From: Actinoallomurus spadix
Lineage (GTDB): Bacteria > Actinomycetota > Actinomycetes > Streptosporangiales > Streptosporangiaceae
Assembly: GCF_024055725.1 (NCBI RefSeq)
Contig: NZ_JAMXMX010000031.1
Location: 1 to 64,000 of the forward strand
Length of the DNA stretch: 64,000 nt
Direction: 5' to 3'
The notes under the pieces are model-generated. The model did not search any database. It was given only the letters and a program-made list of their open reading frames with translations, and was not told the origin of the DNA. This document shows positions 1 to 64,000 of the stretch, piece after piece. Numbering within the stretch: position 1 is the stretch's first letter; each line of letters starts with the position of its first letter. A program made the translations under genes and the position numbers.

Positions 1-41
1 CGGGCCGGTCGGATGGTTCCGGCGCCGTTCGCGGGCACCGG

Positions 42-851
42 TCAGATCGTCACGTCTCCGTTCGCGGCACCGTCCAGGTTGCCCGGCGCCGCTCCCGTCA
101 TGATTGCAACCGTCTCGGCCATGTCCGTCTCCGAGGGGCGTACGACCGCCACCCGCCGGCCCAGGCGCTGGATGTGGATCCGGTCGGCGACGTCGAAGAC
201 CGCGGGCATGTCATGGCTGATCAGAATGACCGGCAGCCCGCGGTCGCGTACCTGCCGGATCAGCTCCAGCACCATGCCCGACTCCTTGACGCCGAGCGCG
301 GCCGTCGGCTCGTCCATGATGACGACGTGCCGGGCGAACGCCGCGCTGCGGGCCACCGCGACGCCCTGCCGCTGCCCGCCGGACAACGTCTCCACCGCCT
401 GTCTCGTCGACGTGATGCCGATCTTCAGGTCCTTCATGTGACCGTCCGCCTCGGCCTGCATCCTCTTGTGGTCCAGCAGCCGGAACACCCGGCCGAGGAC
501 GCCCTTACGCCGGATCTCCCGCCCGAGGAACATGTTGCTCGCGATGTCCAGCGCCGGTGCCACCGCCAGGTCCTGGTACACCGTCTCGATCCCCGCCCGC
601 CGGGCGTCCGCCGGGCTGTGGAAGCGCACCGGCCGGCCGTCCAGCAGGATCTGTCCCTCGTCCGGGACCAGCGCGCCGGACAGCGCCTTGATGAGGCTGG
701 ACTTGCCCGCGCCGTTGTCGCCGATCACGGCCAGGATCTCGCCGGGCAGGAGCTCGAAGTCCGCGCCCGCCAGCGCGGTGACGTGGCCGTACCGCTTCAC
801 CAGGCCGTGCGCCTCCAGCACCGGGCGCGCGTTGTCCTCCACGGTGCTCAC
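42..851 (-). CDS. Sugar ABC transporter ATP-binding protein (RbsA/XylG-like, single ABC domain)
   Basis: This is the cytoplasmic ATPase of a carbohydrate importer. Visible motifs are a Walker A (GDNGAGKSS), an ABC signature (LSGGQRQGVAVARS) and a Walker B with catalytic Glu (VVIMDEPTAALG), followed by the H-loop region (ILISHD). At 269 aa it carries one ABC domain, like the short ATPases paired with RbsC-type permeases, rather than the duplicated ~500 aa RbsA. The GTG at 849-851 is chosen as the start because it overlaps the TGA of the permease gene upstream (GTGA), which indicates translational coupling; the reading frame extends further 5' but only into permease sequence. It is the last gene of a permease/binding-protein operon. 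The substrate is inferred to be a pentose or similar sugar from family membership only. Confidence 0.93.
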   Translation of the reverse strand: MSTVEDNARPVLEAHGLVKRYGHVTALAGADFELLPGEILAVIGDNGAGKSSLIKALSGALVPDEGQILLDGRPVRFHSPADARRAGIETVYQDLAVAPALDIASNMFLGREIRRKGVLGRVFRLLDHKRMQAEADGHMKDLKIGITSTRQAVETLSGGQRQGVAVARSAAFARHVVIMDEPTAALGVKESGMVLELIRQVRDRGLPVILISHDMPAVFDVADRIHIQRLGRRVAVVRPSETDMAETVAIMTGAAPGNLDGAANGDVTI

Positions 852-1858
852 GCGCGCCTCCTTCGGGCCAGCTGGTCGACGCTCACGGCGAGGATGACCA
901 GGATGCCGGTGATGAGGACCTGGTAGATGGACGGGACCCCGGTCAGCTGCAGGCCGTTGCGGATCACGCCGACGATGAGCGCGCCGCACAGGGCGCCGAT
1001 GATGCTGCCCCGCCCGCCGAACAGGCTGACGCCGCCCAAGACCACCGCGGTGATGCTGTCGAGGTTGTCCGTCTGCCCGGCCTGGGGATCACCGACGGAC
1101 GTGCGCCCGACCAGGAGGAGCCCGGCGAGGCCGTAGATCGCCCCGGCGGCGGTGTAGACGGTGAGGAGCAGGCGGCGGTCCGGGATGCCGGTCAGGCGGG
1201 CGGCCTCACGGTCGTCGCCGACCGCGTACACGTGCCGGCCCGCCGCCGTCTGGCGCAGGACGTACCAGGCCACCGCGAACAGCGCCAGCATCACGACCGA
1301 GCCGTACGTGACGTCGGTGCCGCCCAGCGGGAACGTCCGGCCGAGGAAGGTCAGCGACTTCGGCAGCCCGGTGATGGTCTGCTCGTTGGAGTAGACGTGC
1401 GTGAGGGCGAAGGCGATGTTCCACGTGCCCAGCGTCACGATGAACGGCGGGAGCTTCGCCATCGTGACCAGCGTGCCGTTCAGCACGCCGAACGCCGTGC
1501 ACACCGCGACGCCGATCAGGATCGCCCAGACGCCCGGAACCCCGCCGCTGACGGCGAGCCTGGTCATGAAGATCGTGCCCAGCGCCATCACCGCCCCGTT
1601 GGACAGGTCGATGCCGGCGGTCAGGATGACGATCGTCTGGCCGGCGGCGAGCGCGCCGACCACCATGACCTGCTGGACGATGAGGGACAGGTTCGCGCCG
1701 GTGAGGAACCGGTCGGTGCGGACGGTGAAGTAGACGCAGGCCAGGAGGAGGGCGAGCAGCGGGCCCACGGCCGGCAGGGCGAGGAAGCGCGCGGCGCGGG
1801 CCGGCAGGCCGCGTCCTCGCCCGGCCTCGGCGTGGTCGGTGGCGGTGACGGTCGACAT
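848..1858 (-). CDS. Sugar ABC transporter permease (RbsC/BPD_transp_2 family)
   Basis: A 336 aa polytopic membrane protein of the ribose/xylose/galactose permease family, expected to form the homodimeric channel of the importer. It shows a long series of hydrophobic segments from about residue 27, the family motif around LTAGIDLSNGAVMALG (conserved ILTGGIDLSVG in RbsC) and the late GVSLFGGRGSIIGALCGALIVGVIRNGLQL segment. It starts at ATG 1856-1858, four bases after the stop of the binding-protein gene, and its stop overlaps the GTG start of the ATPase gene. The three genes form a complete high-affinity sugar importer. Confidence 0.94.
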   Translation of the reverse strand: MSTVTATDHAEAGRGRGLPARAARFLALPAVGPLLALLLACVYFTVRTDRFLTGANLSLIVQQVMVVGALAAGQTIVILTAGIDLSNGAVMALGTIFMTRLAVSGGVPGVWAILIGVAVCTAFGVLNGTLVTMAKLPPFIVTLGTWNIAFALTHVYSNEQTITGLPKSLTFLGRTFPLGGTDVTYGSVVMLALFAVAWYVLRQTAAGRHVYAVGDDREAARLTGIPDRRLLLTVYTAAGAIYGLAGLLLVGRTSVGDPQAGQTDNLDSITAVVLGGVSLFGGRGSIIGALCGALIVGVIRNGLQLTGVPSIYQVLITGILVILAVSVDQLARRRRA

Positions 1859-1862
1859 CGGC

Positions 1863-2882
1863 TCAGCCCCAGCAGTTGGCCAGGCCGAACTGGACGTCCT
1901 TGGAGTCCACGCCGGGCTGCGCCTTGTTCGTGACCAGGGTGACGCCGGTGTCGGTGTAGCCGCTCGTCTTCTTGCCGCTCTTGGCGAAGTCGACGATCGC
2001 GTCGACGCCCTGCGTGGCCATCTTCAGCGGGTACTGCTGCGAGGTGGCCGCGATCTGCCCGGACTGCACGGCCCGGACGCCGGTGCAGCCGCCGTCGACC
2101 GACACGATCATGACGTTCTTCTCCTTGCCGGCCGCCTTCAGCGCGGTGTACGCGCCGAGCGCCGCCGGCTCGTTGATCGTGTAGACGAGGTTGATGTCGG
2201 GGGCCTTCTGCAGGCAGTTCTCCATCGCGGTCTGGCCCTTGGCCTGGTCCCCCTGGGTGTTCTGCGCGCAGACGACGCTCGGGTCGCCCTCCTTGACGCC
2301 GAAGCCCTGCAGGAACCCGTTGTGCCGGAGCACGCCGACCGTGATCCCCGGGTTGAGGTCGAGCATGGCGATCTTCGCCGGTTTCGAGCCGAAGGCGGCC
2401 TTGGCGTACTTGCCGATCAGGATCCCGGCGTTGAGGTTGTTCGTGGCGAACAGCGCGTCGGAGGCGCTCTGTGGGTCGGTCGGGGTGTCGAGCGCGATCA
2501 CCTCGATGCCCTTGGCGCGGGCCTTCTCGATGCTGGGCACGATGGCCTTGGTGTCGCTGGGGACGATCAGGATGCCCTTGACCCCGGCCGCGACCATGTT
2601 CTCCATCGCGGTGACCTGGCTGGCGTTGTCACCGTCGAACTTCCCGGCCGCGGTCATCAGCTTCACGCCCTTGGCCTGCGCCTCCTTCTGCGCGCCCTCC
2701 TTCATCTTGACGAAGAACGGGTTGGTGTCGGTCTTGGTGATGAGGCCGACGGTGATCTCACCGCCGGAGGCGGAACCCTTCGCGCCCTTGCCGCAGCCGG
2801 CCGCCACCAGCGACAGGGCGGCGACGGCGACGATCGCGCCGGTACGGCGACGGTGGCCCGAAGCCCGGACGTCACGCTTCAT
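1863..2882 (-). CDS. Sugar ABC transporter substrate-binding lipoprotein (periplasmic binding protein type 1)
   Basis: The extracytoplasmic sugar-binding component. The N-terminus is a lipoprotein signal: basic MKRDVRASGHRRR, a hydrophobic core, then LVAAGCGK with the lipidated Cys. The mature part is a Peripla_BP_4 (RbsB-like) fold: it begins EITVGLITKTDTNPFFVKM and contains the typical ANIxxL/DTPTDP and VSVDGGCTGVRAVQSGQI segments. The ATG at 2880-2882 is preferred over the longer frame because a clear GGAGGA ribosome site lies just upstream and the signal peptide starts there. It is the first gene of the operon, behind two LacI-type operators at 2948-2972. The ligand cannot be read from the sequence. 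Confidence 0.95.
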   Translation of the reverse strand: MKRDVRASGHRRRTGAIVAVAALSLVAAGCGKGAKGSASGGEITVGLITKTDTNPFFVKMKEGAQKEAQAKGVKLMTAAGKFDGDNASQVTAMENMVAAGVKGILIVPSDTKAIVPSIEKARAKGIEVIALDTPTDPQSASDALFATNNLNAGILIGKYAKAAFGSKPAKIAMLDLNPGITVGVLRHNGFLQGFGVKEGDPSVVCAQNTQGDQAKGQTAMENCLQKAPDINLVYTINEPAALGAYTALKAAGKEKNVMIVSVDGGCTGVRAVQSGQIAATSQQYPLKMATQGVDAIVDFAKSGKKTSGYTDTGVTLVTNKAQPGVDSKDVQFGLANCWG

Positions 2883-2947
2883 GCTGTTTCCTCCAACCGC
2901 CGTGGACCATGCCGCGGCAGATGACCGAGCGATTCCCCCGACGTTTC

Positions 2948-2972
2948 GGAAACGTTTCCTGGAAACGTTTCC
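2948..2972. promoter_or_regulatory. Tandem LacI-family operators between the ABC operon and lacI-type gene
   Basis: Two perfect 12-bp palindromes GGAAACGTTTCC occupy 2948-2959 and 2961-2972, separated by one base. The AACGTT core with central CG is the usual LacI/GalR-family half-site arrangement. They lie in the divergent intergenic space 65 bp upstream of the binding-protein start and 75 bp upstream of the LacI gene, so the adjacent regulator is inferred to repress both directions. Confidence 0.85.
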
Positions 2973-3047
2973 GAGAATGTAAGACCCCGGCGTACGGTCT
3001 GTCCAGAGCCGCGGGCACAATCGACCGGGGCGTGAGGGGGAGGACCG

Positions 3048-4088
3048 GTGACACCGATTCCCGGCGGTGAGCGGCGGCGCGGCAAGGTGACGATGCGGGA
3101 TGTCGCCGACCGGGCGGGCGTCGGCCTCGCGACCGTCTCACGAGTGATCAACGGTAAGCCCGGCGTCGCCGCCCACCTGGCCGAACGCGTGCGCGACGCC
3201 GCCCGGGCCCTCGGCTACCGGCACGACGTCACCGCCAGCAGCCTGCGCCGCGCCGACCGCCGTACCGGGACGATCGCCCTCGTCCTCGAGGACGTCGCCA
3301 ACCCGTTCTCGTCGGTCCTGCACCGCGCCGTCGAGGACGCCGCACGTGCCGAGAGCATGCTCGTGCTGACCGGCAGCAGCGACGAGAACCCCGAGCGCGA
3401 GCGGGAGCTCATCGACACGTTCACCCTGCGCAGGGTGGACGGTCTGATCGTGATCCCCACCGGCCGCACCGACGCCGAGCTGGCGGCCGTACGGCGGCAG
3501 GGCACGCACGTCGTCTGCGCCGACCGGCTCGTCGAACTCGACCAGGTCGACACCGTCACCGCGGACAACCGGGAGGGCACCCGGGCCGCCGTACGGCGGC
3601 TGCTCGACCTGGGGCACCGGCGCGTGGCGTTCCTCGGCGACATGGCGTCGATCTGGACCGCCCGCGAGCGGCACGCGGGCTACCTCGAGGCGCACGCCGG
3701 ACGGCGGATCGACGAGCGGCTCGTCCGCCGGGAGATCCGCAGCGCCGACGCCGCCGAGTGCGCGATCCACGAGCTCCTCGACGGGGACGACCCGCCGACG
3801 GCCGTCTTCACCGCGCAGAACCTCCTCACCATCGGCGCGGTCCGCGCCCTCCAGCGCCGCGGTCTGCAGGACCGCGTCGCGCTGATCGGTTTCGACGACT
3901 TCCCACTGGCCGACATGCTGCGTCCCGGCATCTCGGTCGTCGCCCAGGATCCCGCCGAGATCGGTTCCATCGCCGCGCGGCTCCTCCTCGGCCGCATCGC
4001 CGGCGGCGGCGACCGGCCCGCCCGGCACGTCGTCGTGCCGACGACCTACCTCGCCCGCGGGTCGGGCGAGATACCGCCCCGGCGGTGA
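3048..4088 (+). CDS. LacI-family transcriptional regulator
   Basis: A 346 aa regulator. The N-terminal LacI helix-turn-helix is plain (VTMRDVADRAGVGLATVSRVINGKPGV, about residues 10-35), with the hinge helix near ASSLRRA, followed by a periplasmic-binding-protein-like sugar sensor domain (TGTIALVLEDVANPFSSVL to PTTYLARGSGE). The GTG start at 3048 follows a GGGGGAGGA ribosome site. Divergent from the sugar ABC operon and next to twin palindromes, it is inferred to be its local sugar-responsive repressor and autoregulator. Confidence 0.94.
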   Translation: MTPIPGGERRRGKVTMRDVADRAGVGLATVSRVINGKPGVAAHLAERVRDAARALGYRHDVTASSLRRADRRTGTIALVLEDVANPFSSVLHRAVEDAARAESMLVLTGSSDENPERERELIDTFTLRRVDGLIVIPTGRTDAELAAVRRQGTHVVCADRLVELDQVDTVTADNREGTRAAVRRLLDLGHRRVAFLGDMASIWTARERHAGYLEAHAGRRIDERLVRREIRSADAAECAIHELLDGDDPPTAVFTAQNLLTIGAVRALQRRGLQDRVALIGFDDFPLADMLRPGISVVAQDPAEIGSIAARLLLGRIAGGGDRPARHVVVPTTYLARGSGEIPPRR

Positions 4089-4095
4089 TCCGCCG

Positions 4096-4133
4096 CCCGC
4101 GGACGGCCGGGTGAACCCCGGGCCGTCCGCGGG
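4096..4133. terminator. Bidirectional hairpin terminator between convergent genes
   Basis: Arms CCCGCGGACGGCC (4096-4108) and GGCCGTCCGCGGG (4121-4133) are perfectly complementary over 13 bp with a 12-base loop. It sits between the ends of the convergent LacI and esterase genes. No U-tract follows, as is common in actinomycetes. Confidence 0.7.
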
Positions 4134-4156
4134 TCCCGCCGCCCCGGACCGGCGGA

Positions 4157-5440
4157 TCAGGTGACGATGGTGCAGGCGCCGCCGTTCAGGGCGAACCCGG
4201 CCGGCGCCGTGTTGGTGCCGCTGTAGGTGCCCTGGAAGCCGAAGCTCACCTGGGCCCCGGGGGCGATCGTGGCGTTGAAGGAGACGTTGCGGGCGGTGAC
4301 CTGGGCGCCCGACTGGGTGATGGTCGCGTTCCACATGCCGGTGATCTGCTGGTTGCCGGGCCAGGTCCAGGTGACGGTCCAGCCGTTGATCGGGCTCGTG
4401 CCGTGGTCGGTGATCGTGACGTTTCCGGTGAAGCCGTTGTTCCAGGTGTTGGCGGTGTAGCTGATCCAGCAGGCGGAGTCCCCAGGCGGGGGAGTCGGAG
4501 AGGTGGGCGGTGTCGGGCCGCCGGAGTCGAGGCCGAAGAAGTGGATGGCGGCGGCGGCCATGCCGCTCATCGGGAGGCTGTGCCCGGCGCCGGAGACGCT
4601 GATCGCCTCGACCTGGACGGCGCCGGAGGAGTCGGCGAACCGCTGCCGGGTCCAGCCGGACTGCGGCGTGTCCGTGGAGGTGGGGGTGGTGCTCAGGCCG
4701 TGGACGTTCGTCCACTGCTTGACCTCTTCGGCCAGCTCGGCGTAGGAGACCACTGTGTCGGCGGTGCCGTGCCACAGCTGCATTCGCGGCCACGGCCCCT
4801 GATAGGAGGGGTTCGCCTGGCGCACCACGTCACCCCACTGCTGCGCGCTCTTGTTCACGCAGGGGGCGGAGTTGCCTCCCGGGTTGTAGGACCCCTCGTT
4901 GGGGAAGCAGGTGAACGGCACGCCCATGAACGCCGCGCCGGCCTTGAAGACCTCCGGGTAGAGAGCGGCCATGGCATTGGTCATCATGGCGCCGGAGGAA
5001 CTCCCGGTCACGAAGACCCGATCGGGATCACCGTGGTATTGCCGTTCCACGTACGTCACCATGGACATCAGCGATACCGGGTCGGTGCGGCCGCCGCGCA
5101 CTTTCGAGGCGTCGGACCAGTTGTCGAAGCAGTTCATCTTCTTGGACGCCGACGGGAAGATCACGATGAAGCCGTACCGGTCGGCCAGTGAGGCGAACTC
5201 GCTGGAGGAGTAGAACCCCGGCCCGGAGCCGCCGCACGGGTGCATGGCCAGCACGATCGCGGGTGCGGCGGGTGCCTGGTCGGGCCGGTAGACGTACATC
5301 TGCAGGTTGCCCGGGTTGTCGCCGAAGTCGGTGACCTGGACCAGCCCGGCCGCGGTGGCGGGGCGGGAGAGGACCAGGGCCATGACGGCGCACAGCAGCG
5401 CGGCGCAGGCGCCGGCCAGGATCGCGGTCAGTCGTTTCAT
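4157..5440 (-). CDS. Secreted PHB depolymerase-family (CE1) esterase with C-terminal CBM2
   Basis: An extracellular esterase of the polyhydroxybutyrate-depolymerase/acetylxylan-esterase (CE1) family. Domains: signal peptide ~1-31 (MKRLTAILAGACAALL..., cleavage near ATAAG), catalytic alpha/beta hydrolase ~35-300 with nucleophile in TGSSSGAM, acid in HGTADTVV and His in GAGHSLP, a Pro/Thr linker (PTPPTSPTPPPG), then a family 2 carbohydrate-binding module of ~100 aa with its terminal Cys pair (ACWISY ... GGACTIV) and conserved Trp residues. The start is put at MKRL (5438-5440) because GGAGGGCGA lies directly upstream. CBM2 binds cellulose or xylan, so deacetylation of xylan or release of feruloyl groups is the likely role; substrate is inferred. 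Confidence 0.92.
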   Translation of the reverse strand: MKRLTAILAGACAALLCAVMALVLSRPATAAGLVQVTDFGDNPGNLQMYVYRPDQAPAAPAIVLAMHPCGGSGPGFYSSSEFASLADRYGFIVIFPSASKKMNCFDNWSDASKVRGGRTDPVSLMSMVTYVERQYHGDPDRVFVTGSSSGAMMTNAMAALYPEVFKAGAAFMGVPFTCFPNEGSYNPGGNSAPCVNKSAQQWGDVVRQANPSYQGPWPRMQLWHGTADTVVSYAELAEEVKQWTNVHGLSTTPTSTDTPQSGWTRQRFADSSGAVQVEAISVSGAGHSLPMSGMAAAAIHFFGLDSGGPTPPTSPTPPPGDSACWISYTANTWNNGFTGNVTITDHGTSPINGWTVTWTWPGNQQITGMWNATITQSGAQVTARNVSFNATIAPGAQVSFGFQGTYSGTNTAPAGFALNGGACTIVT

Positions 5441-5594
5441 TCGCCCTCCTTCGAATGGCATCGGAGGCGCGGCCGTAATGGCGCGCGCCGCATCGCCATC
5501 GGTCGCTGGAAGGTAAGGCGGCGATGAGCGGCGGTCAATGTTCTGCGCCCTCCTCGGTTGGCGGAGAGCGGCAGGAATTCGCTCCCGCCCTGCT

Positions 5595-5626
5595 TATCAA
5601 GGCACTTGCTATCAAGATCCTTGATA
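5595..5626. promoter_or_regulatory. MarR-type double operator upstream of the MarR gene
   Basis: The sequence TATCAAG-ATC-CTTGATA (5610-5626) is a perfect 7-bp inverted repeat. Immediately before it, TATCAAG-GCA-CTTGCTA (5595-5611) is the same element with one mismatch, sharing two bases with the first. Such overlapping dyads are typical MarR-family binding sites; position 56 bp before the MarR start suggests autorepression. It also lies between the divergent esterase and MarR genes. Confidence 0.75.
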
Positions 5627-5681
5627 TGCGCCGAGAAAGTTACATCGCGGCCGTCGCGGCCGGCCGCGATATCGTCTCCCG

Positions 5682-6149
5682 GTGACCGACCGCCGTAACC
5701 CCTCGGCCGCCCCGGCCGCGTCCCCGCCGCGGGTCAGCTATCTGGTCTTCCGCCTGGAGCGCCGGATCCGGGCCCGCCTGGACGAGGCGCTCGCCCGGCA
5801 CGGCGTCACGACCACCGAGTACATGGCGCTCAGTGAACTCCGCCTGCGCGACGGCCCGTCGTCGGCGGAGCTCGCGCGCATCGCCTTCGTCACGCCGCAG
5901 GCGATGAGCCTGGTCGTCCGCGACCTGGAGAGACGCGGGCTGGTGCGCCGGGAGCCGCACCCGGACGGTGGCCGGGTGCTGCGCACCCGCCTCACCGCGA
6001 AGGGCCTGACCACACTCCGGAGTTGCGACCGATCGCTCGACGACATCGAGGCGGTGATGCTGGCCGGCGTCGACGACGCCGCCCGCAAGGCGCTCGCGGA
6101 GAGCCTCATGGGCTGCGCGGGGGCCCTGCGCCCCGACGCACGAAGATGA
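5682..6149 (+). CDS. MarR-family transcriptional regulator
   Basis: A 155 aa winged-helix regulator. The MarR core is visible: LSELRLRDGPSSAELARIAFVTPQAMSLVVRDLERRGLVRREPHPDGGRVLRTRLTAKG, that is the recognition helix followed by the wing with the characteristic D-G-R segment. N-terminal and C-terminal helices for dimerisation flank it. The GTG start at 5682 lies downstream of a double dyad (5595-5626), so it probably autoregulates. The AhpD-like gene that follows is a likely target, because this pairing is common for redox-responsive MarR proteins. Its stop codon overlaps the first of two identical 18-bp repeats. Confidence 0.9.
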   Translation: MTDRRNPSAAPAASPPRVSYLVFRLERRIRARLDEALARHGVTTTEYMALSELRLRDGPSSAELARIAFVTPQAMSLVVRDLERRGLVRREPHPDGGRVLRTRLTAKGLTTLRSCDRSLDDIEAVMLAGVDDAARKALAESLMGCAGALRPDARR

Positions 6150-6164
6150 TCTACAACGTAAAGG
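6147..6164 (+). repeat. 18-bp direct repeat, copy 1 (overlaps MarR stop codon)
   Basis: TGATCTACAACGTAAAGG is repeated exactly at 6650-6667. In both places the first three bases are the TGA stop of a gene (MarR here, AhpD-like there). The two copies bracket the AhpD-like gene. Confidence 0.85.
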
Positions 6165-6319
6165 TGACCCGCTTCGACCCTCGTGGGCGCGGAGCGACCG
6201 AACCCGGATGAGTGGGTAGGGCAGAACTCGAGCACGACCGGATCGGCAGGGCCAGGCGCCCATCGCCTGATCGGCCTGGTCGACCCGCTAACGGCTGCCC
6301 TCAGTAACCGGAGACACTC

Positions 6320-6652
6320 ATGACCGATCCCGTCTACCCGCCGGCCACGCCGGAGATCGGCGCCCGTCGCGCCCGGCTCGCCCCGGCCGTCAACGAGGCG
6401 TTCGAGAATTTCAGCCGCCAGGTGTTCGCCGACGGGGCGCTGCCGGAGAAGACCAAGCAGCTCATCGCCGTGGCCGTCGCCCACGCCACCCAGTGCCCGT
6501 ACTGTATTCAGGGTCACACGCGCCTCGCGCGGCGGAAGGGCAACAGCCCGGAGGAGATCATGGAGGCGATCTGGGTCGCCGCCGAGATGCGCGCCGGCGC
6601 CGCCTACGCCCACTCCACCCTCGCCCTGCACGCCATGGGCCCGCATACCTGA
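6320..6652 (+). CDS. Carboxymuconolactone decarboxylase / AhpD-like protein
   Basis: A 110 aa all-helical CMD-domain protein. It contains the AhpD-type redox motif CPYC followed by the proton-relay His (CPYCIQGHTRLAR, residues ~59-70) and the family helix GNSPEEIMEAIWVAAEMRAGAAYAHS. Proteins of this group act as thiol-dependent peroxidase partners or alkylhydroperoxidases. It follows the MarR regulator on the same strand with a 170-bp gap, and is inferred to be part of an oxidative or electrophile stress response controlled by it. Starts at ATG 6320. Confidence 0.9.
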   Translation: MTDPVYPPATPEIGARRARLAPAVNEAFENFSRQVFADGALPEKTKQLIAVAVAHATQCPYCIQGHTRLARRKGNSPEEIMEAIWVAAEMRAGAAYAHSTLALHAMGPHT

Positions 6653-6667
6653 TCTACAACGTAAAGG
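6650..6667 (+). repeat. 18-bp direct repeat, copy 2 (overlaps AhpD-like stop codon)
   Basis: Identical to 6147-6164, starting with the TGA of the AhpD-like gene. Distance between copies is 503 bp. Confidence 0.85.
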
Positions 6668-6750
6668 CGGCTTCCTGTGGCAACGTTCGCCGCCCACCGG
6701 CGCCCTGGCCCTCGGGGACAGAGCCCCTTCCGCATCGGGACGCGGTTCGG

Positions 6751-7095
6751 TCATGCGGTGGACCGCAGGAAGCGAACGACGGACGCCTTCTCCAGGTCGA
6801 TCCCCGGCTCGATCCGAGGTGGGATGGACCCGAACGCGTCCACCTGGACGCAGCGCGCGCCGGAGCCGCGGGTCCAGGTGGCGATGGCCAGCCCGTCGGC
6901 GATGACGGTGGGCCGGATGACGCCGCCTCCCGGCCACATGCGGGCCTGGTGGAGAGCGGGGACGGACACGTCGCGGGTGCGGTAGCCGACCAGGTAGTCG
7001 TCGTAGGCGGGCAGCAGGCGAACGTCCGGGGTGCCGGACCGGCTCGTGGGTTCCTCCACTCGCCCGGCGAGCACCGTCAGCGCGCCGTACAACAC
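6751..7095 (-). pseudogene. Winged-helix DNA-binding domain protein (HTH_42/AlkZ-like), C-terminal fragment
   Basis: The 114-codon frame reads VRLLPAYDDYLVGYRTRD ... GGGVIRPTVIADGLAIATWTR, which matches the C-terminal third of the YcaQ/AlkZ-like winged-helix family (~350-400 aa in full-length members). Nothing upstream encodes the N-terminal winged-helix repeats; the region is instead occupied by the divergent WYL regulator starting at 7110. I read it as a gene truncated at its 5' end. The first ~15 residues are probably read-through of unrelated sequence. Confidence 0.65.
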
Positions 7096-7109
7096 ATCCC
7101 CTCACCCGT

Positions 7110-8069
7110 GTGCTGACCCTGCTGGAACTCCTCCAGTCGAACGCCCGGCTCACCGGGGCGGAGCTGGCAGGCCGCCTGGACACCGACATCCGCACGGTGC
7201 GCCGGTACGCCGCCCACCTGCGGGAACTGGGCATCCCCGTGGAGGCGGAGCGCGGCCGCTACGGCGGCTACCGACTGGCCCGCGGTTACCGGATGCCACC
7301 ACTGGTCCTCACCAACGACGAGGCTCTCGCCGTCGTCCTCGGCCTGCTCGCGGCGGAACATCTGGGCATGGGCACGGCCGCGCCGGCCGGCGCCGGTGCG
7401 CTGGTCAAGATCGAGCGGATGCTCCCGCACGCCCTGCGCGAACCGCTCGCCGCGATGCGAGAGACCCTCTCGTTCACCGCCAACGCCGTGATCGGGCAGG
7501 CACCCGAACCCGGCGTCCTGCTGGCCCTGGCCCAGGCATCCCGCGCCCGCACGACCGTCGGGATCAGCCACCGGTCCTGGCGTCAGGAACACACCGAACG
7601 TGACCTCGACCCCTACGGCGTGGTCTTCCACACCGGCCGCTGGTACGTCGTCGGCCACGACCACCTCCGCGACGGCCTGCGGACCTTCCGCATCGACCGC
7701 ATCGCCTCCGTCACCCCCCGGACCGGCCGGTTCACCGCCCCCGACGGCTTCGACCCCGTCACCCACCTGACCTCGACCCTGGCGCAGGGGTCCTACCGCT
7801 GGCAGGTCGAGGTGACGATCCACGGCCCCCTCGACGCGGTCGCCCGCCGGCTGCCTCGCTCAGGTGTGACCCTCACCCCCCAGCCCACCGGTGTCCTCGT
7901 GCACGCACGGGCAGAACGGCTGGACGGCATGGCGCACATGCTCGCCTCTCTGGAATGGCCCTTCACCATCCACCACCCCGACGAACTACGGGGAGCCCTC
8001 AAGAACCTCGCCGACCGGCTTGCCGCGGCCGCCGAACAAGGTTCGCGAACGGCGGAGCCGCCACGGTGA
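7110..8069 (+). CDS. YafY-type WYL-domain transcriptional regulator
   Basis: A 319 aa regulator with an N-terminal HTH_11 domain (LLQSNARLTGAELAGRLDTDIRTVRRYAAHLRELGIPVEAERGRYGGYRL, residues ~5-57) and a WYL ligand-binding domain near residues 140-210 (RWYVVGHDHLRDGLRTFRIDRI). A WCX-like C-terminal segment follows. The GTG at 7110 gives a rather short N-terminus: relatives usually have a few more residues before VLTLLELLQS, and no better in-frame start is visible. The adjacent gene on the opposite strand is truncated, so the start region may have been disturbed by the same event. Confidence 0.88.
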   Translation: MLTLLELLQSNARLTGAELAGRLDTDIRTVRRYAAHLRELGIPVEAERGRYGGYRLARGYRMPPLVLTNDEALAVVLGLLAAEHLGMGTAAPAGAGALVKIERMLPHALREPLAAMRETLSFTANAVIGQAPEPGVLLALAQASRARTTVGISHRSWRQEHTERDLDPYGVVFHTGRWYVVGHDHLRDGLRTFRIDRIASVTPRTGRFTAPDGFDPVTHLTSTLAQGSYRWQVEVTIHGPLDAVARRLPRSGVTLTPQPTGVLVHARAERLDGMAHMLASLEWPFTIHHPDELRGALKNLADRLAAAAEQGSRTAEPPR

Positions 8070-8122
8070 CCCTCGCTGTTCGCGCGGTCAGCCGGGGATG
8101 GGAGGCCGAGACCGTCACGCGG

Positions 8123-11479
<3,357 letters not shown>

Positions 11480-11544
11480 GCGGGCCCCCGGCATCGTCGG
11501 CGAACCGCGTGCGCGCCGGCCGCGGGTCCTTCGGTCTCGGCCGG

Positions 11545-13290
11545 TCAGGCATAGTCGGCCTCGACGTACCAGCGGCCGCCCTCGACGACGAGCAGGCGCG
11601 CGCCGCCGTCGGCGGTGACGACCTGGAACCGCGCGCGGCGGCGGAACCGCGCCGGGTCCCACCAGCGTTCCCGGGCCGGCCAGGGGCCCGCCCACGCGGT
11701 CACCGGCAGGACACGGCCGTCGATCTCGATCTGGCGGGGCGGGGCGGAGACCGCGCAGCGGGCGCTGACCGTGACCGGCGCTCCGTCGGCGCCGGTCACG
11801 CGGACAGGCAGCGGGTCGGGATGGACGACCGCCGGCGCCGGATCGGGGATCCGCCCGGGCCACCGTCCCTCCGCGACGGCGGGCCCGGGCGGGAGGTCAC
11901 CGACGGGGACGCGGACGACGCGTTCGCCGGGCGCGCGGCCGCCCGCGGGGTACGGCCGGGTGATCGCCTGGTGGCCGAGCATGGCCTGGACCCGCGCGGC
12001 CGCCCGCATGATGCGGTCGGAGAGCGTGACCCGGCCCCACAGCGCCTCCTGATGCCCCTCGTCCGGGACGAGCTGGTCGGGCAGGAGCCGCAGGAGGACG
12101 ATGCCGCCGACGCCCTCCTCGCCGGGTGGGGTCTCCCAGGCCGACAGCTGCCAGCGGACCCGCTCGGCGACGGCGAGAGCGGACAGTGCCGCGCTTCCAT
12201 CCCCGTGGCTTCGCCCCGCCGCCGCGCTTCCACCCCCGTGGCTTCGCCCCGCCGCCCCCGCATCGTGCCGCCACAGCCGGGACTGGGTACGGCCGTGGGC
12301 GTCCGTCACCTCGACCCCGATCCGTACGCAGGTCAGGGCCTCGGCGGCGAGTGCCTCGTGCAGGCGCTCGGCGAGCGTCTTGGCGGCGAAGACGACCTGT
12401 TCGGCCGCCGCGGCGGGCGGGTCGAACTCCGTCGCCACGCTCAGGTCCGCGTGCGGCGGCCGGGGTGCGGGCGGCCGGGGGTCCAGGCCGCGGGCGAGCC
12501 GGTGCGCGCGCACCTCGTCCGCGCCGAAGCGGCTCGCGACGTGCCGGGCCGGCAGCGCCGCGAACGCGCCCAGCGTGTGAACGCCCAGCCGGGGCAGCAG
12601 GTCGGTGAGCTCCGGCCGGCCCAGGACGGTCACCGGGTACGGCGCGAGGAACTCCGCCGTCCCGCCTGGTGGCACGATCATGCCGCCGTCCGCGGTGCGC
12701 GCGGCCAGTTCGGCGGCGAACAGGCCGTCCGCGACGCCCACGCCGCAGTCGAAGCCGCGCTCGACGACGGTGTCCTGGACGTGGATCCGCAGCGACTCCT
12801 CGGCCGTCTCCCGGTCGGCGCCGCCGTGGTAGCGGGCGGCGCCGCGCACCGGGATGGCGCAGACGCCGGGGCGTACGACCTCGACCCAGGGGGTGATCGT
12901 CGAGACGGCGGCGGCGACCGTCTCGAAGAGCCGCCCCTCGGCGTCGGGGTCGCGGTCGCGGATCACCAGGTCCGGGCAGTGCCGCTGGGCGTCGCGGAGC
13001 CGCTGCCCGCGGCGCACTCCGGCGGCGCGCGCCGCCGCCGAGCACGCCTCGACCCGGGCCGAGGCGACCACCGCCGCCGGGGTGCCCGCGTCCAGGCCGA
13101 CCGCGGTGACCGGCCAGTCCGGGCACCACACGACGAGCACCCGCGGCGAGCTCACCGGCCCTTCACCGGGACCCGGCGTCCCAGGGCCCGGGGCTCCGGT
13201 GCCGGGAGCGGAGGTTCGCGCACGGGCGTCCGGTGTCCCGGAGTCCGGCGTTCCGGGACCCGCCGCGTTGGGGAGTGGCGAACGAGTCAC
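11545..13290 (-). CDS. imuB: ImuB-type Y-family DNA polymerase-like protein
   Basis: A 581 aa Y-family polymerase homologue of the mycobacterial ImuB type: RVLVVWCPDWPVTAVGLDAG, palm and fingers, then the Y-family helix-hairpin-helix and little-finger region. In this family the catalytic acidic residues are degenerate and the protein acts as an adaptor linking DnaE2 to the sliding clamp; the region expected to hold the DxD motif reads LVVWCPDWP, consistent with inactivity. The GTG at 13288-13290 overlaps the TGA of imuA', giving translational coupling. An acidic/proline-rich insertion follows the start. A 33-bp tandem duplication (12188-12253) adds 11 residues. Confidence 0.9.
   Translation of the reverse strand: MTRSPLPNAAGPGTPDSGTPDARARTSAPGTGAPGPGTPGPGEGPVSSPRVLVVWCPDWPVTAVGLDAGTPAAVVASARVEACSAAARAAGVRRGQRLRDAQRHCPDLVIRDRDPDAEGRLFETVAAAVSTITPWVEVVRPGVCAIPVRGAARYHGGADRETAEESLRIHVQDTVVERGFDCGVGVADGLFAAELAARTADGGMIVPPGGTAEFLAPYPVTVLGRPELTDLLPRLGVHTLGAFAALPARHVASRFGADEVRAHRLARGLDPRPPAPRPPHADLSVATEFDPPAAAAEQVVFAAKTLAERLHEALAAEALTCVRIGVEVTDAHGRTQSRLWRHDAGAAGRSHGGGSAAAGRSHGDGSAALSALAVAERVRWQLSAWETPPGEEGVGGIVLLRLLPDQLVPDEGHQEALWGRVTLSDRIMRAAARVQAMLGHQAITRPYPAGGRAPGERVVRVPVGDLPPGPAVAEGRWPGRIPDPAPAVVHPDPLPVRVTGADGAPVTVSARCAVSAPPRQIEIDGRVLPVTAWAGPWPARERWWDPARFRRRARFQVVTADGGARLLVVEGGRWYVEADYA
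12188..12253. repeat. 33-bp tandem duplication inside imuB
   Basis: Two adjacent 33-bp units (12188-12220 and 12221-12253) differ at one base. On the coding strand they give two in-frame copies of an 11-residue AAGRSHGxGSA-type segment, placed before the LSALAVAERVRWQLSAW region. The reading frame is kept. Confidence 0.9.
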
Positions 13291-13949
13291 CCCGCGATGG
13301 CCTCCAGACGCGCCGGGCCTTCGTGTTCGGCGACGGTCACGGCGCCGTCCGGGCCCGGCAGCCACAGCCAGACCCGGCGGCCGGGGCCCGCCGCGCCGCG
13401 TCCGGAGACCGTCACGAGCGCGCGGCGTCCGCGCAGGTGGCCGGTGCCGTCCCCGAGACCGGTCCAGTGGTTCGCCTCGACGCGCAGCCGCAGGGCCGCG
13501 CCCGCCCACGGCCCGGTCGTGACCAGCGCGCAGCCGTTCCGGCGAGCCAGTGTGGTCAGCCGCCGGGCGACGGGGGCGGGAGGCTCCTCCGGCGGCCGTA
13601 CGATCACCATCGCGCACCCGTCGGTCAGCGCGGCGACCACGTCGGCCCACCGCCGGCCCGGGTCGTCGACGAGCAGGACCCGCATCGGGTCGAGGCCACC
13701 GTCCGCGCCGCCGAACGCCGCCGCGGCCGGGACGTACGCCTCCGGGAGGCCGACGACCGCGCACCAGCGGTCCCCGAGCCCGGCCGCCAGCGCGAGGGCC
13801 AGCGTGGTCGAGCCGTCGACGCCGGTGACCGTGCCGGGACGCAGCCCGCCCCCGGGGATCACCGGGCGCAGCGCAGGCAGGACAGGGACGAGGTCCATGC
13901 CCGCCAGAGGCGAGAAGCCCTCTGTGACCTGCGACGATAGCTCGCTCAC
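13287..13949 (-). CDS. ImuA'-like RecA-fold protein of the mutagenesis cassette
   Basis: About 220 aa, resembling the actinobacterial ImuA' partner: a RecA/SulA-like fold with PVIPGGGLRPGTVTGVDGSTTLALALAAGL where a Walker A would sit, but without an intact GxxxxGK[ST]. It is needed with ImuB to recruit DnaE2 to stalled forks. The frame is open up to 14003, but an SOS box at 13960-13975 lies inside that extension. I therefore prefer the GTG at 13947-13949 (VSELSSQVTEG), which puts the operator upstream of the gene. Its stop overlaps the imuB start. The exact start is uncertain. Confidence 0.75.
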   Translation of the reverse strand: MSELSSQVTEGFSPLAGMDLVPVLPALRPVIPGGGLRPGTVTGVDGSTTLALALAAGLGDRWCAVVGLPEAYVPAAAAFGGADGGLDPMRVLLVDDPGRRWADVVAALTDGCAMVIVRPPEEPPAPVARRLTTLARRNGCALVTTGPWAGAALRLRVEANHWTGLGDGTGHLRGRRALVTVSGRGAAGPGRRVWLWLPGPDGAVTVAEHEGPARLEAIAG

Positions 13950-13959
13950 CCGACCATCA

Positions 13960-13975
13960 TCGAACATCCATTCGA
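13960..13975 (-). promoter_or_regulatory. LexA-type SOS box upstream of imuA'-imuB-dnaE2
   Basis: TCGAACATCCATTCGA matches the Gram-positive/actinobacterial SOS box TCGAAC-N4-GTTCGA with one deviation (A for G in the right half). It lies immediately upstream of the DNA-damage mutagenesis genes, where such boxes are known in mycobacteria. Confidence 0.85.
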
Positions 13976-14003
13976 CTGAAAGCAAGTCGATCGCCACGCG
14001 CAA

Positions 14004-14579
14004 CGTCGGCTTCGGCGCGTGGATGAGAACGTTCCTGTTCCGATATCTTCATGATCACGATGGATACGTCAGGCCGGGAAGGGGGTCGCGATTTTGTGAC
14101 TCCCGGCGATAGTTGGCGGATCCCAATGCAGGTTGGCGATCTGAGGAATCGAGGCCGGGGCTGATGTCCCGAGTGGGCGAGAGGCTGATCGCGGTCAGAG
14201 GCGGGGAGCGGGCCGCTGACGATCGTTTCACCGCGGTCTATCCGGCCTCCAGCTGCTGGGCGTAGGGCTTGAGGGTGGGGATCAAGGCGTTGTAACCATC
14301 TTTGGGATTGCGGCGGCTGCGGTGGGGCTACTTAGTGCGATCACGCGCGGACCGATTCGGGTTTCAACGACTCGAATTGTCATCTTGGCAGGTCGATCGT
14401 TTACCGAACACCAAGATGTATTTTTGTTTGCGAACTGTAAGTGCGCAGTATAGTCCTAGCAAGCTTCGAAGACTGGATGCAGCGCCGTTCTTGTTACAGT
14501 CCAATCCTCTGAATTTCGGCCATCAGGCGAAGTGGCCAGATGGTTTGGATTTCTCTGATGGGTACGCCTTGGAGAAGAT
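14004..14579. other. Intergenic region with a probable transposase 3' relic and the oxidase promoter region
   Basis: No intact gene. On the minus strand, 14238-14327 reads PHRSRRNPKDGYNALIPTLKPYAQQLEAG then a stop, preceded by an in-frame stop; it looks like the C-terminal tail of a lost transposase-type gene, but I cannot assign a family. The motifs AGTTGGCGGATCC (near 14112) and GGTTGGCGATCTG (near 14131) form an imperfect direct repeat of the kind seen at insertion-sequence ends. From about 14340 to 14579 the base composition drops markedly, and this stretch must hold the promoter of the multicopper oxidase gene. Confidence 0.45.
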
Positions 14580-16688
14580 ATGTCTGATTTGATGCGTCGC
14601 CGCTTTCTGCAGGTAAGTGCGATTTCCGGAGCCGTCATGATGGCTCCGATCCGGTTCATTGGATCGGCCTTGGCGCAGCCCGTACCGGGCGGAACGCTCG
14701 ATCCGACCACCATCAGCAAATATGTAACCCAGCTCGTCATACCACCGGCAATGCCACCCACCCGGACACAACACAAACTCGACTACTACGAGATCGCCGT
14801 ACGCCAGTTCAGGCAGCAGATCCTGCCTCCGTCTCTCCCGTCGACGACCGTATGGGGCTACGGTTCGATCAACCATCCGAATACGTTCAACTATCCCGCG
14901 TTCACGATAAACGCGCATTATCGACGGCCAGTCCGGGTCAAGTGGATCAATGATCTCGTCGACCAGAACGGCGACTTTCTGCCGCATCTGCTGCCGATCG
15001 ACCAAACCCTGTACTGGGCGAATCCGCCAGGAGGCATAAAAGGCCGCGACTCCACCGGTACCAGCCAGGATCCCTACCGTGGGCCGGTACCGATCATTAC
15101 GCACGTACACGGCAACCACACGTTCGACTTCAGCGATGGCTATCCTGAGGCGTGGTACCTGCCGATGGCCCGCAACATTCCGGCGGGGTTCGCACGTGAG
15201 GGCACTTTCTACGACGTCTTCAAGGCAAAGTCGCCAATAGGCGACCAGTGGGGCCCCGGCAACGCCATCTTCCAATATGCCAACAACCAGCCGGCCAACA
15301 CCCAGTGGTACCACGACCATACGCTGGGGATCACCAGAGTCAACGTTTACGCCGGACCGGCAGGCTTCTACCTGCTCCGCGGCGGCCCCGGAGATCTGCC
15401 GCCGGGGCGCCTGCCCGGCCCCGCACCGCAGGTCGGCGACCGGCCGGGCAAGCGTTACTACGAGATTCCGCTGGCCGTCCAGGACCGCTCTTTCAATGAC
15501 GACGGTTCCCTTTTCTACCCCAACAGCCGGGCCTTCTTCGATGGGTTCACCGGCCCGTACGCCCCGACCAGCGACGTTCCGCCGATCTGGAACCCGGAGT
15601 TCTTCGGAAACGCGATCGTTGTCAATGGGCGGACCTGGCCGGTGCAGGAGGTGGAGCCGCGACGGTACCGCTTCCGCATCCTCAACGGATGTAACACGCG
15701 CTTCCTGATCTTCAAACTGGTGTCGAACCCATTGGCCCCACGTCCCGCCCCACCGGCCTTGCCCATCTGGGTGATCGGCGAGGAAGGCGGCTTCTTGCCC
15801 GCACCGGTTCGGCTCGACCAACTGCTGATGGCTCCAGCGGAGCGAGCCGACGTGATCGTCGACTTCACCGGCCTGCAGGTCGGCACGGAGATCTTCCTGA
15901 TCAACGAGGCGCCCGACGGGCCGTACCCGGGGGTGCCGAACTCGTTCGCCGATCCTGCCACGACGGGGCAGGTCATGAAGTTCAAGGTCGTGCCGCTCGT
16001 CTCCCAGGACACCAGCACTCCGCCGAGCCAGTTGAGGCTGCCGGCGTTCCACCCGCTCGGGCCGGCGACCAACAGCCGGCAGCTCTCCCTCAATGAGCAG
16101 GGCTCGGTCGACTTCCCCGACGTCAGTCCCGTTATTCAGCTGCTCGGCACAGTGCAGGACGGTGAACCGAATCCACTGAGATTTGGCGCCCCGATCACTG
16201 AGAACGTCGCGCTGAATTCCACCGAAGTATGGGAACTATATAACTTCACGGTCGACGCCCATCCGATTCACATCCATGAGGTGCGGTTCCAGGTGGTCAA
16301 CCGGCAACCGATCGGTGGTGGAACACGGCCGCCGGAGCCGTGGGAGAGAGGCTTCAAGGACACCGTTATTGCGCCTCCCGGAGAGATCACGCGGGTAAAG
16401 GCGAAATTCGACCTTCCCGGTCGATACGTGTGGCACTGCCATATCCTCGAACATGAGGACAATGAAATGATGCGACCTTATCAAATCGTAGCGGGCCCGC
16501 CACCGAAACGACCGCGCTCGAAGTCATCATCCTCCCAAGGGTCATCATCGTCTCAAGGGTCATCATCGTCCCAAGGGGCATCATCACAGTCGGGTGGGCA
16601 GGAGGCCGTTTCGCAGCAGTCTCAGGACCAAAAGGTGGATATCCGGCGCAATGGCGGCGTCGTCTCGTCACACGGTGACAGCGGATGA
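14580..16688 (+). CDS. Tat-exported multicopper oxidase (CotA / phenoxazinone synthase-like)
   Basis: A 702 aa three-cupredoxin copper oxidase. The N-terminus carries a twin-arginine signal (MRRRFLQVSAISGAVMM). Copper ligands are visible: HVHGNH (~175), WYHDHT (~245), HPIHIHEV (~560) and HCHILEHEDNEMM (~620), giving the type 1 and trinuclear sites. The segment KYVTQLVIPPAMPP...YYEIAVRQFRQQILPP...TTVWGYGS is typical of CotA/bilirubin oxidase/phenoxazinone synthase enzymes, which oxidise phenols or aminophenols with O2. The protein ends in a Ser/Gln-rich tail with three 6-residue repeats. The ATG at 14580 has GGAGAAG upstream. The gene is visibly less GC-rich than its neighbours, suggesting acquisition. 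Natural substrate unknown. Confidence 0.93.
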   Translation: MSDLMRRRFLQVSAISGAVMMAPIRFIGSALAQPVPGGTLDPTTISKYVTQLVIPPAMPPTRTQHKLDYYEIAVRQFRQQILPPSLPSTTVWGYGSINHPNTFNYPAFTINAHYRRPVRVKWINDLVDQNGDFLPHLLPIDQTLYWANPPGGIKGRDSTGTSQDPYRGPVPIITHVHGNHTFDFSDGYPEAWYLPMARNIPAGFAREGTFYDVFKAKSPIGDQWGPGNAIFQYANNQPANTQWYHDHTLGITRVNVYAGPAGFYLLRGGPGDLPPGRLPGPAPQVGDRPGKRYYEIPLAVQDRSFNDDGSLFYPNSRAFFDGFTGPYAPTSDVPPIWNPEFFGNAIVVNGRTWPVQEVEPRRYRFRILNGCNTRFLIFKLVSNPLAPRPAPPALPIWVIGEEGGFLPAPVRLDQLLMAPAERADVIVDFTGLQVGTEIFLINEAPDGPYPGVPNSFADPATTGQVMKFKVVPLVSQDTSTPPSQLRLPAFHPLGPATNSRQLSLNEQGSVDFPDVSPVIQLLGTVQDGEPNPLRFGAPITENVALNSTEVWELYNFTVDAHPIHIHEVRFQVVNRQPIGGGTRPPEPWERGFKDTVIAPPGEITRVKAKFDLPGRYVWHCHILEHEDNEMMRPYQIVAGPPPKRPRSKSSSSQGSSSSQGSSSSQGASSQSGGQEAVSQQSQDQKVDIRRNGGVVSSHGDSG
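16524..16577 (+). repeat. Three 18-bp tandem repeats in the oxidase tail
   Basis: Units 16524-16541, 16542-16559 and 16560-16577 (consensus TCATCATCGTCCCAAGGG) encode SSSSQG-type repeats at the C-terminus of the multicopper oxidase. Confidence 0.9.
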
Positions 16689-16995
16689 ACTGAGGAACCC
16701 ATGGGGTCAGGGCGCATCCGCGGCACATCAGAGACGTGATCGAGGCAACCGACGAGTCACGCCCCCGCCGAGGACGTACGAGAACCGCATCGCGAAGTCG
16801 AACTGGCCGTCAGACGGGCGGCGGCGCTCCCGCCGCCGCCCGGTCCGCTCTCGGCCTCGGGCGTGCCGCTTTGGGGCGCGCCAACGGCATCCCCCGGGCC
16901 GGAGCTAGCGTGCAACATCGACCTTGGCCGCCAACCACATCTGGGAAAGCCCGCCAATCCTCGTTGGGAACGCTGCTGTTTCTGCGGGTCGTCGT
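16689..16995. other. Intergenic stretch, no convincing gene
   Basis: About 300 bp between the oxidase and the acetyltransferase fragment. Short frames on both strands show no recognisable family and no ribosome sites. It probably contains the rearrangement breakpoint that removed the N-terminus of the acetyltransferase. Confidence 0.5.
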
Positions 16996-17301
16996 ATGAT
17001 CATCCGCCACCTAACGCTGGGAGTCACAGATTTCCCGGCTCCTGTCGCGAGCGCGAGTTACATGGTCGACCCCGCGCACTCCGGGCGCGGCGTCGGCCGG
17101 GCGCTGTGCGAGTACACCCTGGAATGGGCGCGCGCGGCCGGCTTCCGCGCGATGCAGTTCAACGCGGTCGTGGAGACGAACGCGCCCGCGGTGGCGCTCT
17201 ACCGGTCGCTGGGCTTCGAGATCGTCGGAACGGTTCCGCAGGGCTTCCGGCACCCGGCGAAGGGATATGTCGGGCTGCACATCATGCACCGCCCCCTCTG
17301 A
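16996..17301 (+). pseudogene. GNAT acetyltransferase, 5'-truncated
   Basis: From about residue 17 the frame reads VASASYMVDPAHSGRGVGRALCEYTLEWARAAGFRAMQFNAVVETNAPAVALYRSLGFEIVGTVP, which is motif A (acetyl-CoA pyrophosphate loop, GRGVGRAL) and motif B of a GNAT acetyltransferase. Family members are ~160-170 aa and begin with an IRPAT-type strand plus the N-terminal half of the fold; only ~100 residues are present and the first ~15 look unrelated. An upstream in-frame ATG at 16924 adds no family sequence. Probably an inactive remnant. Its 3' end overlaps the convergent kinase gene by 20 bp. Confidence 0.7.
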
Positions 17302-18733
17302 CGGCCGGTGCGGCGGGGCTCGGGGCCCGGGGGAGACGGACGGTGAAGGTCGTGCCGTCGCCCGGCACGGAGGTGACGCCGACGGTGCCCTCGTGGGCCT
17401 CGGCCACGGCGGCGACGATGGACAGGCCCAGGCCGGCCCCGCCGTGTTCGCGGGAGCGGGACCGGTCGGTCCGGTAGAAGCGCTCGAAGACCCGCGCGCA
17501 CTGGTCCTCGGTCAGGCCGGGGCCGTGGTCGGTCACGGCGATCTCCACCGCGCCGTCGGCGACGTCGATCCGCACGATGGCGGGGGCGCCGGCGGGCGTG
17601 TGCCGCCGTACGTTGGCGAGGAGGTTGTCGAAGACCTGGCGCAGGCGCATCGCGTCGCCGAGCACCACGGTCCCCTCCGCCGCCTCCAGCCCGACAGGCC
17701 GGTCCGGCTCCACGGCGCGGGCGCCGGCCACGGCGTCCGCCGCGATCCGGGCCAGGTCCACCGGTTCCCGGTCGAGCGGGCGCCCCTGGTCGAGCCGGGC
17801 AAGGAGGAGCAGTTCGTCGACGAGCGCCCCGATCCGCTCGGCCTCCGCCTCGATGCGGGCCATCGTCTTGGCCAGGTCGTCCGGGCGGTCGGCCGCCCCG
17901 CGGCGGACCAGTTCGGCGTACCCCCGGACGGTGGCGACGGGTGTGCGCAGTTCGTGGGAGGCGTCGGCGATGAACCGCCGGAGCCGTTCCTCGGACGCCT
18001 CGCGTGCGCGGAACGCCGTCTCGATCTGGCCGAGCATGTCGTTCAGCGCCCGGCCGAGGCGTCCGACTTCGGTACGGGGCCCGGCGGGTTCGACGCGGCG
18101 GGACAGCTCGCCGGCGCCGATGGCGCGGGCGGTGTCGCTGATCTCTTCCAGGGGGCGCAGGCCGCGGCGGATCGACCGGTGCGCGAGGAGGCCGACGGCG
18201 GCCAGCGCGATGATCGAGACGATCACCTCGACGCGTGCCAGGCGATGGATGGCGCTGTCGGCGTCCCTGGTCGGGATGCCGATCAGCAGCACCCGCCCGT
18301 TCGGGAGACGGGAGACGCGGACCCGCCAGGGGTGGATGTCGCCGACCTTGAAGATCCGCGCGCCGTCGGGGTTCCGCGCCGTGACGGCCGCGGGGGCGGG
18401 GCGCGGCGGCAGCGGTGGCGCGTCGTTCGCGGCGAACGTCTGGACGACCCGGCCGTCCGCCGTCCGGACCTGCATGAGGGCCGGGATGGCCCCGCTCGCG
18501 GCCAGCGCCTGGGCCAGCGACCCGCCGTGCGGGCCGACCGGGAGGGCGCCGCCGGGGTCGGCGCGGTCGCCGATCGCGGTCTCCATCGCCCTGCCCACCG
18601 CGGTCAGCTGCCGGTCGGTCCGGTGGATGATGTCCTCCCGCAGGGTCGCGAAGCTGCCCGCCGCCGCGACCGCCAGACCGGCGGCGAGCAGACCCAGCAG
18701 GGTGAGGACGAGGCGCCTGCGCAGGGACATCAT
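17282..18733 (-). CDS. Sensor histidine kinase (HAMP-HisKA-HATPase)
   Basis: A 483 aa membrane sensor. TM1 at ~10-28, an extracytoplasmic sensor region to ~160, TM2 (VIVSIIALAAVGLLAHRSI), a HAMP domain (RRGLRPLEEISDTARAIGAGELSRRV), HisKA with the phospho-accepting His in ADASHELRTPVATVRGY (~258), and HATPase_c with N box (DNLLANVRRHTP), G1 (DHGPGLT), F and G2 (GGAGLGLSIVAAV) boxes. Its start codon overlaps the response regulator stop (ATGA), so the pair is translated together. The MMPL gene read divergently is the likely target. Confidence 0.95.
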   Translation of the reverse strand: MMSLRRRLVLTLLGLLAAGLAVAAAGSFATLREDIIHRTDRQLTAVGRAMETAIGDRADPGGALPVGPHGGSLAQALAASGAIPALMQVRTADGRVVQTFAANDAPPLPPRPAPAAVTARNPDGARIFKVGDIHPWRVRVSRLPNGRVLLIGIPTRDADSAIHRLARVEVIVSIIALAAVGLLAHRSIRRGLRPLEEISDTARAIGAGELSRRVEPAGPRTEVGRLGRALNDMLGQIETAFRAREASEERLRRFIADASHELRTPVATVRGYAELVRRGAADRPDDLAKTMARIEAEAERIGALVDELLLLARLDQGRPLDREPVDLARIAADAVAGARAVEPDRPVGLEAAEGTVVLGDAMRLRQVFDNLLANVRRHTPAGAPAIVRIDVADGAVEIAVTDHGPGLTEDQCARVFERFYRTDRSRSREHGGAGLGLSIVAAVAEAHEGTVGVTSVPGDGTTFTVRLPRAPSPAAPAVRGGGA

Positions 18734-19431
18734 GACGGCCGGGGGAGGCGCAGGACGTACCCGACGCGGGGCACCGTGTGGATCAACGGAGGGTCCACGG
18801 CGTCGACCTTGCGGCGCAGGTAGCTGATGTAGGTCTGGACGACGCCGTCGTTGCCACCGAAGTCGTAGTCCCAGACGTGGTCGAGGATCTGCCGCTTGGA
18901 CAGGACCCGCCCGGCGTTGATCACGAGGTACCGCAGCAGCTTGTACTCGGTCGGCGTGAGCTCCAGCGGCGTACCGCCACGGGACACCTCGTAGGCGTCC
19001 TCGTCGATCTCCAGGTCGGCGAAGCCGATCCGCGCGGGGTCGGCCCTGCCGGGGCGGCGAGTCCGGCGCAGCACGGCGCGGATCCGCGCGATGAGCTCCT
19101 CCAGGCTGAACGGCTTGGTCACGTAGTCGTCACCGCCGACCGTGAGCCCGGCGATCTTGTCCTCCGTGGCGTCGCGGGCGGTCAGGAAGACGACGGGTGC
19201 CTCGCACCCCTCCCGGCGCAGCCTCCGGCAGGTGTCGAGCCCGGAGCCGTCGGGCAGCATCACGTCGAGCACGATGAGGTCAGGCCGGAGCACCGCGACC
19301 TGCGCGAGGGCCTCGGCGCCCGTTCCCGCGAGGGCGGGCTCGAAGCCCTCGTAGCGCAGCGCCGTCGCCACCAGGTCGGCGAGGTAGGGCTCGTCGTCGA
19401 CGACGAGGACCCGGACGGGGCGGTCGGTCAC
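18730..19431 (-). CDS. OmpR/PhoB-family response regulator
   Basis: A 233 aa regulator with a receiver domain (acidic pocket VDDEP, phospho-acceptor Asp56 in IVLDVMLPDG, Lys in YVTKPFS) and a C-terminal winged helix (LTPTEYKLLRYLVINAGRVLSKRQILDHVWDYDFGGNDGVVQTYISYLRRKVD). It is the first gene of the two-component operon. Three direct repeats with 11-bp spacing lie just upstream (19454-19485), the arrangement expected for PhoB-type head-to-tail binding, so autoregulation and control of the divergent transporter are inferred. Confidence 0.95.
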   Translation of the reverse strand: MTDRPVRVLVVDDEPYLADLVATALRYEGFEPALAGTGAEALAQVAVLRPDLIVLDVMLPDGSGLDTCRRLRREGCEAPVVFLTARDATEDKIAGLTVGGDDYVTKPFSLEELIARIRAVLRRTRRPGRADPARIGFADLEIDEDAYEVSRGGTPLELTPTEYKLLRYLVINAGRVLSKRQILDHVWDYDFGGNDGVVQTYISYLRRKVDAVDPPLIHTVPRVGYVLRLPRPS

Positions 19432-19453
19432 GGGCCCAGTGTCCCGCGCCGTT

Positions 19454-19485
19454 CTGTGAGAACGCTGTGAGAACCCTGTGACAGG
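19454..19485. promoter_or_regulatory. Three direct repeats, likely response-regulator binding site
   Basis: CTGTGAGAAC occurs at 19454-19463 and 19465-19474, followed by CTGTGACAGG at 19476-19485, with a constant 11-bp period. It sits in the divergent gap between the OmpR-type regulator and the MMPL gene, and OmpR/PhoB proteins bind direct repeats with this spacing. Confidence 0.7.
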
Positions 19486-19539
19486 GAACTCTCAGAACGC
19501 GCACACGGCACCGGAAGAGCGGGCTGTTGTGCTGACCGC

Positions 19540-21690
19540 ATGGACCGATTCTCCCGATTCGTGTTGCGGCACAAGCTCGCCGTGACACTGGTCTGGCTCG
19601 CCCTCACGGTCGCGGGCGTGCTCGCGACCTCACAGATCGGCGGCCGGCTCACCGCGCAGAACGCCATGCCGGGCCGGCCCTCATACGAGGCGAACGCGGC
19701 CATCGCGCGGACATACGGCACCGGTGTGCGCGACCCGCTGGTGCCGGTGATCACCCTGCCCGCGGGGCGCACCGTCGACTCGTCCGGCGTCCGCGCCGAG
19801 CTCGGCCGGGCCTTCGCCGCGGCCGCCGCGGCCGTGCACGGACGCGCAGTCTCCTACGCCGACACCGGTGACCGCCGCCTCGTCGGCCGCGACGCCCGCA
19901 CGACCTTCGGCCTCGTCTACGGACCGGCCCGGCAGAGCGGCATGATGGGCGGGCCGGACCTGTCCGCGTCCGTCACGGCGGCGATGCGCGCGGCGCTGCC
20001 CGACGGCGCGACGCTGCGCGTCACCGGGATGCAGCCGCTGCGGTCCGGCGGCGGCGGATCGGGCGGCGGCCCCAGCGTCCTGTCCGAGACACTGATCGGC
20101 GGACTCGGCGCGCTGGCCGTGCTGGCGTTCGTCTTCGGCTCCCTGCTGGCCCTCGTCCCGCTGCTGATCGCGGCCTGCTCGATCCTCACGTCATTCCTCG
20201 TGGTGTACGGGCTCACGACGTTCACCGACGTCAGCGTGATCGTCCAGTTCATCGTCGCGCTGATCGGCCTCGGCGTGGCGATCGACTACTCGCTGCTGCT
20301 GGTCACCCGGTGGCGCGAGGAGCGGACCGCCGGGCACCGGGGCGACGAGGCGGTGCGCCGCGCGATGGCCACCGCCGGCCGCGCGATCGTCTTCAGCGGC
20401 ATGGCGGTCGCCATCGGCCTCGTCGCGATGGTCGTCCTCCCGGTCCCGTTCCTGCGCAGCGTCGGCTACGGCGGCATCATCATCCCGATCGTCAGCGTCG
20501 TCGCCGTCCTCACCCTGCTCCCGGTGCTGCTGGCGAGGTTCGGATCGGGGATCGACCGGCCCCGGCTGCGCAGGGGCGGCGGCGCCGGGCGCGGCTGGTC
20601 CGCCTGGGCGCGGGGCGTCGTTCGGTTCCGGTGGGCCGCGGTCGCCGCCTCCGGTGCCCTCCTCGTCGCGTTCGCCGTCGCCGCCCTGGGCCTGCACCTG
20701 GGCGACCCGGAGAGCGACGCCCTCGCCTCCTCCGGGCCCGCGTACGAGGGCCGGGCCGCCCTGGTCCACTCCGGCGTGCCGACCGGCGTCTTCACCCCGA
20801 TCGACGTCATCGTGCCCCGGGGCGGCGACCCGGCGGCGACGGCCGCGCGCCTGACCCGGCTGCCCGGCGTCGTCGCCGCGATCGCCCCGGACACGGCCGC
20901 CTGGCGGCGCGACGGCACGGCGCTCATCGCGGTGCTGCCCGCCGCCGAGGGAGGCTCCACCGTGGGCAAGGACACGGTCCGGCGGGTCCGCGCCGCCGTG
21001 CCCGCCGGGGTCGGAGTCGGCGGCTCCGGAGCCGTCGGCGTCGACTTCGCCGAGGCCGTGTACGGGGCGTTCCCACTGATGCTGACGTTGATCGCGCTGG
21101 CGACGTTCGTGCTGCTCGCCCGGGCGTTCCGCTCGCTGCTGCTGCCCCTGAAGGCGGTCCTGCTGAACCTGCTGTCACTGGCCGCGATCCTCGGCGCCAT
21201 GGTCCTGGTCTGGCAGGAGGGCTACGGGTCCAAGCCGATCTGGGGGATCGCCGCCACCGGCTCGATCACGGAGTTCGTCCCCGTGATGGTCTTCGCGTTC
21301 CTGTACGGGCTGTCCATGGACTACGAGGTCTTCATCCTCGCCCGGATGCGCGAGGAGTACGACCGGACCGGATCGACGCGGACCGCCGTCATCGAGGGCA
21401 TCGGCCGCACCGGCCGGCTGGTCACGAGCGCGGCGCTGATCCTGTTCCTGGCGTTCGCCTCGCTGGCCTCCGCGCCGATCACGGACGTGAAGGTCTTCGC
21501 GACCGGACTCGGCCTCGGCGTGCTCCTGGACGCGACGATCATCCGCGCGCTCCTGGTGCCCGCCCTCGTGTCGCTGTTCGGCCGCTGGAACTGGTGGCTG
21601 CCCGGCTGGGCCGCCCGGGCCCTGCGGGTCCGCCCCGCCCCGCTGCCGCCCGAGCCCGCCCGGGAGCCGGTCCCCGCCGGCCGCCCGTGA
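19540..21690 (+). CDS. MMPL-family RND-type membrane transporter
   Basis: A 716 aa protein with two MMPL halves. TM1 lies near residue 15-33 (LAVTLVWLALTVAGVLATSQI), a periplasmic loop follows, then TM2-6 with the RND-type proton-relay segment (LIGLGVAIDYSLLLVTRWREE), a second loop and a second TM block with the matching motif (FLYGLSMDYEVFILARMREEYD). MMPL proteins export lipids or hydrophobic drugs by proton antiport. Divergent from a two-component system and separated from it by an operator-like repeat array, it is probably induced by that system. Confidence 0.93.
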   Translation: MDRFSRFVLRHKLAVTLVWLALTVAGVLATSQIGGRLTAQNAMPGRPSYEANAAIARTYGTGVRDPLVPVITLPAGRTVDSSGVRAELGRAFAAAAAAVHGRAVSYADTGDRRLVGRDARTTFGLVYGPARQSGMMGGPDLSASVTAAMRAALPDGATLRVTGMQPLRSGGGGSGGGPSVLSETLIGGLGALAVLAFVFGSLLALVPLLIAACSILTSFLVVYGLTTFTDVSVIVQFIVALIGLGVAIDYSLLLVTRWREERTAGHRGDEAVRRAMATAGRAIVFSGMAVAIGLVAMVVLPVPFLRSVGYGGIIIPIVSVVAVLTLLPVLLARFGSGIDRPRLRRGGGAGRGWSAWARGVVRFRWAAVAASGALLVAFAVAALGLHLGDPESDALASSGPAYEGRAALVHSGVPTGVFTPIDVIVPRGGDPAATAARLTRLPGVVAAIAPDTAAWRRDGTALIAVLPAAEGGSTVGKDTVRRVRAAVPAGVGVGGSGAVGVDFAEAVYGAFPLMLTLIALATFVLLARAFRSLLLPLKAVLLNLLSLAAILGAMVLVWQEGYGSKPIWGIAATGSITEFVPVMVFAFLYGLSMDYEVFILARMREEYDRTGSTRTAVIEGIGRTGRLVTSAALILFLAFASLASAPITDVKVFATGLGLGVLLDATIIRALLVPALVSLFGRWNWWLPGWAARALRVRPAPLPPEPAREPVPAGRP

Positions 21691-21924
21691 CCCGGACCCG
21701 CGTGATTCACTCCTGCCGGTGATCGGACGACTCCGGGGCCGCGAGGGCCCCGGAGTCAGGCGGGTCGGCGAATCCATCGAATCACCGGCCGATCCGCGCG
21801 TTCGACGGCCGTGTCCGGTGGGAGGGCCGGTGACGTACGCGGGACCGATGGGGGATACGACACGACCGATCGGACATGTCTGGGTAGGGCCACCGCAATG
21901 ACCCATGGCCCGTAGACTGCCCGG
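21691..21924. other. Intergenic region, no gene seen
   Basis: About 230 bp between the MMPL and GtrA genes, with no supported gene and no clear hairpin or operator. It must hold the GtrA promoter. Confidence 0.4.
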
Positions 21925-22485
21925 GTGTCGCTTACCCGGATCACGCTCTCCCGCGTCCCCGCGCCACTGCGCCCGCTGCTGGTCAAGCACCGTGAGCTGG
22001 TGAAGTTCGCCTTCACCGGCGGTGTCTGCTTCCTGCTGACCGCCGGAGTCAACTACGGGCTCAAGTTCACGGTCATGCGGACGAAGCCGGTCACGGCGCT
22101 CACGATCGCGATCATCGTCGCGACGATCGCGTCGTACCTGCTGAACAGCGGCTGGTCCTTCCGGGCCCGGGGCGGCCGCCGGCGTCACGTCGAGGCGGTG
22201 CTGTTCTTCGTCGTGAGCGCCCTGGGCATCGTCGTCAACGACATCCCGCTCTACCTGGCGCGCTACGCGTTCGACCTGCAGTACCCGAACGTCAGCCATG
22301 TCGCCCAGGAGGTCTCCGACTTCCTCAGCGGCATGATCATCGGCACTCTGCTCGGGATGGCCTTCCGCTGGTGGGCCATGAAGAAGTGGGTCTTCCCGCA
22401 CGAGAAGACGGCGGGTCTCGCCTCGGCGGCGAGCGTCGCGCCGGTCGCCGCCCCCGCCGACGAGGAGTCCGAGCTCGTCGCCTGA
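21925..22485 (+). CDS. GtrA-family membrane protein
   Basis: A 186 aa protein with four predicted TM helices and the GtrA signature region (VKFAFTGGVCFLLTAGVNYGL ... IVATIASYLLNSGWSFR ... MKKWVF). GtrA-like proteins are thought to flip or present polyprenyl-phosphate-linked sugars for cell-envelope glycosylation. The C-terminus is an Ala/Val-rich cytoplasmic tail. It starts at GTG 21925 and ends 2 bp from the convergent molybdopterin oxidoreductase gene. Confidence 0.9.
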   Translation: MSLTRITLSRVPAPLRPLLVKHRELVKFAFTGGVCFLLTAGVNYGLKFTVMRTKPVTALTIAIIVATIASYLLNSGWSFRARGGRRRHVEAVLFFVVSALGIVVNDIPLYLARYAFDLQYPNVSHVAQEVSDFLSGMIIGTLLGMAFRWWAMKKWVFPHEKTAGLASAASVAPVAAPADEESELVA

Positions 22486-22487
22486 GG

Positions 22488-24731
22488 TCAGACGGGCTGG
22501 ACCTCCACCGGAACGCCGTTGAGCACGGCGTTGCCGGACAGCGGGTCGAGGGCGAGCGGGTCGGTCACGGCGTTGACGTTGACCCCGGGATGCGCGGCGG
22601 CGACGGACATTCGGGTGCCGGGCCGCCCGTGACCCCATCCGTGCGGGAGGCTGACGACCCCGGGCATGACCTCGTCGGTGACCTCCACCTCGGTCTCGAC
22701 CGTGCCGCCGGCGCCCGTCACCTTCGCCGTTCCCTTGTCCGTGAGCGCGAGGCGGCGGGCGTCCTCGGGGTTGACCTGCAGCGTGCAGCGGTTCGAGCCG
22801 CGGACCAGGCCCGGCAGGTTGTGCAGCCAGCTGTTGTTGGAGCGCAGGTGACGGCGGCCGATGAGGACCAGGCCGGTACGCCGCCGGGCGAGGCCGTCGC
22901 GGAGCCGCACGGTGTCCTCGGCGAGCGGCGGCGGGCACAGCTCGACCCGGCCGGACGGAGTCCGCAGCACCTCGGGCAGCCGGGGCCGCAGCGGGCCGAG
23001 GTCGACGCCGTGCGGGGCGTCCCGCAGCACGGCGAGGGACAGGCCGCCCGGCACCGCGCCGAATCCGTCGCCGTACGCGCCGAGGCGCAGCATGAGGTCG
23101 AGCCGGCGCAGCGCGGGGGTCTCTCCGGTGAGCAGCGGCAGCAGCTCCGCCGGGTCCCGGCCGTGGACGGGGGAGGAGGGGTCGGCGATCGCCTTGCCGA
23201 GCAGATGGGCGATGATCGGCTCGTCCACGCCGGCGTCCCGCCACGACTCGTCCTGCCCGGTGGCGTCCTGCCCCGACCCGTCCTGCCCGGACACGATGCC
23301 GATGAGGCGGGCCAGGATCGCGCACTCGTCGAGTTCGCCGTCGCGGAGCGGGAGCGCGGGCGGGGAGTAGCGCGCGGTGTTGCGCACCGCCAGGTCCCCG
23401 AACGCGATGTCGTAGTGCGGTGACCGGCTCGGCGGCGGCGGCGGGAGGATCACGTGGGCGTGCCGCGTCGTCTCGTTGAGGTACGGGTCGACGCTGACCA
23501 TGAAGTCCAGCTCGCCGAGCGCGTCGCCGAGGCGTTCACCGCCGGGCAGGGACAGCACCGGATTGCCGGCCACCGTGATCAGGGCGCGCACCTGACCTTC
23601 GCCGGGCGTGAGGATCTCGTCGGCCAGGGTGGTGGCGGGCAGTTCGCCGCGCACCTCGGGCAGCCCGCGGACGCGGCTGTGCCAGCGGCCGGTCCGGAAC
23701 CCGCGCCCGCTGCCCGTACCCGGCCGGCGGTGCGGGGCCAGGGGGAACATCGCGCCGCCGGGCCGGTCCAGGTTGCCGGTCAGGACGTTGACGACGTCGA
23801 CCAGCCAGTTGGTGAGCGTGCCGAACTCGGCGGTGCAGGTGCCGATGCGGGCGTACACGGCGGCGCTCGGGGCGGCGGCCAGCTCGCGGGCGAGCCGCCG
23901 GATCTCCTCGGCGGGGACGCCGCAGGCGCCGGTGACGTCCTCGGGGGCGAAGTCGCGGCTCAGCCGTTCCACGTCGGCGACGCCGTCGACGCCGGGCGTG
24001 TCGGCGACGAGGCCCTCGGTGAAGAGGGTGTGCACGACGCCGAAGAACAGGTACGCGTCGGCGCCCGGGCGGATCGGCAGGTGCCGGTCGGCGAGGCGCG
24101 CGGTCCGGGTGCGGCGCGGGTCGACGACGACGAGGGTGCCGCCGCGCCGGCGCAGCGCCTTCAGCTTGCCGGGGAAGTCGGCGGCGGTGCACAGGCTGCC
24201 GTTGGAATCCACCGGGTTGGCGCCGAGCATCAGCAGGTACGACGTGCGGTCCAGGTCCGGCACGGGGATGGCCATGGGGTCGCCGAACAGCAGGCCGCCG
24301 GCGACGTGCTTGGGCATCTGGTCGACGGTGCTGGCGGAGTAGAGGTTCGTGCCGCCGAGGGCCCGGGCCAGCGGACCGGCGTACAGGCCGCCCGCGAGGG
24401 TGTGGACGTTCGGGTTGCCGAGGTACAGGGCGAGCGCCTGCCGGCCGTGGCGCCCGGTGACCGCGCCGAGGCTGCGGCGGACCGCCGCGAACGCCTCGTC
24501 CCAGCCCGCTTCGCGCCAGTCGTCGCCGTCGCGGATCAGAGGGGAGCGCAGCCGGTCGGGGTCGTCCTCGAGCTCGCCGATGGTGGCGCCCTTAGGGCAG
24601 ATGAAGCCGTGGCTGAAGACGTCGGCGTGGTCGCCCCGGGCGCCGGTGATCCGGCCGTCGGTGATCGTCAGCTCGAGGCCGCAGGTGGCCTCGCACAGGG
24701 GGCAGATCCGGTACGCGGTCGTCTCGGACAT
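22488..24731 (-). CDS. Molybdopterin-dependent oxidoreductase (DMSO reductase/formate dehydrogenase-like)
   Basis: A 747 aa catalytic subunit. It begins with a 4Fe-4S site (CPLCEATCGLEL ... FICPKGA), followed by the Mo-bisMGD core (YLGNPNVHTLAGG, LLMLGANPVDSNGS, VVVDPRRTRTARLADRHLPIRPGADAYLF) and the C-terminal molydop-binding domain (GLVLIGRRHLRSNNSWLHNLPGLV ... VSLPHGWGHGRPG). No iron-sulfur or membrane partner subunit is adjacent, so the electron acceptor is unknown. The start at ATG 24729-24731 has a GGAGGG site; the 5' frame extension has no family sequence. A short GQD-type repeat (about 23240-23300, SGQDGSGQDATGQDES) is inserted before the His-rich region. The substrate cannot be predicted. 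Confidence 0.9.
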   Translation of the reverse strand: MSETTAYRICPLCEATCGLELTITDGRITGARGDHADVFSHGFICPKGATIGELEDDPDRLRSPLIRDGDDWREAGWDEAFAAVRRSLGAVTGRHGRQALALYLGNPNVHTLAGGLYAGPLARALGGTNLYSASTVDQMPKHVAGGLLFGDPMAIPVPDLDRTSYLLMLGANPVDSNGSLCTAADFPGKLKALRRRGGTLVVVDPRRTRTARLADRHLPIRPGADAYLFFGVVHTLFTEGLVADTPGVDGVADVERLSRDFAPEDVTGACGVPAEEIRRLARELAAAPSAAVYARIGTCTAEFGTLTNWLVDVVNVLTGNLDRPGGAMFPLAPHRRPGTGSGRGFRTGRWHSRVRGLPEVRGELPATTLADEILTPGEGQVRALITVAGNPVLSLPGGERLGDALGELDFMVSVDPYLNETTRHAHVILPPPPPSRSPHYDIAFGDLAVRNTARYSPPALPLRDGELDECAILARLIGIVSGQDGSGQDATGQDESWRDAGVDEPIIAHLLGKAIADPSSPVHGRDPAELLPLLTGETPALRRLDLMLRLGAYGDGFGAVPGGLSLAVLRDAPHGVDLGPLRPRLPEVLRTPSGRVELCPPPLAEDTVRLRDGLARRRTGLVLIGRRHLRSNNSWLHNLPGLVRGSNRCTLQVNPEDARRLALTDKGTAKVTGAGGTVETEVEVTDEVMPGVVSLPHGWGHGRPGTRMSVAAAHPGVNVNAVTDPLALDPLSGNAVLNGVPVEVQPV

Positions 24732-24906
24732 CGGCCCTCCGCAGCGCTGGGTCGTTTCCTGCGACCTTAGGCCCGCCGAACAGAAATTGGAACCCGATTC
24801 GGTTTGGCGGACCGGACCGCGGGAACCCAGGGCTGCGGGGTGGCGGAACGGCGACGGGCGCCGGCGGACCCGCGGAGGCGGGTTCACCGGCGCCCGTACG
24901 CGCGTG

Positions 24907-27900
24907 TCAGCGGGCGAAGACCTGGAGGTCGGCCGCCCGGACCTGCCCGGAGTAGGGGCTCGCGGTGGCGCAGTCGGTCGGGACGTTCGGGTCGGTCGTC
25001 TGCTGTCCCGCGTAGTCCGGGCCGCCGGTGCACTGCGAGGCGGTGACCTCGAGGCGCAGGTGCGTGGCGGTGGTGCGCGGGATGGTGAAGGACCGCAGGG
25101 TCAGGTCGGGCGCGACCGGGCGGGGCCGGACGGACGGGAAGGCGTCCTTCGCGCTCGTGAAGACGGTGCGGTAGTCGGCCGCGTTCGAGCAGTCGGCCGT
25201 GGCGGAGGCGGTGCAGGCCAGGACCTTGAACGAGCGCAGCGCGGTGAACCGGTTCTGGGAGCCGGTGTCGCCGCCCGCGTCCTTGGGGTCGGCCGGCCGC
25301 AGCAGCGCGCTGACCTGGATCCGCCGCACCTGCTGCGGCGTGCCGCCGGCGAGCCGTACGGTGACCCCCCGGCCCGCCACCGGGGTGCCGGCCGCGGCGA
25401 GCGAGGCCCACGTGGTGCCCTCGTCGTCGTCGATGAGGGCGCCGAGGTCGACGCCGTCCCCGGTCGCGGTGGCGCCGTTCGCGGCGGAGGCGAGGTTGCG
25501 CGGCAGCCGGACCCGTACGGTGTGGTGGGAGCCCGCCGTGACCCGCGCGGTCTTCCGGGCCAGGCCGTGCCCGGGCGCCTGGGCGACGATGCGGTACCGG
25601 CCCGCCACGATGGCCGCGGTGTCCGTGCGGTCGGTGTCGGTGTCGGTGTCGGCGATCGGGACCGCGCGGCCCTGGTAGTCGCCCACGAAGAAGCGGGCGC
25701 CCGGCACCGGCCTGCCCGTCTCGTCGACGGCCTCGAACCGGACGGTGGCGTTCTTCGCGCTCGGCGAGGCGAAGCTCGGGGTCGCGTCCGCGTCGGCGTT
25801 CGTGTTGCTGGCCGCGCCGTCGCCCATGCCGCGCGCGGCGAAGGCGTTCCACAGCAGGGCCTGGTTCGCGCCGCCGAACCGCATCCGGTCGGCCGTGAGC
25901 ATCGCGTCACGTGCGTCGAGCATGGTCACGTCACCGCGGGCCATCAGCAGCCACGCGTCGAAGACGAGCTGGACCCAGCGGCGGTCGCCGGGGCAGGAGG
26001 CGACGGGGGTGCGTCCCTCCGCGCAGGACCTGCGCAGGGCGGCGGTTCCCTTTCCGTAGCGGTCGAGGAACGCCTGCCGGATGTCGTAGTTGACGGCGTT
26101 CCAGATCTCGCCGTCGGCGTGGACCTCCGGGCCGGTCAGGTCGAATCCGAGGTCGCTGTAGTTGAGCGGGTTCTTCGCCAGGTCGTAGTCGCGGATGCCC
26201 CGGACCTTGTTGCCGGTGACGTACTGGCCGGTGACGGACTCCTTCTGGCCGGCGGGCACGAGGCCGTTCGCGGCGAGGTACTCCATCGAGACCAGGTCGG
26301 ACCAGGACTCGCCCATCGCGCCGGCCTGGTAGCCGGTGAGCCGGTTGTCTGGCCCGGCCACCATCCGGTTGGAGATCGCGTGGGTGTACTCGTGGCCGAT
26401 GACCGACATGTCGTAGTCACCGTCGACGCAGGGGGAGTAGAAGGAGCCGGCGATCGCCTGCCACAGGTACATGTTCGTCGTCGGCGCGCTCCCGTCGGGC
26501 GGCGTGGCCTGGTTGGCGTTGTCCCGGATCAGGCTGGTGGCGACCCGTGCCCCGGACTGGGCGTTGCCGTGCTCGGGGTCGCCGCCGAGGCCGCCCTTGC
26601 CGAAGTCGTCGTCCTGCAGGTTCCAGGCGTTCTCGGTGAAGCCGAGGTTGTAGGAGAAGTCGTGCATGCGGTTGTGCATCGCGAGGAGGTTCGCGTCGGC
26701 CGCGTCGATGTCATTGCGCCCCGGGCTGTCGAAGACGCCGGGCGAGCACTTCTCGGCGTACCACTGGTTGGTCCAGGGGTAGGTGTACCGCCGGTCCGGG
26801 CGGGGGGTGGCGAAGCCGTTCAGGTTGAAACCCGTGCCGGTGGCGTTGTTCCACGCCTCGGCGGCCCACTCGTTGTTGCCGCGCGTCGTCTGCGTGGAGG
26901 TGGTCGCGCTCACGCCGGGGTCGACGTCCCAGGCGAGCGGGGAAGCGGGGTTCGCGACGACACGGTCGCAGCCGGCCGCCTTCGTGCGGCACCACGTCTC
27001 GCGGGTGTCCTTCGTGCGGTAGTCGGCCGGCGGGTTCGCCGGGAACGCCTTCCACCGCGGGTCGTCGGTCTCGTCGTCCACGTTGTCCTGGCGGATGAGG
27101 ACCTCGCCGGTACGGGCGTCGACGTAGCTGGTGTAGGACCGCACCCCGTCGGGCGCGTCGTCGTTGAGGGACACCTCGTAGGCCGCCCGCGCGCCGCCGG
27201 CCGGCATCGGCACCGCGACGAGCTTGACGCTCTGCGTGCCCTTCAGCCCGCCGGCCGCGTACCGGCGCCAGCCGCCGGCGGTGTCCCGGGCGGTCACGGT
27301 TCCGGCGTCGAGGCGCACGTCGCGGGCGGCGGCGCGTACCGCGTCCGTCTCGGTGAGCGTCGCGGGCTCCGGCGCCGGGGCGTCCGGCGCGAGCGACGAG
27401 CTCACCTGGTAGATCTTGCCGCCGGCGACACCGACGACCGCGAGGCCGTCGTGGCCGGCCGGCAGGCCGCCGAACCGCTGGCGGAACAGCACGGCGGCGC
27501 CGGTGCCGATCGGGTTCGTCGCCACGACATCGAGGGAGCCGACCGCCTGCTGGGACAGGCCGAGCAGGTCGCGGTGCTGCGTGAGGTAGGTCCGCGCGGC
27601 CGTCACCGGGTCGGCGGGCAGGCCGGTAGCCAGGGCCGTGGTCCCCTCGGGTACCAGGCCGGCGGGCGTGCCCAGCCGGTTCCAGCGGGCGGCGACACGC
27701 TTCCGCAGGGCCAGGTCGCGCTGCGTGCCCGACGGGGCGCGGCCTCCCGGGCGGGCGTCGCGGTCGCCCGCTCCGTGGTGTTCCGTCTGGATGCGCGGCC
27801 CGGGTGAGCCCGCGGCGGCCGGCCGGGCGGCGGCGACCGCGCCCTCTCCGAGCGCGAACAGCGCTCCTACCGACATCACCGCGATCAGCCGATTGGCCCT

Positions 27901-27924
27901 TGCGTGTCTGCGCCAGTTGCGCAC
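24907..27924 (-). CDS. Secreted M36-family (fungalysin-like) metallopeptidase
   Basis: A ~1005 aa extracellular zinc protease. Order: signal peptide (RANRLIAVMSVGALFALGEGAVAAARPAA), a long FTP/PepSY-type propeptide, then the M36 catalytic domain with HEYTH (~510) and the downstream Glu in GAMGESWSDLVSMEYLA, and a C-terminal extension containing a carboxypeptidase-regulatory-like segment (VRFEAVDETGRPVPGARFFVGDYQGRAV) and an F5/8-type C-like domain (LIDDDEGTTWASL ... RRIQVSALL). The GTG at 27922-27924 is chosen because AAAGGCGG lies seven bases upstream; a TTG at 27954 is the only earlier option. The gene stands alone and presumably feeds on environmental protein. Confidence 0.92.
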   Translation of the reverse strand: MRNWRRHARANRLIAVMSVGALFALGEGAVAAARPAAAGSPGPRIQTEHHGAGDRDARPGGRAPSGTQRDLALRKRVAARWNRLGTPAGLVPEGTTALATGLPADPVTAARTYLTQHRDLLGLSQQAVGSLDVVATNPIGTGAAVLFRQRFGGLPAGHDGLAVVGVAGGKIYQVSSSLAPDAPAPEPATLTETDAVRAAARDVRLDAGTVTARDTAGGWRRYAAGGLKGTQSVKLVAVPMPAGGARAAYEVSLNDDAPDGVRSYTSYVDARTGEVLIRQDNVDDETDDPRWKAFPANPPADYRTKDTRETWCRTKAAGCDRVVANPASPLAWDVDPGVSATTSTQTTRGNNEWAAEAWNNATGTGFNLNGFATPRPDRRYTYPWTNQWYAEKCSPGVFDSPGRNDIDAADANLLAMHNRMHDFSYNLGFTENAWNLQDDDFGKGGLGGDPEHGNAQSGARVATSLIRDNANQATPPDGSAPTTNMYLWQAIAGSFYSPCVDGDYDMSVIGHEYTHAISNRMVAGPDNRLTGYQAGAMGESWSDLVSMEYLAANGLVPAGQKESVTGQYVTGNKVRGIRDYDLAKNPLNYSDLGFDLTGPEVHADGEIWNAVNYDIRQAFLDRYGKGTAALRRSCAEGRTPVASCPGDRRWVQLVFDAWLLMARGDVTMLDARDAMLTADRMRFGGANQALLWNAFAARGMGDGAASNTNADADATPSFASPSAKNATVRFEAVDETGRPVPGARFFVGDYQGRAVPIADTDTDTDRTDTAAIVAGRYRIVAQAPGHGLARKTARVTAGSHHTVRVRLPRNLASAANGATATGDGVDLGALIDDDEGTTWASLAAAGTPVAGRGVTVRLAGGTPQQVRRIQVSALLRPADPKDAGGDTGSQNRFTALRSFKVLACTASATADCSNAADYRTVFTSAKDAFPSVRPRPVAPDLTLRSFTIPRTTATHLRLEVTASQCTGGPDYAGQQTTDPNVPTDCATASPYSGQVRAADLQVFAR

Positions 27925-28191
27925 GGCACACCGCCTTTGGGGTGTTTGGGGCAATTGCGGCGTGAGCCTAAAGCGCCAGTAAAAGTCGAGTCAATGAAAT
28001 GAAAGGCACGATCCAGCAACGCTTGTGATTACTCGCAGTAAGGGCGTCATCTGCCCTGATGTCAGGGGGTGACGAGGCGATGGGGCCGGTGCGGCGCAAC
28101 GCGAGACGGTGGGCGTCCCGCTCTTGTGGCGGCATCCACCAGGATCTACGGTTTTCCCGAGTCCTGACCAAGATCCTCTCCGGGATGACAC
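27925..28191. other. Divergent promoter region, no gene seen
   Basis: About 265 bp between the M36 protease and the next response regulator, locally AT-richer around 27960-28060. It must contain both promoters. I see no convincing palindrome. Confidence 0.4.
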
Positions 28192-28890
28192 ATGCTGTCA
28201 GTGATCGCCGAGGCCCCCTCGCGGGACGCGGCACGCGCCCGTCTCCTGCTCGTCGAGGACGACGACGAGCTCAGCGAGATGCTGCTCCGGCTGTTCACCG
28301 AAGAGGGGTACTCGGTCGACGTGGCACGCGACGGCCAGCGAGGCCTGCACCTGGGCCTGAGCCGGTCGTACGACGCGATGATCATCGATCGGGGGCTGCC
28401 CGCGATCGACGGCCTGGACCTGCTGGCCCGCCTGCGCCGCCGCGCGGTCGCCACCCCGGTCCTCATGCTCACCGCGCTCGGCGCCGTCGCCGACCGGGTG
28501 GCCGGCCTGGACGCGGGCGCCGAGGACTACCTGGTCAAGCCGTTCGAGGTCGACGAACTGCTGGCACGGATCCGCGCCCTGCGCCGCCGCCACCGCGACA
28601 GCGCGCAGGTCCTGCCGCTGGGCGCCGGCCGGTTCGACCTCGCGACCAGGGTCGTGACCCTTCCGGACGGCGCGCAGGTGACCCTGTCGGGCCGCGAGTA
28701 CGAGCTGCTGCGCGTGCTCACGAGCCGCCCCGACCAGGTGCACACGCGCGCCGCGCTGCGCGAGCGCGTCTTCGACGCCGCGCCGGCGGAGTCCATCGTC
28801 GACACCTACGTGTACTACCTGCGCACCAAGCTCGGCCGGACGGTCGTCCGCACCGTACGCGGCGTCGGCTACCGGGCGGGCGAACTGTGA
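28192..28890 (+). CDS. OmpR-family response regulator
   Basis: A 232 aa regulator: receiver domain with acidic residues EDDDE, phospho-acceptor Asp66 (MIIDRGLPAIDG), Thr in LMLTALG and Lys in YLVKPFE, then a winged-helix domain (VTLSGREYELLRVLTSRPDQVHTRAALRERVF ... VDTYVYYLRTKLGRTVVRTVRGVGYRAGEL). The receiver is slightly atypical in having IDRGLP instead of LDxxLP. Its kinase lies 123 bp downstream, separated by tandem repeats rather than coupled directly. Confidence 0.94.
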   Translation: MLSVIAEAPSRDAARARLLLVEDDDELSEMLLRLFTEEGYSVDVARDGQRGLHLGLSRSYDAMIIDRGLPAIDGLDLLARLRRRAVATPVLMLTALGAVADRVAGLDAGAEDYLVKPFEVDELLARIRALRRRHRDSAQVLPLGAGRFDLATRVVTLPDGAQVTLSGREYELLRVLTSRPDQVHTRAALRERVFDAAPAESIVDTYVYYLRTKLGRTVVRTVRGVGYRAGEL

Positions 28891-29013
28891 CCCCACGGCC
28901 GGGCGGGGACCCGTGACCCTGCGACCGGGTGAGGGCCGTGACCGTACGACCGGGGGAGGACCCGTGACCGTACGACCGGGGAGGGCCGTGGCCGCACGCC
29001 CGGGCGAGGCGCC
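28887..29013 (+). repeat. Five tandem 24-26 bp repeats, each resembling an SD plus GTG start
   Basis: Units begin at 28887, 28913, 28938, 28964 and 28988 and run to 29013; the kinase gene then starts with a GTG at 29014 in the position where a sixth unit would begin. Each unit is about GTGACCgtACGACCGGG followed by a GGGAGG-like purine run and CCC/CC. So each has a GTG preceded by a Shine-Dalgarno-like run from the unit before. Unit 1 overlaps the response regulator stop codon. Unit lengths are 26, 25, 26, 24 and 26. Confidence 0.88.
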
Positions 29014-30381
29014 GTGAGAGCCGCGGACCTGGAACGGCGGCTGCTGGTCCGCGCCCGCGCCGTCATCACCGCGCAGGTGGCCGGGGCGGTGACCCTCGTG
29101 GTGGCCCTCGTCGGGATGCTGGTCTACTGCGTGACGATCGAGGGCCAGGAGTCCTCCGCGCGGCGCGACCTGGCCCTCGCGGTCGACCGGGCCGACATCG
29201 CCCACCCCCCGCCCTGCGTCTGGCTGTTCGAACTGCGCGGGAACGCCCTCACCACCTCGCCCGGCGCGCCCACGGCCCTGCCCGTGCGCTCGGTGCTGCG
29301 CCGCGTCGCGGCCGACCACCGCACCAGGGCCGGGCGGGTCACGGTGGGCGGCCGGTCCTATGCCGTACGGACGGCCGTCCGCGGCGGCGTGGTCCGGCAG
29401 GCGGCCATCGACCTGCGCTACCAGATGGAGGAGCGCCGCCGGCTGTACGGCGCGCTGGCCGCGGCCGAGGCGGCCGGGCTGCTGGCGGCGCTCTTCGTCG
29501 GCCAGCTGCTCTCCCGCCGGGCGATCGCGCCGCTGGGCGAGGTCCTCGCGCGCCAGCGCCGGTTCGTCGCCGACGCGAGCCATGAGCTGCGGACGCCGCT
29601 GACCCAGCTGCACACGCGCGCGCAGCTGCTGCAGCGGCGGTTGCGTCCCGGCGGCGACCCGTGCGATCTGGCGGCCGACCTCGGGCGCATGGTCACCGGC
29701 ACCCGCCGGCTCGGCGAGGTGATCGACGACCTGCTCCTGTCGGCGCAGCTCCGGCAGAACCGGCGGCCGTTCGGCACCGTGGACCTCGAAACCCTCGCCG
29801 ACGACCTGGCCGCCGCCGAGAGCGCCCGCGCCGAGACGCGGGAGGCGACCGTCGAGGTCCGGGGCCGGGGTCCGGGACCGTACGCCGTCCGGGGCGTCGA
29901 ACCCGCGCTGCGGCGCGTCGTCACCTCGCTGATCGACAACGCCTTCGGTCACATCGCCCCCGGCGGGCACATCACGGTGACGCTCACCCGGAACGACGGC
30001 ATGGTCGAGCTGGAGGTCCGCGACGACGGCGTCGGCCTCGATCCGCGGGACGCCGAGCGGCTGTTCACCCGGTTCGCCCGCGGGGAGCACGGGACCGGGC
30101 GCAGGTTCGGTCTCGGGCTGGCCCTCGTCCGCGAGATCGTCGACGGCCACGGCGGCACGATCGAGGTGGACGGGCGGCCCGGCGCCGGCGCGGCCTTCAC
30201 GGTCCGGCTGCCCGCCGCAGCCCGGACCGCCGACGCCGAGGCCGGACCCCGGGCCACCCGCCCCGAGACCGGACCCTGGCCCCACCCCGAGGCCGAGGCC
30301 CGGCACGCTCACGCGGAGCACGCCGACCTCACCCCGTCTCCGCCTCCACCAGTGGCCGCCCCGCGGTCTCCATTCCGGTGA
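29014..30381 (+). CDS. Sensor histidine kinase
   Basis: A 455 aa membrane kinase: TM1 ~20-42 (AVITAQVAGAVTLVVALVGMLVYCV), a short extracytoplasmic region with one Cys, TM2 (LAAAEAAGLLAALFVGQLL), HisKA with His in FVADASHELRTPLTQLHTRAQLLQRRL, and HATPase_c (SLIDNAFGHIAPGG, VRDDGVGLDPRD, GRRFGLGLALVREI). A proline/histidine-rich tail ends the protein and overlaps the convergent MFS gene by 53 bp. The GTG at 29014 follows a GGCGAGG-type site that belongs to the tandem repeat array; which of the repeated GTGs initiates is uncertain, but only this one gives the full N-terminus directly. Confidence 0.92.
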   Translation: MRAADLERRLLVRARAVITAQVAGAVTLVVALVGMLVYCVTIEGQESSARRDLALAVDRADIAHPPPCVWLFELRGNALTTSPGAPTALPVRSVLRRVAADHRTRAGRVTVGGRSYAVRTAVRGGVVRQAAIDLRYQMEERRRLYGALAAAEAAGLLAALFVGQLLSRRAIAPLGEVLARQRRFVADASHELRTPLTQLHTRAQLLQRRLRPGGDPCDLAADLGRMVTGTRRLGEVIDDLLLSAQLRQNRRPFGTVDLETLADDLAAAESARAETREATVEVRGRGPGPYAVRGVEPALRRVVTSLIDNAFGHIAPGGHITVTLTRNDGMVELEVRDDGVGLDPRDAERLFTRFARGEHGTGRRFGLGLALVREIVDGHGGTIEVDGRPGAGAAFTVRLPAAARTADAEAGPRATRPETGPWPHPEAEARHAHAEHADLTPSPPPPVAAPRSPFR

Positions 30382-31873
30382 GCCACAGCACGAGCGCCGC
30401 CGCGCCGACGGGCACCGCGACCAGGAGCGCCATCGTGGGAAGCTCGGGCGCCGAGGTCAGCAGGAGCGGGCCGAGCATGCCGCCGATCTTGCCCGCCGCC
30501 GCGGCGAGGCCGCTGCCGCCCGCGCGCAGGGCGGTCGGATAGACCTCGGTGGAGTACGGCGACAGCAGCGCGATCATGCCGCCGGCCCCGGCCAGCAGCG
30601 TGATCAGCAGGACGAGGAGGAGCGCCCGGCCCCGGCTCGCGTCCACGCCGAGCACCGGGAACAGCACGAGCACCCCGCCGGTGATCGCGGCGTAGCAGAA
30701 CATCGTCCGGCGGCTGCCCCACCGCCCGTACAGGTAGGCGGCCAGGGCGGTGTTCGGCACCGCGAACAGCGAGGAGAAGAACAGCAGCCCGCCCGCCGAG
30801 TGCTTGCCGCCGGCACCCAGGAACGTCGGCAGGAACGTGATGAAACCCCAGTTCACGATGCCCCAGCCCAGGCCGTACAGGGTGATGGTGGCGGTGCGCC
30901 GGCGGAACGGCGGCACCACGAGCGCGCGGATCCGGGACCGGAACGAGGACCACGCGGGCGGCGTCACCGGCGCGGCGGCGGAGGCGCGGGTCGTGATCCC
31001 GTACCGCGCCATCACCCGCGACGCCTCCTGCTCCCGGCCCACCGACAGCAGGAACCGCGGCGACTCGGGGATCCAGCGGCTCAGCAGGAGCAGCAGCGCG
31101 CCGGTCGGCGCGCCGAGCACCCATAGGATCCGCCAGCTGAAATGCGGGACCAGCAGGGCGGACGCGCCGCTGGCCACGAGGTACCCCAGCGCCGCGCCCA
31201 GCCCGCTCTGCAGCACGATGAGCCCGCCGCGCCGCCGGGCCGGGATCGACTCGGCCATCAGCGAGTACACGGTCGGCAGCATGCCGCCCGCCGACGCGCC
31301 CATGAAGAAGCACATGACGAGGTTCCAGCCGAGGTCGGGCATGAAACCGCAGATCGAGGTGGCGATGTAGATGATCGAGGACAGCAGGATCGTCGACCGG
31401 CGGCCGAAGACGTCGGCGAGGAACCCCCACAGCACGGAGCCGGTGACGGTCCCCGTGATGGCCACGAAGGGCAGCGACGCCGCCTCCCGCGTGCTGATCC
31501 CGTACTCCTTCGCCATGCCGGGCACCACGAAGCCGAGCGAGGCCGGCTTCATCGTGTCGACGACCAGGCCGACCGTGAGCACGGCCACGAGCAGCCAGTG
31601 CGCGCGCGTCAGCGGCGCCTCGTCCAGCGCGGCGTACGGCACGGCCGAGGCGCCCCGCGCCCGGGCGGCCCGTTCCTCCCGGCCGGGCAGCAGCGCCCAG
31701 GTGCACAGGGCGAGGCCGAGCACGATGAGCGTCATGCCGAGCGACATCGTCCGGCCCATCGGCATCCCGGCCATCATGTAGTGGTCGTGCCGCATCATCA
31801 CGTAGTCGGGGACGTGCATCAGCACGCCGGCCGTGACCAGCAGCGCGCCGATCCAGAAACCGTGGCGTTTCAC
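30329..31873 (-). CDS. MFS transporter with an extra N-terminal two-helix domain
   Basis: A 514 aa major-facilitator transporter. The first ~65 residues form two extra TM segments around a Met/His-rich loop (MMRHDHYMMAGMPMG); the MFS core follows with the A-motif (WGFLADVFGRRSTILLSS) and the sugar-porter/AAHS-like loop (RWIPESPRFLLSVGREQEA). It is the last gene of a four-gene oxidative operon: its GTG overlaps the P450 stop (GTGA), and GGGAGGA precedes it. Export of the operon product, or import of its substrate, is the likely role. Confidence 0.88.
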   Translation of the reverse strand: MKRHGFWIGALLVTAGVLMHVPDYVMMRHDHYMMAGMPMGRTMSLGMTLIVLGLALCTWALLPGREERAARARGASAVPYAALDEAPLTRAHWLLVAVLTVGLVVDTMKPASLGFVVPGMAKEYGISTREAASLPFVAITGTVTGSVLWGFLADVFGRRSTILLSSIIYIATSICGFMPDLGWNLVMCFFMGASAGGMLPTVYSLMAESIPARRRGGLIVLQSGLGAALGYLVASGASALLVPHFSWRILWVLGAPTGALLLLLSRWIPESPRFLLSVGREQEASRVMARYGITTRASAAAPVTPPAWSSFRSRIRALVVPPFRRRTATITLYGLGWGIVNWGFITFLPTFLGAGGKHSAGGLLFFSSLFAVPNTALAAYLYGRWGSRRTMFCYAAITGGVLVLFPVLGVDASRGRALLLVLLITLLAGAGGMIALLSPYSTEVYPTALRAGGSGLAAAAGKIGGMLGPLLLTSAPELPTMALLVAVPVGAAALVLWLTGMETAGRPLVEAETG

Positions 31874-33231
31874 CGTGTCCTCCCGGTGACGGGGCAGGCC
31901 GGGCCGGCCTCCGCGAAGTGGCGTTCGCACAGCCGTTCCCGGCGGGCGTCCCAGACCATGAAGGCGCCGAGGACGAGCTGGACGAGGCTGCGCCAGAGGT
32001 CCTCCCAGCGATCCCGGACCCGCATGGCCGCCAGCCGCGCCGCCCGCCGTCCGCCCGGGACGGCCGCGTCGCGGGGGAGCAGCAGGCAGGGGCCGCGGTT
32101 CGGCACGGACCGGGTGTGCGCGGCGGAGGTCCGCAGCGCGAACCGCCGGACGACCTCGCGGGCCGCGACCCGCATCGTGATCGGGGTCAGGCGCCAGGCG
32201 GGGCAGGGCCGGTTCGCGGCGATCCCGAACGGGATGAAGTCGGCGTCCCGCGCCGACAGCGTCTCCCAGCGCTCGGGGCGGAACTCGTCGCCGTCCTCGA
32301 ACCGGGCGCGGTGGAAGTCCGGATACGAGAACAGGAGCACCGAGCCCGCCGGGATCGTCGTGCGGTCGTCGACCTGGATCTCGCCCGAGGTGACGCGGTG
32401 CGCGATACCGAACAGCGGGTACAGCCGCAGCGTCTCGTCGATCACCCGCTGGACGTACCGGTCGTCGGCGTCGCGCAGCCGTTCCTGCACGTCCGGATGG
32501 GACGCCAGCACCATGAGCAGGTGCGTCATGGCCTCCGACGTCTGCACGACCGCGGTGTTGAAGAAGGTGCCCTGCAGGTACAGCGCCCGTTCGCGGGCCG
32601 ACAGGCCCGCCGGCAGCGGGTGGCGCACGTCGGCGAGGCGGCGTTCCAGGTAGTCGGTCAGCCGCGCCCGCCGGTCCATGTGCCGCAGCCCGCAGCACTT
32701 CAGCGCGGTCACCACGTCGTCGGCGTTGGCGACGATGAGGTCGCGCGCCTCCGGCGGGCACGGCTCGCCGAACACCAGCTCGTAGTAGAACTCCGCCCAG
32801 ATCGGCATCACCAGGTCCCGGAGCCGTACGGTCGTCATGCGGTCGATCCCGCGCAGCCCCCGCTCGGCGCACCGGGCCGTGAGCTCCTCCGCCCGCGCGG
32901 TCGGCATGGCCAGGTACGCGCGCGTCGTCCGGGCGACCTCGTCGTAGAGCGGCCCGGGTTCGAGGTGTTCCTGGTGGATGTGCGGGCCGGGCGCCAGCCA
33001 GTACCAGAACAGGTCGGACAGGGCCGCGCCTCTGCTGCGGCCGTCCGCCGCCGGATGGGCGTATACCTGCTTGAACCGGGACACGTCCACCAGCGGGCCG
33101 GGAACGGGGACGCCCTCGTCGCCGTTGACGCGGGCGAAGATCCACACGCGGAGCGCGACGATGCGGCCGGGCAGCCAGTACGGCAGGCCGAGCAGGACGA
33201 GGGCCGCGACGGCCAGGACGATGATCAGCAT
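31870..33231 (-). CDS. Membrane-anchored cytochrome P450 with atypical heme loop
   Basis: A 453 aa P450 with an N-terminal hydrophobic anchor (MLIIVLAVAALVLLGLPYWLP), which is unusual for bacterial P450s. The I-helix region reads QTSEAMTHLLMVLASHP, the ExxR motif is DETLRLYP, and the PERF-like region is FRPERWETL. The heme loop reads DFIPFGIAANRPCPAWRLTP: the Cys ligand and the preceding Arg are present, but the usual FxxGxRxCxG is altered (Ala for both Gly positions and one residue extra between Phe-Gly and Cys). It overlaps the upstream oxidase gene by 7 bp and the MFS gene by 4 bp. Redox partner genes are not nearby. Confidence 0.88.
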   Translation of the reverse strand: MLIIVLAVAALVLLGLPYWLPGRIVALRVWIFARVNGDEGVPVPGPLVDVSRFKQVYAHPAADGRSRGAALSDLFWYWLAPGPHIHQEHLEPGPLYDEVARTTRAYLAMPTARAEELTARCAERGLRGIDRMTTVRLRDLVMPIWAEFYYELVFGEPCPPEARDLIVANADDVVTALKCCGLRHMDRRARLTDYLERRLADVRHPLPAGLSARERALYLQGTFFNTAVVQTSEAMTHLLMVLASHPDVQERLRDADDRYVQRVIDETLRLYPLFGIAHRVTSGEIQVDDRTTIPAGSVLLFSYPDFHRARFEDGDEFRPERWETLSARDADFIPFGIAANRPCPAWRLTPITMRVAAREVVRRFALRTSAAHTRSVPNRGPCLLLPRDAAVPGGRRAARLAAMRVRDRWEDLWRSLVQLVLGAFMVWDARRERLCERHFAEAGPACPVTGRTR

Positions 33232-34262
33232 CGGACGTACGTCCTGTCGAGGTCCCGGACCGACGCGCAGCCGCACTGGACGAGGGCGTCGTCGACCTCG
33301 TCGCGGATCCGCTCCAGCACGCCCTTGACGCCCTGCTCGCCCTCGGCGGCCAGGCCCCAGACGACCGGGCGGCCGATCGCCACGGCGCTCGCGCCGAGGG
33401 CGAGGGCCTTCAGCACGTCGGTGCCGCGCCGGATCCCGCCGTCCATCAGCACGGGCAGGCCGCCCGCGGCGTCCACGACCTCCGGGAGGACGTCGATCGT
33501 CGCGGGCACCGTGTCGAGCTGGCGGCCGCCGTGGTTGGACACGATGAGGCCCGCGACGCCGGCGCCGGCGGCGAGCCGGGCGTCCTCGGCGCGCAGGACG
33601 CCCTTGAGGACGATCGGCAGTTCGGTGACGTCCCGCAGCCAGGCGATGTGCTCCCAGGAGATCTCCGGGGACATCGCGATCTGCCGGACGTGCCCGGGAG
33701 AGTCGCCGATCCGGAGGTTCTCGCAGTACAGGCCGTCGGGCAGGTCGTGGAATCCGTTGCGGCCGTCGCGTTCGCGCCGGCCCAGGGCGGGGGAGTCGAC
33801 GGTGACGACCAGGGCCCGGCAGCCCGCCGCCTCCGCCCGCCGGACGATCGCCTCGGTGAAGGCGAGGTCGGGTTGGACGTACAGCTGGAACCACAGCTTC
33901 GCGTCGGGCGCCTCGGCCGCGATGTCCTCCACCGCCACGGTCGCGGCCATGCTCACGATCATGATCGTGTCGGCGGCGGCCACCGCCCGTACGGTGGCGC
34001 GCTCCCCGTCGGGCGCGGCGAGCCGGTGGAAGGCGGTCGGCGCGACCAGCACCGGCATGGACGCGCCGGTGCCGAGCAGGGTCACGCCGAGCTCGCGCCG
34101 CGCGCCGCCGCGAAGGATACGGGGGAGGAGCGCGAGGCGGGCCAGCGACGCCTCGTTCGCGCGCAGCGTGACCTCGTCGCCCGCGCCGCCCGCGAAGTAG
34201 TCGTAGTGCACGGGGTCGAGGCGCTCGCGCGCCACCGCCTCGTACTCGCGCAGGGTCCGCAC
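33225..34262 (-). CDS. FMN-dependent alpha-hydroxy-acid oxidizing protein
   Basis: A 345 aa TIM-barrel flavoenzyme of the L-lactate/glycolate/mandelate oxidase family: VHYDYFAGGAGDEVTLRANE at the N-terminus, LVAPTAFHRLA, KLWFQLYVQ, the active-site SNHGGRQLD (catalytic His and Arg) and the FMN phosphate site PVLMDGGIRRGTDVLKALALGA. It oxidises 2-hydroxyacids to 2-oxoacids. Start is GTG 34260-34262 with GAGGGA upstream, 10 bp after the stop of the FAD monooxygenase gene. The physiological hydroxyacid is unknown; placement in an operon with two oxygenases suggests a biosynthetic role. Confidence 0.92.
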   Translation of the reverse strand: MRTLREYEAVARERLDPVHYDYFAGGAGDEVTLRANEASLARLALLPRILRGGARRELGVTLLGTGASMPVLVAPTAFHRLAAPDGERATVRAVAAADTIMIVSMAATVAVEDIAAEAPDAKLWFQLYVQPDLAFTEAIVRRAEAAGCRALVVTVDSPALGRRERDGRNGFHDLPDGLYCENLRIGDSPGHVRQIAMSPEISWEHIAWLRDVTELPIVLKGVLRAEDARLAAGAGVAGLIVSNHGGRQLDTVPATIDVLPEVVDAAGGLPVLMDGGIRRGTDVLKALALGASAVAIGRPVVWGLAAEGEQGVKGVLERIRDEVDDALVQCGCASVRDLDRTYVRC

Positions 34263-34272
34263 CGGTCGTCCC

Positions 34273-35808
34273 TCAGGCCGGCACGGTCGCGTTCTGGGCG
34301 GCGAAGAACGCCCGCAGCGGCGCGCGGTGCGTGTCCGGTGAGTCCCACTCGTTCTCGAGGTTCTCGGTGATGTGGTGGGTGGCGACGAGTTCCCCGCCCC
34401 GGTAGTGCCGCACGATCGGGTGGAGGTAGTGACCCTCGTCCGCCCGGCCGGCGTCGCTCTGTGAGATGCGGCGGACCGAGATGTCGAACGGGTCGTGCTT
34501 GTCGTGGTCCGGGCCGTAGTCCAGCGTGATCCGATAGTGGTCGGGCAGGTCGACGTGGTCGAACGGCATCTCCTCCAGGTACCGCGCGTCGTTCCCGTCG
34601 ATGGCGATCACGTCGGCGAGGAAGCCGAACTGCTGCCACAGCGCCGACGTGCGGTTGACGCGTTCGAGCACCGCGTCGGCGAGCGCGTCGGGAGTGTTCG
34701 GCAGGGCCCGGTGCGGCCACTCCACGTCCTCGTACCTGCTCTCCAGGATCCGGTGCAGGGCGCGCACGCTGTACCGGAAGCCGTGGATGAACCCGCTCGT
34801 CCCCTTCTTGAAGTCACGGGACTGGGTGATGGTCCCGGCGAAGTACAGGTCGGGGACGTTCACCGACTCCCACGCCGTCGTCAGGGAGGGGAACCGGTCG
34901 CGGATGATCAGCTCGGGCCGGCACGTCTCGTCGAAGATGGAGGCGTCGAAGCGGAAGCCGGTGCACACGATCACCCGGTCGTACGGCACGTCCTTGGTGA
35001 CCTCGTCCGCGCGGGCGAAGCTCACGGTGACGAGGTAACCGCCGTCGTCCCGCCGCTCGATGTTCTTGACGGTCCCGTCGAGGATCGCGTTCTGCGCCTT
35101 CAGCTGGTAGCTGTCGAGGAAGTTGTTGTTGACCGCGCGCAGGTGCCCGACGAAGTGCGTCTGCCACGCCAGCCGTACGGAGTGCGGCCCCGCGACGTGG
35201 ATCACCGCGGCCTTCTCGATCAGGTTGTCCGCGGTCTCGAACGCCGAGTTGCCCTTGCCGAGGATCAGCACCCGCTGGTCGGTGAAGTCCGCCGGGTCCA
35301 CCGACACGTCCGTGTACAGCTCCGCCGTCTCGATGCCGGGGATCGGCGGGACGTACGGCTGCGAGGGCCCGGTCGCCGCGATCACCCGCCGGGCCCGGTG
35401 CACGTCCCCGTTCGCGGTGCGCACGCCGAAGCCCTCGTCGTCGCGGGTGACGTGGACGACCCGGCTGTCGCAGGCGATCCGCAGCTTCGTCGCCTCGGCG
35501 AAGTCGCTCAGGTAGCGCACCATCTCGTCGGCGGGCGGGAAGTACCGCTCGCTGTAGCGGGTGAACAGCAGTTCCGGGTCGTCGGACAGGAGCGAGTTCC
35601 AGTCCATCCGCAGGTTCAGCTCCGGGTCGGTCCACCCGGTGTGCACCTTGTTGTTGGAGATCAGCATCCGGTGCCGGGGGAATGTCCTGAAGAAGTGGCC
35701 GGGAGTCGGCCCGGCCTCGAGGATCAGGTAGTCGCGGCCCGCCTTCTCCAGCAGGTATCCGAGCTGCAGCCCGGCAGGTCCCGCTCCGATAACCAGGTAG
35801 TCCTTCAC
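34273..35808 (-). CDS. FAD-dependent monooxygenase/oxidoreductase (FOXRED2-like)
   Basis: A 511 aa flavoprotein with an N-terminal FAD Rossmann motif (YLVIGAGPAGLQLGYLLEKAG), a second NAD(P) motif (RVLILGKGNSAFETADNL) and the flavin-monooxygenase-type ATG motif (VIVCTGFRFDASIF). The core GPTPGHFFRTFPRHRMLISNNK is typical of FOXRED2-like proteins. It lacks the Baeyer-Villiger fingerprint. It is the first gene of the four-gene operon (monooxygenase, 2-hydroxyacid oxidase, P450, MFS) and likely performs an N- or C-oxygenation on a small molecule; that role is inferred. Confidence 0.9.
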   Translation of the reverse strand: MKDYLVIGAGPAGLQLGYLLEKAGRDYLILEAGPTPGHFFRTFPRHRMLISNNKVHTGWTDPELNLRMDWNSLLSDDPELLFTRYSERYFPPADEMVRYLSDFAEATKLRIACDSRVVHVTRDDEGFGVRTANGDVHRARRVIAATGPSQPYVPPIPGIETAELYTDVSVDPADFTDQRVLILGKGNSAFETADNLIEKAAVIHVAGPHSVRLAWQTHFVGHLRAVNNNFLDSYQLKAQNAILDGTVKNIERRDDGGYLVTVSFARADEVTKDVPYDRVIVCTGFRFDASIFDETCRPELIIRDRFPSLTTAWESVNVPDLYFAGTITQSRDFKKGTSGFIHGFRYSVRALHRILESRYEDVEWPHRALPNTPDALADAVLERVNRTSALWQQFGFLADVIAIDGNDARYLEEMPFDHVDLPDHYRITLDYGPDHDKHDPFDISVRRISQSDAGRADEGHYLHPIVRHYRGGELVATHHITENLENEWDSPDTHRAPLRAFFAAQNATVPA

Positions 35809-35950
35809 CGCGTCACCTCAGTCGTTCGATCAGGGGTCGGACGCGGCAAGCATGGGCTCGCGAATCTCAAAACTTCTTCAGAGGCGGCCCGGCCGTGTCC
35901 GCTCCCGGCCATCGGGAAACCGAAGGCGTCGCGCGGAGCGTCCTCCCGGT

Positions 35951-36445
35951 ATGCGGGTCAGGACGCTCGTCATGGGCCTCACGCTCGCGGCGACCGGCTG
36001 CGGCGTGGGCCCGAACTGCGCCGCGATCCTCCGGGCCTCGGCCGTCGTCTTCATCGTCGAGGGGGATCGGCCGGCGGAGGCCGGCGGCACGGTGACCGTG
36101 TGGGCATGCGTCGGCGACGTGTGCCGGACGTTCTTCGACCTGCCCGCGACCGGCGACCTCAGGGTGCTCGTGGCGAACCCGCGCCTGACGAGACCCGTCA
36201 CCGTGCCCGTCGCCCTGCGCGTCTACCGCTCCGGGAACCGCCTGGTCTTCGCCGGCACCCGCCGGGTCCGTCTCCGGCGGGATTCGCCCCACCCGGGCCT
36301 CTGTGACACCGGCATCTACACGGCGACGCTCGTGGCGTCGAGATCCGGCGGCCTCCGGATCGCGCCGACACCGCAGCCACCGACCCCCGGCCTGGTCACT
36401 CCGGCCCCGAGCCGGCGGCGCCATGGGACTCCCGGGCGGCGATGA
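35951..36445 (+). CDS. Putative secreted or lipid-anchored small protein, unknown function
   Basis: A 164 aa frame from ATG 35951. The N-terminus looks like a signal (MRVRTLVMGLTLAATGCGVG), with a weak lipobox before Cys, followed by a Cys-containing beta-rich region (AGGTVTVWACVGDVCRTFFDLPATGDLRVLV) and a proline-rich tail. I recognise no family. The 3' end overlaps the antisense HxlR remnant. An in-frame ATG at 35852 would add a basic stretch that hides the signal, so the later start is preferred. Moderate confidence that it is real. Confidence 0.55.
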   Translation: MRVRTLVMGLTLAATGCGVGPNCAAILRASAVVFIVEGDRPAEAGGTVTVWACVGDVCRTFFDLPATGDLRVLVANPRLTRPVTVPVALRVYRSGNRLVFAGTRRVRLRRDSPHPGLCDTGIYTATLVASRSGGLRIAPTPQPPTPGLVTPAPSRRRHGTPGRR

Positions 36446-36757
36446 GCGGGCCGATCACCCGCGTGCCTTGGCCGACGCCCCCGCCCGGCCCGGGGAGCTG
36501 GGTCGTGTTGTGCACGGTGAGCGGCTCGCCGCAGTGCGCGCAGGCGGGTACCGCATGGGTGTCGTGTCCGCAGTCGAGATGGTGGATGCGAGCCGGTGGT
36601 CCGGCGGGCTCGGCGTACCAGCGGTCGCCCCAGTTCATCAGGGCGAGCAGCACGGGGTACAGCTCCTCCCCCTTCCTCGTCGCACGGTAGTCGTCGCGCG
36701 GCGGGTGCTCCTGGTAACGATCGCGGACGAGGACCCCCTCCTCGACGAGGCGGCGCT
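36396..36757 (-). pseudogene. HxlR-family regulator, 5'-truncated
   Basis: Read on the minus strand from about 36757, the frame gives RRLVEEGVLVRDRYQEHPPRDDYRATRKGEELYPVLLALMNWGDRW, then the HxlR tail with the zinc-ribbon-like CGHDTHAVPACAHCGEPL. This is the recognition-wing half and C-terminus of an HxlR winged-helix regulator. The N-terminal helices are absent: the sequence runs directly into the methyltransferase fragment on the other strand. No start codon gives a complete protein. Inactive. Confidence 0.82.
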
Positions 36758-37328
36758 GAGCGAGTGCGGCTTCGACGTCACCGCCGTCGACCCGTCACCC
36801 ACCGCGACCGCCCTGGCACGGGAGAGGAGCGGCGCCGGCCGTGTTCTCTACGAGACGGCCGCGGCCGAGGACCTCGGACACGAGGACGGGGCGTTCGACC
36901 TCGCCTATTACGCGGACACGTTCGAGGTGACATCCGACCTCGACCGCGTCGTCGAGCAGGCCGCACGCGTCCTGCGGCCCGGCGGAGTGCTGTGCTACGA
37001 CACCGTGACCCGGACGGTGCCGTCACGGATCGTCTATCTCGGCGCCTTCCAGGGCATCCCGCAGACCCGCATCATGCCCCGTGGCCGATACGCCGCCGCA
37101 CGCCTGCGCCCACCCGCCGAACTGGCCCGCGTGTTCGAGCGTCACCACCTGCGCAACGAGGACGTCTGCGGTTTCAAACCGGCACGCCCGCGCGACCTGG
37201 TGACCGCGGTACTCGCCCGTCGGCGCGGCCGCATCACCGACGATGACATCGCCGCCGCGTGCCCGTTCGTGCTGGACCCGGACCACCGCCCCGCCGTCAC
37301 CTACCTCGGGCACGCCCGCAAGCGGTGA
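36747..37328 (+). pseudogene. SAM-dependent methyltransferase, 5'-truncated
   Basis: The frame reads ALSECGFDVTAVDPSPTATALARE, EDLGHEDGAFDLAYYADTFEVTSDLDRVVEQAARVLRPGGVLCYDTV, then a UbiG/class-I methyltransferase C-terminus ending LGHARKR. The beta-strand 2 acidic residue and motifs II-III are present, but motif I (the glycine-rich SAM loop) and everything before it are missing. The 5' boundary coincides with the break in the opposite-strand HxlR gene, indicating one deletion that removed both starts. Confidence 0.8.
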
Positions 37329-37415
37329 GCCGGCGGACGCCCATGCGCCTCACTGTCACGAACCGGTCATGCCACGTAATTGCCAATGGGTGATCTTGAG
37401 GGTAAAGGTGGCGTC

Positions 37416-38264
37416 ATGTCGCGTCACATGCACTTCGTTGGAAGCCTGCCGCCGGACGTGTGCGGTACCCCTCGCCAGGCCATGGAGTGGATCACCGGCC
37501 GGGTCGGCGGCCACCGGCTGACCGCGCTGCCCTGCGACCTCGACCCCGACTGGATCGTCGCCTACCTGCGGAACATCGCCGCGCGGCCGGCGTTCGAGAT
37601 GAAGCGGCCCGGCGAGTACACCGGTTACGAGGACATGCGCCGGTACGGCGTCCGGCGCGGCCACGAGCTCCAGCCCGCGGACGTGTCTATGGACCGAGAG
37701 GACGCGCTACGCGAGATGCTGGAGGCGTTCCGCGCGCTGCGCGCCGAACGCCCCGAGCTCGCGGACGTCCGCCTGCAGCTCAGCCTGCCGAACCCGCTCG
37801 ACCTCGCGATCTTCGTGTTCGAGGGCCGGCCGTGGCTGGCGCTGCGGTACCTGCCGGTGTTCACCCGGGCGCTCGTCGAAGAGGTGACCGCCTTCGCCCC
37901 CGTCGGAGGCCGGGACGTCGTCTGGCAGTTGGAGACACCGTCCGTCCTGGTGGGCATGGACATGGCGAAACGGCTCCCGGGCGGCCGGTCCCTCGCCGCG
38001 CGGCTGCTCGCCCGCCAGGTCGCCGGCCTGCTCACCCGCCTCCCCGCCGAGACGGACGTGATCCTGCACCTGTGCTACGGCAACCTCGGCAACACCGAAC
38101 TCGTCGCACCCCGCGACCTCGGGCCGGCCGTGACGTACCTCAATCACCTGGCTCCCGCGCTCCGCCGCCACGGCCTGCGGCCTGGGACGCCACACCACCG
38201 AGCAGGCCGCGAAGGCGGTCGAGGCGATGGCCGCAGCGGCCGACGCGGTCTCGCGCTGACCTGA
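37416..38264 (+). pseudogene. MetE-like (cobalamin-independent methionine synthase fold) protein with internal deletion/frameshift
   Basis: The frame opens with MSRHMHFVGSLPPDVCGTPRQAMEWI after AAAGGTGG, and reads as a MetE/UROD-type barrel protein up to LNHLAPALRRHGL (about 38177). The remaining codons are out of family (arginine/glycine-rich). In another frame, 38173-38259 gives ACGLGRHTTEQAAKAVEAMAAAADAVSR and a stop, which is the expected C-terminus of this type of protein. So part of the last third has been deleted and the frame lost. Sequence matching this C-terminus is also found at 47782-47823, on the far side of the PKS region. Confidence 0.7.
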
Positions 38265-38266
38265 GA

Positions 38267-38297
38267 CCGGGCGCCGTCCCGTCAGGACGGCGCCCGG
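38267..38297. terminator. Strong hairpin, left copy of the duplicated terminator
   Basis: CCGGGCGCCGTCC (38267-38279) and GGACGGCGCCCGG (38285-38297) pair perfectly with a 5-base loop. The equivalent position on the right (about 47830-47860) has the same right arm but two changes in the left arm. It lies between the convergent ends of the MetE-like and LLM-oxidoreductase sequences. Confidence 0.75.
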
Positions 38298-38430
38298 GCC
38301 AGCAGGTCCTCCATCACCGCCAGCTGCTCATCCGGGTGCGTCCGCATCGCCCACAGCACGTGCGCCGCGCCCAGCGCCCATACCCGGCCCAGGTTGAGCG
38401 GCGTCCGCCTCTCGCGCGGCTTGGCGGTGA
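38282..38430 (-). pseudogene. LLM-class oxidoreductase 3' fragment (partial duplicate of 47845-48020)
   Basis: On the minus strand this encodes the last ~50 residues of the oxidoreductase at 47845-48750 (LGRVWALGAAHVLWAMRTHPDEQLAVMEDLLARAPS and stop). Over 38285-38394 versus 47848-47957 I count 7 mismatches in 110 bp. A 27-bp in-frame gap (relative to 47958-47984) follows, then further identity until 38430/48020, where similarity stops abruptly. It is a non-functional fragment marking the left edge of the PKS insertion. Confidence 0.88.
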
Positions 38431-39134
38431 CGAGAATTGGCTGGACCGCACATCGAACTGGACGCGACCCACGCGATCGACGGCCGGCATATCAGGGCCG
38501 TCGCCTTCCAGGCGTGCGCCTGGAGTGCGTCCGGCGCGTCCTGGGCGGGGCCGGTGCCGGCGGCAGAGCGCTCGTCGTCGAGGTAACGCTATGTCGCCTC
38601 CTGTCGGCCCTGGAGACGCGCTGGTGATGCGGACCCGGGCGACCGCCTCGTCGCCAGGGTGCCGGCCCTCACGTGCGGCCAGTAAGCAAAACGGTCATAA
38701 GAGTCGAAATCGGACTAATTGCATGGATCATAACGTGACCGCCAGGAAGTATATAAAGAGTGCATGGGGGTGCTTGATCGACATGATCGACGGGAGTAGC
38801 ATCAATCGCGCTTCTCGTTCGCGGGAAGTGGTCACGTCAGTCAGTCTTGAATGATCGGCAGTTCCCTGGACATCAATGCATCGTTGACTCGATGCGGTTC
38901 TGAGTCATCGCATCGGTTAACTCCGCAGTCATCATCCGGCTGAAAGCCGCGCCCTCTCGTTGATCACGAGTTCCTGTCGACCATCGGTGGTTCACTGCCG
39001 CCGTCACATGGTCATGAGGTTCCGCCGGTCGGTGCGCGTCCGCGACTGCCACGACGCGCTGCTCTCCGTCATTCTCCGGTTCCGCATGGACGGCGGATCA
39101 CAGTCCGTCTCCAAACCGCAGTAGGAAGATCTCC
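38431..39134. other. Left end of the PKS insertion: gene relic and long AT-richer leader
   Basis: No intact gene. 38440-38586 contains a frame reading GPHIELDATHAIDGRHIRAVAFQACAWSASGASW, possibly a fragment of an unrelated gene. From about 38680 to 38960 base composition falls sharply (38701-38760 is 26 of 60 G+C), marking foreign or regulatory DNA. Overlapping hairpins lie at 38878-38915. The leader runs ~500 bp to the TTG of the PKS, so promoter and mRNA-leader control are likely here. I cannot place a promoter with confidence. Confidence 0.5.
38878..38915 (+). promoter_or_regulatory. Two mutually exclusive hairpins in the PKS leader
   Basis: GCATCG (38878-38883) pairs with CGATGC (38890-38895). 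The same strand CGATGCG (38890-38896) can instead pair with CGCATCG (38909-38915). The shared arm makes the two structures alternatives. A dyad TGACTC ... GAGTCA (38885-38890 / 38902-38907) overlaps them. The site lies ~220 bp upstream of the PKS start in the AT-richer leader. Confidence 0.45.
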
Positions 39135-42100
39135 TTGCACGCACTCACGCACGAAGCCGACGTGACCGCCCTGCGGCCCGGACCACAGTCGGCCGGTGAT
39201 GACGCCGATGGGGCCGTTCGGTCCGCTCCCATAGCGCTGATCGGAATCGGCTGCCGCTTCCCCGGCGGGATCGAGGATCCGCGTGGCTTCTGGGAGCTGC
39301 TCGCATCCGGTACGGATGCCATCGGTGACATCCCCCCGGATCGTTGGCACGCCGACGCCTTCTTCGACCCCGACCCGGGGACGCCGGGCCGCATGATCGT
39401 CCGTCAGGGCGGCTTCCTGCGCTCGCCCATCGACCGCTTCGATGCCGGATTCTTCGGCATGACGCCGAGAGAGGCCGCCGCGCTCGATCCGCAGCAGCGG
39501 CTCTTGCTCGAGGTCACCTGGGAGGCGTTCGAGGACGCCGGGCTCCCCCCGAGTTCGACCGCGGGAGCCGACGTCGGAGCCTACATCGGTGGGTTCACCT
39601 TCGACGCCGCGACCCTGCAGCTGTCTGACGCGAACCGGGACCTGGTCAGCGGCTCCACGCCGACCGGAGTGAGCATGACCATGCTGGCGGCGCGACTGTC
39701 GTACGCCTTCGACTGGCGTGGGCCGTCGCTGACCATGGACACCGCTTGCTCTTCGTCACTGGTGGCGTTCCACCAGGCGTGTGCGGCGCTGGCGCGCGGC
39801 GAGTGCGACCTTGCGGTGGCCGGTGGCGTGAACGTGATGACCAATCCGGTCACGACGATCCTGATGTCGAAGGGGCAGTTCCTGTCCCCGGACGCCCGCT
39901 CCAGGTCGTTCGACCACCGGGCCAATGGTTACGCACGCGGTGAAGGCGCGGGCATCGTCCTGCTCAAGCCGCTCGCCGCCGCCGAGCGCGACGGCGACCA
40001 CATCTACGCCGTGGTGCGCGGGTCCGCCGTGAACCAGGACGGCCGCACCCCTGGGATCACGGTGCCCAACGCCGAAGCGCAACGTGCCGTGATCCGGCAG
40101 GCGTGCCGGGTCGCCGGAATCCATCCCGCCTCGGTCGGCTACTACGAGGCGCACGGTACGGGCACCCCCGTGGGGGATCCCATCGAAGCCACGGCGATCG
40201 GTGACGTGCTCGACGGCTCGGAGCGGACGCACTGGATCGGCTCGGTGAAGTCCAACATCGGTCACACCGAGGCGGCGGCCGGCGTGGCAGGGGTGATCAA
40301 GGCGAGCCTGTGCCTCGAACGCGGCGTCATCCCGCCGAACCTCCATTTCGAGCGGCCCAATCCCAGCATCCCGTTCGACAGGTTGCCGCTTCGAGTGCCC
40401 ACGGAGATGGTCCCGTTCCCCGACCATGGGGGACCACGACGGGCGGGCGTCAACTCCTTCGGATTCGGCGGCACGAATGCGCACGTCATCCTCGAGCAGG
40501 CCTCCCGCGGCCCGTCCACCACGCGGCAGGAGACCGATGATGGGTCCCCGCGGCTGCTGGTCCTGTCGGCGCGCAGCCAGGAGGCCCTGCGGGCGCTCGT
40601 CGACGCGTACGCGGCGATGCTGGAGGCCCCGGAGGCACCGGCCCTGAGCCGGGTGTGCCGGGCGGCCGCCCGGCAGCGAGAGCATCACCCCCTGCGGACG
40701 TTCGTCGTGGCCGGTGACCCGGCGGAGGCGGCGAAGGAACTGCGGAGGCTGGACGTCGCTCCACGCCGCGCGGCGCGGGGTGGAGCGGCCTTCGTCTACA
40801 CCGGCATGGGGCCACAGTGGTGGGGGATGGGCCGTGAGCTGCTCCGCGAGGAGCCCCGCTTCGCCCAAGTCGTCGCCGAGTGCGACGAGATACTGGCACG
40901 CTTCGGGCTGTCGATCGCCGAAGAGCTGATGCGCGAGGAAGCGGAGTCTCGGCTGACCCGGACCTTGTACGCGCAGGTCGCCAATTTCGTGGTGCAGGTG
41001 GGACTGACCGCGCTGTGGCGTGACCGGGGGATCGTGCCCACGGTGATCGTGGGCCATAGCGTCGGCGAGGTGGCCGCCGCCTACGCGGCGGGCGTCTACT
41101 CGCTGGAGGACGCGCTGACGATCGGCTTCCACCGCGCGAACCTGCAGGCACGGCTCGCCGGCCGCGGCACCATGGCCGCGGTGGACGTACCGGCGGACAC
41201 CGCGCGGTCCTTCCTCATCGACGGGGTCGACGTGGCCGCGATCAACAGCGCGAGCGCGACGACCCTGTCCGGCGACCCGGACGCCATGAGCGTCGTGACG
41301 GAACGGCTGGAGGCGTCCGGCGCGACCGTGAGGGCGCTGCGGGTCGAGGTGGCGTACCACAGCCATCAGATGGACGAGATCCGTGAGCCGCTCCTCACGG
41401 CGCTCCGGGGGATCCGCCCGGGCGCGGCTCGGATTCCGCTCCTGTCGACGGTGACGGGTGAGCATGTGACCGGGACCGAACTGGACGCCGAGTACTGGTG
41501 GCGGAACGTACGTCAACCGGTCCTGTTCGCCGCGGCTTTGCGGCGACTGCTGACGTCGGCGCCCGGGATCATCCTGGAGATCGGGCCGCACCCGGTCCTG
41601 GCGTCGGCGATCGACGAGGCGCTGGCCGAGCGCGGCGATGACCTGGTCAGGCTCGCCTCGCAGCGCCGGGACCGCCCGCAGCGCCGGCATCTGCTGGAGA
41701 CCCTCGGGAACATGTACGCGGCCGGCGCCGAGCCCGACTGGGAACGCGTCCATCCCGGTCCGCGCGAACACCTCGACTTGCCGCGCTATCCCTGGCAGCG
41801 AGAGCACCACTGGGTCGAGTCGGCGGAGTCCCGGACGGCGCGGCTGGGCGCCGGCGGTCCGCGGCTGGCCGGGCGGCCCGTCCCGGCCGCCACGCCGACC
41901 CGGGACGTCGAACTCTCGGCGGCCGAGTTCCCGTACCTCGCCGACCATCGGATCGGGCGGACCGTGATCTTCCCCGGCTCGGGGTACCTCGAGGCGGCGC
42001 TGGCTATGTTCTCCGGCGACGAACCCTGTTGTTCCCTCGAGGACGTGATCTTCCACCGCCCGCTGGCTCTTCAGCCGTCCACGCTCGCGACGCTCCGAAT

Positions 42101-45100
42101 CGGTTATGACCCCGTACGACGTCTCGTGACGCTGCACAGCCGCGGGCAGGGCGATGATGCCACCTGGACCCTGCACGCACAGATGCGTCATCCGGACCTG
42201 GCCCGACCACGGTCACCGCGGCCACGCACCGAGGGGCCGGCGGATCTGACACGGTCGCTACCGGAGTACGGCCATGACGAGGTGTACGCGCTCCTGGACG
42301 GCAGCGACCTGTCGTACGGTCCGGCGTTCCGCGCGGTCGACCGGTTGTGGTGCCGGGAGGAGACCGGGGAGGTATTCGCCGAGCTCAGGGTCGACACCGT
42401 CGACCCCGAGGGGTATCGCCTGCATCCGGCGCTTCTGGACGCCGCCCTGCAAGCGATGATCGCCGGTGCCCTGCAACTGGCGGGCGGCGTACAGGCCGCC
42501 ACCTACGTGCCGGCGCGCATCGCCGAGCTCCGTTTCTTCCGTTCACCGGGAAGGCGACTGTGGCTGCACGGGCGGGACCGCCGCAGCATGGTCGCCGGGC
42601 GGCTCGAATGCGACCTGACGCTCATCACCGACGACGGCGAGGTGGTCGCGGAGGTGATCGGGCTGCGTGCGCAGCGACTGGCCGAGGACGGTTCTCAGCA
42701 GCGCACCCGGCCGGAGGAAACGTACTACGAGCATCTGTGGCGTCCTGAAACGCTCGATGCCACCGGCGGCGCCGAGGGCACCTGGATCGTCGTCGGTTCG
42801 TCCACGATGGGCGAGGGACTGGCGCACGGGCTGAGCGAGCGGGGTGGCACCGTCCTGCGCGCCGAGCCGGGGGAGGAGGACTGGCTCGAGCGGGTCGTGG
42901 CAGGCGTCTCAGGCACCTCAGGCGGATCGCCGTGTCGCGGGGTGGTCTATGTTCACGACCCCGCGGACGACCCGACGGCGGATGACACGCAGGTGTGCTC
43001 GTCAGTGGCCACCCCGCTGCGGCTGGTGCAGGCACTGCCGGCCGTCGCCGTGCCGCTGTTCCTCATCACCTCCGGCGCGCAGAGCGTCGACGCCGGTGAC
43101 GCCACGACCGATCCGTTCGCCGCGGCCCTGTGGGGGTTCGGCCGGGTGGTCGACGCCGAGCGGCCGGAGCTGCGCTGCCGGCTCATCGACGTGGACTCCG
43201 GGGCGTGCGGCGGCGCCGGCCGCGTCGCCGAGTCGGTGCTCGACGAGCTCGCCCATGACGGTCTGGAGGAGGTCGCGCTGCGCGGCGGCACCCGGTACGT
43301 CCGCAGGCTCGAGCGCGCCGGCGCGCGGTCCCCGATGCACCACGTGAGCACCCGTACCGATGCCACGCCGGTACGCCTTCGCGTCAGTGAGCCCGGCGTC
43401 GACGGCCTCCGATTCGCCGCCGGCGCTCGGCGGGCCCCGGGGCCCGCCGAGGTCGAGATCGAGGTCGCCTACGTCGGGCTCAATTTCAAAGATGTTCTGA
43501 AGGCGACGGGGCTCATGTCTCCGGAGGCGATGGAGGGCAGCCTCTCGCAGGAGACACTCGGCCTGGAGTGCTCGGGTACCGTCGTGCGCGTCGGGGAGGC
43601 CGTGACGGACCTGCGGCCCGGGGACGAGGTGTTCGCGCACGGCCGCGATCTGTTCGCCTCCCACGTGACGCTCGACGCGGTCCGTGTCGTCAAGAAGCCG
43701 GCGGCGCTGTCCCTGGCGCAGGCCGCGTCGCTCCTGCCGGCGGTCACCGCCTACCTGTCCCTGGTTCGCCTCGCCGGAGTACGCAAGGGAGATCGGGTCC
43801 TCATCCACTCGGCCAGCGGCGGCGTCGGGCTGGCCGCCGTGCGGATCGCCACTCGGCTCGGCGCGGAGGTGTATGCGACCGCGGGCAGTGAGGAGCGCCG
43901 GGAGTTCCTGCGCCGGGAGGGCGTGGCCGGGGTGTCCGACTCCAGGTCGACGTCGTTCGCCGACGACATCCTCCGCTGGACCGGCGGCGCCGGTGTCGAC
44001 GTCGTCATCAACGCGCTGGCCGGGGAGATGCTGCACAAGAGCGTCGGCCTGTTGCGCCCGTTCGGACGCTTCGTGGAACTGGGCAAGGCCGATATCGCCG
44101 CTGACCACCCCCTGGGCCTCGCCCCCTTCCACCGCGCGTTGTCGTTCCATGCGTTCGACTACGACCGGATGATGCTGCTGGAGCCCGAGCTCGTTCGTGA
44201 TTGCATGCGCGAGCTGGCCGATCTCTACGAGAAGGAGACGTTCGCTCCGCTCCCGGTCACCGAGGTACCCGCTGGAGAGGTGGACGTGGCGTTCCGGATG
44301 ATGGCGCGCCGCGACCACATCGGCAAGATCGTCGTGCGCGTCGCAGGGGAACCGGTGACGGTGCCGGCGTCGACCATCCAGGACTCGCCGATCCGGCCCG
44401 ACGCCACCTACCTGATCACCGGGGGCCTGGGCGGCCTGGGCCGCACCGTCGCGCGCTGGCTGGCCGACCGCGGCGCCCGGCACCTCGTACTCCTCGGCCG
44501 GCACGGCCTCGCCACGCCCGAGGCCGAGCAGGTGGTGACCGAGCTGACCGGCGAGGGAGTCGAGGTCCGCGTCCAACAGGCCGACGTCGCCGACGGCGAC
44601 CTGATGAAGCGCGTCCTCGGCCGGATCCGGGCCGAAATGCCGCCCATCCGCGGCATCGTCCACGCCGCGGCGGACTTCGACGACGTGGTGCTCTCGGAGA
44701 CCGACGCCACGCGCCTGATCACGGCGACCAAGCCGAAGGCCGACGGTGCCTGGCACCTGCATCAGGAGACGCAGGCGGAAAGTCTCGACTTCTTCGTGCT
44801 CTTCTCATCGGTAGCGGCGCAGATCGGAGCCGCGGCGGCCGGCGCCTACGCGACCGCCAACGAATTCCTCAACGCCCTGGCACGTTACCGGCACGCCCGC
44901 GGTCTGCCGGCCATCAGCGTCGGCTGGGGAATGATCGATGAGGTCGGTGTGGCGGTCAGCCGGAACGGCGCCGTAGGGGACGTCCTTCGCCGCAACGGCC
45001 ACATCGGCATGCCGCCCGAGCGGCTGGTGACCGAACTCGAGACGCTGCTGCGAACCCGTCCCGTCGAAGTGTCGGTGGCCGACATCGACTGGCGACGCTG

Positions 45101-46259
45101 GGCGCGGGCCAATCCCCAACTGGCCCCGTTGCCGCGCTACTCCGCGCTGGTGCCGGCGGGCGCCCTGGACGATGATGGGCACGCGTCGGCGTCGCAGCGC
45201 CTGCGGGACGCCACTCCCGAGGAACGTCTCAGTCTGCTGCCCGCACTCGTTACCCCCCTCCTGCAGGAGATCACCGGCCTGTCCGCCGAGCAACTCGACG
45301 ACCAGCAGGCCGTCGACATCGATTCTCTGGTCGCGGTCGAACTGAGAGTCCTCCTGCGGAACAATCTCGGCGTATCCGTACCGGCGATGAAGCTCCAACG
45401 GAACCTGACGGTGGCCGGGCTGGTCGGACTGCTCGCCGAGGAGCTGGACAGACCCCCCGCCTCCACCCCTCGGCCGCCCGCGGGCATCACGACCCATGAC
45501 TTCTTGTCATCGGATGGACTCACCATCTACGGCCACCTCAGCCTGCCCGCGGGACCCGGCCCGCACCCGGCCGTCGTGGTGTGCACCGCGGGCGAAGGCG
45601 GGGCCCTGGACGACGCGGGCAACTATGCCCACCTCAGCGAACACGCGCCGCTGCGCGCGGCAGGGTTCGCCGTCTTCACCGTCGACCACCGCGGGGCGCC
45701 GGGACACGGCGCGGACTACAGCGCACGCGCCGAGATGGGAGGCCGGGACGTCGACGACATCATGGCGGCGGCCCGTCACCTCGCGGAACTACCTGAGATC
45801 GACGCCACGCGGCTGAGCATCGTGGGTACGAGCCGGGGTGCGTACTCCGCCCTGCTGGCGTTGTCACGCGGCCCGTCACTGTGGCACCGGTCCGTGCTCA
45901 TCATGGGCCTGTACGACCCGGCACTCCTGGTCGCGGCCGAGCGGTCCCGCCCCGGCGCCCTGCTGCCGGCACGCGCGCAGGCCGAGCCGGGGGACGTGGA
46001 GACCTACTTCGCGGCTCCGCAACGCCGTCCCATGAGCCGACTGGGCGCGGTCACGGCGCCATTGCTCATCGTGCACGGCGACGCGGACGAGGTCGTGCCT
46101 CTCACGCAGGCGGTCCGTCTGGCCGACCGGGCACACGAGTTGGACGTGCCCGCGCGGTTGATCACGGTGCCCGGGCTCGGTCACGACAGTGACCACGCGG
46201 ACGAGGTATGGGCCGGACTATGGCCTCAGATCACCGAATTCCTCAAAGAGGGCCGATGA
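39135..46259 (+). CDS. Single-module highly reducing type I polyketide synthase with C-terminal alpha/beta hydrolase
   Basis: A 2374 aa multienzyme. KS ~30-455 (TACSSSL, HGTGT, KSNIGHTEAA all present); AT ~550-830 (GHSVGE; substrate region reads AYHSHQM, neither the YASH nor the HAFH type); DH ~900-1180 (LADHRIGRTVIFPGSGYLE, HPALLDAALQ); structural pseudo-KR ~1195-1400; ER ~1410-1745 (LIHSASGGVGLAAV); KR ~1755-2005 (TGGLGGLG, SSVAAQIG, GAYATAN, FDD in place of LDD, suggesting B-type); ACP ~2020-2105 (phosphopantetheine Ser2064 in DIDSL); and a hydrolase ~2118-2374 with Ser in GTSRGAYS, Asp in HGDADEVVP and His in GLGHDSD. All reductive sites look intact. The AT opens with TGMGPQWWGMG, as in animal-FAS-like iterative synthases, rather than the GQGxQ of modular ATs, so iterative action is inferred. 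The last domain resembles prolyl-oligopeptidase/dienelactone hydrolases, not a standard PKS thioesterase. TTG start at 39135 with AGGAAG six bases before. Coupled to the BVMO gene by ATGA. Confidence 0.95.
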   Translation: MHALTHEADVTALRPGPQSAGDDADGAVRSAPIALIGIGCRFPGGIEDPRGFWELLASGTDAIGDIPPDRWHADAFFDPDPGTPGRMIVRQGGFLRSPIDRFDAGFFGMTPREAAALDPQQRLLLEVTWEAFEDAGLPPSSTAGADVGAYIGGFTFDAATLQLSDANRDLVSGSTPTGVSMTMLAARLSYAFDWRGPSLTMDTACSSSLVAFHQACAALARGECDLAVAGGVNVMTNPVTTILMSKGQFLSPDARSRSFDHRANGYARGEGAGIVLLKPLAAAERDGDHIYAVVRGSAVNQDGRTPGITVPNAEAQRAVIRQACRVAGIHPASVGYYEAHGTGTPVGDPIEATAIGDVLDGSERTHWIGSVKSNIGHTEAAAGVAGVIKASLCLERGVIPPNLHFERPNPSIPFDRLPLRVPTEMVPFPDHGGPRRAGVNSFGFGGTNAHVILEQASRGPSTTRQETDDGSPRLLVLSARSQEALRALVDAYAAMLEAPEAPALSRVCRAAARQREHHPLRTFVVAGDPAEAAKELRRLDVAPRRAARGGAAFVYTGMGPQWWGMGRELLREEPRFAQVVAECDEILARFGLSIAEELMREEAESRLTRTLYAQVANFVVQVGLTALWRDRGIVPTVIVGHSVGEVAAAYAAGVYSLEDALTIGFHRANLQARLAGRGTMAAVDVPADTARSFLIDGVDVAAINSASATTLSGDPDAMSVVTERLEASGATVRALRVEVAYHSHQMDEIREPLLTALRGIRPGAARIPLLSTVTGEHVTGTELDAEYWWRNVRQPVLFAAALRRLLTSAPGIILEIGPHPVLASAIDEALAERGDDLVRLASQRRDRPQRRHLLETLGNMYAAGAEPDWERVHPGPREHLDLPRYPWQREHHWVESAESRTARLGAGGPRLAGRPVPAATPTRDVELSAAEFPYLADHRIGRTVIFPGSGYLEAALAMFSGDEPCCSLEDVIFHRPLALQPSTLATLRIGYDPVRRLVTLHSRGQGDDATWTLHAQMRHPDLARPRSPRPRTEGPADLTRSLPEYGHDEVYALLDGSDLSYGPAFRAVDRLWCREETGEVFAELRVDTVDPEGYRLHPALLDAALQAMIAGALQLAGGVQAATYVPARIAELRFFRSPGRRLWLHGRDRRSMVAGRLECDLTLITDDGEVVAEVIGLRAQRLAEDGSQQRTRPEETYYEHLWRPETLDATGGAEGTWIVVGSSTMGEGLAHGLSERGGTVLRAEPGEEDWLERVVAGVSGTSGGSPCRGVVYVHDPADDPTADDTQVCSSVATPLRLVQALPAVAVPLFLITSGAQSVDAGDATTDPFAAALWGFGRVVDAERPELRCRLIDVDSGACGGAGRVAESVLDELAHDGLEEVALRGGTRYVRRLERAGARSPMHHVSTRTDATPVRLRVSEPGVDGLRFAAGARRAPGPAEVEIEVAYVGLNFKDVLKATGLMSPEAMEGSLSQETLGLECSGTVVRVGEAVTDLRPGDEVFAHGRDLFASHVTLDAVRVVKKPAALSLAQAASLLPAVTAYLSLVRLAGVRKGDRVLIHSASGGVGLAAVRIATRLGAEVYATAGSEERREFLRREGVAGVSDSRSTSFADDILRWTGGAGVDVVINALAGEMLHKSVGLLRPFGRFVELGKADIAADHPLGLAPFHRALSFHAFDYDRMMLLEPELVRDCMRELADLYEKETFAPLPVTEVPAGEVDVAFRMMARRDHIGKIVVRVAGEPVTVPASTIQDSPIRPDATYLITGGLGGLGRTVARWLADRGARHLVLLGRHGLATPEAEQVVTELTGEGVEVRVQQADVADGDLMKRVLGRIRAEMPPIRGIVHAAADFDDVVLSETDATRLITATKPKADGAWHLHQETQAESLDFFVLFSSVAAQIGAAAAGAYATANEFLNALARYRHARGLPAISVGWGMIDEVGVAVSRNGAVGDVLRRNGHIGMPPERLVTELETLLRTRPVEVSVADIDWRRWARANPQLAPLPRYSALVPAGALDDDGHASASQRLRDATPEERLSLLPALVTPLLQEITGLSAEQLDDQQAVDIDSLVAVELRVLLRNNLGVSVPAMKLQRNLTVAGLVGLLAEELDRPPASTPRPPAGITTHDFLSSDGLTIYGHLSLPAGPGPHPAVVVCTAGEGGALDDAGNYAHLSEHAPLRAAGFAVFTVDHRGAPGHGADYSARAEMGGRDVDDIMAAARHLAELPEIDATRLSIVGTSRGAYSALLALSRGPSLWHRSVLIMGLYDPALLVAAERSRPGALLPARAQAEPGDVETYFAAPQRRPMSRLGAVTAPLLIVHGDADEVVPLTQAVRLADRAHELDVPARLITVPGLGHDSDHADEVWAGLWPQITEFLKEGR

Positions 46260-47737
46260 TGACCGTTGACGTCATTCGCACCGAGGCGCTGGTCATCGGG
46301 GCCGGCATCTCCGGCCTCGGCCAGGCCGTCGAGTTGGCCAAGGCGCGTGTTGACTTCCTGATCCTCGAGAAGGCACACGACGTCGGCGGAACCTGGCGCG
46401 ACAACACCTATCCCGGGGCGTCCTGCGACGTCGAATCCCACCTCTACGCCTACTCCTACGACCGGAACCCCGACTGGAGCTCCACCTACGCCGGGCAGGC
46501 CGAGATCCTCGCCTATCTGCAGGGCATCGCCCGGCGCCGTGGGCTGCTGTCACGGATCCGCTTCGGTACCAGGGTGACCGGGGCCCGCTGGGAGGCCGCC
46601 GCGGGTGAATGGACGGTCTCCACCGCGGCCGGTACCACCTACGTCAGCCGTTTCCTCATCCTCGGGGTCGGTGGTCTCCATGCCCCGCGCATCCCCGAGC
46701 TGGCCGGTGCCGAGACCTTTGGCGGGCACGTCTGGCATTCCTCGAACTGGAACCACGAGGTCGATCTGACCGGCAAGCGCGTCACCCTCGTCGGGGTGGG
46801 GGCCTCCGGGGTCCAGATCGTCCCCCACCTCGCCGAGCGTTCCTCTGAGTTGACGGTCTTCCAGCGCTCCGCCGCCTGGGTGCTGCCGAAGGCCGACGTT
46901 CCCGTCTCCGAATGGCGCCGGCGGATGTTCCGTCTGCTGCCCTGGACTCAGGCGCTGTACCGGCTCAGGGTCTATCTACGCCGGGAAAAACGGGGTTTCG
47001 GGTTCCACCACCGCCCGGACGCGCTGAGGGTGGCCGAACCAGTGGTGATCCGTCAGATCGAGACCCATATCGATGATCCCGAGCTGCGGCGGAAATTGAT
47101 CCCGGACTACCGCTTCGGTTGCAAGCGGGTGCTCTTCTCCAATGAGTACTATCCAGCGCTGAACCGCCCGAACGTGCGCGTCGTCACCGGACGGCCGGTG
47201 GCCCTGAAACCGGGCGCCGTCATCGATGAGGAGGGAACGGAGCACAGGACCGATGTGATCATTTACGCGACCGGGTTCGACGTCCTCGGCTCGTTCGACC
47301 GGATCCGCATCGAAGGCCTCCGGGGCCAATTGCTCGCAGACGCCTGGCGTCCCGGCCCGCGTACGTACAACGGTGTCGCCGTGCCGGGTTTCCCTAACAT
47401 GTTCATCATCCTCGGACCCCATGGCGCGGTCCCGTACACCGGAGTCGTGGTCAACGTCGAGGCACAGGCGAGGTATGTCCTCCGCGCGATCCGCGCGACT
47501 CGATCGGCTCGTGCGGGAGCGCTCGTCGTCCGGCCGGACGCCGAGCAACGCTTCCAAGAGGAGATACGAGAAAGATTCCAGCACACGGTGTGGAGCGTCG
47601 GCGGTTGCCGGAGCTGGTATCAGAGCGATGGTCCGAGCGGAACAGTGCTCTGGCCCGACTCCACGTTGCAATACCGCTGGCGACTGCGCAGAGTGCGCCA
47701 GCGCGATTACGACTTCATTGCTCCGGCCACCCTATGA
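46256..47737 (+). CDS. Baeyer-Villiger-type FAD monooxygenase coupled to the PKS
   Basis: A 493 aa class B flavoprotein monooxygenase. FAD motif VIGAGISGLGQAV near the N-terminus, the BVMO conserved block GGTWRDNTYPGASCDVESHLYAYSYD, the BVMO fingerprint FGGHVWHSSNW (FxGxxxHxxxW fits exactly), NADPH motif VTLVGVGASGVQIV and the ATG-motif IIYATGFD. It inserts oxygen next to a ketone to give an ester or lactone, or acts on related carbonyls. The ATG at 46256 overlaps the PKS TGA and has an AAAGAGGG site, so the two proteins are made together. It is the last gene before the right flank of the insertion. It probably acts on the PKS product; that is inference. Confidence 0.93.
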   Translation: MMTVDVIRTEALVIGAGISGLGQAVELAKARVDFLILEKAHDVGGTWRDNTYPGASCDVESHLYAYSYDRNPDWSSTYAGQAEILAYLQGIARRRGLLSRIRFGTRVTGARWEAAAGEWTVSTAAGTTYVSRFLILGVGGLHAPRIPELAGAETFGGHVWHSSNWNHEVDLTGKRVTLVGVGASGVQIVPHLAERSSELTVFQRSAAWVLPKADVPVSEWRRRMFRLLPWTQALYRLRVYLRREKRGFGFHHRPDALRVAEPVVIRQIETHIDDPELRRKLIPDYRFGCKRVLFSNEYYPALNRPNVRVVTGRPVALKPGAVIDEEGTEHRTDVIIYATGFDVLGSFDRIRIEGLRGQLLADAWRPGPRTYNGVAVPGFPNMFIILGPHGAVPYTGVVVNVEAQARYVLRAIRATRSARAGALVVRPDAEQRFQEEIRERFQHTVWSVGGCRSWYQSDGPSGTVLWPDSTLQYRWRLRRVRQRDYDFIAPATL

Positions 47738-47781
47738 AGCCCCGATCTTTTGCGGCGTACCTCCTCACGTCCGCGGACGGG

Positions 47782-47823
47782 CGAGGTGATGGCCGCCGCG
47801 GCCGACCTCGATCAGCGCTGACG
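47782..47823 (+). pseudogene. MetE-like gene 3' relic at the right edge of the PKS insertion
   Basis: Reads EVMAAAADLDQR then a stop, matching the C-terminal EAMAAAADAVSR of the MetE-like gene at 38221-38259. Only the last dozen codons remain; upstream is unrelated sequence after the BVMO stop. Together with the LLM gene that follows, it reproduces the arrangement seen at 38220-38430. Confidence 0.72.
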
Positions 47824-47844
47824 TGACGTCCGGGCGTCGTTCCG

Positions 47845-48750
47845 TCAGGACGGCGCCCGGTCCAGCAGGTCCTCCAGCACCGCCAGCTGCTCGTCCGGCT
47901 GGGTCCGCATCGCCCACAGCACGTGCGCCGCGCCCAGCGCCCGCACCCGGCCCAGGTCCTCCAGCACCTGGTCCACCGATCCGGTGAGCGGCGTCCGCCT
48001 CTCGCGCGGTTTCGCGGTGAGGGAGCCGTTGACCCGTACGACGAGGGGCAGCGAGGCCGGGTCGTGCCCGGCCTTCTCCGCCGCCCGCCGGAACGTCGAG
48101 ACCGTGTCCTCCAGCTGCTCCCACGTCATGACCACCGGGTTCAGCCCGAGCCCCAGCCGCGCGGCACGCTCCACGGCCGCCGGGGCGACGACGCCGGCGA
48201 GCAGCGGCGGCCCGCCCGGCCGCACGGGCTTGGGCCCGATCTGCGACTCGGGGATCGTGTAGAACTCCCCGTCGAACCGCACGGGGTCCGGCCCCCACAC
48301 CGCCCGCATCGCCGCGACGTGCTCGGCGAACCGCGCGCCGCGCCGCTCCCGCGGCACCCCGGCCACTGCGAACTCGTGCGCCATCCACCCCTGCCCGAGC
48401 CCTGCGACGACGCGCCCGCCGCTCAGCACGTCCAGGGTCGCGAGCCGCCGCGCCAGCACGACCGGAGGGTGCAGGGGAGCGGCGAGCACGCTCGTGCCCA
48501 GCCGGATCCGGCTCGTCCGCGCCGCGAGGAAGCTCAGCGTCTCCAGCGGGTCGTAGACGACCGCGTACGCCGCGGGCAGCGGCGCGGGCGGCGCGAACCC
48601 GCCGTACGCGACCGGCTCCAGGGGACGCAGCAGCCGCTCGAACGTCCAGACCGCGCCCAGCCCGATCCGCTCGGCCCCCTCCGCCACCCGCACCACCGTC
48701 TCGGGCGACGCCCCCGGCCCGTACGAGGGCAGGTTGAGCCCGAAGTCCAT
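47845..48750 (-). CDS. LLM-class (F420/FMN-dependent) oxidoreductase
   Basis: A 301 aa bacterial-luciferase-like TIM barrel: MDFGLNLPSYGPGASPETVVRVAEGAERIGLGAVWTFERLL, then LGTSVLAAPLHPPVVLARRLATLDVLSGGRVVAGLGQGWMAHEFAVAGVPRERRGARFAEHVAAMRAVW, a signature typical of actinobacterial F420-dependent LLM proteins. Substrate unknown. It faces the PKS-BVMO segment tail to tail. Its 3' end exists a second time, broken, at 38282-38430, which is why I treat this as the original, intact locus. Confidence 0.92.
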   Translation of the reverse strand: MDFGLNLPSYGPGASPETVVRVAEGAERIGLGAVWTFERLLRPLEPVAYGGFAPPAPLPAAYAVVYDPLETLSFLAARTSRIRLGTSVLAAPLHPPVVLARRLATLDVLSGGRVVAGLGQGWMAHEFAVAGVPRERRGARFAEHVAAMRAVWGPDPVRFDGEFYTIPESQIGPKPVRPGGPPLLAGVVAPAAVERAARLGLGLNPVVMTWEQLEDTVSTFRRAAEKAGHDPASLPLVVRVNGSLTAKPRERRTPLTGSVDQVLEDLGRVRALGAAHVLWAMRTQPDEQLAVLEDLLDRAPS

Positions 48751-48819
48751 TCGCCACCCCCGTCGGCCGCGCAGGAAACCCCCCTCCCCGGGCTACGTAC
48801 CCGGGCGCCCACGGTCCGA

Positions 48820-49197
48820 TCACCTGGCCCTCCTCTGCCCTCCCTCGACGTACGCGCGGAGTTGCTCGGCGGTCATGCGGTCGAACCGGGACAGCGCCAC
48901 CCCGAGGAAGTGAAGCTGGTCCAGGTCGGTGGTCGCGACGTACATGGTGCCGCCGTGCCATTGCCACAACGGGACGCCGTTGACGTTCGCGGCGGCCGAC
49001 CAGCCGGGAGGCGCCGGAAGGCCGGCGGGGACGCGCTGCGACAATCTCAGGCTCAGCGCCGCCGCGGCCGGATATCTGCGGATGAGCCGGTCGAGTTGCA
49101 GCAACTCGGCCGACGCCGAAGGCGTTTCCTCGGTCAGAGTTCCGACCAGCTCCCGGAGCGTGGAAAGCGAGCACATCAGCCCTTCTTCGGGTGTCAT
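48820..49197 (-). CDS. Hypothetical small protein, coupled to the gene upstream
   Basis: A 125 aa protein from ATG 49195-49197 (MTPEEGLMCSLSTLREL...). No family recognised. It is mostly helical with a central GVPLWQWHGGTMYVATTDLDQLHFLGVALSRFDRMTAEQLRAYVEG. The start overlaps the stop of the preceding gene (ATGA), so the two form an operon. The N-terminal Leu-rich helix could mediate dimerisation. Confidence 0.7.
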   Translation of the reverse strand: MTPEEGLMCSLSTLRELVGTLTEETPSASAELLQLDRLIRRYPAAAALSLRLSQRVPAGLPAPPGWSAAANVNGVPLWQWHGGTMYVATTDLDQLHFLGVALSRFDRMTAEQLRAYVEGGQRRAR

Positions 49198-49496
49198 CGC
49201 CGGCGTACCTGAAGGGAGACGACGTTTTTGATCGCGGCGACGAGGTCGTCGACTTCGTCGGTGGTGAGAATCCGCGTTCCGTCGCGGAGGTGAGTGATCG
49301 GCTTCCCCCAGGACCAGTACCACCGGAGGACGCCGTTTCCGTCCGCCTGGCAGGTGACCTCCTCGGACAGGAAGTGGTCCGCCGCGATGACCAGCACCGT
49401 CCGCCCGTGCTGCTCCGCGTCGAGGCCGGCCACCTGACAGGCCTGCGTCAGCCATCGCGCGTACGCGGATATCTCCTCGGCCGTGTGTTCTCTCAT
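49194..49496 (-). CDS. Hypothetical small protein
   Basis: A 100 aa acidic soluble protein (MREHTAEEISAYARWLTQACQVAGLDAEQHGRTVLVIAADHFLSEEV...). Not recognised beyond resembling small proteins found near HTH/DUF397 loci in actinomycetes. It is the first gene of a two-gene unit and is divergent from the Scr1-type HTH regulator at 49641; the 144-bp gap between them is AT-richer and holds both promoters. Confidence 0.7.
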   Translation of the reverse strand: MREHTAEEISAYARWLTQACQVAGLDAEQHGRTVLVIAADHFLSEEVTCQADGNGVLRWYWSWGKPITHLRDGTRILTTDEVDDLVAAIKNVVSLQVRRR

Positions 49497-49640
49497 TCCC
49501 GGATCCCCTTTCTCTCGAAGGGCACCCAGAATCGCCGCGGCCTGCTTATGATCGGAACATTTTCAAGCCTTGGTCACGTCAAGGCCATGAGGGGGCTGCG
49601 CAAGATATTGCGCGTTATGGTCCGGCGAAAGGGGACAAAA

Positions 49641-50423
49641 ATGGGCAGGATGCCAAGCCCGGCACTGATAACGCTCGGCCGTCAGGTACGGCGATACCGC
49701 GACGCCGCCGGACTCCGCCAGCGCGAGCTGGCCGACCACCTCGGCTACAGCGAGCCCTGGGTCAGCGCACTGGAGACCGGCCGGCTGCTCCCGAAGGCCG
49801 ATCAGGTCGCGGCTCTCGAGACCGCGCTGCACATCCCGTCCGGCGTGCTCCTGGAGGTCTGCCGGCAACTCGACATCGACCCGACACCCCAGTGGTTCCG
49901 CGAATGGCGCGACGTGGAGACCGACGCCGACGTCCTCCGATGGGTCGAGCTGTCGAACGTCCCCGGCCTCCTCCAGACCGAGGACTACGCGGCCGCCATG
50001 CTGGGCGGCGACAAGGCAAGCGTGGCCGCGCGAATGGAACGCCGCCAGATCCTCACCAGAAGCGATCCGCCGCCACCAATTCTGCACTTCGTGCTAGACG
50101 AAGCCGTCCTTTATCGGGGATACGGGGGACCGAAAGTCATGCACGACCAATTAATGCATATCGCCGACTCCGTCGGACCTCGTATCACGATTCAAGTTGT
50201 ACGCTCGGAGATGAACCCTGCATCAGCAGGCGCGTTCATCCATGCGACCGTGGACGGGCGCGACGTGGCGTATCTGGAGACGGCGGTGCGCGGACTCGTG
50301 ACCAGCAGCCAGGAGGACCTCAAAATCCTCTCGAACGCGTGGGAGTCCGTCCGGTCGTTCGCGATGCCACAGCACGAGTCGATCGATCTCATTCGCAGGA
50401 CGGCGGAGGAACGATGGAGCTGA
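49641..50423 (+). CDS. XRE-family HTH regulator (Scr1/DUF5753 type)
   Basis: A 260 aa regulator with an N-terminal HTH_31 domain (LGRQVRRYRDAAGLRQRELADHLGYSEPWVSALETGRLLPKADQVAALETAL) and the C-terminal DUF5753 ligand-like domain (WRDVETDADVLRWVELSNVPGLLQTEDYAAAML ... VLDEAVLYRGYGGPKVMHDQL). Such genes form pairs with DUF397 genes and often regulate development or secondary metabolism in actinomycetes. ATG 49641 follows an AAAGGGGA site; the frame is open further upstream without family sequence. Its end overlaps the first DUF397 gene. Confidence 0.9.
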   Translation: MGRMPSPALITLGRQVRRYRDAAGLRQRELADHLGYSEPWVSALETGRLLPKADQVAALETALHIPSGVLLEVCRQLDIDPTPQWFREWRDVETDADVLRWVELSNVPGLLQTEDYAAAMLGGDKASVAARMERRQILTRSDPPPPILHFVLDEAVLYRGYGGPKVMHDQLMHIADSVGPRITIQVVRSEMNPASAGAFIHATVDGRDVAYLETAVRGLVTSSQEDLKILSNAWESVRSFAMPQHESIDLIRRTAEERWS

Positions 50424-50509
50424 TCACCGACTGGCGGAAGTCGAAGCGCAGCGCACAGAACGGCGGTGCGTGCGTCGAGGTGGCCGTGGCGGAGAAGGCG
50501 ACCGGATGA
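50414..50509 (+). CDS. Miniature DUF397 protein, copy 1
   Basis: A 31-codon gene (MELITDWRKSKRSAQNGG, then ACVEVAVAEKATG). It holds only the first half of the DUF397 signature (W[RK]KS..S...G.CVEVA); normal members are ~60-70 aa and continue with a VRDSKDP-type segment that is missing here. It overlaps the HTH gene by 10 bp and is preceded by GGAGGA. Likely the antagonist partner of the HTH protein, or a shortened derivative. Confidence 0.75.
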   Translation: MELITDWRKSKRSAQNGGACVEVAVAEKATG

Positions 50510-50604
50510 TGGGGCCGATCGCCGACTGGCGGAAGTCGAAGCGCAGCGGGGAGAACGGCGGCGCGTGCGTTGAGGTGGCCGTGGCGGAGGAGACGACCGG
50601 CTGA
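50506..50604 (+). CDS. Miniature DUF397 protein, copy 2
   Basis: A 32-codon gene (MMGPIADWRKSKRSGENGG, then ACVEVAVAEETTG) overlapping the stop of copy 1 (ATGATG). It is a tandem duplicate of copy 1 at both DNA and protein level, differing by a few substitutions, and is likewise shorter than normal DUF397 proteins. Confidence 0.75.
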   Translation: MMGPIADWRKSKRSGENGGACVEVAVAEETTG

Positions 50605-50775
50605 CCGTGCGGGCCATGGCACACGGCACCTGCCGGGCGGATCCCGCCTGAGGCCCTGAGGCCGAGGTCGATCGACGGTCTGCGGGGAGTCGCGGCGAGC
50701 GTGGTTTCGGAAAGGGAGACCCTTCATCGGGTCATTCCGGATCGAATGGTGGCCGGTGTGCACGATGATACGTGC

Positions 50776-51240
50776 ATGCGTCGTTTCCTGATCACGACCG
50801 TTGCCGCGCTCGCGGTGACGTCGGCCTGTTCGAGCGGGTCCCACCCGGCCAAGTCGACCGGCGCCGCGCGCGCGAACTCGCCGAAGCCGAGCGCCGCGAC
50901 CGAGTCGGCGGTCAAGGCCAACATCCCCGGTTTCTCCGGGCCGGTCGAGTCGTCCAGCGGTGTCAAGCACGTGTTCGGCACGTGCCTGAAGTCCTGGTAC
51001 TCCCAGGCGAGATCCGGTACGCGGGTCCACGTGGCGTACCCCGGACCGGCGAACATCAGCGTCGACCTGCTGATGGCGGATCACTCCGAGCCGCCGCGCG
51101 AGGCGCACCAGCAGTTCACCCTGGCCCAGGGACAGCAGACGAAGGACCTGCGCTTCCCGGCGATCCCGCACGCCGGATTCCCGCAGATCACCGTCACCGC
51201 CGGCGGCAAGACGCTGACCTGCGACGCCGCGAAGCACTGA
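50776..51240 (+). CDS. Putative lipoprotein, unknown function
   Basis: A 154 aa protein with a lipoprotein signal (MRRFLITTVAALAVTSACSSGS; Cys at ~18), a Ser/Ala-rich spacer and a ~100 aa beta-rich domain with two Cys (HVFGTCLKSWYSQARSG ... GGKTLTCDAAKH), which may form a disulfide. The pattern (tandem beta strands, ISVDLLMADHSEPPREAHQQFTL) is Ig-like, but no family is assigned. The start is chosen at the signal peptide; the frame is open to 50701. Confidence 0.75.
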   Translation: MRRFLITTVAALAVTSACSSGSHPAKSTGAARANSPKPSAATESAVKANIPGFSGPVESSSGVKHVFGTCLKSWYSQARSGTRVHVAYPGPANISVDLLMADHSEPPREAHQQFTLAQGQQTKDLRFPAIPHAGFPQITVTAGGKTLTCDAAKH

Positions 51241-51415
51241 GCGCCCGGTCAGGCGACTCCCAGACTTGCCTAGAAGGGGCTCGCGGACGACCGCGCGTCT
51301 CGGCGTGGCACTGACCGCCGAGCCGAAGTGCCGAGCGGCGCGGCTCTCGGCGCGCAGGAGCCAGGCGGGGACCCGCATCACCGTCGAGCTCCATCGCCGG
51401 CCCTCCCATCGCAAC

Positions 51416-51464
51416 TGCGCCGTCTATAGCGGCGAGACGTGTCATCGCCTCTATAGACGGCGCA
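51416..51464. repeat. 49-bp hyphenated palindrome
   Basis: TGCGCCGTCTATAG (51416-51429) and CTATAGACGGCGCA (51451-51464) are perfect 14-bp inverted repeats. Inside them GGCGA (51431-51435) and TCGCC (51445-51449) also pair, with a 9-base centre. The arms are AT-containing in a GC-rich background. It lies 175 bp after the lipoprotein gene, without a U-tract, so it may be a terminator, an operator or a small mobile-element hairpin. Confidence 0.85.
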
Positions 51465-51539
51465 AGAGCGACGTACCGCAGGTGGCATCCGGCCACCGTG
51501 ATCCGAGGTGCCGTCCCAGCGATGCGACGCCACGGCCTT

Positions 51540-51904
51540 CTCCGATTCGGCATGGCCGGCATTGTGCTACGGCCGCGCGGAGACGGAACCGTCGGAGTCG
51601 CCGCCGCGAACGGACCCAGTGCGGCGCGCCGAACGCCGGTCACCGGGCCGCGGGGGCCGGTCACCAGGTCGATCGTGAGGCGGTCACCCGGTTGGTCGGG
51701 ACGCAGGCCAGGAGGACGGCGCGCTCCCGAGGCCTTCACGCGGCGCGGCATCGGGCCGGCCGGCGTTCGAGCATGGGTCGAGGCGGCGGGCGGCTGACCG
51801 TGCGCAGGGATGGCGACCGGTTCACCCTGATCGCCGAGCTCCCCGTCCCGCTACTCAACGATCAGGTGCCCGACGCGATGGTGGCCGCCTGCGCCCCGAG
51901 TTGA
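51540..51904 (+). pseudogene. Sensor histidine kinase ATPase-domain relic, frameshifted
   Basis: One frame reads VLRPRGDGTVGVAAANGPSAARR and later GIGPAGVRAWVEAAGG before a stop; a shifted frame then continues RLTVRRDGDRFTLIAELPVPL. Together these resemble the last part of a NarL-type kinase HATPase domain (N-box-following strand, G2 loop, and the VEAAGGRLTVR...F.L.AELP end). At least one frameshift and missing upstream domains show it is a relic. No response regulator is adjacent. Confidence 0.55.
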
Positions 51905-51938
51905 TCCTCGCATCATGTGAATGGTGCAGGATGCGGTC

Positions 51939-52742
51939 ATGCGAACGACCGGAGAGACACTGCACCACGTCGAGTTCGGCCAGGGCATCCCCGTGCTGTT
52001 GGTTCACGGGTTCACGGTCGACCACCGTCTCATGCTGCCGCTGGAGCCCGCGTTCACCGATCGACCGGGATGGCGCCGCGTCTACGTGGACCTGCCCGGG
52101 TCAGGGCGGTCGCCGCGGCTGCCGGCTCCGGTCACGGCCGATCGTACGGCGGCGGCGCTCCTGGCCTTCATCGACGAGGTGATCGGCCGCGAGCGCTTCG
52201 CTATCGTCGGCATGTCGTTCGGCGGCCAGCTCGTCCGGCATGTCATCGCCGAGCTCGGCGGGCAGGTGACGGGCATGTGCCTGATCGCTCCCGTTGTCGC
52301 GCCGCCTGGGCGACGCGACCTGCCGGCGCGGCAGGTGCTCGCTCGCGACGACGGGCTCCTCGCGTCCCTCGACCCGGACGACCGGGCCGACTTCTCCGAG
52401 GTCGCCGTCTGGCAGACGGCCACGGGATGGGCGGCGTTCCGGGACCACGCACTGCCCGGCCTCCGCGCCCACCACCGGGGCGACGCGCAGGCGCTCTCCG
52501 AGGCGTACATGCTGTCCGTCACTCCGGAGACCCGCTTCACCGCGCATGACGGCCCGCATCTCCTCATGACGGGCCGGCAGGACCACGTGGTCGGCTGGCG
52601 GGACCAGCTGGCTCTGCTCGAGCACTATCCCCGTATGACGTACGCCGTGCTCGACGGATGCGGCCACAACGTGCACCTCGACCGGCCGGATCCGGTCAAC
52701 GCGCTGTTCGGGTCCTGGCTGGACGCCATGGCGGTCGCCTGA
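51939..52742 (+). CDS. Alpha/beta hydrolase
   Basis: A 267 aa hydrolase: oxyanion-hole segment LLVHGFTVDHRL, nucleophile elbow GMSFGGQ, acid in MTGRQDHVVGW and catalytic His in LDGCGHNVHLD. The lid region between is helical. Substrate unknown. ATG 51939 is preferred because CAGGA lies upstream; an ATG at 51921 adds six residues without a ribosome site. It stands alone downstream of the kinase relic. Confidence 0.88.
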   Translation: MRTTGETLHHVEFGQGIPVLLVHGFTVDHRLMLPLEPAFTDRPGWRRVYVDLPGSGRSPRLPAPVTADRTAAALLAFIDEVIGRERFAIVGMSFGGQLVRHVIAELGGQVTGMCLIAPVVAPPGRRDLPARQVLARDDGLLASLDPDDRADFSEVAVWQTATGWAAFRDHALPGLRAHHRGDAQALSEAYMLSVTPETRFTAHDGPHLLMTGRQDHVVGWRDQLALLEHYPRMTYAVLDGCGHNVHLDRPDPVNALFGSWLDAMAVA

Positions 52743-52851
52743 CGCGTCAGATCCAGCCGGCCTCGGTCGCGATTCACGGCCACAGCGCAGAGAGCAGCGC
52801 GCGTCCGGGCCCTCCATCGTTCTTGATCATTTATCGGCGTCCCGCGGAGGA

Positions 52852-53817
52852 ATGATGCTCTACCCGGAGATCGAGCCGTACGACCACGGGATGCTGGACG
52901 TCGGCGACGGGCACCGCGTCCACTGGGAGGTCTGCGGCAACCCGGACGGCAGGCCGGCCGTCGCGCTGCACGGCGGGCCGGGCTCGGGATGCGGGCCGTG
53001 GTGGCGCCGGTACTTCGACCCCCGCGCCTACCGGATCGTGCTGTTCGACCAGCGCGGCTGCGGCCGCAGCACGCCGCACGCGAGCGCCCCGGTCGTCGAC
53101 CTGAGCACCAACACGACCGGCCACCTGATCGCCGACATCGAGCTGCTGCGCCGGCACCTGGGCATCGACCGGTGGCTGGTGCTCGGCGGCTCCTGGGGCG
53201 CCACCCTCGGGCTGGCCTACGCCGAACGGCATCCCGACCGGGTCAGCGAGCTCATCCTGTTCGCGGTCGGCATGACGCGGCGCCGGGAGGTCGAGTGGAT
53301 CACCCGGGACGTCGGCCGGCTGTTCCCCGCGCAATGGGCGCGGTTCCGCGACGGCGTGCCGCCCGCCGACCGGGACGGCGACCTCGCCGAGGCGTACGGC
53401 CGGCTGCTGCACGACCCCGACCCCGCCGTCCGTGAGAAGGCCGCGCGGGACTGGTGCGCGTGGGAGGACGCCCACGTGGCCGTACGGCCGGACCACCGCC
53501 CCGATCCCCGCTACGACGACCCCGCCTTCCGGATGTGCTTCGCCCGGCTGGTCACCCACTACTGGCGGCACGCCGCGTTCCTCGACGACGATGCCCTGCT
53601 CCGTGGCGCGGAACGCCTCGCCGGGATCCCCGGCGTGCTGATCCACGGCCGCCTCGACGTCAGCAGCCCGCTGCAGGCGGCCTGGGAGCTGTCCCAGGCC
53701 TGGCCGGACGCCGAGCTGGTCGTGGTCGGCGACGCGGGGCACGGCGGGGGCGGCATGACCGACGCCATCGTCGCGGCCACGGACCGCTTCGCCGGCATGC
53801 CGGGGGAGGCGCGGTGA
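52852..53817 (+). CDS. Proline iminopeptidase (S33 family)
   Basis: A 321 aa aminopeptidase. Signature motifs: ALHGGPGSGCGPWWRRYFDPRAYRIVLFDQRGCGRSTPHA (the HGGPG oxyanion motif and DQRGxGxS) and the nucleophile GGSWGATLGLAYAERHP; acid in IHGRLDVSSP and His in GDAGHGG. It releases N-terminal proline from peptides in the cytoplasm. The start follows a GGAGGA site. About 320 aa matches Pip enzymes. Confidence 0.93.
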   Translation: MMLYPEIEPYDHGMLDVGDGHRVHWEVCGNPDGRPAVALHGGPGSGCGPWWRRYFDPRAYRIVLFDQRGCGRSTPHASAPVVDLSTNTTGHLIADIELLRRHLGIDRWLVLGGSWGATLGLAYAERHPDRVSELILFAVGMTRRREVEWITRDVGRLFPAQWARFRDGVPPADRDGDLAEAYGRLLHDPDPAVREKAARDWCAWEDAHVAVRPDHRPDPRYDDPAFRMCFARLVTHYWRHAAFLDDDALLRGAERLAGIPGVLIHGRLDVSSPLQAAWELSQAWPDAELVVVGDAGHGGGGMTDAIVAATDRFAGMPGEAR

Positions 53818-53889
53818 CGCGGCCTCAGACGCTCCGGTGACGCCGGCGTCAGCGGGCCCTGGGGCGGCGGTACGGCCCGGAAAGGTGGT

Positions 53890-54213
53890 TCAGCGGCCGA
53901 TGATGATCGCTCGCTGGCGAATACTGCAGAAATGCCGCTTCCTGCAGACGACATTGTTACGAATGATCTTCGAGAGGACATTCGCGTCGGCGACCTGCTG
54001 TATCCCGCGGAGGTGCGTAGGGCTTCGAATGGCGTTGGCGCTGGCGTTCTGGTGACCGTTCCCGATGTGGTTGCTGTCTCCGGAGAGGGCAACGGCCGGC
54101 GCGCCGCGGAGAACCTGTTCCGCTTCCGCATCGGTGGTCATCGACATGCCGAGAGTCGCGGCGAGGCCAAGGCCGATGAGGGCGATGGGGCGGCACGCTG
54201 TATTCGCTCTCAT
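53890..54213 (-). CDS. Small secreted protein, unknown family
   Basis: A 107 aa protein with a signal peptide (MRANTACRPIALIGLGLAATLGMSMTTDAEA, cleavage after AEA) and an Asn/Gly-rich segment (GDSNHIGNGHQNASANA) reminiscent of chaplin or rodlin-like surface proteins, then a helical basic C-terminus with two Cys (NVLSKIIRNNVVCRKRHFCSIRQR). A very good ribosome site (AAGGAAGGG) precedes ATG 54211-54213. It is probably a surface or signalling peptide. Base use is lower in GC than neighbours. Confidence 0.75.
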   Translation of the reverse strand: MRANTACRPIALIGLGLAATLGMSMTTDAEAEQVLRGAPAVALSGDSNHIGNGHQNASANAIRSPTHLRGIQQVADANVLSKIIRNNVVCRKRHFCSIRQRAIIIGR

Positions 54214-54369
54214 AAGCCCTTCCTTTCACAGACGCGCTGGACGGAACGCCTCTGCGGAGTCAGCCGTTACGCGAAGGCGGAACTCTCGGTGTCCGGACAT
54301 CCGGTGCGTTCGGCTACCTACCCGATGCCCCGGTCGGGAATGCGCTGAGCCGACTCTCGTTGCAGATGG

Positions 54370-55929
54370 TTACCCCCGCTTTGCCGCTGAGCGGTCGACC
54401 GGGTGACGGCGGATCCGGAGGCGGTCACCGGGCAGCCGGCGGTACGGGCGGACCATCCCGAGGACCGTCAGCGCGGCGACGGTGAGGAGACAGAGCCAGG
54501 CGAAGGCGTCGCCGACCAGGTCGTACACGGTCGTCACCCCGCGCGTCGGCACGTCGGCCACCATCGTCTGCCGGTCGGTCGTGAAGTAGCCCGCGGTGGC
54601 GAGGACGTTACCCCGGTCGTCGAACGCGGCGGACAGTCCCTCGGCGTCCTGGCGGACCAGGGCGTACCCGCCTTCGATCGCGCGCAGGGCGGCCTTCTCG
54701 GTGTGCGGCCGCCCGTACTCCCGCCAGTCGTGCGCGGGGACGAGCATGATGTCCGTGCGGACGCGCATCAGGTCGGGGAAGTCGGCGTCGTAGCAGATGA
54801 CGTTCGCGATCCGGCCGTACGGCGTGTCGACGACCGGCACGTGCCCGTCCCCGGGAGTGAACGTCTCCGAGCCGGGAATGGGGTGGGCCTTCTGGTACGT
54901 CCACAGCACCGTGCCGTCCGGGCCGATGAAGACCGTCTCGTCGCGCCCGTAGGCCGGGGCGGCCGTGCTGTACACGCCGAGTCCGATCTCCAGATAGACG
55001 CCCGACCTGCGCGCCTCCTGCCGTGCCTTCGCGATGGCGGCGGACTCGTCCGCCTCCAGTGTCCTGACGCCCTCTTCGGGCCAGACCACGATTCTGGCGC
55101 CGGCCCCGGCCTCGCGGCGGGTCGTCGCCAGCAGGTCGTCCTCCACCGCGGTCATGGCGGGCCGGAGTGCCGAGGGCGGGGCGGCGGCGACGTCACGGCG
55201 ACCGCCGGGCATCCGCTGGAGCGCCGCCTGCAGGGCCTCGGTCGCCTCCCGGCTCGGGCTGACCCCCGCGATCCGGACCGTCGCCCCGCCGCCGGGCGAG
55301 AACGCGAGCCGCGCGCCGCCGCCGAGGAGGATCGTGGACAGCACGGCCCCGTACACGACGGCGCTGCGGGCCGACCGCAGGGAGGGCCGCTCCCAGCACC
55401 GGTTGACGGCACTGGCGGCCCAGGCGATCAGGAAGCCGATGCCGTACGAGCCGATGATCGAGGTGACCTGCAACAGCGGCAGGTCGCCGTACTGGGTGAC
55501 GGCGCGTGAACCGTACGCCGTGCCGAACGGCGACAGCAGCGTGATGAGGAACTCCGACCCTGCGATCGCCGCGGGGAACGTCAGCACCGACATCCACGGG
55601 CGTAGCCGGCCGGCGAGCAGCCGGTCCAGCAGGAACGGCAGCGTCTGCACCAGGCTCAGGCCGGCCGCTCCGGCGATGATGACGGCGTTGAAGCCCATCG
55701 CCGACTCGTCGATCCAGAACACGGCCGCGGCGAGGTTCGCGAGCAGGATCCACGGGGCCGCCGACCACGCGCGGCCGGTACGGGCGAAGCGCAGCAGAAG
55801 GACCGGTGAGATCCAGGCGGCGAGGGGGATGTCCCACCGGCCGCCGACCGCGAACGGCATCGCGGCGGTTCCCAGGATGAGGAGCGCGTAGCGCGCCCAC
55901 GTCGGCGTCTCGCGCCGGGCATCGTCCAT
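54370..55929 (-). CDS. lnt: Apolipoprotein N-acyltransferase-like protein
   Basis: A ~519 aa membrane enzyme that adds the third acyl chain to lipoproteins. Six or so N-terminal TM helices are followed by a nitrilase-type extracytoplasmic domain with the Glu-Lys-Cys triad: Glu in VVWPEEGV, Lys in TYQKAHPIPG and Cys in VICYDADFP, then a C-terminal TM (LVGDAFAWLCLLTVAALTVLGMV). The ATG at 55927-55929 is preferred since the longer frame begins with non-family residues; the upstream GTG at 55986 has no ribosome site. Single gene. Confidence 0.88.
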   Translation of the reverse strand: MDDARRETPTWARYALLILGTAAMPFAVGGRWDIPLAAWISPVLLLRFARTGRAWSAAPWILLANLAAAVFWIDESAMGFNAVIIAGAAGLSLVQTLPFLLDRLLAGRLRPWMSVLTFPAAIAGSEFLITLLSPFGTAYGSRAVTQYGDLPLLQVTSIIGSYGIGFLIAWAASAVNRCWERPSLRSARSAVVYGAVLSTILLGGGARLAFSPGGGATVRIAGVSPSREATEALQAALQRMPGGRRDVAAAPPSALRPAMTAVEDDLLATTRREAGAGARIVVWPEEGVRTLEADESAAIAKARQEARRSGVYLEIGLGVYSTAAPAYGRDETVFIGPDGTVLWTYQKAHPIPGSETFTPGDGHVPVVDTPYGRIANVICYDADFPDLMRVRTDIMLVPAHDWREYGRPHTEKAALRAIEGGYALVRQDAEGLSAAFDDRGNVLATAGYFTTDRQTMVADVPTRGVTTVYDLVGDAFAWLCLLTVAALTVLGMVRPYRRLPGDRLRIRRHPVDRSAAKRG

Positions 55930-56128
55930 CTCGTGACTTCCGTTCCACGGGGATTCGTCCGCACGTCGTGCGGGAGCGCCGTTCACCGGCCGTGCTCAGA
56001 ACGCTATGAGCGCCCGTCCGCCCGCCGCCTCGTCCTCGTCGCCGATTCCTCGCCGATCCGCGCAACTTTGGATGCGTCCGCCAGGAAGAGTACGTGACCT
56101 CGAGAACGGCATACCGTTGCGGTCAGAG

Positions 56129-57325
56129 ATGACGACCTCCATGACGGCCGGCCTGCGCCGGACACGCGAATGGCTGACCGACAGGCCGTGGCTGACCGAC
56201 CTGGCGCTGGGCGGCGGGCTCACCGCGTTCGACGTGGTGACGTTGTCGGCCAGGACACCGGCGCCGAGCGTGGTGGGCCTGGCGCTGTGGGGGCTGCAGA
56301 CCGTTCCGCTGTTCTGGCGGCGGCGCCACCCGCGCCTGGTGCTGACGGTGATGACGATCGCCTTCGCGGCGTTCGAGGCGGCCGATCCGGTCCCGGGGAA
56401 GACGCCGGGCCCGTACTTCCTGATCTTCGGCGTGTTCGCGGTCGCCCGCCGGGCTCCGGCACGGGTGAGTCTGGCGTGGACGCTGCCGGCCCTCGCCGTC
56501 GCGGTGACGGCGGACCTCCTCACCGGCCGGTCCGGGCCGCCCCGTCTCGACTCCCTCGAGCCGATCACCGCGACGACCTTCGTCGCGTACCTTCTCGTCG
56601 CCTGGCTCCTGGGGTACGGCGCGCGGCGGATCGACCTCGACGCCCGCCGGCTCCGGGACCTCAACGAACGGCTCCGCGCCCAGCAGGAGATCAACGCGCG
56701 TCAGGCCGTCGTCACGGAGCGGGCGCGCATCGCCCGCGACCTGCACGACGTCGTCGCGCACCACGTCAGCGCCATCGCCGTGCAGGCGCGCTCCACCGAA
56801 GAGATCGTCCAGGACGATCCGCGGCTCGGCCGGCGGGGCGTGGCGCGCATCGCGGAGACGGCCGACACCGCGCTGGTCGAGATGCGCCGCATTCTCGGCC
56901 TGCTCGCCGCCGAGCCCGAAGGCGTCGGCCCGGAACCGTCCCTCCGCAACGTCGACCGCCTCATCGAGGCGGCCGAGGCGACCGGCTGCCGCGTCACCGC
57001 GGCGCTCGACGCGCCGGCCGACGCGGTGCCGGCCGCGATCCAGGTCTCGGCCTACCGGATCCTGCAGGAGGCCGTCACGAACGTCTTCCGGCACGCCGGT
57101 CCCGTCGACGTCCGGGTCGCGGTGCGCGTCGACGGCCGCCGCCTGACGATCGAGGTCGAGAACGCCCCGGCCGCCGCCGGCCACCGGCCGGTCCCGGGGT
57201 CCGGTCGCGGGCTGCTGGGCATCCGCGAGCGCGTCACGGCCTTCGACGGGACCCTCGACGCCGGTCCGCGCCCGCTCGGCGGGTGGCGGGTCCACGCCAC
57301 GCTTCCGCTCCAGGGGATTCGATGA
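56129..57325 (+). CDS. NarL-type sensor histidine kinase (HisKA_3)
   Basis: A ~398 aa membrane kinase with several N-terminal TM segments (LALGGGLTAFDVVTLS ... LVLTVMTIAFAAFEAA ... FVAYLLVAWLLGYGA), then HisKA_3 with the phospho-accepting His in RARIARDLHDVVAHHVSAIAVQA (~206) and HATPase_c (ILQEAVTNVFRHAG, GSGRGLLGIRERV). No extracytoplasmic sensor domain of size. Its stop overlaps the next gene (ATGA). The start at 56129 is uncertain by a few residues. Confidence 0.92.
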   Translation: MTTSMTAGLRRTREWLTDRPWLTDLALGGGLTAFDVVTLSARTPAPSVVGLALWGLQTVPLFWRRRHPRLVLTVMTIAFAAFEAADPVPGKTPGPYFLIFGVFAVARRAPARVSLAWTLPALAVAVTADLLTGRSGPPRLDSLEPITATTFVAYLLVAWLLGYGARRIDLDARRLRDLNERLRAQQEINARQAVVTERARIARDLHDVVAHHVSAIAVQARSTEEIVQDDPRLGRRGVARIAETADTALVEMRRILGLLAAEPEGVGPEPSLRNVDRLIEAAEATGCRVTAALDAPADAVPAAIQVSAYRILQEAVTNVFRHAGPVDVRVAVRVDGRRLTIEVENAPAAAGHRPVPGSGRGLLGIRERVTAFDGTLDAGPRPLGGWRVHATLPLQGIR

Positions 57326-58017
57326 CCATCCGGGTGCTGCTCGCCGACGATCAGGAGATGGTACGGGCGGCGCTGCGGGCCGTCATCGATCGCCGCGAGG
57401 ACCTGTGCGTCGTCGGGGAGGCCGCCGACGGGGACCAGGCGGTCGACGCCGCGTTCCGCCTGCGGCCCGACGTCGTGGTCATGGACGTCCGCATGCCCGG
57501 GACGACCGGGGTCGAGGCCACCCGACGCATCCTCACCGAATGGGCGTACGAGGACGCGCCGCCACGGGTCCTCGTGCTCACGACCTTCGACCTGGACGAG
57601 TACGTGCACGCCGCCCTGCGCGCCGGCGCCTCCGGCTTCCTCCTGAAGAACAGCCCGCCCGACCAGCTCGCGCACGCGATCCGGGTCATCGCCGGCGGTG
57701 CGGCCATGCTGGCCCCGAGCGTCACGCACCGGCTCATCGGCGCGTTCACCGCGCTGCCCACCGGCCTCGTCCCCGGCACGCCCACTCCGGCGCCGGGCCA
57801 CCGGGGACGCCTCGACGCGCTCACCGAACGCGAACGGGAGGTGCTCATCCTGGTCGCCCGCGGGCTGTCCAACGCCCAGATCGCGGACGCGCTCGGTCTC
57901 ACGCAGGCCAACGTGAAGAGCCGCGTCAACCGCATCCTCACCCGGCTCGGCCTAGAGAACCGCGTCCAGGCCGCCATCCTCGCCCGGGACGCGGGCCTGA
58001 TCCCGCCCGGGCGGTGA
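57322..58017 (+). CDS. NarL/FixJ-family response regulator
   Basis: A 231 aa partner of the kinase: receiver with phospho-acceptor Asp55 (VVVMDVRMPGTTG), Thr in VLTTFD and Lys in GFLLKNSP, and a LuxR-type HTH (LTEREREVLILVARGLSNAQIADALGLTQANVKSRVNRILTRLGLENRVQ). ATGA overlap with the kinase. Two strong hairpins after the stop (58019-58111) end the transcript. Target genes are not obvious. Confidence 0.95.
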   Translation: MTIRVLLADDQEMVRAALRAVIDRREDLCVVGEAADGDQAVDAAFRLRPDVVVMDVRMPGTTGVEATRRILTEWAYEDAPPRVLVLTTFDLDEYVHAALRAGASGFLLKNSPPDQLAHAIRVIAGGAAMLAPSVTHRLIGAFTALPTGLVPGTPTPAPGHRGRLDALTEREREVLILVARGLSNAQIADALGLTQANVKSRVNRILTRLGLENRVQAAILARDAGLIPPGR

Positions 58018-58018
58018 G

Positions 58019-58057
58019 GCGGAGGCTCCGCCGGTGGCAGCGCGGCGGAGCCTCCGC
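58019..58057. terminator. Hairpin terminator after the NarL-type regulator
   Basis: GCGGAGGCTCCGCCG (58019-58033) pairs perfectly with CGGCGGAGCCTCCGC (58043-58057), 15 bp with a 9-base loop, starting two bases after the stop codon. Confidence 0.85.
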
Positions 58058-58075
58058 GGCGCCCGCTCGTCGAGG

Positions 58076-58111
58076 ACGACGGCGGCCCGGCCGCACCGGG
58101 ACCGCCGTCGT
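58076..58111. terminator. Second hairpin terminator, for the convergent xylB
   Basis: ACGACGGCGG (58076-58085) with CCGCCGTCGT (58102-58111), and inner CCCGG/CCGGG (58086-58090 / 58096-58100) with one bulged A. It lies 8 bp from the xylB stop and probably serves the other strand. Confidence 0.8.
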
Positions 58112-58119
58112 ATCGCCGA

Positions 58120-59499
58120 TCAGCGGGACAGGATGTGGTCGCGGGCCTCGGCGTACCGCTCGCGGATCGCCGGGACCGCGTCGGCCTCGTACGTCTCCAG
58201 GCCTGCGCGCTCCCAGCGCGGCGGCTCTGCCGCGCCGGACAGCGCCCAGGCGGCCTGGACGGCCGCGCCCTCGGCGACGTACTCGCCGGTGGGCGGGACC
58301 AGCACCGGCCGGCCGAAGATGGTCGGCGCGATGCGGCGTACGGCCTCCGAACGGGCGGCGCCCCCGATGAGCAGCACCCGGTCGACTCGCGCGCCCTGGG
58401 CGAGCAGCGCGTCCAGCCCGTCGGCGAGGCCGCACAGCATGCCCTCGATCGCCGCGCGGGCCAGGTGCGCCGGGGTGGAGGTGGCCAGGCGCAGGCCGTG
58501 CACCGAGCCGGTGGCGTCCGGCCGGTTCGGCGTGCGCTCGCCCTCCAGGTACGGCACGAGGACGAGGCCGTCCGCGCCGGGCGGCGCGGACAGGGCCAGC
58601 CGGGAGACCTCCTGGTGGTCGGCGCCGAGCAGGGCCGCGGCGGCGTCGAGCACCCGGGCGGCGTTCAGCGTGCAGACCAGCGGCAGGAACCGGCCGGTCG
58701 CGTCGGCGAAGCCGGCGACGTCCCCGGCCGGGTCGGCACACGCCTGCTCCGCCGAGGTGAACACCGTCCCGGACGTGCCGAGCGACACCGCCACGTCACC
58801 GGGCCGCAGCCCCAGGCCGAGCGCCGCGCCCATGTTGTCGCCGGTGCCGGCCGACACGAGCGCGCCGGACGGAGTCCGGCCGGCGGCCTCGGCCGGGCCG
58901 AGCACGCGCGGCAGCTCCGGGACCCGGCCGAGCGCCAGCTCCAGGAGGTCCGGCCGGTACTCCCCGGTGGCCGGGGACCAGTAGCCGGTGCCGGACGCGT
59001 CGCCCCGGTCGGTGACGAACTCGCCGGTCAGCCGCCACGTCAGGTAGTCGTGCGGCAGGCACACCGACGCCGTGCGGGCGGCGGCCTCCGGTTCATTGCG
59101 CGCCAGCCAGCGCAGCTTCGTCACCGTGAACGACGCGACGGGCACGCTGCCGACCGCGTCCGCCCACTTGGCGGGCCCGCCGAACTCCTCGACGAGGTCC
59201 CCGGCGGCGCCGGCCGAGCGGGTGTCGTTCCACAGCAGCGCCGGCCGGACCACCTCGCCGGTCTCCGACCGGCACACCATGCCGTGCTGCTGGGCCGCGA
59301 CGCCGATGGCGGCGACGTCGTCCAGACCGCCCGCCGCCTCGGTGGCGCGGCCGAGGGCGTCCCACCAGGCGGCGGGGTCGGCCTCGGTGCCGTCCGGGTG
59401 CGGCGCCTGACCGGCGCGGACGACCGCGCCGGTCTCGGCGTCGGCGACGACGACCTTGCAGGACTGGGTCGACGAGTCGACCCCCGCGACGAGGGTCAT
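58120..59499 (-). CDS. xylB: Xylulokinase
   Basis: A 459 aa FGGY-family kinase that phosphorylates D-xylulose to xylulose-5-phosphate. Motifs: N-terminal phosphate loop [16 protein letters not shown], the FGGY signatures ([27 protein letters not shown]-terminal [10 protein letters not shown] and [14 protein letters not shown]). The ATG at 59497-59499 overlaps the xylA stop. Xylulokinases are usually ~480 aa, so it is slightly short. It completes the xylose isomerase pathway. Confidence 0.95.
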
Positions 59500-60638
59500 C
59501 GGGCGCCGAGGATGTGCTCGACGGCGAGCTGGTCGAGGCGGTCGTAGTGGTAACCCCGCTCGGCGGCGGCCTCGACGTCGAAGTCGTCCTGGGCCAGGGA
59601 CTCGTAGGTCTCGCCCTCCGCGAGGGTCGGCACCGCGAGCTGGTCGGCGCGCGAGGCGGTCAGGGTCTCCTGCACCTCCGGGTCGGCGCGGAACGCCTTC
59701 GCGCGCTCCCTCAGGATCAGGTAGGTGCGCATGTTCGCGGCGGCCGAGGCCCACACACCGGAGATGTCCTCGGTGCGGGAGGGCTTGTAGTCGAAGTGGC
59801 GCGGACCCTCGTAACCGCCGTTCTCCAGCAGGTCGACGAGGAAGAAGGCGCTCTTCAGGTCGCCGTGGCCGAAGACGAGGTCCTGGTCGAACTTCGGGCC
59901 GTGCTGGCCGTTGAGGTCGATGTGGAAGAGCTTGCCGTGCCACAGCGCCTGGGCGATGCCGTGGACGAAGTTCATCCCGGCCATCTGCTCGTGCCCGACC
60001 TCGGGGTTGAGGCCGACCATGTCGGCGTGCTCGAGTGAGCCGATGAACGCCAGGGCGTGGCCGATGGTGGGCAGCAGGATGTCGCCGCGCGGCTCGTTCG
60101 GCTTCGGCTCGAGCGCGAAGCGGATGCCGTAGCCCTTGTCGGTGACGTAGCCGGCGAGGGTGTCGATGGCCTCGCGGAACCGGTCGAGGGCGACCCGCAC
60201 GTCCTTGGCGCCGTCGGACTCGGCGCCCTCGCGGCCGCCCCAGAAGACATACGTCTCGGCGCCCAGCTCGGCGGCCAGGTCGAGGTTGCGCATGACCTTG
60301 CGGATGGCGTAGCGGCGGATGTCGCGGTCGTTGGAGGTGAACGCGCCGTCCTTGAACACCGGGTGGGTGAACAGGTTCGTCGTCGCCATCGGGACTTTCA
60401 GGCCGGTCTCGTCGAGCGCCTTGCGGAAGGCGGCGATCGCCTTGTCGCGGTCCGGCTCGACGGCGAGGAGGTCGTCGTCGTGGAACGTCACCCCGTAGGC
60501 GCCGAGCTCCGCGAGCCGATGGACCGACTCGACCGGGTCGAGCGGCGCCCGCGTCGCGTCGCCGAACGGGTCGCGCGCCTGCCAGCCGACGGTCCACAGC
60601 CCGAAGGTGAACTTGTCCTCAGGGGTGGGTTCGAACAT
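59496..60638 (-). CDS. xylA: Xylose isomerase
   Basis: A 380 aa class I (short) xylose isomerase, the size typical of actinomycetes. Catalytic His in VTFHDDDLL (~54) with its Asp partner, metal-binding residues in [11 protein letters not shown] and the later [13 protein letters not shown] and [23 protein letters not shown] site precedes ATG 60636-60638. It isomerises D-xylose to D-xylulose, and glucose to fructose in vitro. Divergent from the ROK regulator and behind its operator. Confidence 0.97.
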
Positions 60639-60665
60639 CTCGTCTCCTCATTTCGTACATGCTCT

Positions 60666-60724
60666 GGACTAATTAAAACCCGTAGGTGCCCGGTGTCAAC
60701 AGGGGGGAGGCTGCATGATTAGTC
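60666..60724. promoter_or_regulatory. Paired ROK/XylR operator half-sites
   Basis: GGACTAATTAA (60666-60676) and, in inverse orientation, TGATTAGTC (60716-60724) lie in the xylA-xylR divergent gap. The shared core GACTAAT / ATTAGTC is the only AT-rich dyad there. One half lies beside xylA and the other touches the start of the regulator, fitting repression of both. Confidence 0.65.
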
Positions 60725-60725
60725 T

Positions 60726-61976
60726 GTGAACATGCGAAATGAGATCATGCCCGTCCGGCACGGCACCATGCGGGCCCGTAACCTGGCCGTGGTGCTGGGC
60801 GAGATCTCCCGTCGGCAGCCGGTCAGCCGCGCTCGTCTCGCCGACGTCACCGGCTTCACGAAGACCACCGTATCCAGTCTCGTCGCCGCGTTGAAGGCCG
60901 CGGGCCTGGTCCGCGAGGACGGGCCGGTGCGTGACGGTGAGCGCGGGCGTCCCGCCACGGCCGTGTCGGTCAACGGCGACCGCGTCGCCGGCCTCGGCCT
61001 GGAGGTCAACGTCGACTACCTCGCCGCCTGCGTGCTCGACCTAGGGCGGCGGATCCGGCACCGGCACATCGTCGCCGCCGACAACCGGGGACGCGCGCCC
61101 GAACGCGTCATCGGCGCGCTGACGGACCTCGCCGAGCGGGCGATCGCCGCGGCGGGGGACCAGGGCCTCACCGTCGCCGGCGCGGTGGTCGCGCTCCCCG
61201 GCACGCTCGACCGGGCCGGCGGCCGGGTGCGGACCGCACCGAACCTCGGCTGGCACGACGTCGCGGCCGGCGACCTCCTCGCCGCCGGCCTGCCGCGGCT
61301 CGCGCTGCCCGCCGACCAGGACAACGAGGCGAATCTCGCCGCCCTCGGCGAACTGTGGTTCGGTGACGGCCCGGGACTCGGTTCGTACGTTCACGTCTCC
61401 GGCGAGATCGGCGTCGGCGCGGGCCTCGTCGTCGACGGCCGGGTGTTCCGCGGCGCGCACGGGTTCGCCGGCGAACTCGGCCACGTCGTGGTCGACCCGG
61501 CCGGGCCGCCCTGCGCGTGCGGCGGCCGTGGCTGCCTGGAGCAGGTCGCGGGCCAGGAGGCGATCCTGCGGGCGGCGGGCATCCCCGACACCGTCGGAAC
61601 GTCCACCGCCGGACCCGACGGGCCGCTCGCCGCGCTGGTCGCGCTGTTGCGCGACGGCGACGAGCCGGCGCTGGCGGCGGTGCGCAGGGCGGGGGAGGCT
61701 CTGGGTCAGGCGCTGTCCGCGGCGGTCAACCTGGTCGACCCGGACACGATCGTGCTCGGCGGCATCTTCTCCGCGCTCGCCCCGTGGGCGTCCCCGGCGG
61801 TCGAGGAGGCGCTCGGCGCCGGCACCGGCGTCGTACGGCACGCGGCCCTCCGCCTGACCGTGTCCCGCCTGGGCGGCGACGCCGCCGCGCTGGGTGCCGC
61901 CGCGCTCGTCGTCGAACGGATCATGAACGACCCCGCTCTCCTCATGGAGGCGCCGGCGCGGCCGCACGGACGGTGA
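60726..61976 (+). CDS. ROK-family xylose-type repressor
   Basis: A 416 aa regulator: N-terminal MarR-like HTH (NLAVVLGEISRRQPVSRARLADVTGFTKTTVSSLVAALKAAGLV), then an ROK sugar-kinase-like domain with the zinc site CACGGRGCLE and the ATP/sugar regions DQDNEANLAALGELWFG and GAHGFAGELGHVVVDP. Xylose-responsive repressors of this family (XylR) sit opposite xylA. The GTG at 60726 begins two bases after a half-operator, so the transcript may have a very short or no leader; the next ATG is at 60732. Xylose as inducer is inferred from context. Confidence 0.93.
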   Translation: MNMRNEIMPVRHGTMRARNLAVVLGEISRRQPVSRARLADVTGFTKTTVSSLVAALKAAGLVREDGPVRDGERGRPATAVSVNGDRVAGLGLEVNVDYLAACVLDLGRRIRHRHIVAADNRGRAPERVIGALTDLAERAIAAAGDQGLTVAGAVVALPGTLDRAGGRVRTAPNLGWHDVAAGDLLAAGLPRLALPADQDNEANLAALGELWFGDGPGLGSYVHVSGEIGVGAGLVVDGRVFRGAHGFAGELGHVVVDPAGPPCACGGRGCLEQVAGQEAILRAAGIPDTVGTSTAGPDGPLAALVALLRDGDEPALAAVRRAGEALGQALSAAVNLVDPDTIVLGGIFSALAPWASPAVEEALGAGTGVVRHAALRLTVSRLGGDAAALGAAALVVERIMNDPALLMEAPARPHGR

Positions 61977-62084
61977 TGACGTTGATCCGGCGTTGTCACC
62001 GGATTGTTACATGAGCGGCTTGTTTCCATTTTGTGATCATTCGCCGGACAACCCGGTGCTGAGGGGTCTCGTCCTCTTTCCCGC

Positions 62085-62975
62085 GTGAAGATCACGCGAT
62101 TCACTCATCGACCCAAGGTGATTACTTTGCGACGTATCACCCTCGGCATCCTCAGCGCTTCGGCGGCGATGTGCACGCTCACGGCTGTGCAGTCCGCGGC
62201 GCTCGCCGACGCGCCGGTCGCGCACGCCGCACAGGCACGCCTCGACCTGCAGCCGATCTACTTCGACGCTTTCAGCGTCTCGTACGATCCGTTCGCCAAT
62301 GTGACGGTGAACGGGGGGCTGCGCAGTGATTCCGCCATTTACAGCGCGCTGCCGCTCACGATCGAGTATTCGTCCGACGGAAAGACCGGCTGGACCGTCA
62401 AGAAGAACGTCACGGCCGACAGCGGCGGCAACGCCTTCAACGCCACGTTCTACTACGGCCGGTCCGGCTACTGGCGGGCCCGGTTCGCCGGTGACGGGAC
62501 CTACCAGGCGGCGACGAGCCCGGTCCGCAAGGCCTGGCGCTGGCGGACCGAGATCCACAAGTTCAAGGTCTCGCCGAAGAAGGTGCGCAAGAACCACTAC
62601 GTGACGGCGAGCGGCAGCCTGATCCGCTGGTTCAGTGACACCAGGCACGGCGGCTACTCCGGCCGGAAGGTGCGGATTATCTTCCGGTTCAAGGGCAAGA
62701 AGACCTGGTACCACCTCGCCTGGGCCAAGACGAATGGCAAGGGCAAGTTCTCCAAGAAGGTCCGCGCGTACGGCAAGGGCTATTACGCGGCGGAGTTCGA
62801 GGGCGGCAGCGGAACCTTCGCCTCCGAGTCGTCGAACACGCCGTACGTGAAGACCTATGGCCGCACGGGCGGGTCCGTCATCGCGCAGGCGCTTCCGGGG
62901 CCGGTCGTGAACCGGACGCCGGCGCTGTCCGGGCCCTTCCTGGCGGGAGGCTCGGCGGCCGCTCGCCGGGACTGA
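62085..62975 (+). CDS. Secreted beta-rich protein, unknown function
   Basis: A ~296 aa exported protein. The N-terminus is a signal peptide (LRRITLGILSASAAMCTLTAVQSAALADAPVAHA). The mature part has two Ig-like/beta-sandwich segments: LTIEYSSDGKTGWTVKKNVTADSGGNAFNATF...YWRARFAGDGTYQAATSP, and a Lys-rich second repeat VRIIFRFKGKKTWYHLAWAKTNGKGKFSKKVRAYGKGYYAAEF. Such repeats occur in secreted actinomycete proteins of unknown role. The start is uncertain: GTG 62085 or GTG 62118, the latter sitting closer to the signal. No partner genes are nearby. Confidence 0.8.
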   Translation: MKITRFTHRPKVITLRRITLGILSASAAMCTLTAVQSAALADAPVAHAAQARLDLQPIYFDAFSVSYDPFANVTVNGGLRSDSAIYSALPLTIEYSSDGKTGWTVKKNVTADSGGNAFNATFYYGRSGYWRARFAGDGTYQAATSPVRKAWRWRTEIHKFKVSPKKVRKNHYVTASGSLIRWFSDTRHGGYSGRKVRIIFRFKGKKTWYHLAWAKTNGKGKFSKKVRAYGKGYYAAEFEGGSGTFASESSNTPYVKTYGRTGGSVIAQALPGPVVNRTPALSGPFLAGGSAAARRD

Positions 62976-62990
62976 CGGGCGGAGTCACCG

Positions 62991-63031
62991 CGCCGGCCGG
63001 GCGCCGACCACGGGTCGGTGCCCGGCCGGCG
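62991..63031 (+). terminator. Long hairpin terminator
   Basis: CGCCGGCCGGGCGCCGACC (62991-63009) pairs with GGTCGGTGCCCGGCCGGCG (63013-63031), a 19-bp stem with one mismatch and a 3-base loop, 15 bp after the secreted-protein stop. Confidence 0.85.
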
Positions 63032-63097
63032 TGATTCCGGGCCAGTTAAGATTCGACGAAACCCGGAATTTGACGCTGATTTATGTAGAATTTACGG

Positions 63098-63937
63098 GTG
63101 ACCGCTCCGCGACCCACGCTGACTCGACGGCACGCCCTGGGCGAGACGAGCGCGCGTTCCCTGCTGCTGACCCTCCTCGGCGAGTTCGTCCTGCGTTACC
63201 AGGAGCCGGTCTGGACCTCCACCCTGGTCGAGGTCCTCGACGAGCTCGGTGTGGAGGAGAAGTCCGCCCGGCAGGCGCTGGCCCGCACGGCCGCCGACGG
63301 ATGGCTCACCTCCGAGCGCGTCGGGCGGAGCGTCCGCTGGTCCCTCACCCCTCCCGGGCAGCAGCTGCTGACGGAGGGCGCGGCGCGCATCTACGGCTTC
63401 GTCGCCGAGGCCTCCGCCTGGGACGGCGTCTGGCTCATCGTCTACGTCTCCGTGCCCGAGTCCAAGCGCCGCCTCCGCCACCAGCTCCGTACGAAGCTGA
63501 GCTGGGCGGGCTTCGGATCGCCCGGCCCGGGCATGTGGATCGCGCCGTCCGCGGCGCGCGAGGCGGAGGCGCGGTCGGTCATCGAGGGCCTCGGGCTGCA
63601 GACCGGCGCGATGTCCTTCACCGCGCGGTTCGCCGGGGTCGGCAGCGAGCGCGCGATGGTCGAGCGGGCATGGGACCTCGACGGGGTGGCCGCCGAGTAC
63701 GAAGCGTTCATCGACGAGTTCAGCGCCCTGCGCCCGGCCTCACCCGAGTCGATCCTGCTGGCACAGGTGCGGCTCGTACACGAGTGGCGCCGTTTCCCCT
63801 TCCTGGACCCGCGCCTGCCGTCGGCCCTGCTGCCGGCGGGCTGGGTCGGCGCCCAGGCCCGCGAGCTGTTCGACGCCCGGCACGGCGAGTGGCACGCCGT
63901 CGCGCAGCGGCGCTGGCGCGAACTCGCCGCCGGCTGA
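63098..63937 (+). CDS. PaaX-family transcriptional regulator
   Basis: A 279 aa regulator with a PaaX N-terminal winged helix (SLLLTLLGEFVLRYQEPVWTSTLVEVLDELGVEEKSARQALARTAADGWLTSERVGRSVRWSLTPPGQQLL), a central Cas2-like domain (WDGVWLIVYVSVPESKRRLRHQLRTKLSWAGFGSPGPGMWIAP) and the C-terminal PaaX_C helices (LVHEWRRFPFLDPRLPSALLPAGWVG). PaaX controls phenylacetate catabolism in other bacteria; its target here is probably beyond the window edge. It starts at GTG 63098 a few bases after an AT-rich promoter-like stretch, possibly leaderless. Confidence 0.92.
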   Translation: MTAPRPTLTRRHALGETSARSLLLTLLGEFVLRYQEPVWTSTLVEVLDELGVEEKSARQALARTAADGWLTSERVGRSVRWSLTPPGQQLLTEGAARIYGFVAEASAWDGVWLIVYVSVPESKRRLRHQLRTKLSWAGFGSPGPGMWIAPSAAREAEARSVIEGLGLQTGAMSFTARFAGVGSERAMVERAWDLDGVAAEYEAFIDEFSALRPASPESILLAQVRLVHEWRRFPFLDPRLPSALLPAGWVGAQARELFDARHGEWHAVAQRRWRELAAG

Positions 63938-64000
63938 CCCGCCCGTGGAGCTTCGCCACCTCGCGCGGTCCTCGACGGCGGCTCACCGTACCGTGTCCCG

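Follow-up and report, generated by a model that had tools for sequence, protein, structure and literature searches.

A polyketide synthase and monooxygenase gene block between two copies of a host gene junction in Actinoallomurus spadix

The window analysed here, a 64,000-nucleotide stretch of Actinoallomurus spadix DNA, contains a polyketide synthase (PKS) gene and a Baeyer-Villiger-type flavin monooxygenase (BVMO) gene with the same host gene junction on either side. The locus raises the question of how the two genes came to lie there and what left the junction in two copies. The left copy (38220-38430, no strand assigned) consists of the tail of an upstream gene, a spacer and the tail of an LLM class oxidoreductase gene, and the right copy (47782-48020, no strand assigned) is the duplicated host junction. 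Such a bracketing repeat had been described in an earlier note on this DNA, and alignment bore it out: the copies are direct and in register over 38267-38394 and 47830-47957 (128 nt, 93 % identity) and again over 38395-38430 and 47985-48020 (36 nt, 94 %), with 27 bp of the right copy missing from the left between the two aligned parts. The seven mismatches counted earlier between 38285-38394 and 47848-47957 were found again on the alignment, as were the 27-bp gap and the end of similarity at 38430/48020. On the other side similarity ends at about 47771-47782, and the duplicated piece, of about 240 bp, covers the tails of both convergent genes. When the left copy was compared with its own 8.02-Mb assembly (G000), it matched itself with an E value of 3e-106 and the right copy with 2e-59; the two remaining matches, to its own hairpin on the opposite strand and to a 58-bp stretch elsewhere, were both at about 1e-4. 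Because the left copy has no other comparable match in that assembly, the repeat is far beyond chance. Between the convergent genes lies an inverted repeat (38265-38297) with 13-bp arms, perfect by eye, whose partner in the right copy has mismatches; it is perhaps a two-way terminator.

The two sides differ in what is left of the host genes. On the left, the upstream gene (37416-38259, plus strand) is a pseudogene, frameshifted and with about 200 bp missing internally when compared with the intact 350-aa gene of a sister species of the same genus (G001), and the LLM gene is represented by a 149-bp 3' remnant with the 27-bp in-frame deletion (38282-38430, minus strand). The description of this side as broken in both genes thus holds for the LLM end; the upstream gene was not broken by the insertion itself and keeps its own tail and stop. 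On the right, as proposed, the upstream gene survives only as an orphan tail, stop codon included (47782-47821, plus strand), next to a whole LLM class F420-dependent oxidoreductase gene (47845-48750, minus strand; TIGR03619 over its cut-off), which encodes 301 aa with 90 % amino acid identity to G001. The name MetE-like given to the upstream gene found no profile support in Pfam, NCBIfam or PDB sequences. Neither the window ORF nor the intact G001 protein had a Pfam or NCBIfam match, and the best E value for the latter in the PDB search was just 0.055. A tandem 95-bp duplication (85 %) is present at an ORF end at 50399-50588.

The empty form of the site is found in G001, where the LLM gene and the intact upstream gene (350 aa when read from the likely start) meet tail to tail and uninterrupted, with one copy of the repeat and no block; this is the uninterrupted pair for which a check of related genomes had been proposed. 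The window and G001 are collinear on both sides of the site, with blocks mostly of 86-94 % DNA identity, the exception being the damaged left tail (76 % with its gaps). The PKS-BVMO pair is not present in G001, in which the best full-length PKS match was 37 % (pieces to 49 %) and the best BVMO match 42 %. Given the empty collinear site, one lineage therefore acquired the block, or the other lost it, as a single unit. Since the tails of both host genes are within the duplicated piece, an insertion of such a form breaks neither of them. Close to the insertion the identity to G001 is 86.5-91.2 % per kb (48-54 kb), lower than the 93.8-96.0 % further away (55-59 kb). Other segments of the window are also absent from G001. 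One of 1.4 kb (35899-37344), just upstream of the PKS locus, contains a methyltransferase-domain gene (36303-37328), and one of 3.2 kb (14074-17320), with no flanking repeat, contains an ORF of 702 aa with His-rich motifs, seen by eye, that suggest a multicopper oxidase.

The inserted block (38431-47781, 9351 bp, no strand assigned) is made up of an AT-richer leader, the PKS and the BVMO, as the note had claimed. The leader (38431-39134, plus strand, 704 bp) has a GC content of 61.8 % vs 71.8 % for the window; it gave no match at E<=1e-6 in seven congeners, and in its own genome just two matches elsewhere, of about 40-50 bp each. The PKS (39135-46259, plus strand, 2374 aa) is according to Pfam a single module of the order KS-AT-DH-ER-KR-ACP, the mycocerosic acid synthase-type order, followed by a C-terminal alpha/beta hydrolase domain. 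Its nearest solved relative is mycocerosic acid synthase (PDB 9d2z), matched over residues 29-2112. Against NF041183 (phthioceranic acid synthase, NCBIfam) the PKS scored 1163.6 bits, below the cut-off of 2400 bits, and it was below the curated cut-off in all the NCBIfam matches listed (25 of 103 matched). What we take to be the active-site patterns of KS, AT, ER and KR were matched, whereas the patterns assumed for the DH histidine, the ACP serine and the hydrolase nucleophile gave no match as typed; the stretches DHRIGRTVIFPG, DIDSL and GTSRG are visible in the protein. Because of these misses, the activity of the PKS domains is predicted and not established.

The BVMO (46259-47737, plus strand, 492 aa) starts with a one-base overlap with the PKS stop, and the two genes look translationally coupled. 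It possesses both GxGxxG Rossmann motifs and the stretch FGGHVWHSSNW, and so has the FxGxxxHxxxW motif and two Rossmann motifs that presumably constitute the type I Baeyer-Villiger monooxygenase signature. Its PDB matches were phenylacetone monooxygenase and similar enzymes. The two proteins probably act in sequence: an iterative reducing PKS would build a chain that is freed by its own hydrolase domain, and the BVMO would add oxygen beside a ketone left unreduced.

The pair was not found a second time in the portions of other genomes that were searched, a search that had been the other check proposed. The PKS was searched for in eight genomes of the genus, the own one included, and in plasmid records, so its distant relatives in actinomycetes are thinly sampled. 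In the seven congeners the best full-length match was 38 % (short KS-AT pieces to 49 %). In 297 genomes of the family, 193 had a BVMO match at E<=1e-120, the own one included, and the best other was 49 % identical; none of 396 genomes of the phylum besides the own one had a match at E<=1e-148. Both genes scored above 150 bits solely in the window's own two among 148 loci examined, 71 of which came from genome_contigs with flanks of up to 10 kb, while many of the others had about 1.5 kb. At eight BVMO loci with wider stretches there was no PKS match over 60 bits. The upstream gene adjoined the LLM gene in the G001 locus alone among 13 LLM loci outside the window. In plasmid records the BVMO was below 60 % identity in all 845 with a match, and the PKS was below 60 % in all 510 matching at E<=1e-100. 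The BVMO relatives in the family, the phylum sample, genome_contigs and plasmids were rejected as origin of the pair, being at most 49 % identical with no PKS adjoining in the stretches examined. The PKSs of Deinococcus plasmids (42 and 41 %) were rejected likewise, as their clusters have no BVMO among the listed genes of a gene table that is incomplete by its own description. In another genus (G263 C146, 20000-31633) there is a BVMO paralogue (42 %) at about 2 kb from, and pointing away from, an LLM homologue (61 %). Among the titles listed in the literature searches there was none on such a PKS-BVMO arrangement or on such scars in actinomycetes.

The divergence of the two copies had been read as evidence against a fresh target-site duplication, and a donor genome of the same gene order had been offered as a fit. 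At 210 aligned sites the distance is 0.110 between the copies, and 0.114 and 0.119 from each copy to G001; in the LLM part (149 sites) the values are 6.0 % between copies and 7.4 and 8.1 % to G001. The ratio of copy-copy to G001 distance is 0.94 (95 % CI 0.65-1.29), and uncorrected distances alone look like a star. In rooted likelihood trees (HKY+G4) with nine outgroup LLM genes (ten were tried and one was dropped for gaps), the arrangement with the copies as sisters was better by 4.66 and 4.68 log-likelihood units on the 149 sites, and by 5.67 on the whole gene, an alignment to which the left copy contributes just its 149 sites. The alternative placements had AU p values of 0.101 and 0.109, and of 0.060 and 0.059 on the whole gene, and stay in the 95 % set; by bp-RELL one of them falls outside that set on the whole-gene alignment (0.042). 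In the tail-only tree the stem was 0.039, the tips 0.037 and 0.028, and G001 0.013. On inspection by eye, the copies share two adjacent sites with outgroup support, and at one pair of sites the left copy goes with G001. The mosaic switch point expected for a single crossover or an excision was also sought by eye, with few sites available. A duplication inside the A. spadix lineage is thus favoured by the trees, not proved, and because the rooted tree favours sister copies, an old target duplication can explain them; that their divergence rules out a duplicated target, or demands a donor with this gene order, is not supported. That the pair entered as one unit, leader included, agrees with the single block and the uninterrupted G001 site; entry by recombination from a diverged donor of the same gene order has the favoured sister copies against it (AU p 0.06-0.11). 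It is possible that a donor was nearer to A. spadix than G001 is.

Other insertions between the two species were compared in seven syntenic stretches (677 kb aligned), with anchors taken from earlier matches and so not random. An insertion was tested if it was at least 700 bp and the other genome had at most 320 bp there, which gave 26 in A. spadix and 42 in G001. A flanking direct repeat of at least 200 bp was found at 2 of these 68, matches of 21-88 bp at 10 and none at 56; an earlier pass over part of the stretches gave 2 of 28. The proposal that every insertion has such a scar was rejected, 66 of the 68 being without a repeat of that length. The second case is a module of a MerR regulator and an MFS transporter in G001 (C22 ~116514-119103; with repeats ~116255-119362), flanked by a 259-bp direct duplication of 97.7 % identity which is single and without insert in A. 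spadix. Its neighbours, a gene with its final 259 bp repeated and one of TetR type (family assigned by eye), stand tail to tail in A. spadix. The repeat differs from that of the PKS-BVMO case in covering the tail of the upstream gene alone. Copy-to-copy divergence is 2.3 %, against about 9 % between either copy and A. spadix (distance ratio 0.26, 95 % CI 0.08-0.50), and this duplication clearly arose within the lineage that bears it. At a complex place in G001 (C22 ~76730; ~76274-79458) the left flank matches A. spadix over 466 bp at 81 %, and the end of the apparent insert (84 %) and the right flank (93 %) match overlapping parts of the same A. spadix stretch. This place, one of the ten with weak matches, could be a third case that has been rearranged and has unequal copies; a diverged or paralogous copy seems to fit it better than a target duplication. 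At position 345671 of A. spadix contig C66 the G001 counterparts of the flanks share 33 bp within repetitive sequence. A segment of 37.8 kb (C70 ~130056-167872) is absent from G001, where the gap is -4 bp, and no flanking repeat was found.

Mobile elements of the usual kinds do not seem to account for the block. The longest exact inverted match between its 150-bp ends was 6 (mean 7.7 and maximum 10 in 100 shuffles), and 8 at the ends in the MerR-MFS case (shuffles mean 7.7, maximum 12); the repeat listing gave no inverted repeat of at least 30 nt at the block ends outside the repeat's own hairpin. By Pfam the two genes of the block are PKS and BVMO, with no transposase, integrase or recombinase domain, and the window contains no tRNA gene. 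A transposon insertion with target-site duplication was rejected, there being no inverted ends and no transposase in the two genes, and so was an integrative element (ICE/AICE or prophage) at an att site, with no tRNA in the window and no integrase in the two genes. PADLOC gave nothing at E<=1e-10. No microhomology or filler was established at the block junctions. Ku (PF02735) is encoded in eight of eight genomes of the genus.

With about even confidence, we favour a reading in which the block was captured once in the A. spadix lineage, later than the divergence from G001, and the target was duplicated as the block went in, which gave the repeat. Most simply, foreign DNA would have been joined into a break whose long staggered overhang was filled in, a Ku end-joining protein being encoded, and the redundant left LLM tail and the upstream gene would have decayed afterwards. 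What speaks against this is that 66 of the 68 insertion differences have no long repeat, so insertions here do not usually come about in this way. In-register direct copies of a resident segment on either side of an insert are equally what a single (Campbell) crossover leaves: a linear fragment with the PKS, the BVMO and about 240 bp of junction would have circularised and recombined with the resident junction. This geometry fits both long-repeat cases, and there is a precedent in E. coli, where duplications of 109-950 bp in 14 sequenced clones are explained in PMC3240628 by circularisation and a single crossover. Staggered-break joining and single crossover cannot be separated here. The former is preferred, as we infer, because the latter needs a donor with the block already beside the junction, which merely moves the first insertion elsewhere; moreover, only 1 of the 13 LLM loci outside the window, that of G001, has the upstream gene adjoining, and the copies look like sisters in the tree. 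We regard a single crossover as somewhat unlikely.

Homology-facilitated illegitimate recombination with a related donor, in which the right copy came by homology from the donor and the left, at the illegitimate joining, is native, would explain why the pairwise distances are about equal (11-12 %) and the lower G001 identity at 48-54 kb than at 55-59 kb. The complex place at ~76730 in G001, with its unequal copies, also fits, and the process has been proposed for Vibrio T6SS immunity-gene arrays (PMC5361080). The trees, which favour sister copies, count against it, as does the deletion that generally comes with it in the species reported in PMC3240628, and no donor was found in the genomes and plasmids searched; we hold it to be unlikely. 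Loss is also possible, the block being old and removed from G001 through recombination between the flanking repeats, which would restore the clean junction. The copy-copy distance is indeed near the G001 distance (the ratio of 0.94 given above), but the tree joins the copies after the split and the other six congeners have no full-length PKS above 38 %, and we consider this very improbable. Staggered-break capture in the A. spadix lineage thus remains our preferred reading.

It is thus verified that a small PKS module was acquired and that its target bears an old duplication, an event ordinary in kind. Small clusters are often called horizontally gained without a visible mechanism, whereas this locus can be read in its empty and its filled form together with the scar, which accounts for the way in which 9 kb can be inserted without harm to either neighbour. 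Its presence at a second insertion among 68 makes it a measurable signature for other genomes that deserves a wider count. It is doubtful, though conceivable, that the genus has a recurrent route, free of transposase and integrase, by which modules enter between tail-to-tail genes with about 240-260 bp of target copied and the neighbours left whole. If true, this would be a gene-sparing, recombinase-free way to collect biosynthetic and transport genes.

The PKS is like mycocerosic acid synthase over the KS to ACP stretch (residues 29-2112, PDB 9d2z) and unlike it in the extra C-terminal hydrolase domain and the coupled BVMO. With respect to the scar, several known systems are comparable as far as their published accounts describe them. 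In E. coli conjugation with a plasmid cut linear, 56 of 60 Lac-minus clones gave the duplication-type product (PMC3240628). As in those integrants, a foreign segment lies here with a duplicated resident segment on its two sides; in E. coli the plasmid had been engineered to carry the homologous piece, whereas the copies here have diverged. In rice, the patch-mediated break-and-fill insertions of Vaughn and Bennetzen (2014), as summarised in PMC7407515, are a precedent for the staggered-break route: they likewise have a duplication near the target, which is attributed to asymmetrical nicks followed by end joining, but they are insertions of 10-1000 bp in a plant, compared with the 9-kb block here. 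The T6SS immunity-gene arrays of Vibrio cholerae (PMC5361080) resemble our locus in that a new module came in and remnants of displaced resident genes were left; their alleles come from different strains by the authors' phylogenies, whereas the copies in A. spadix look like sisters.
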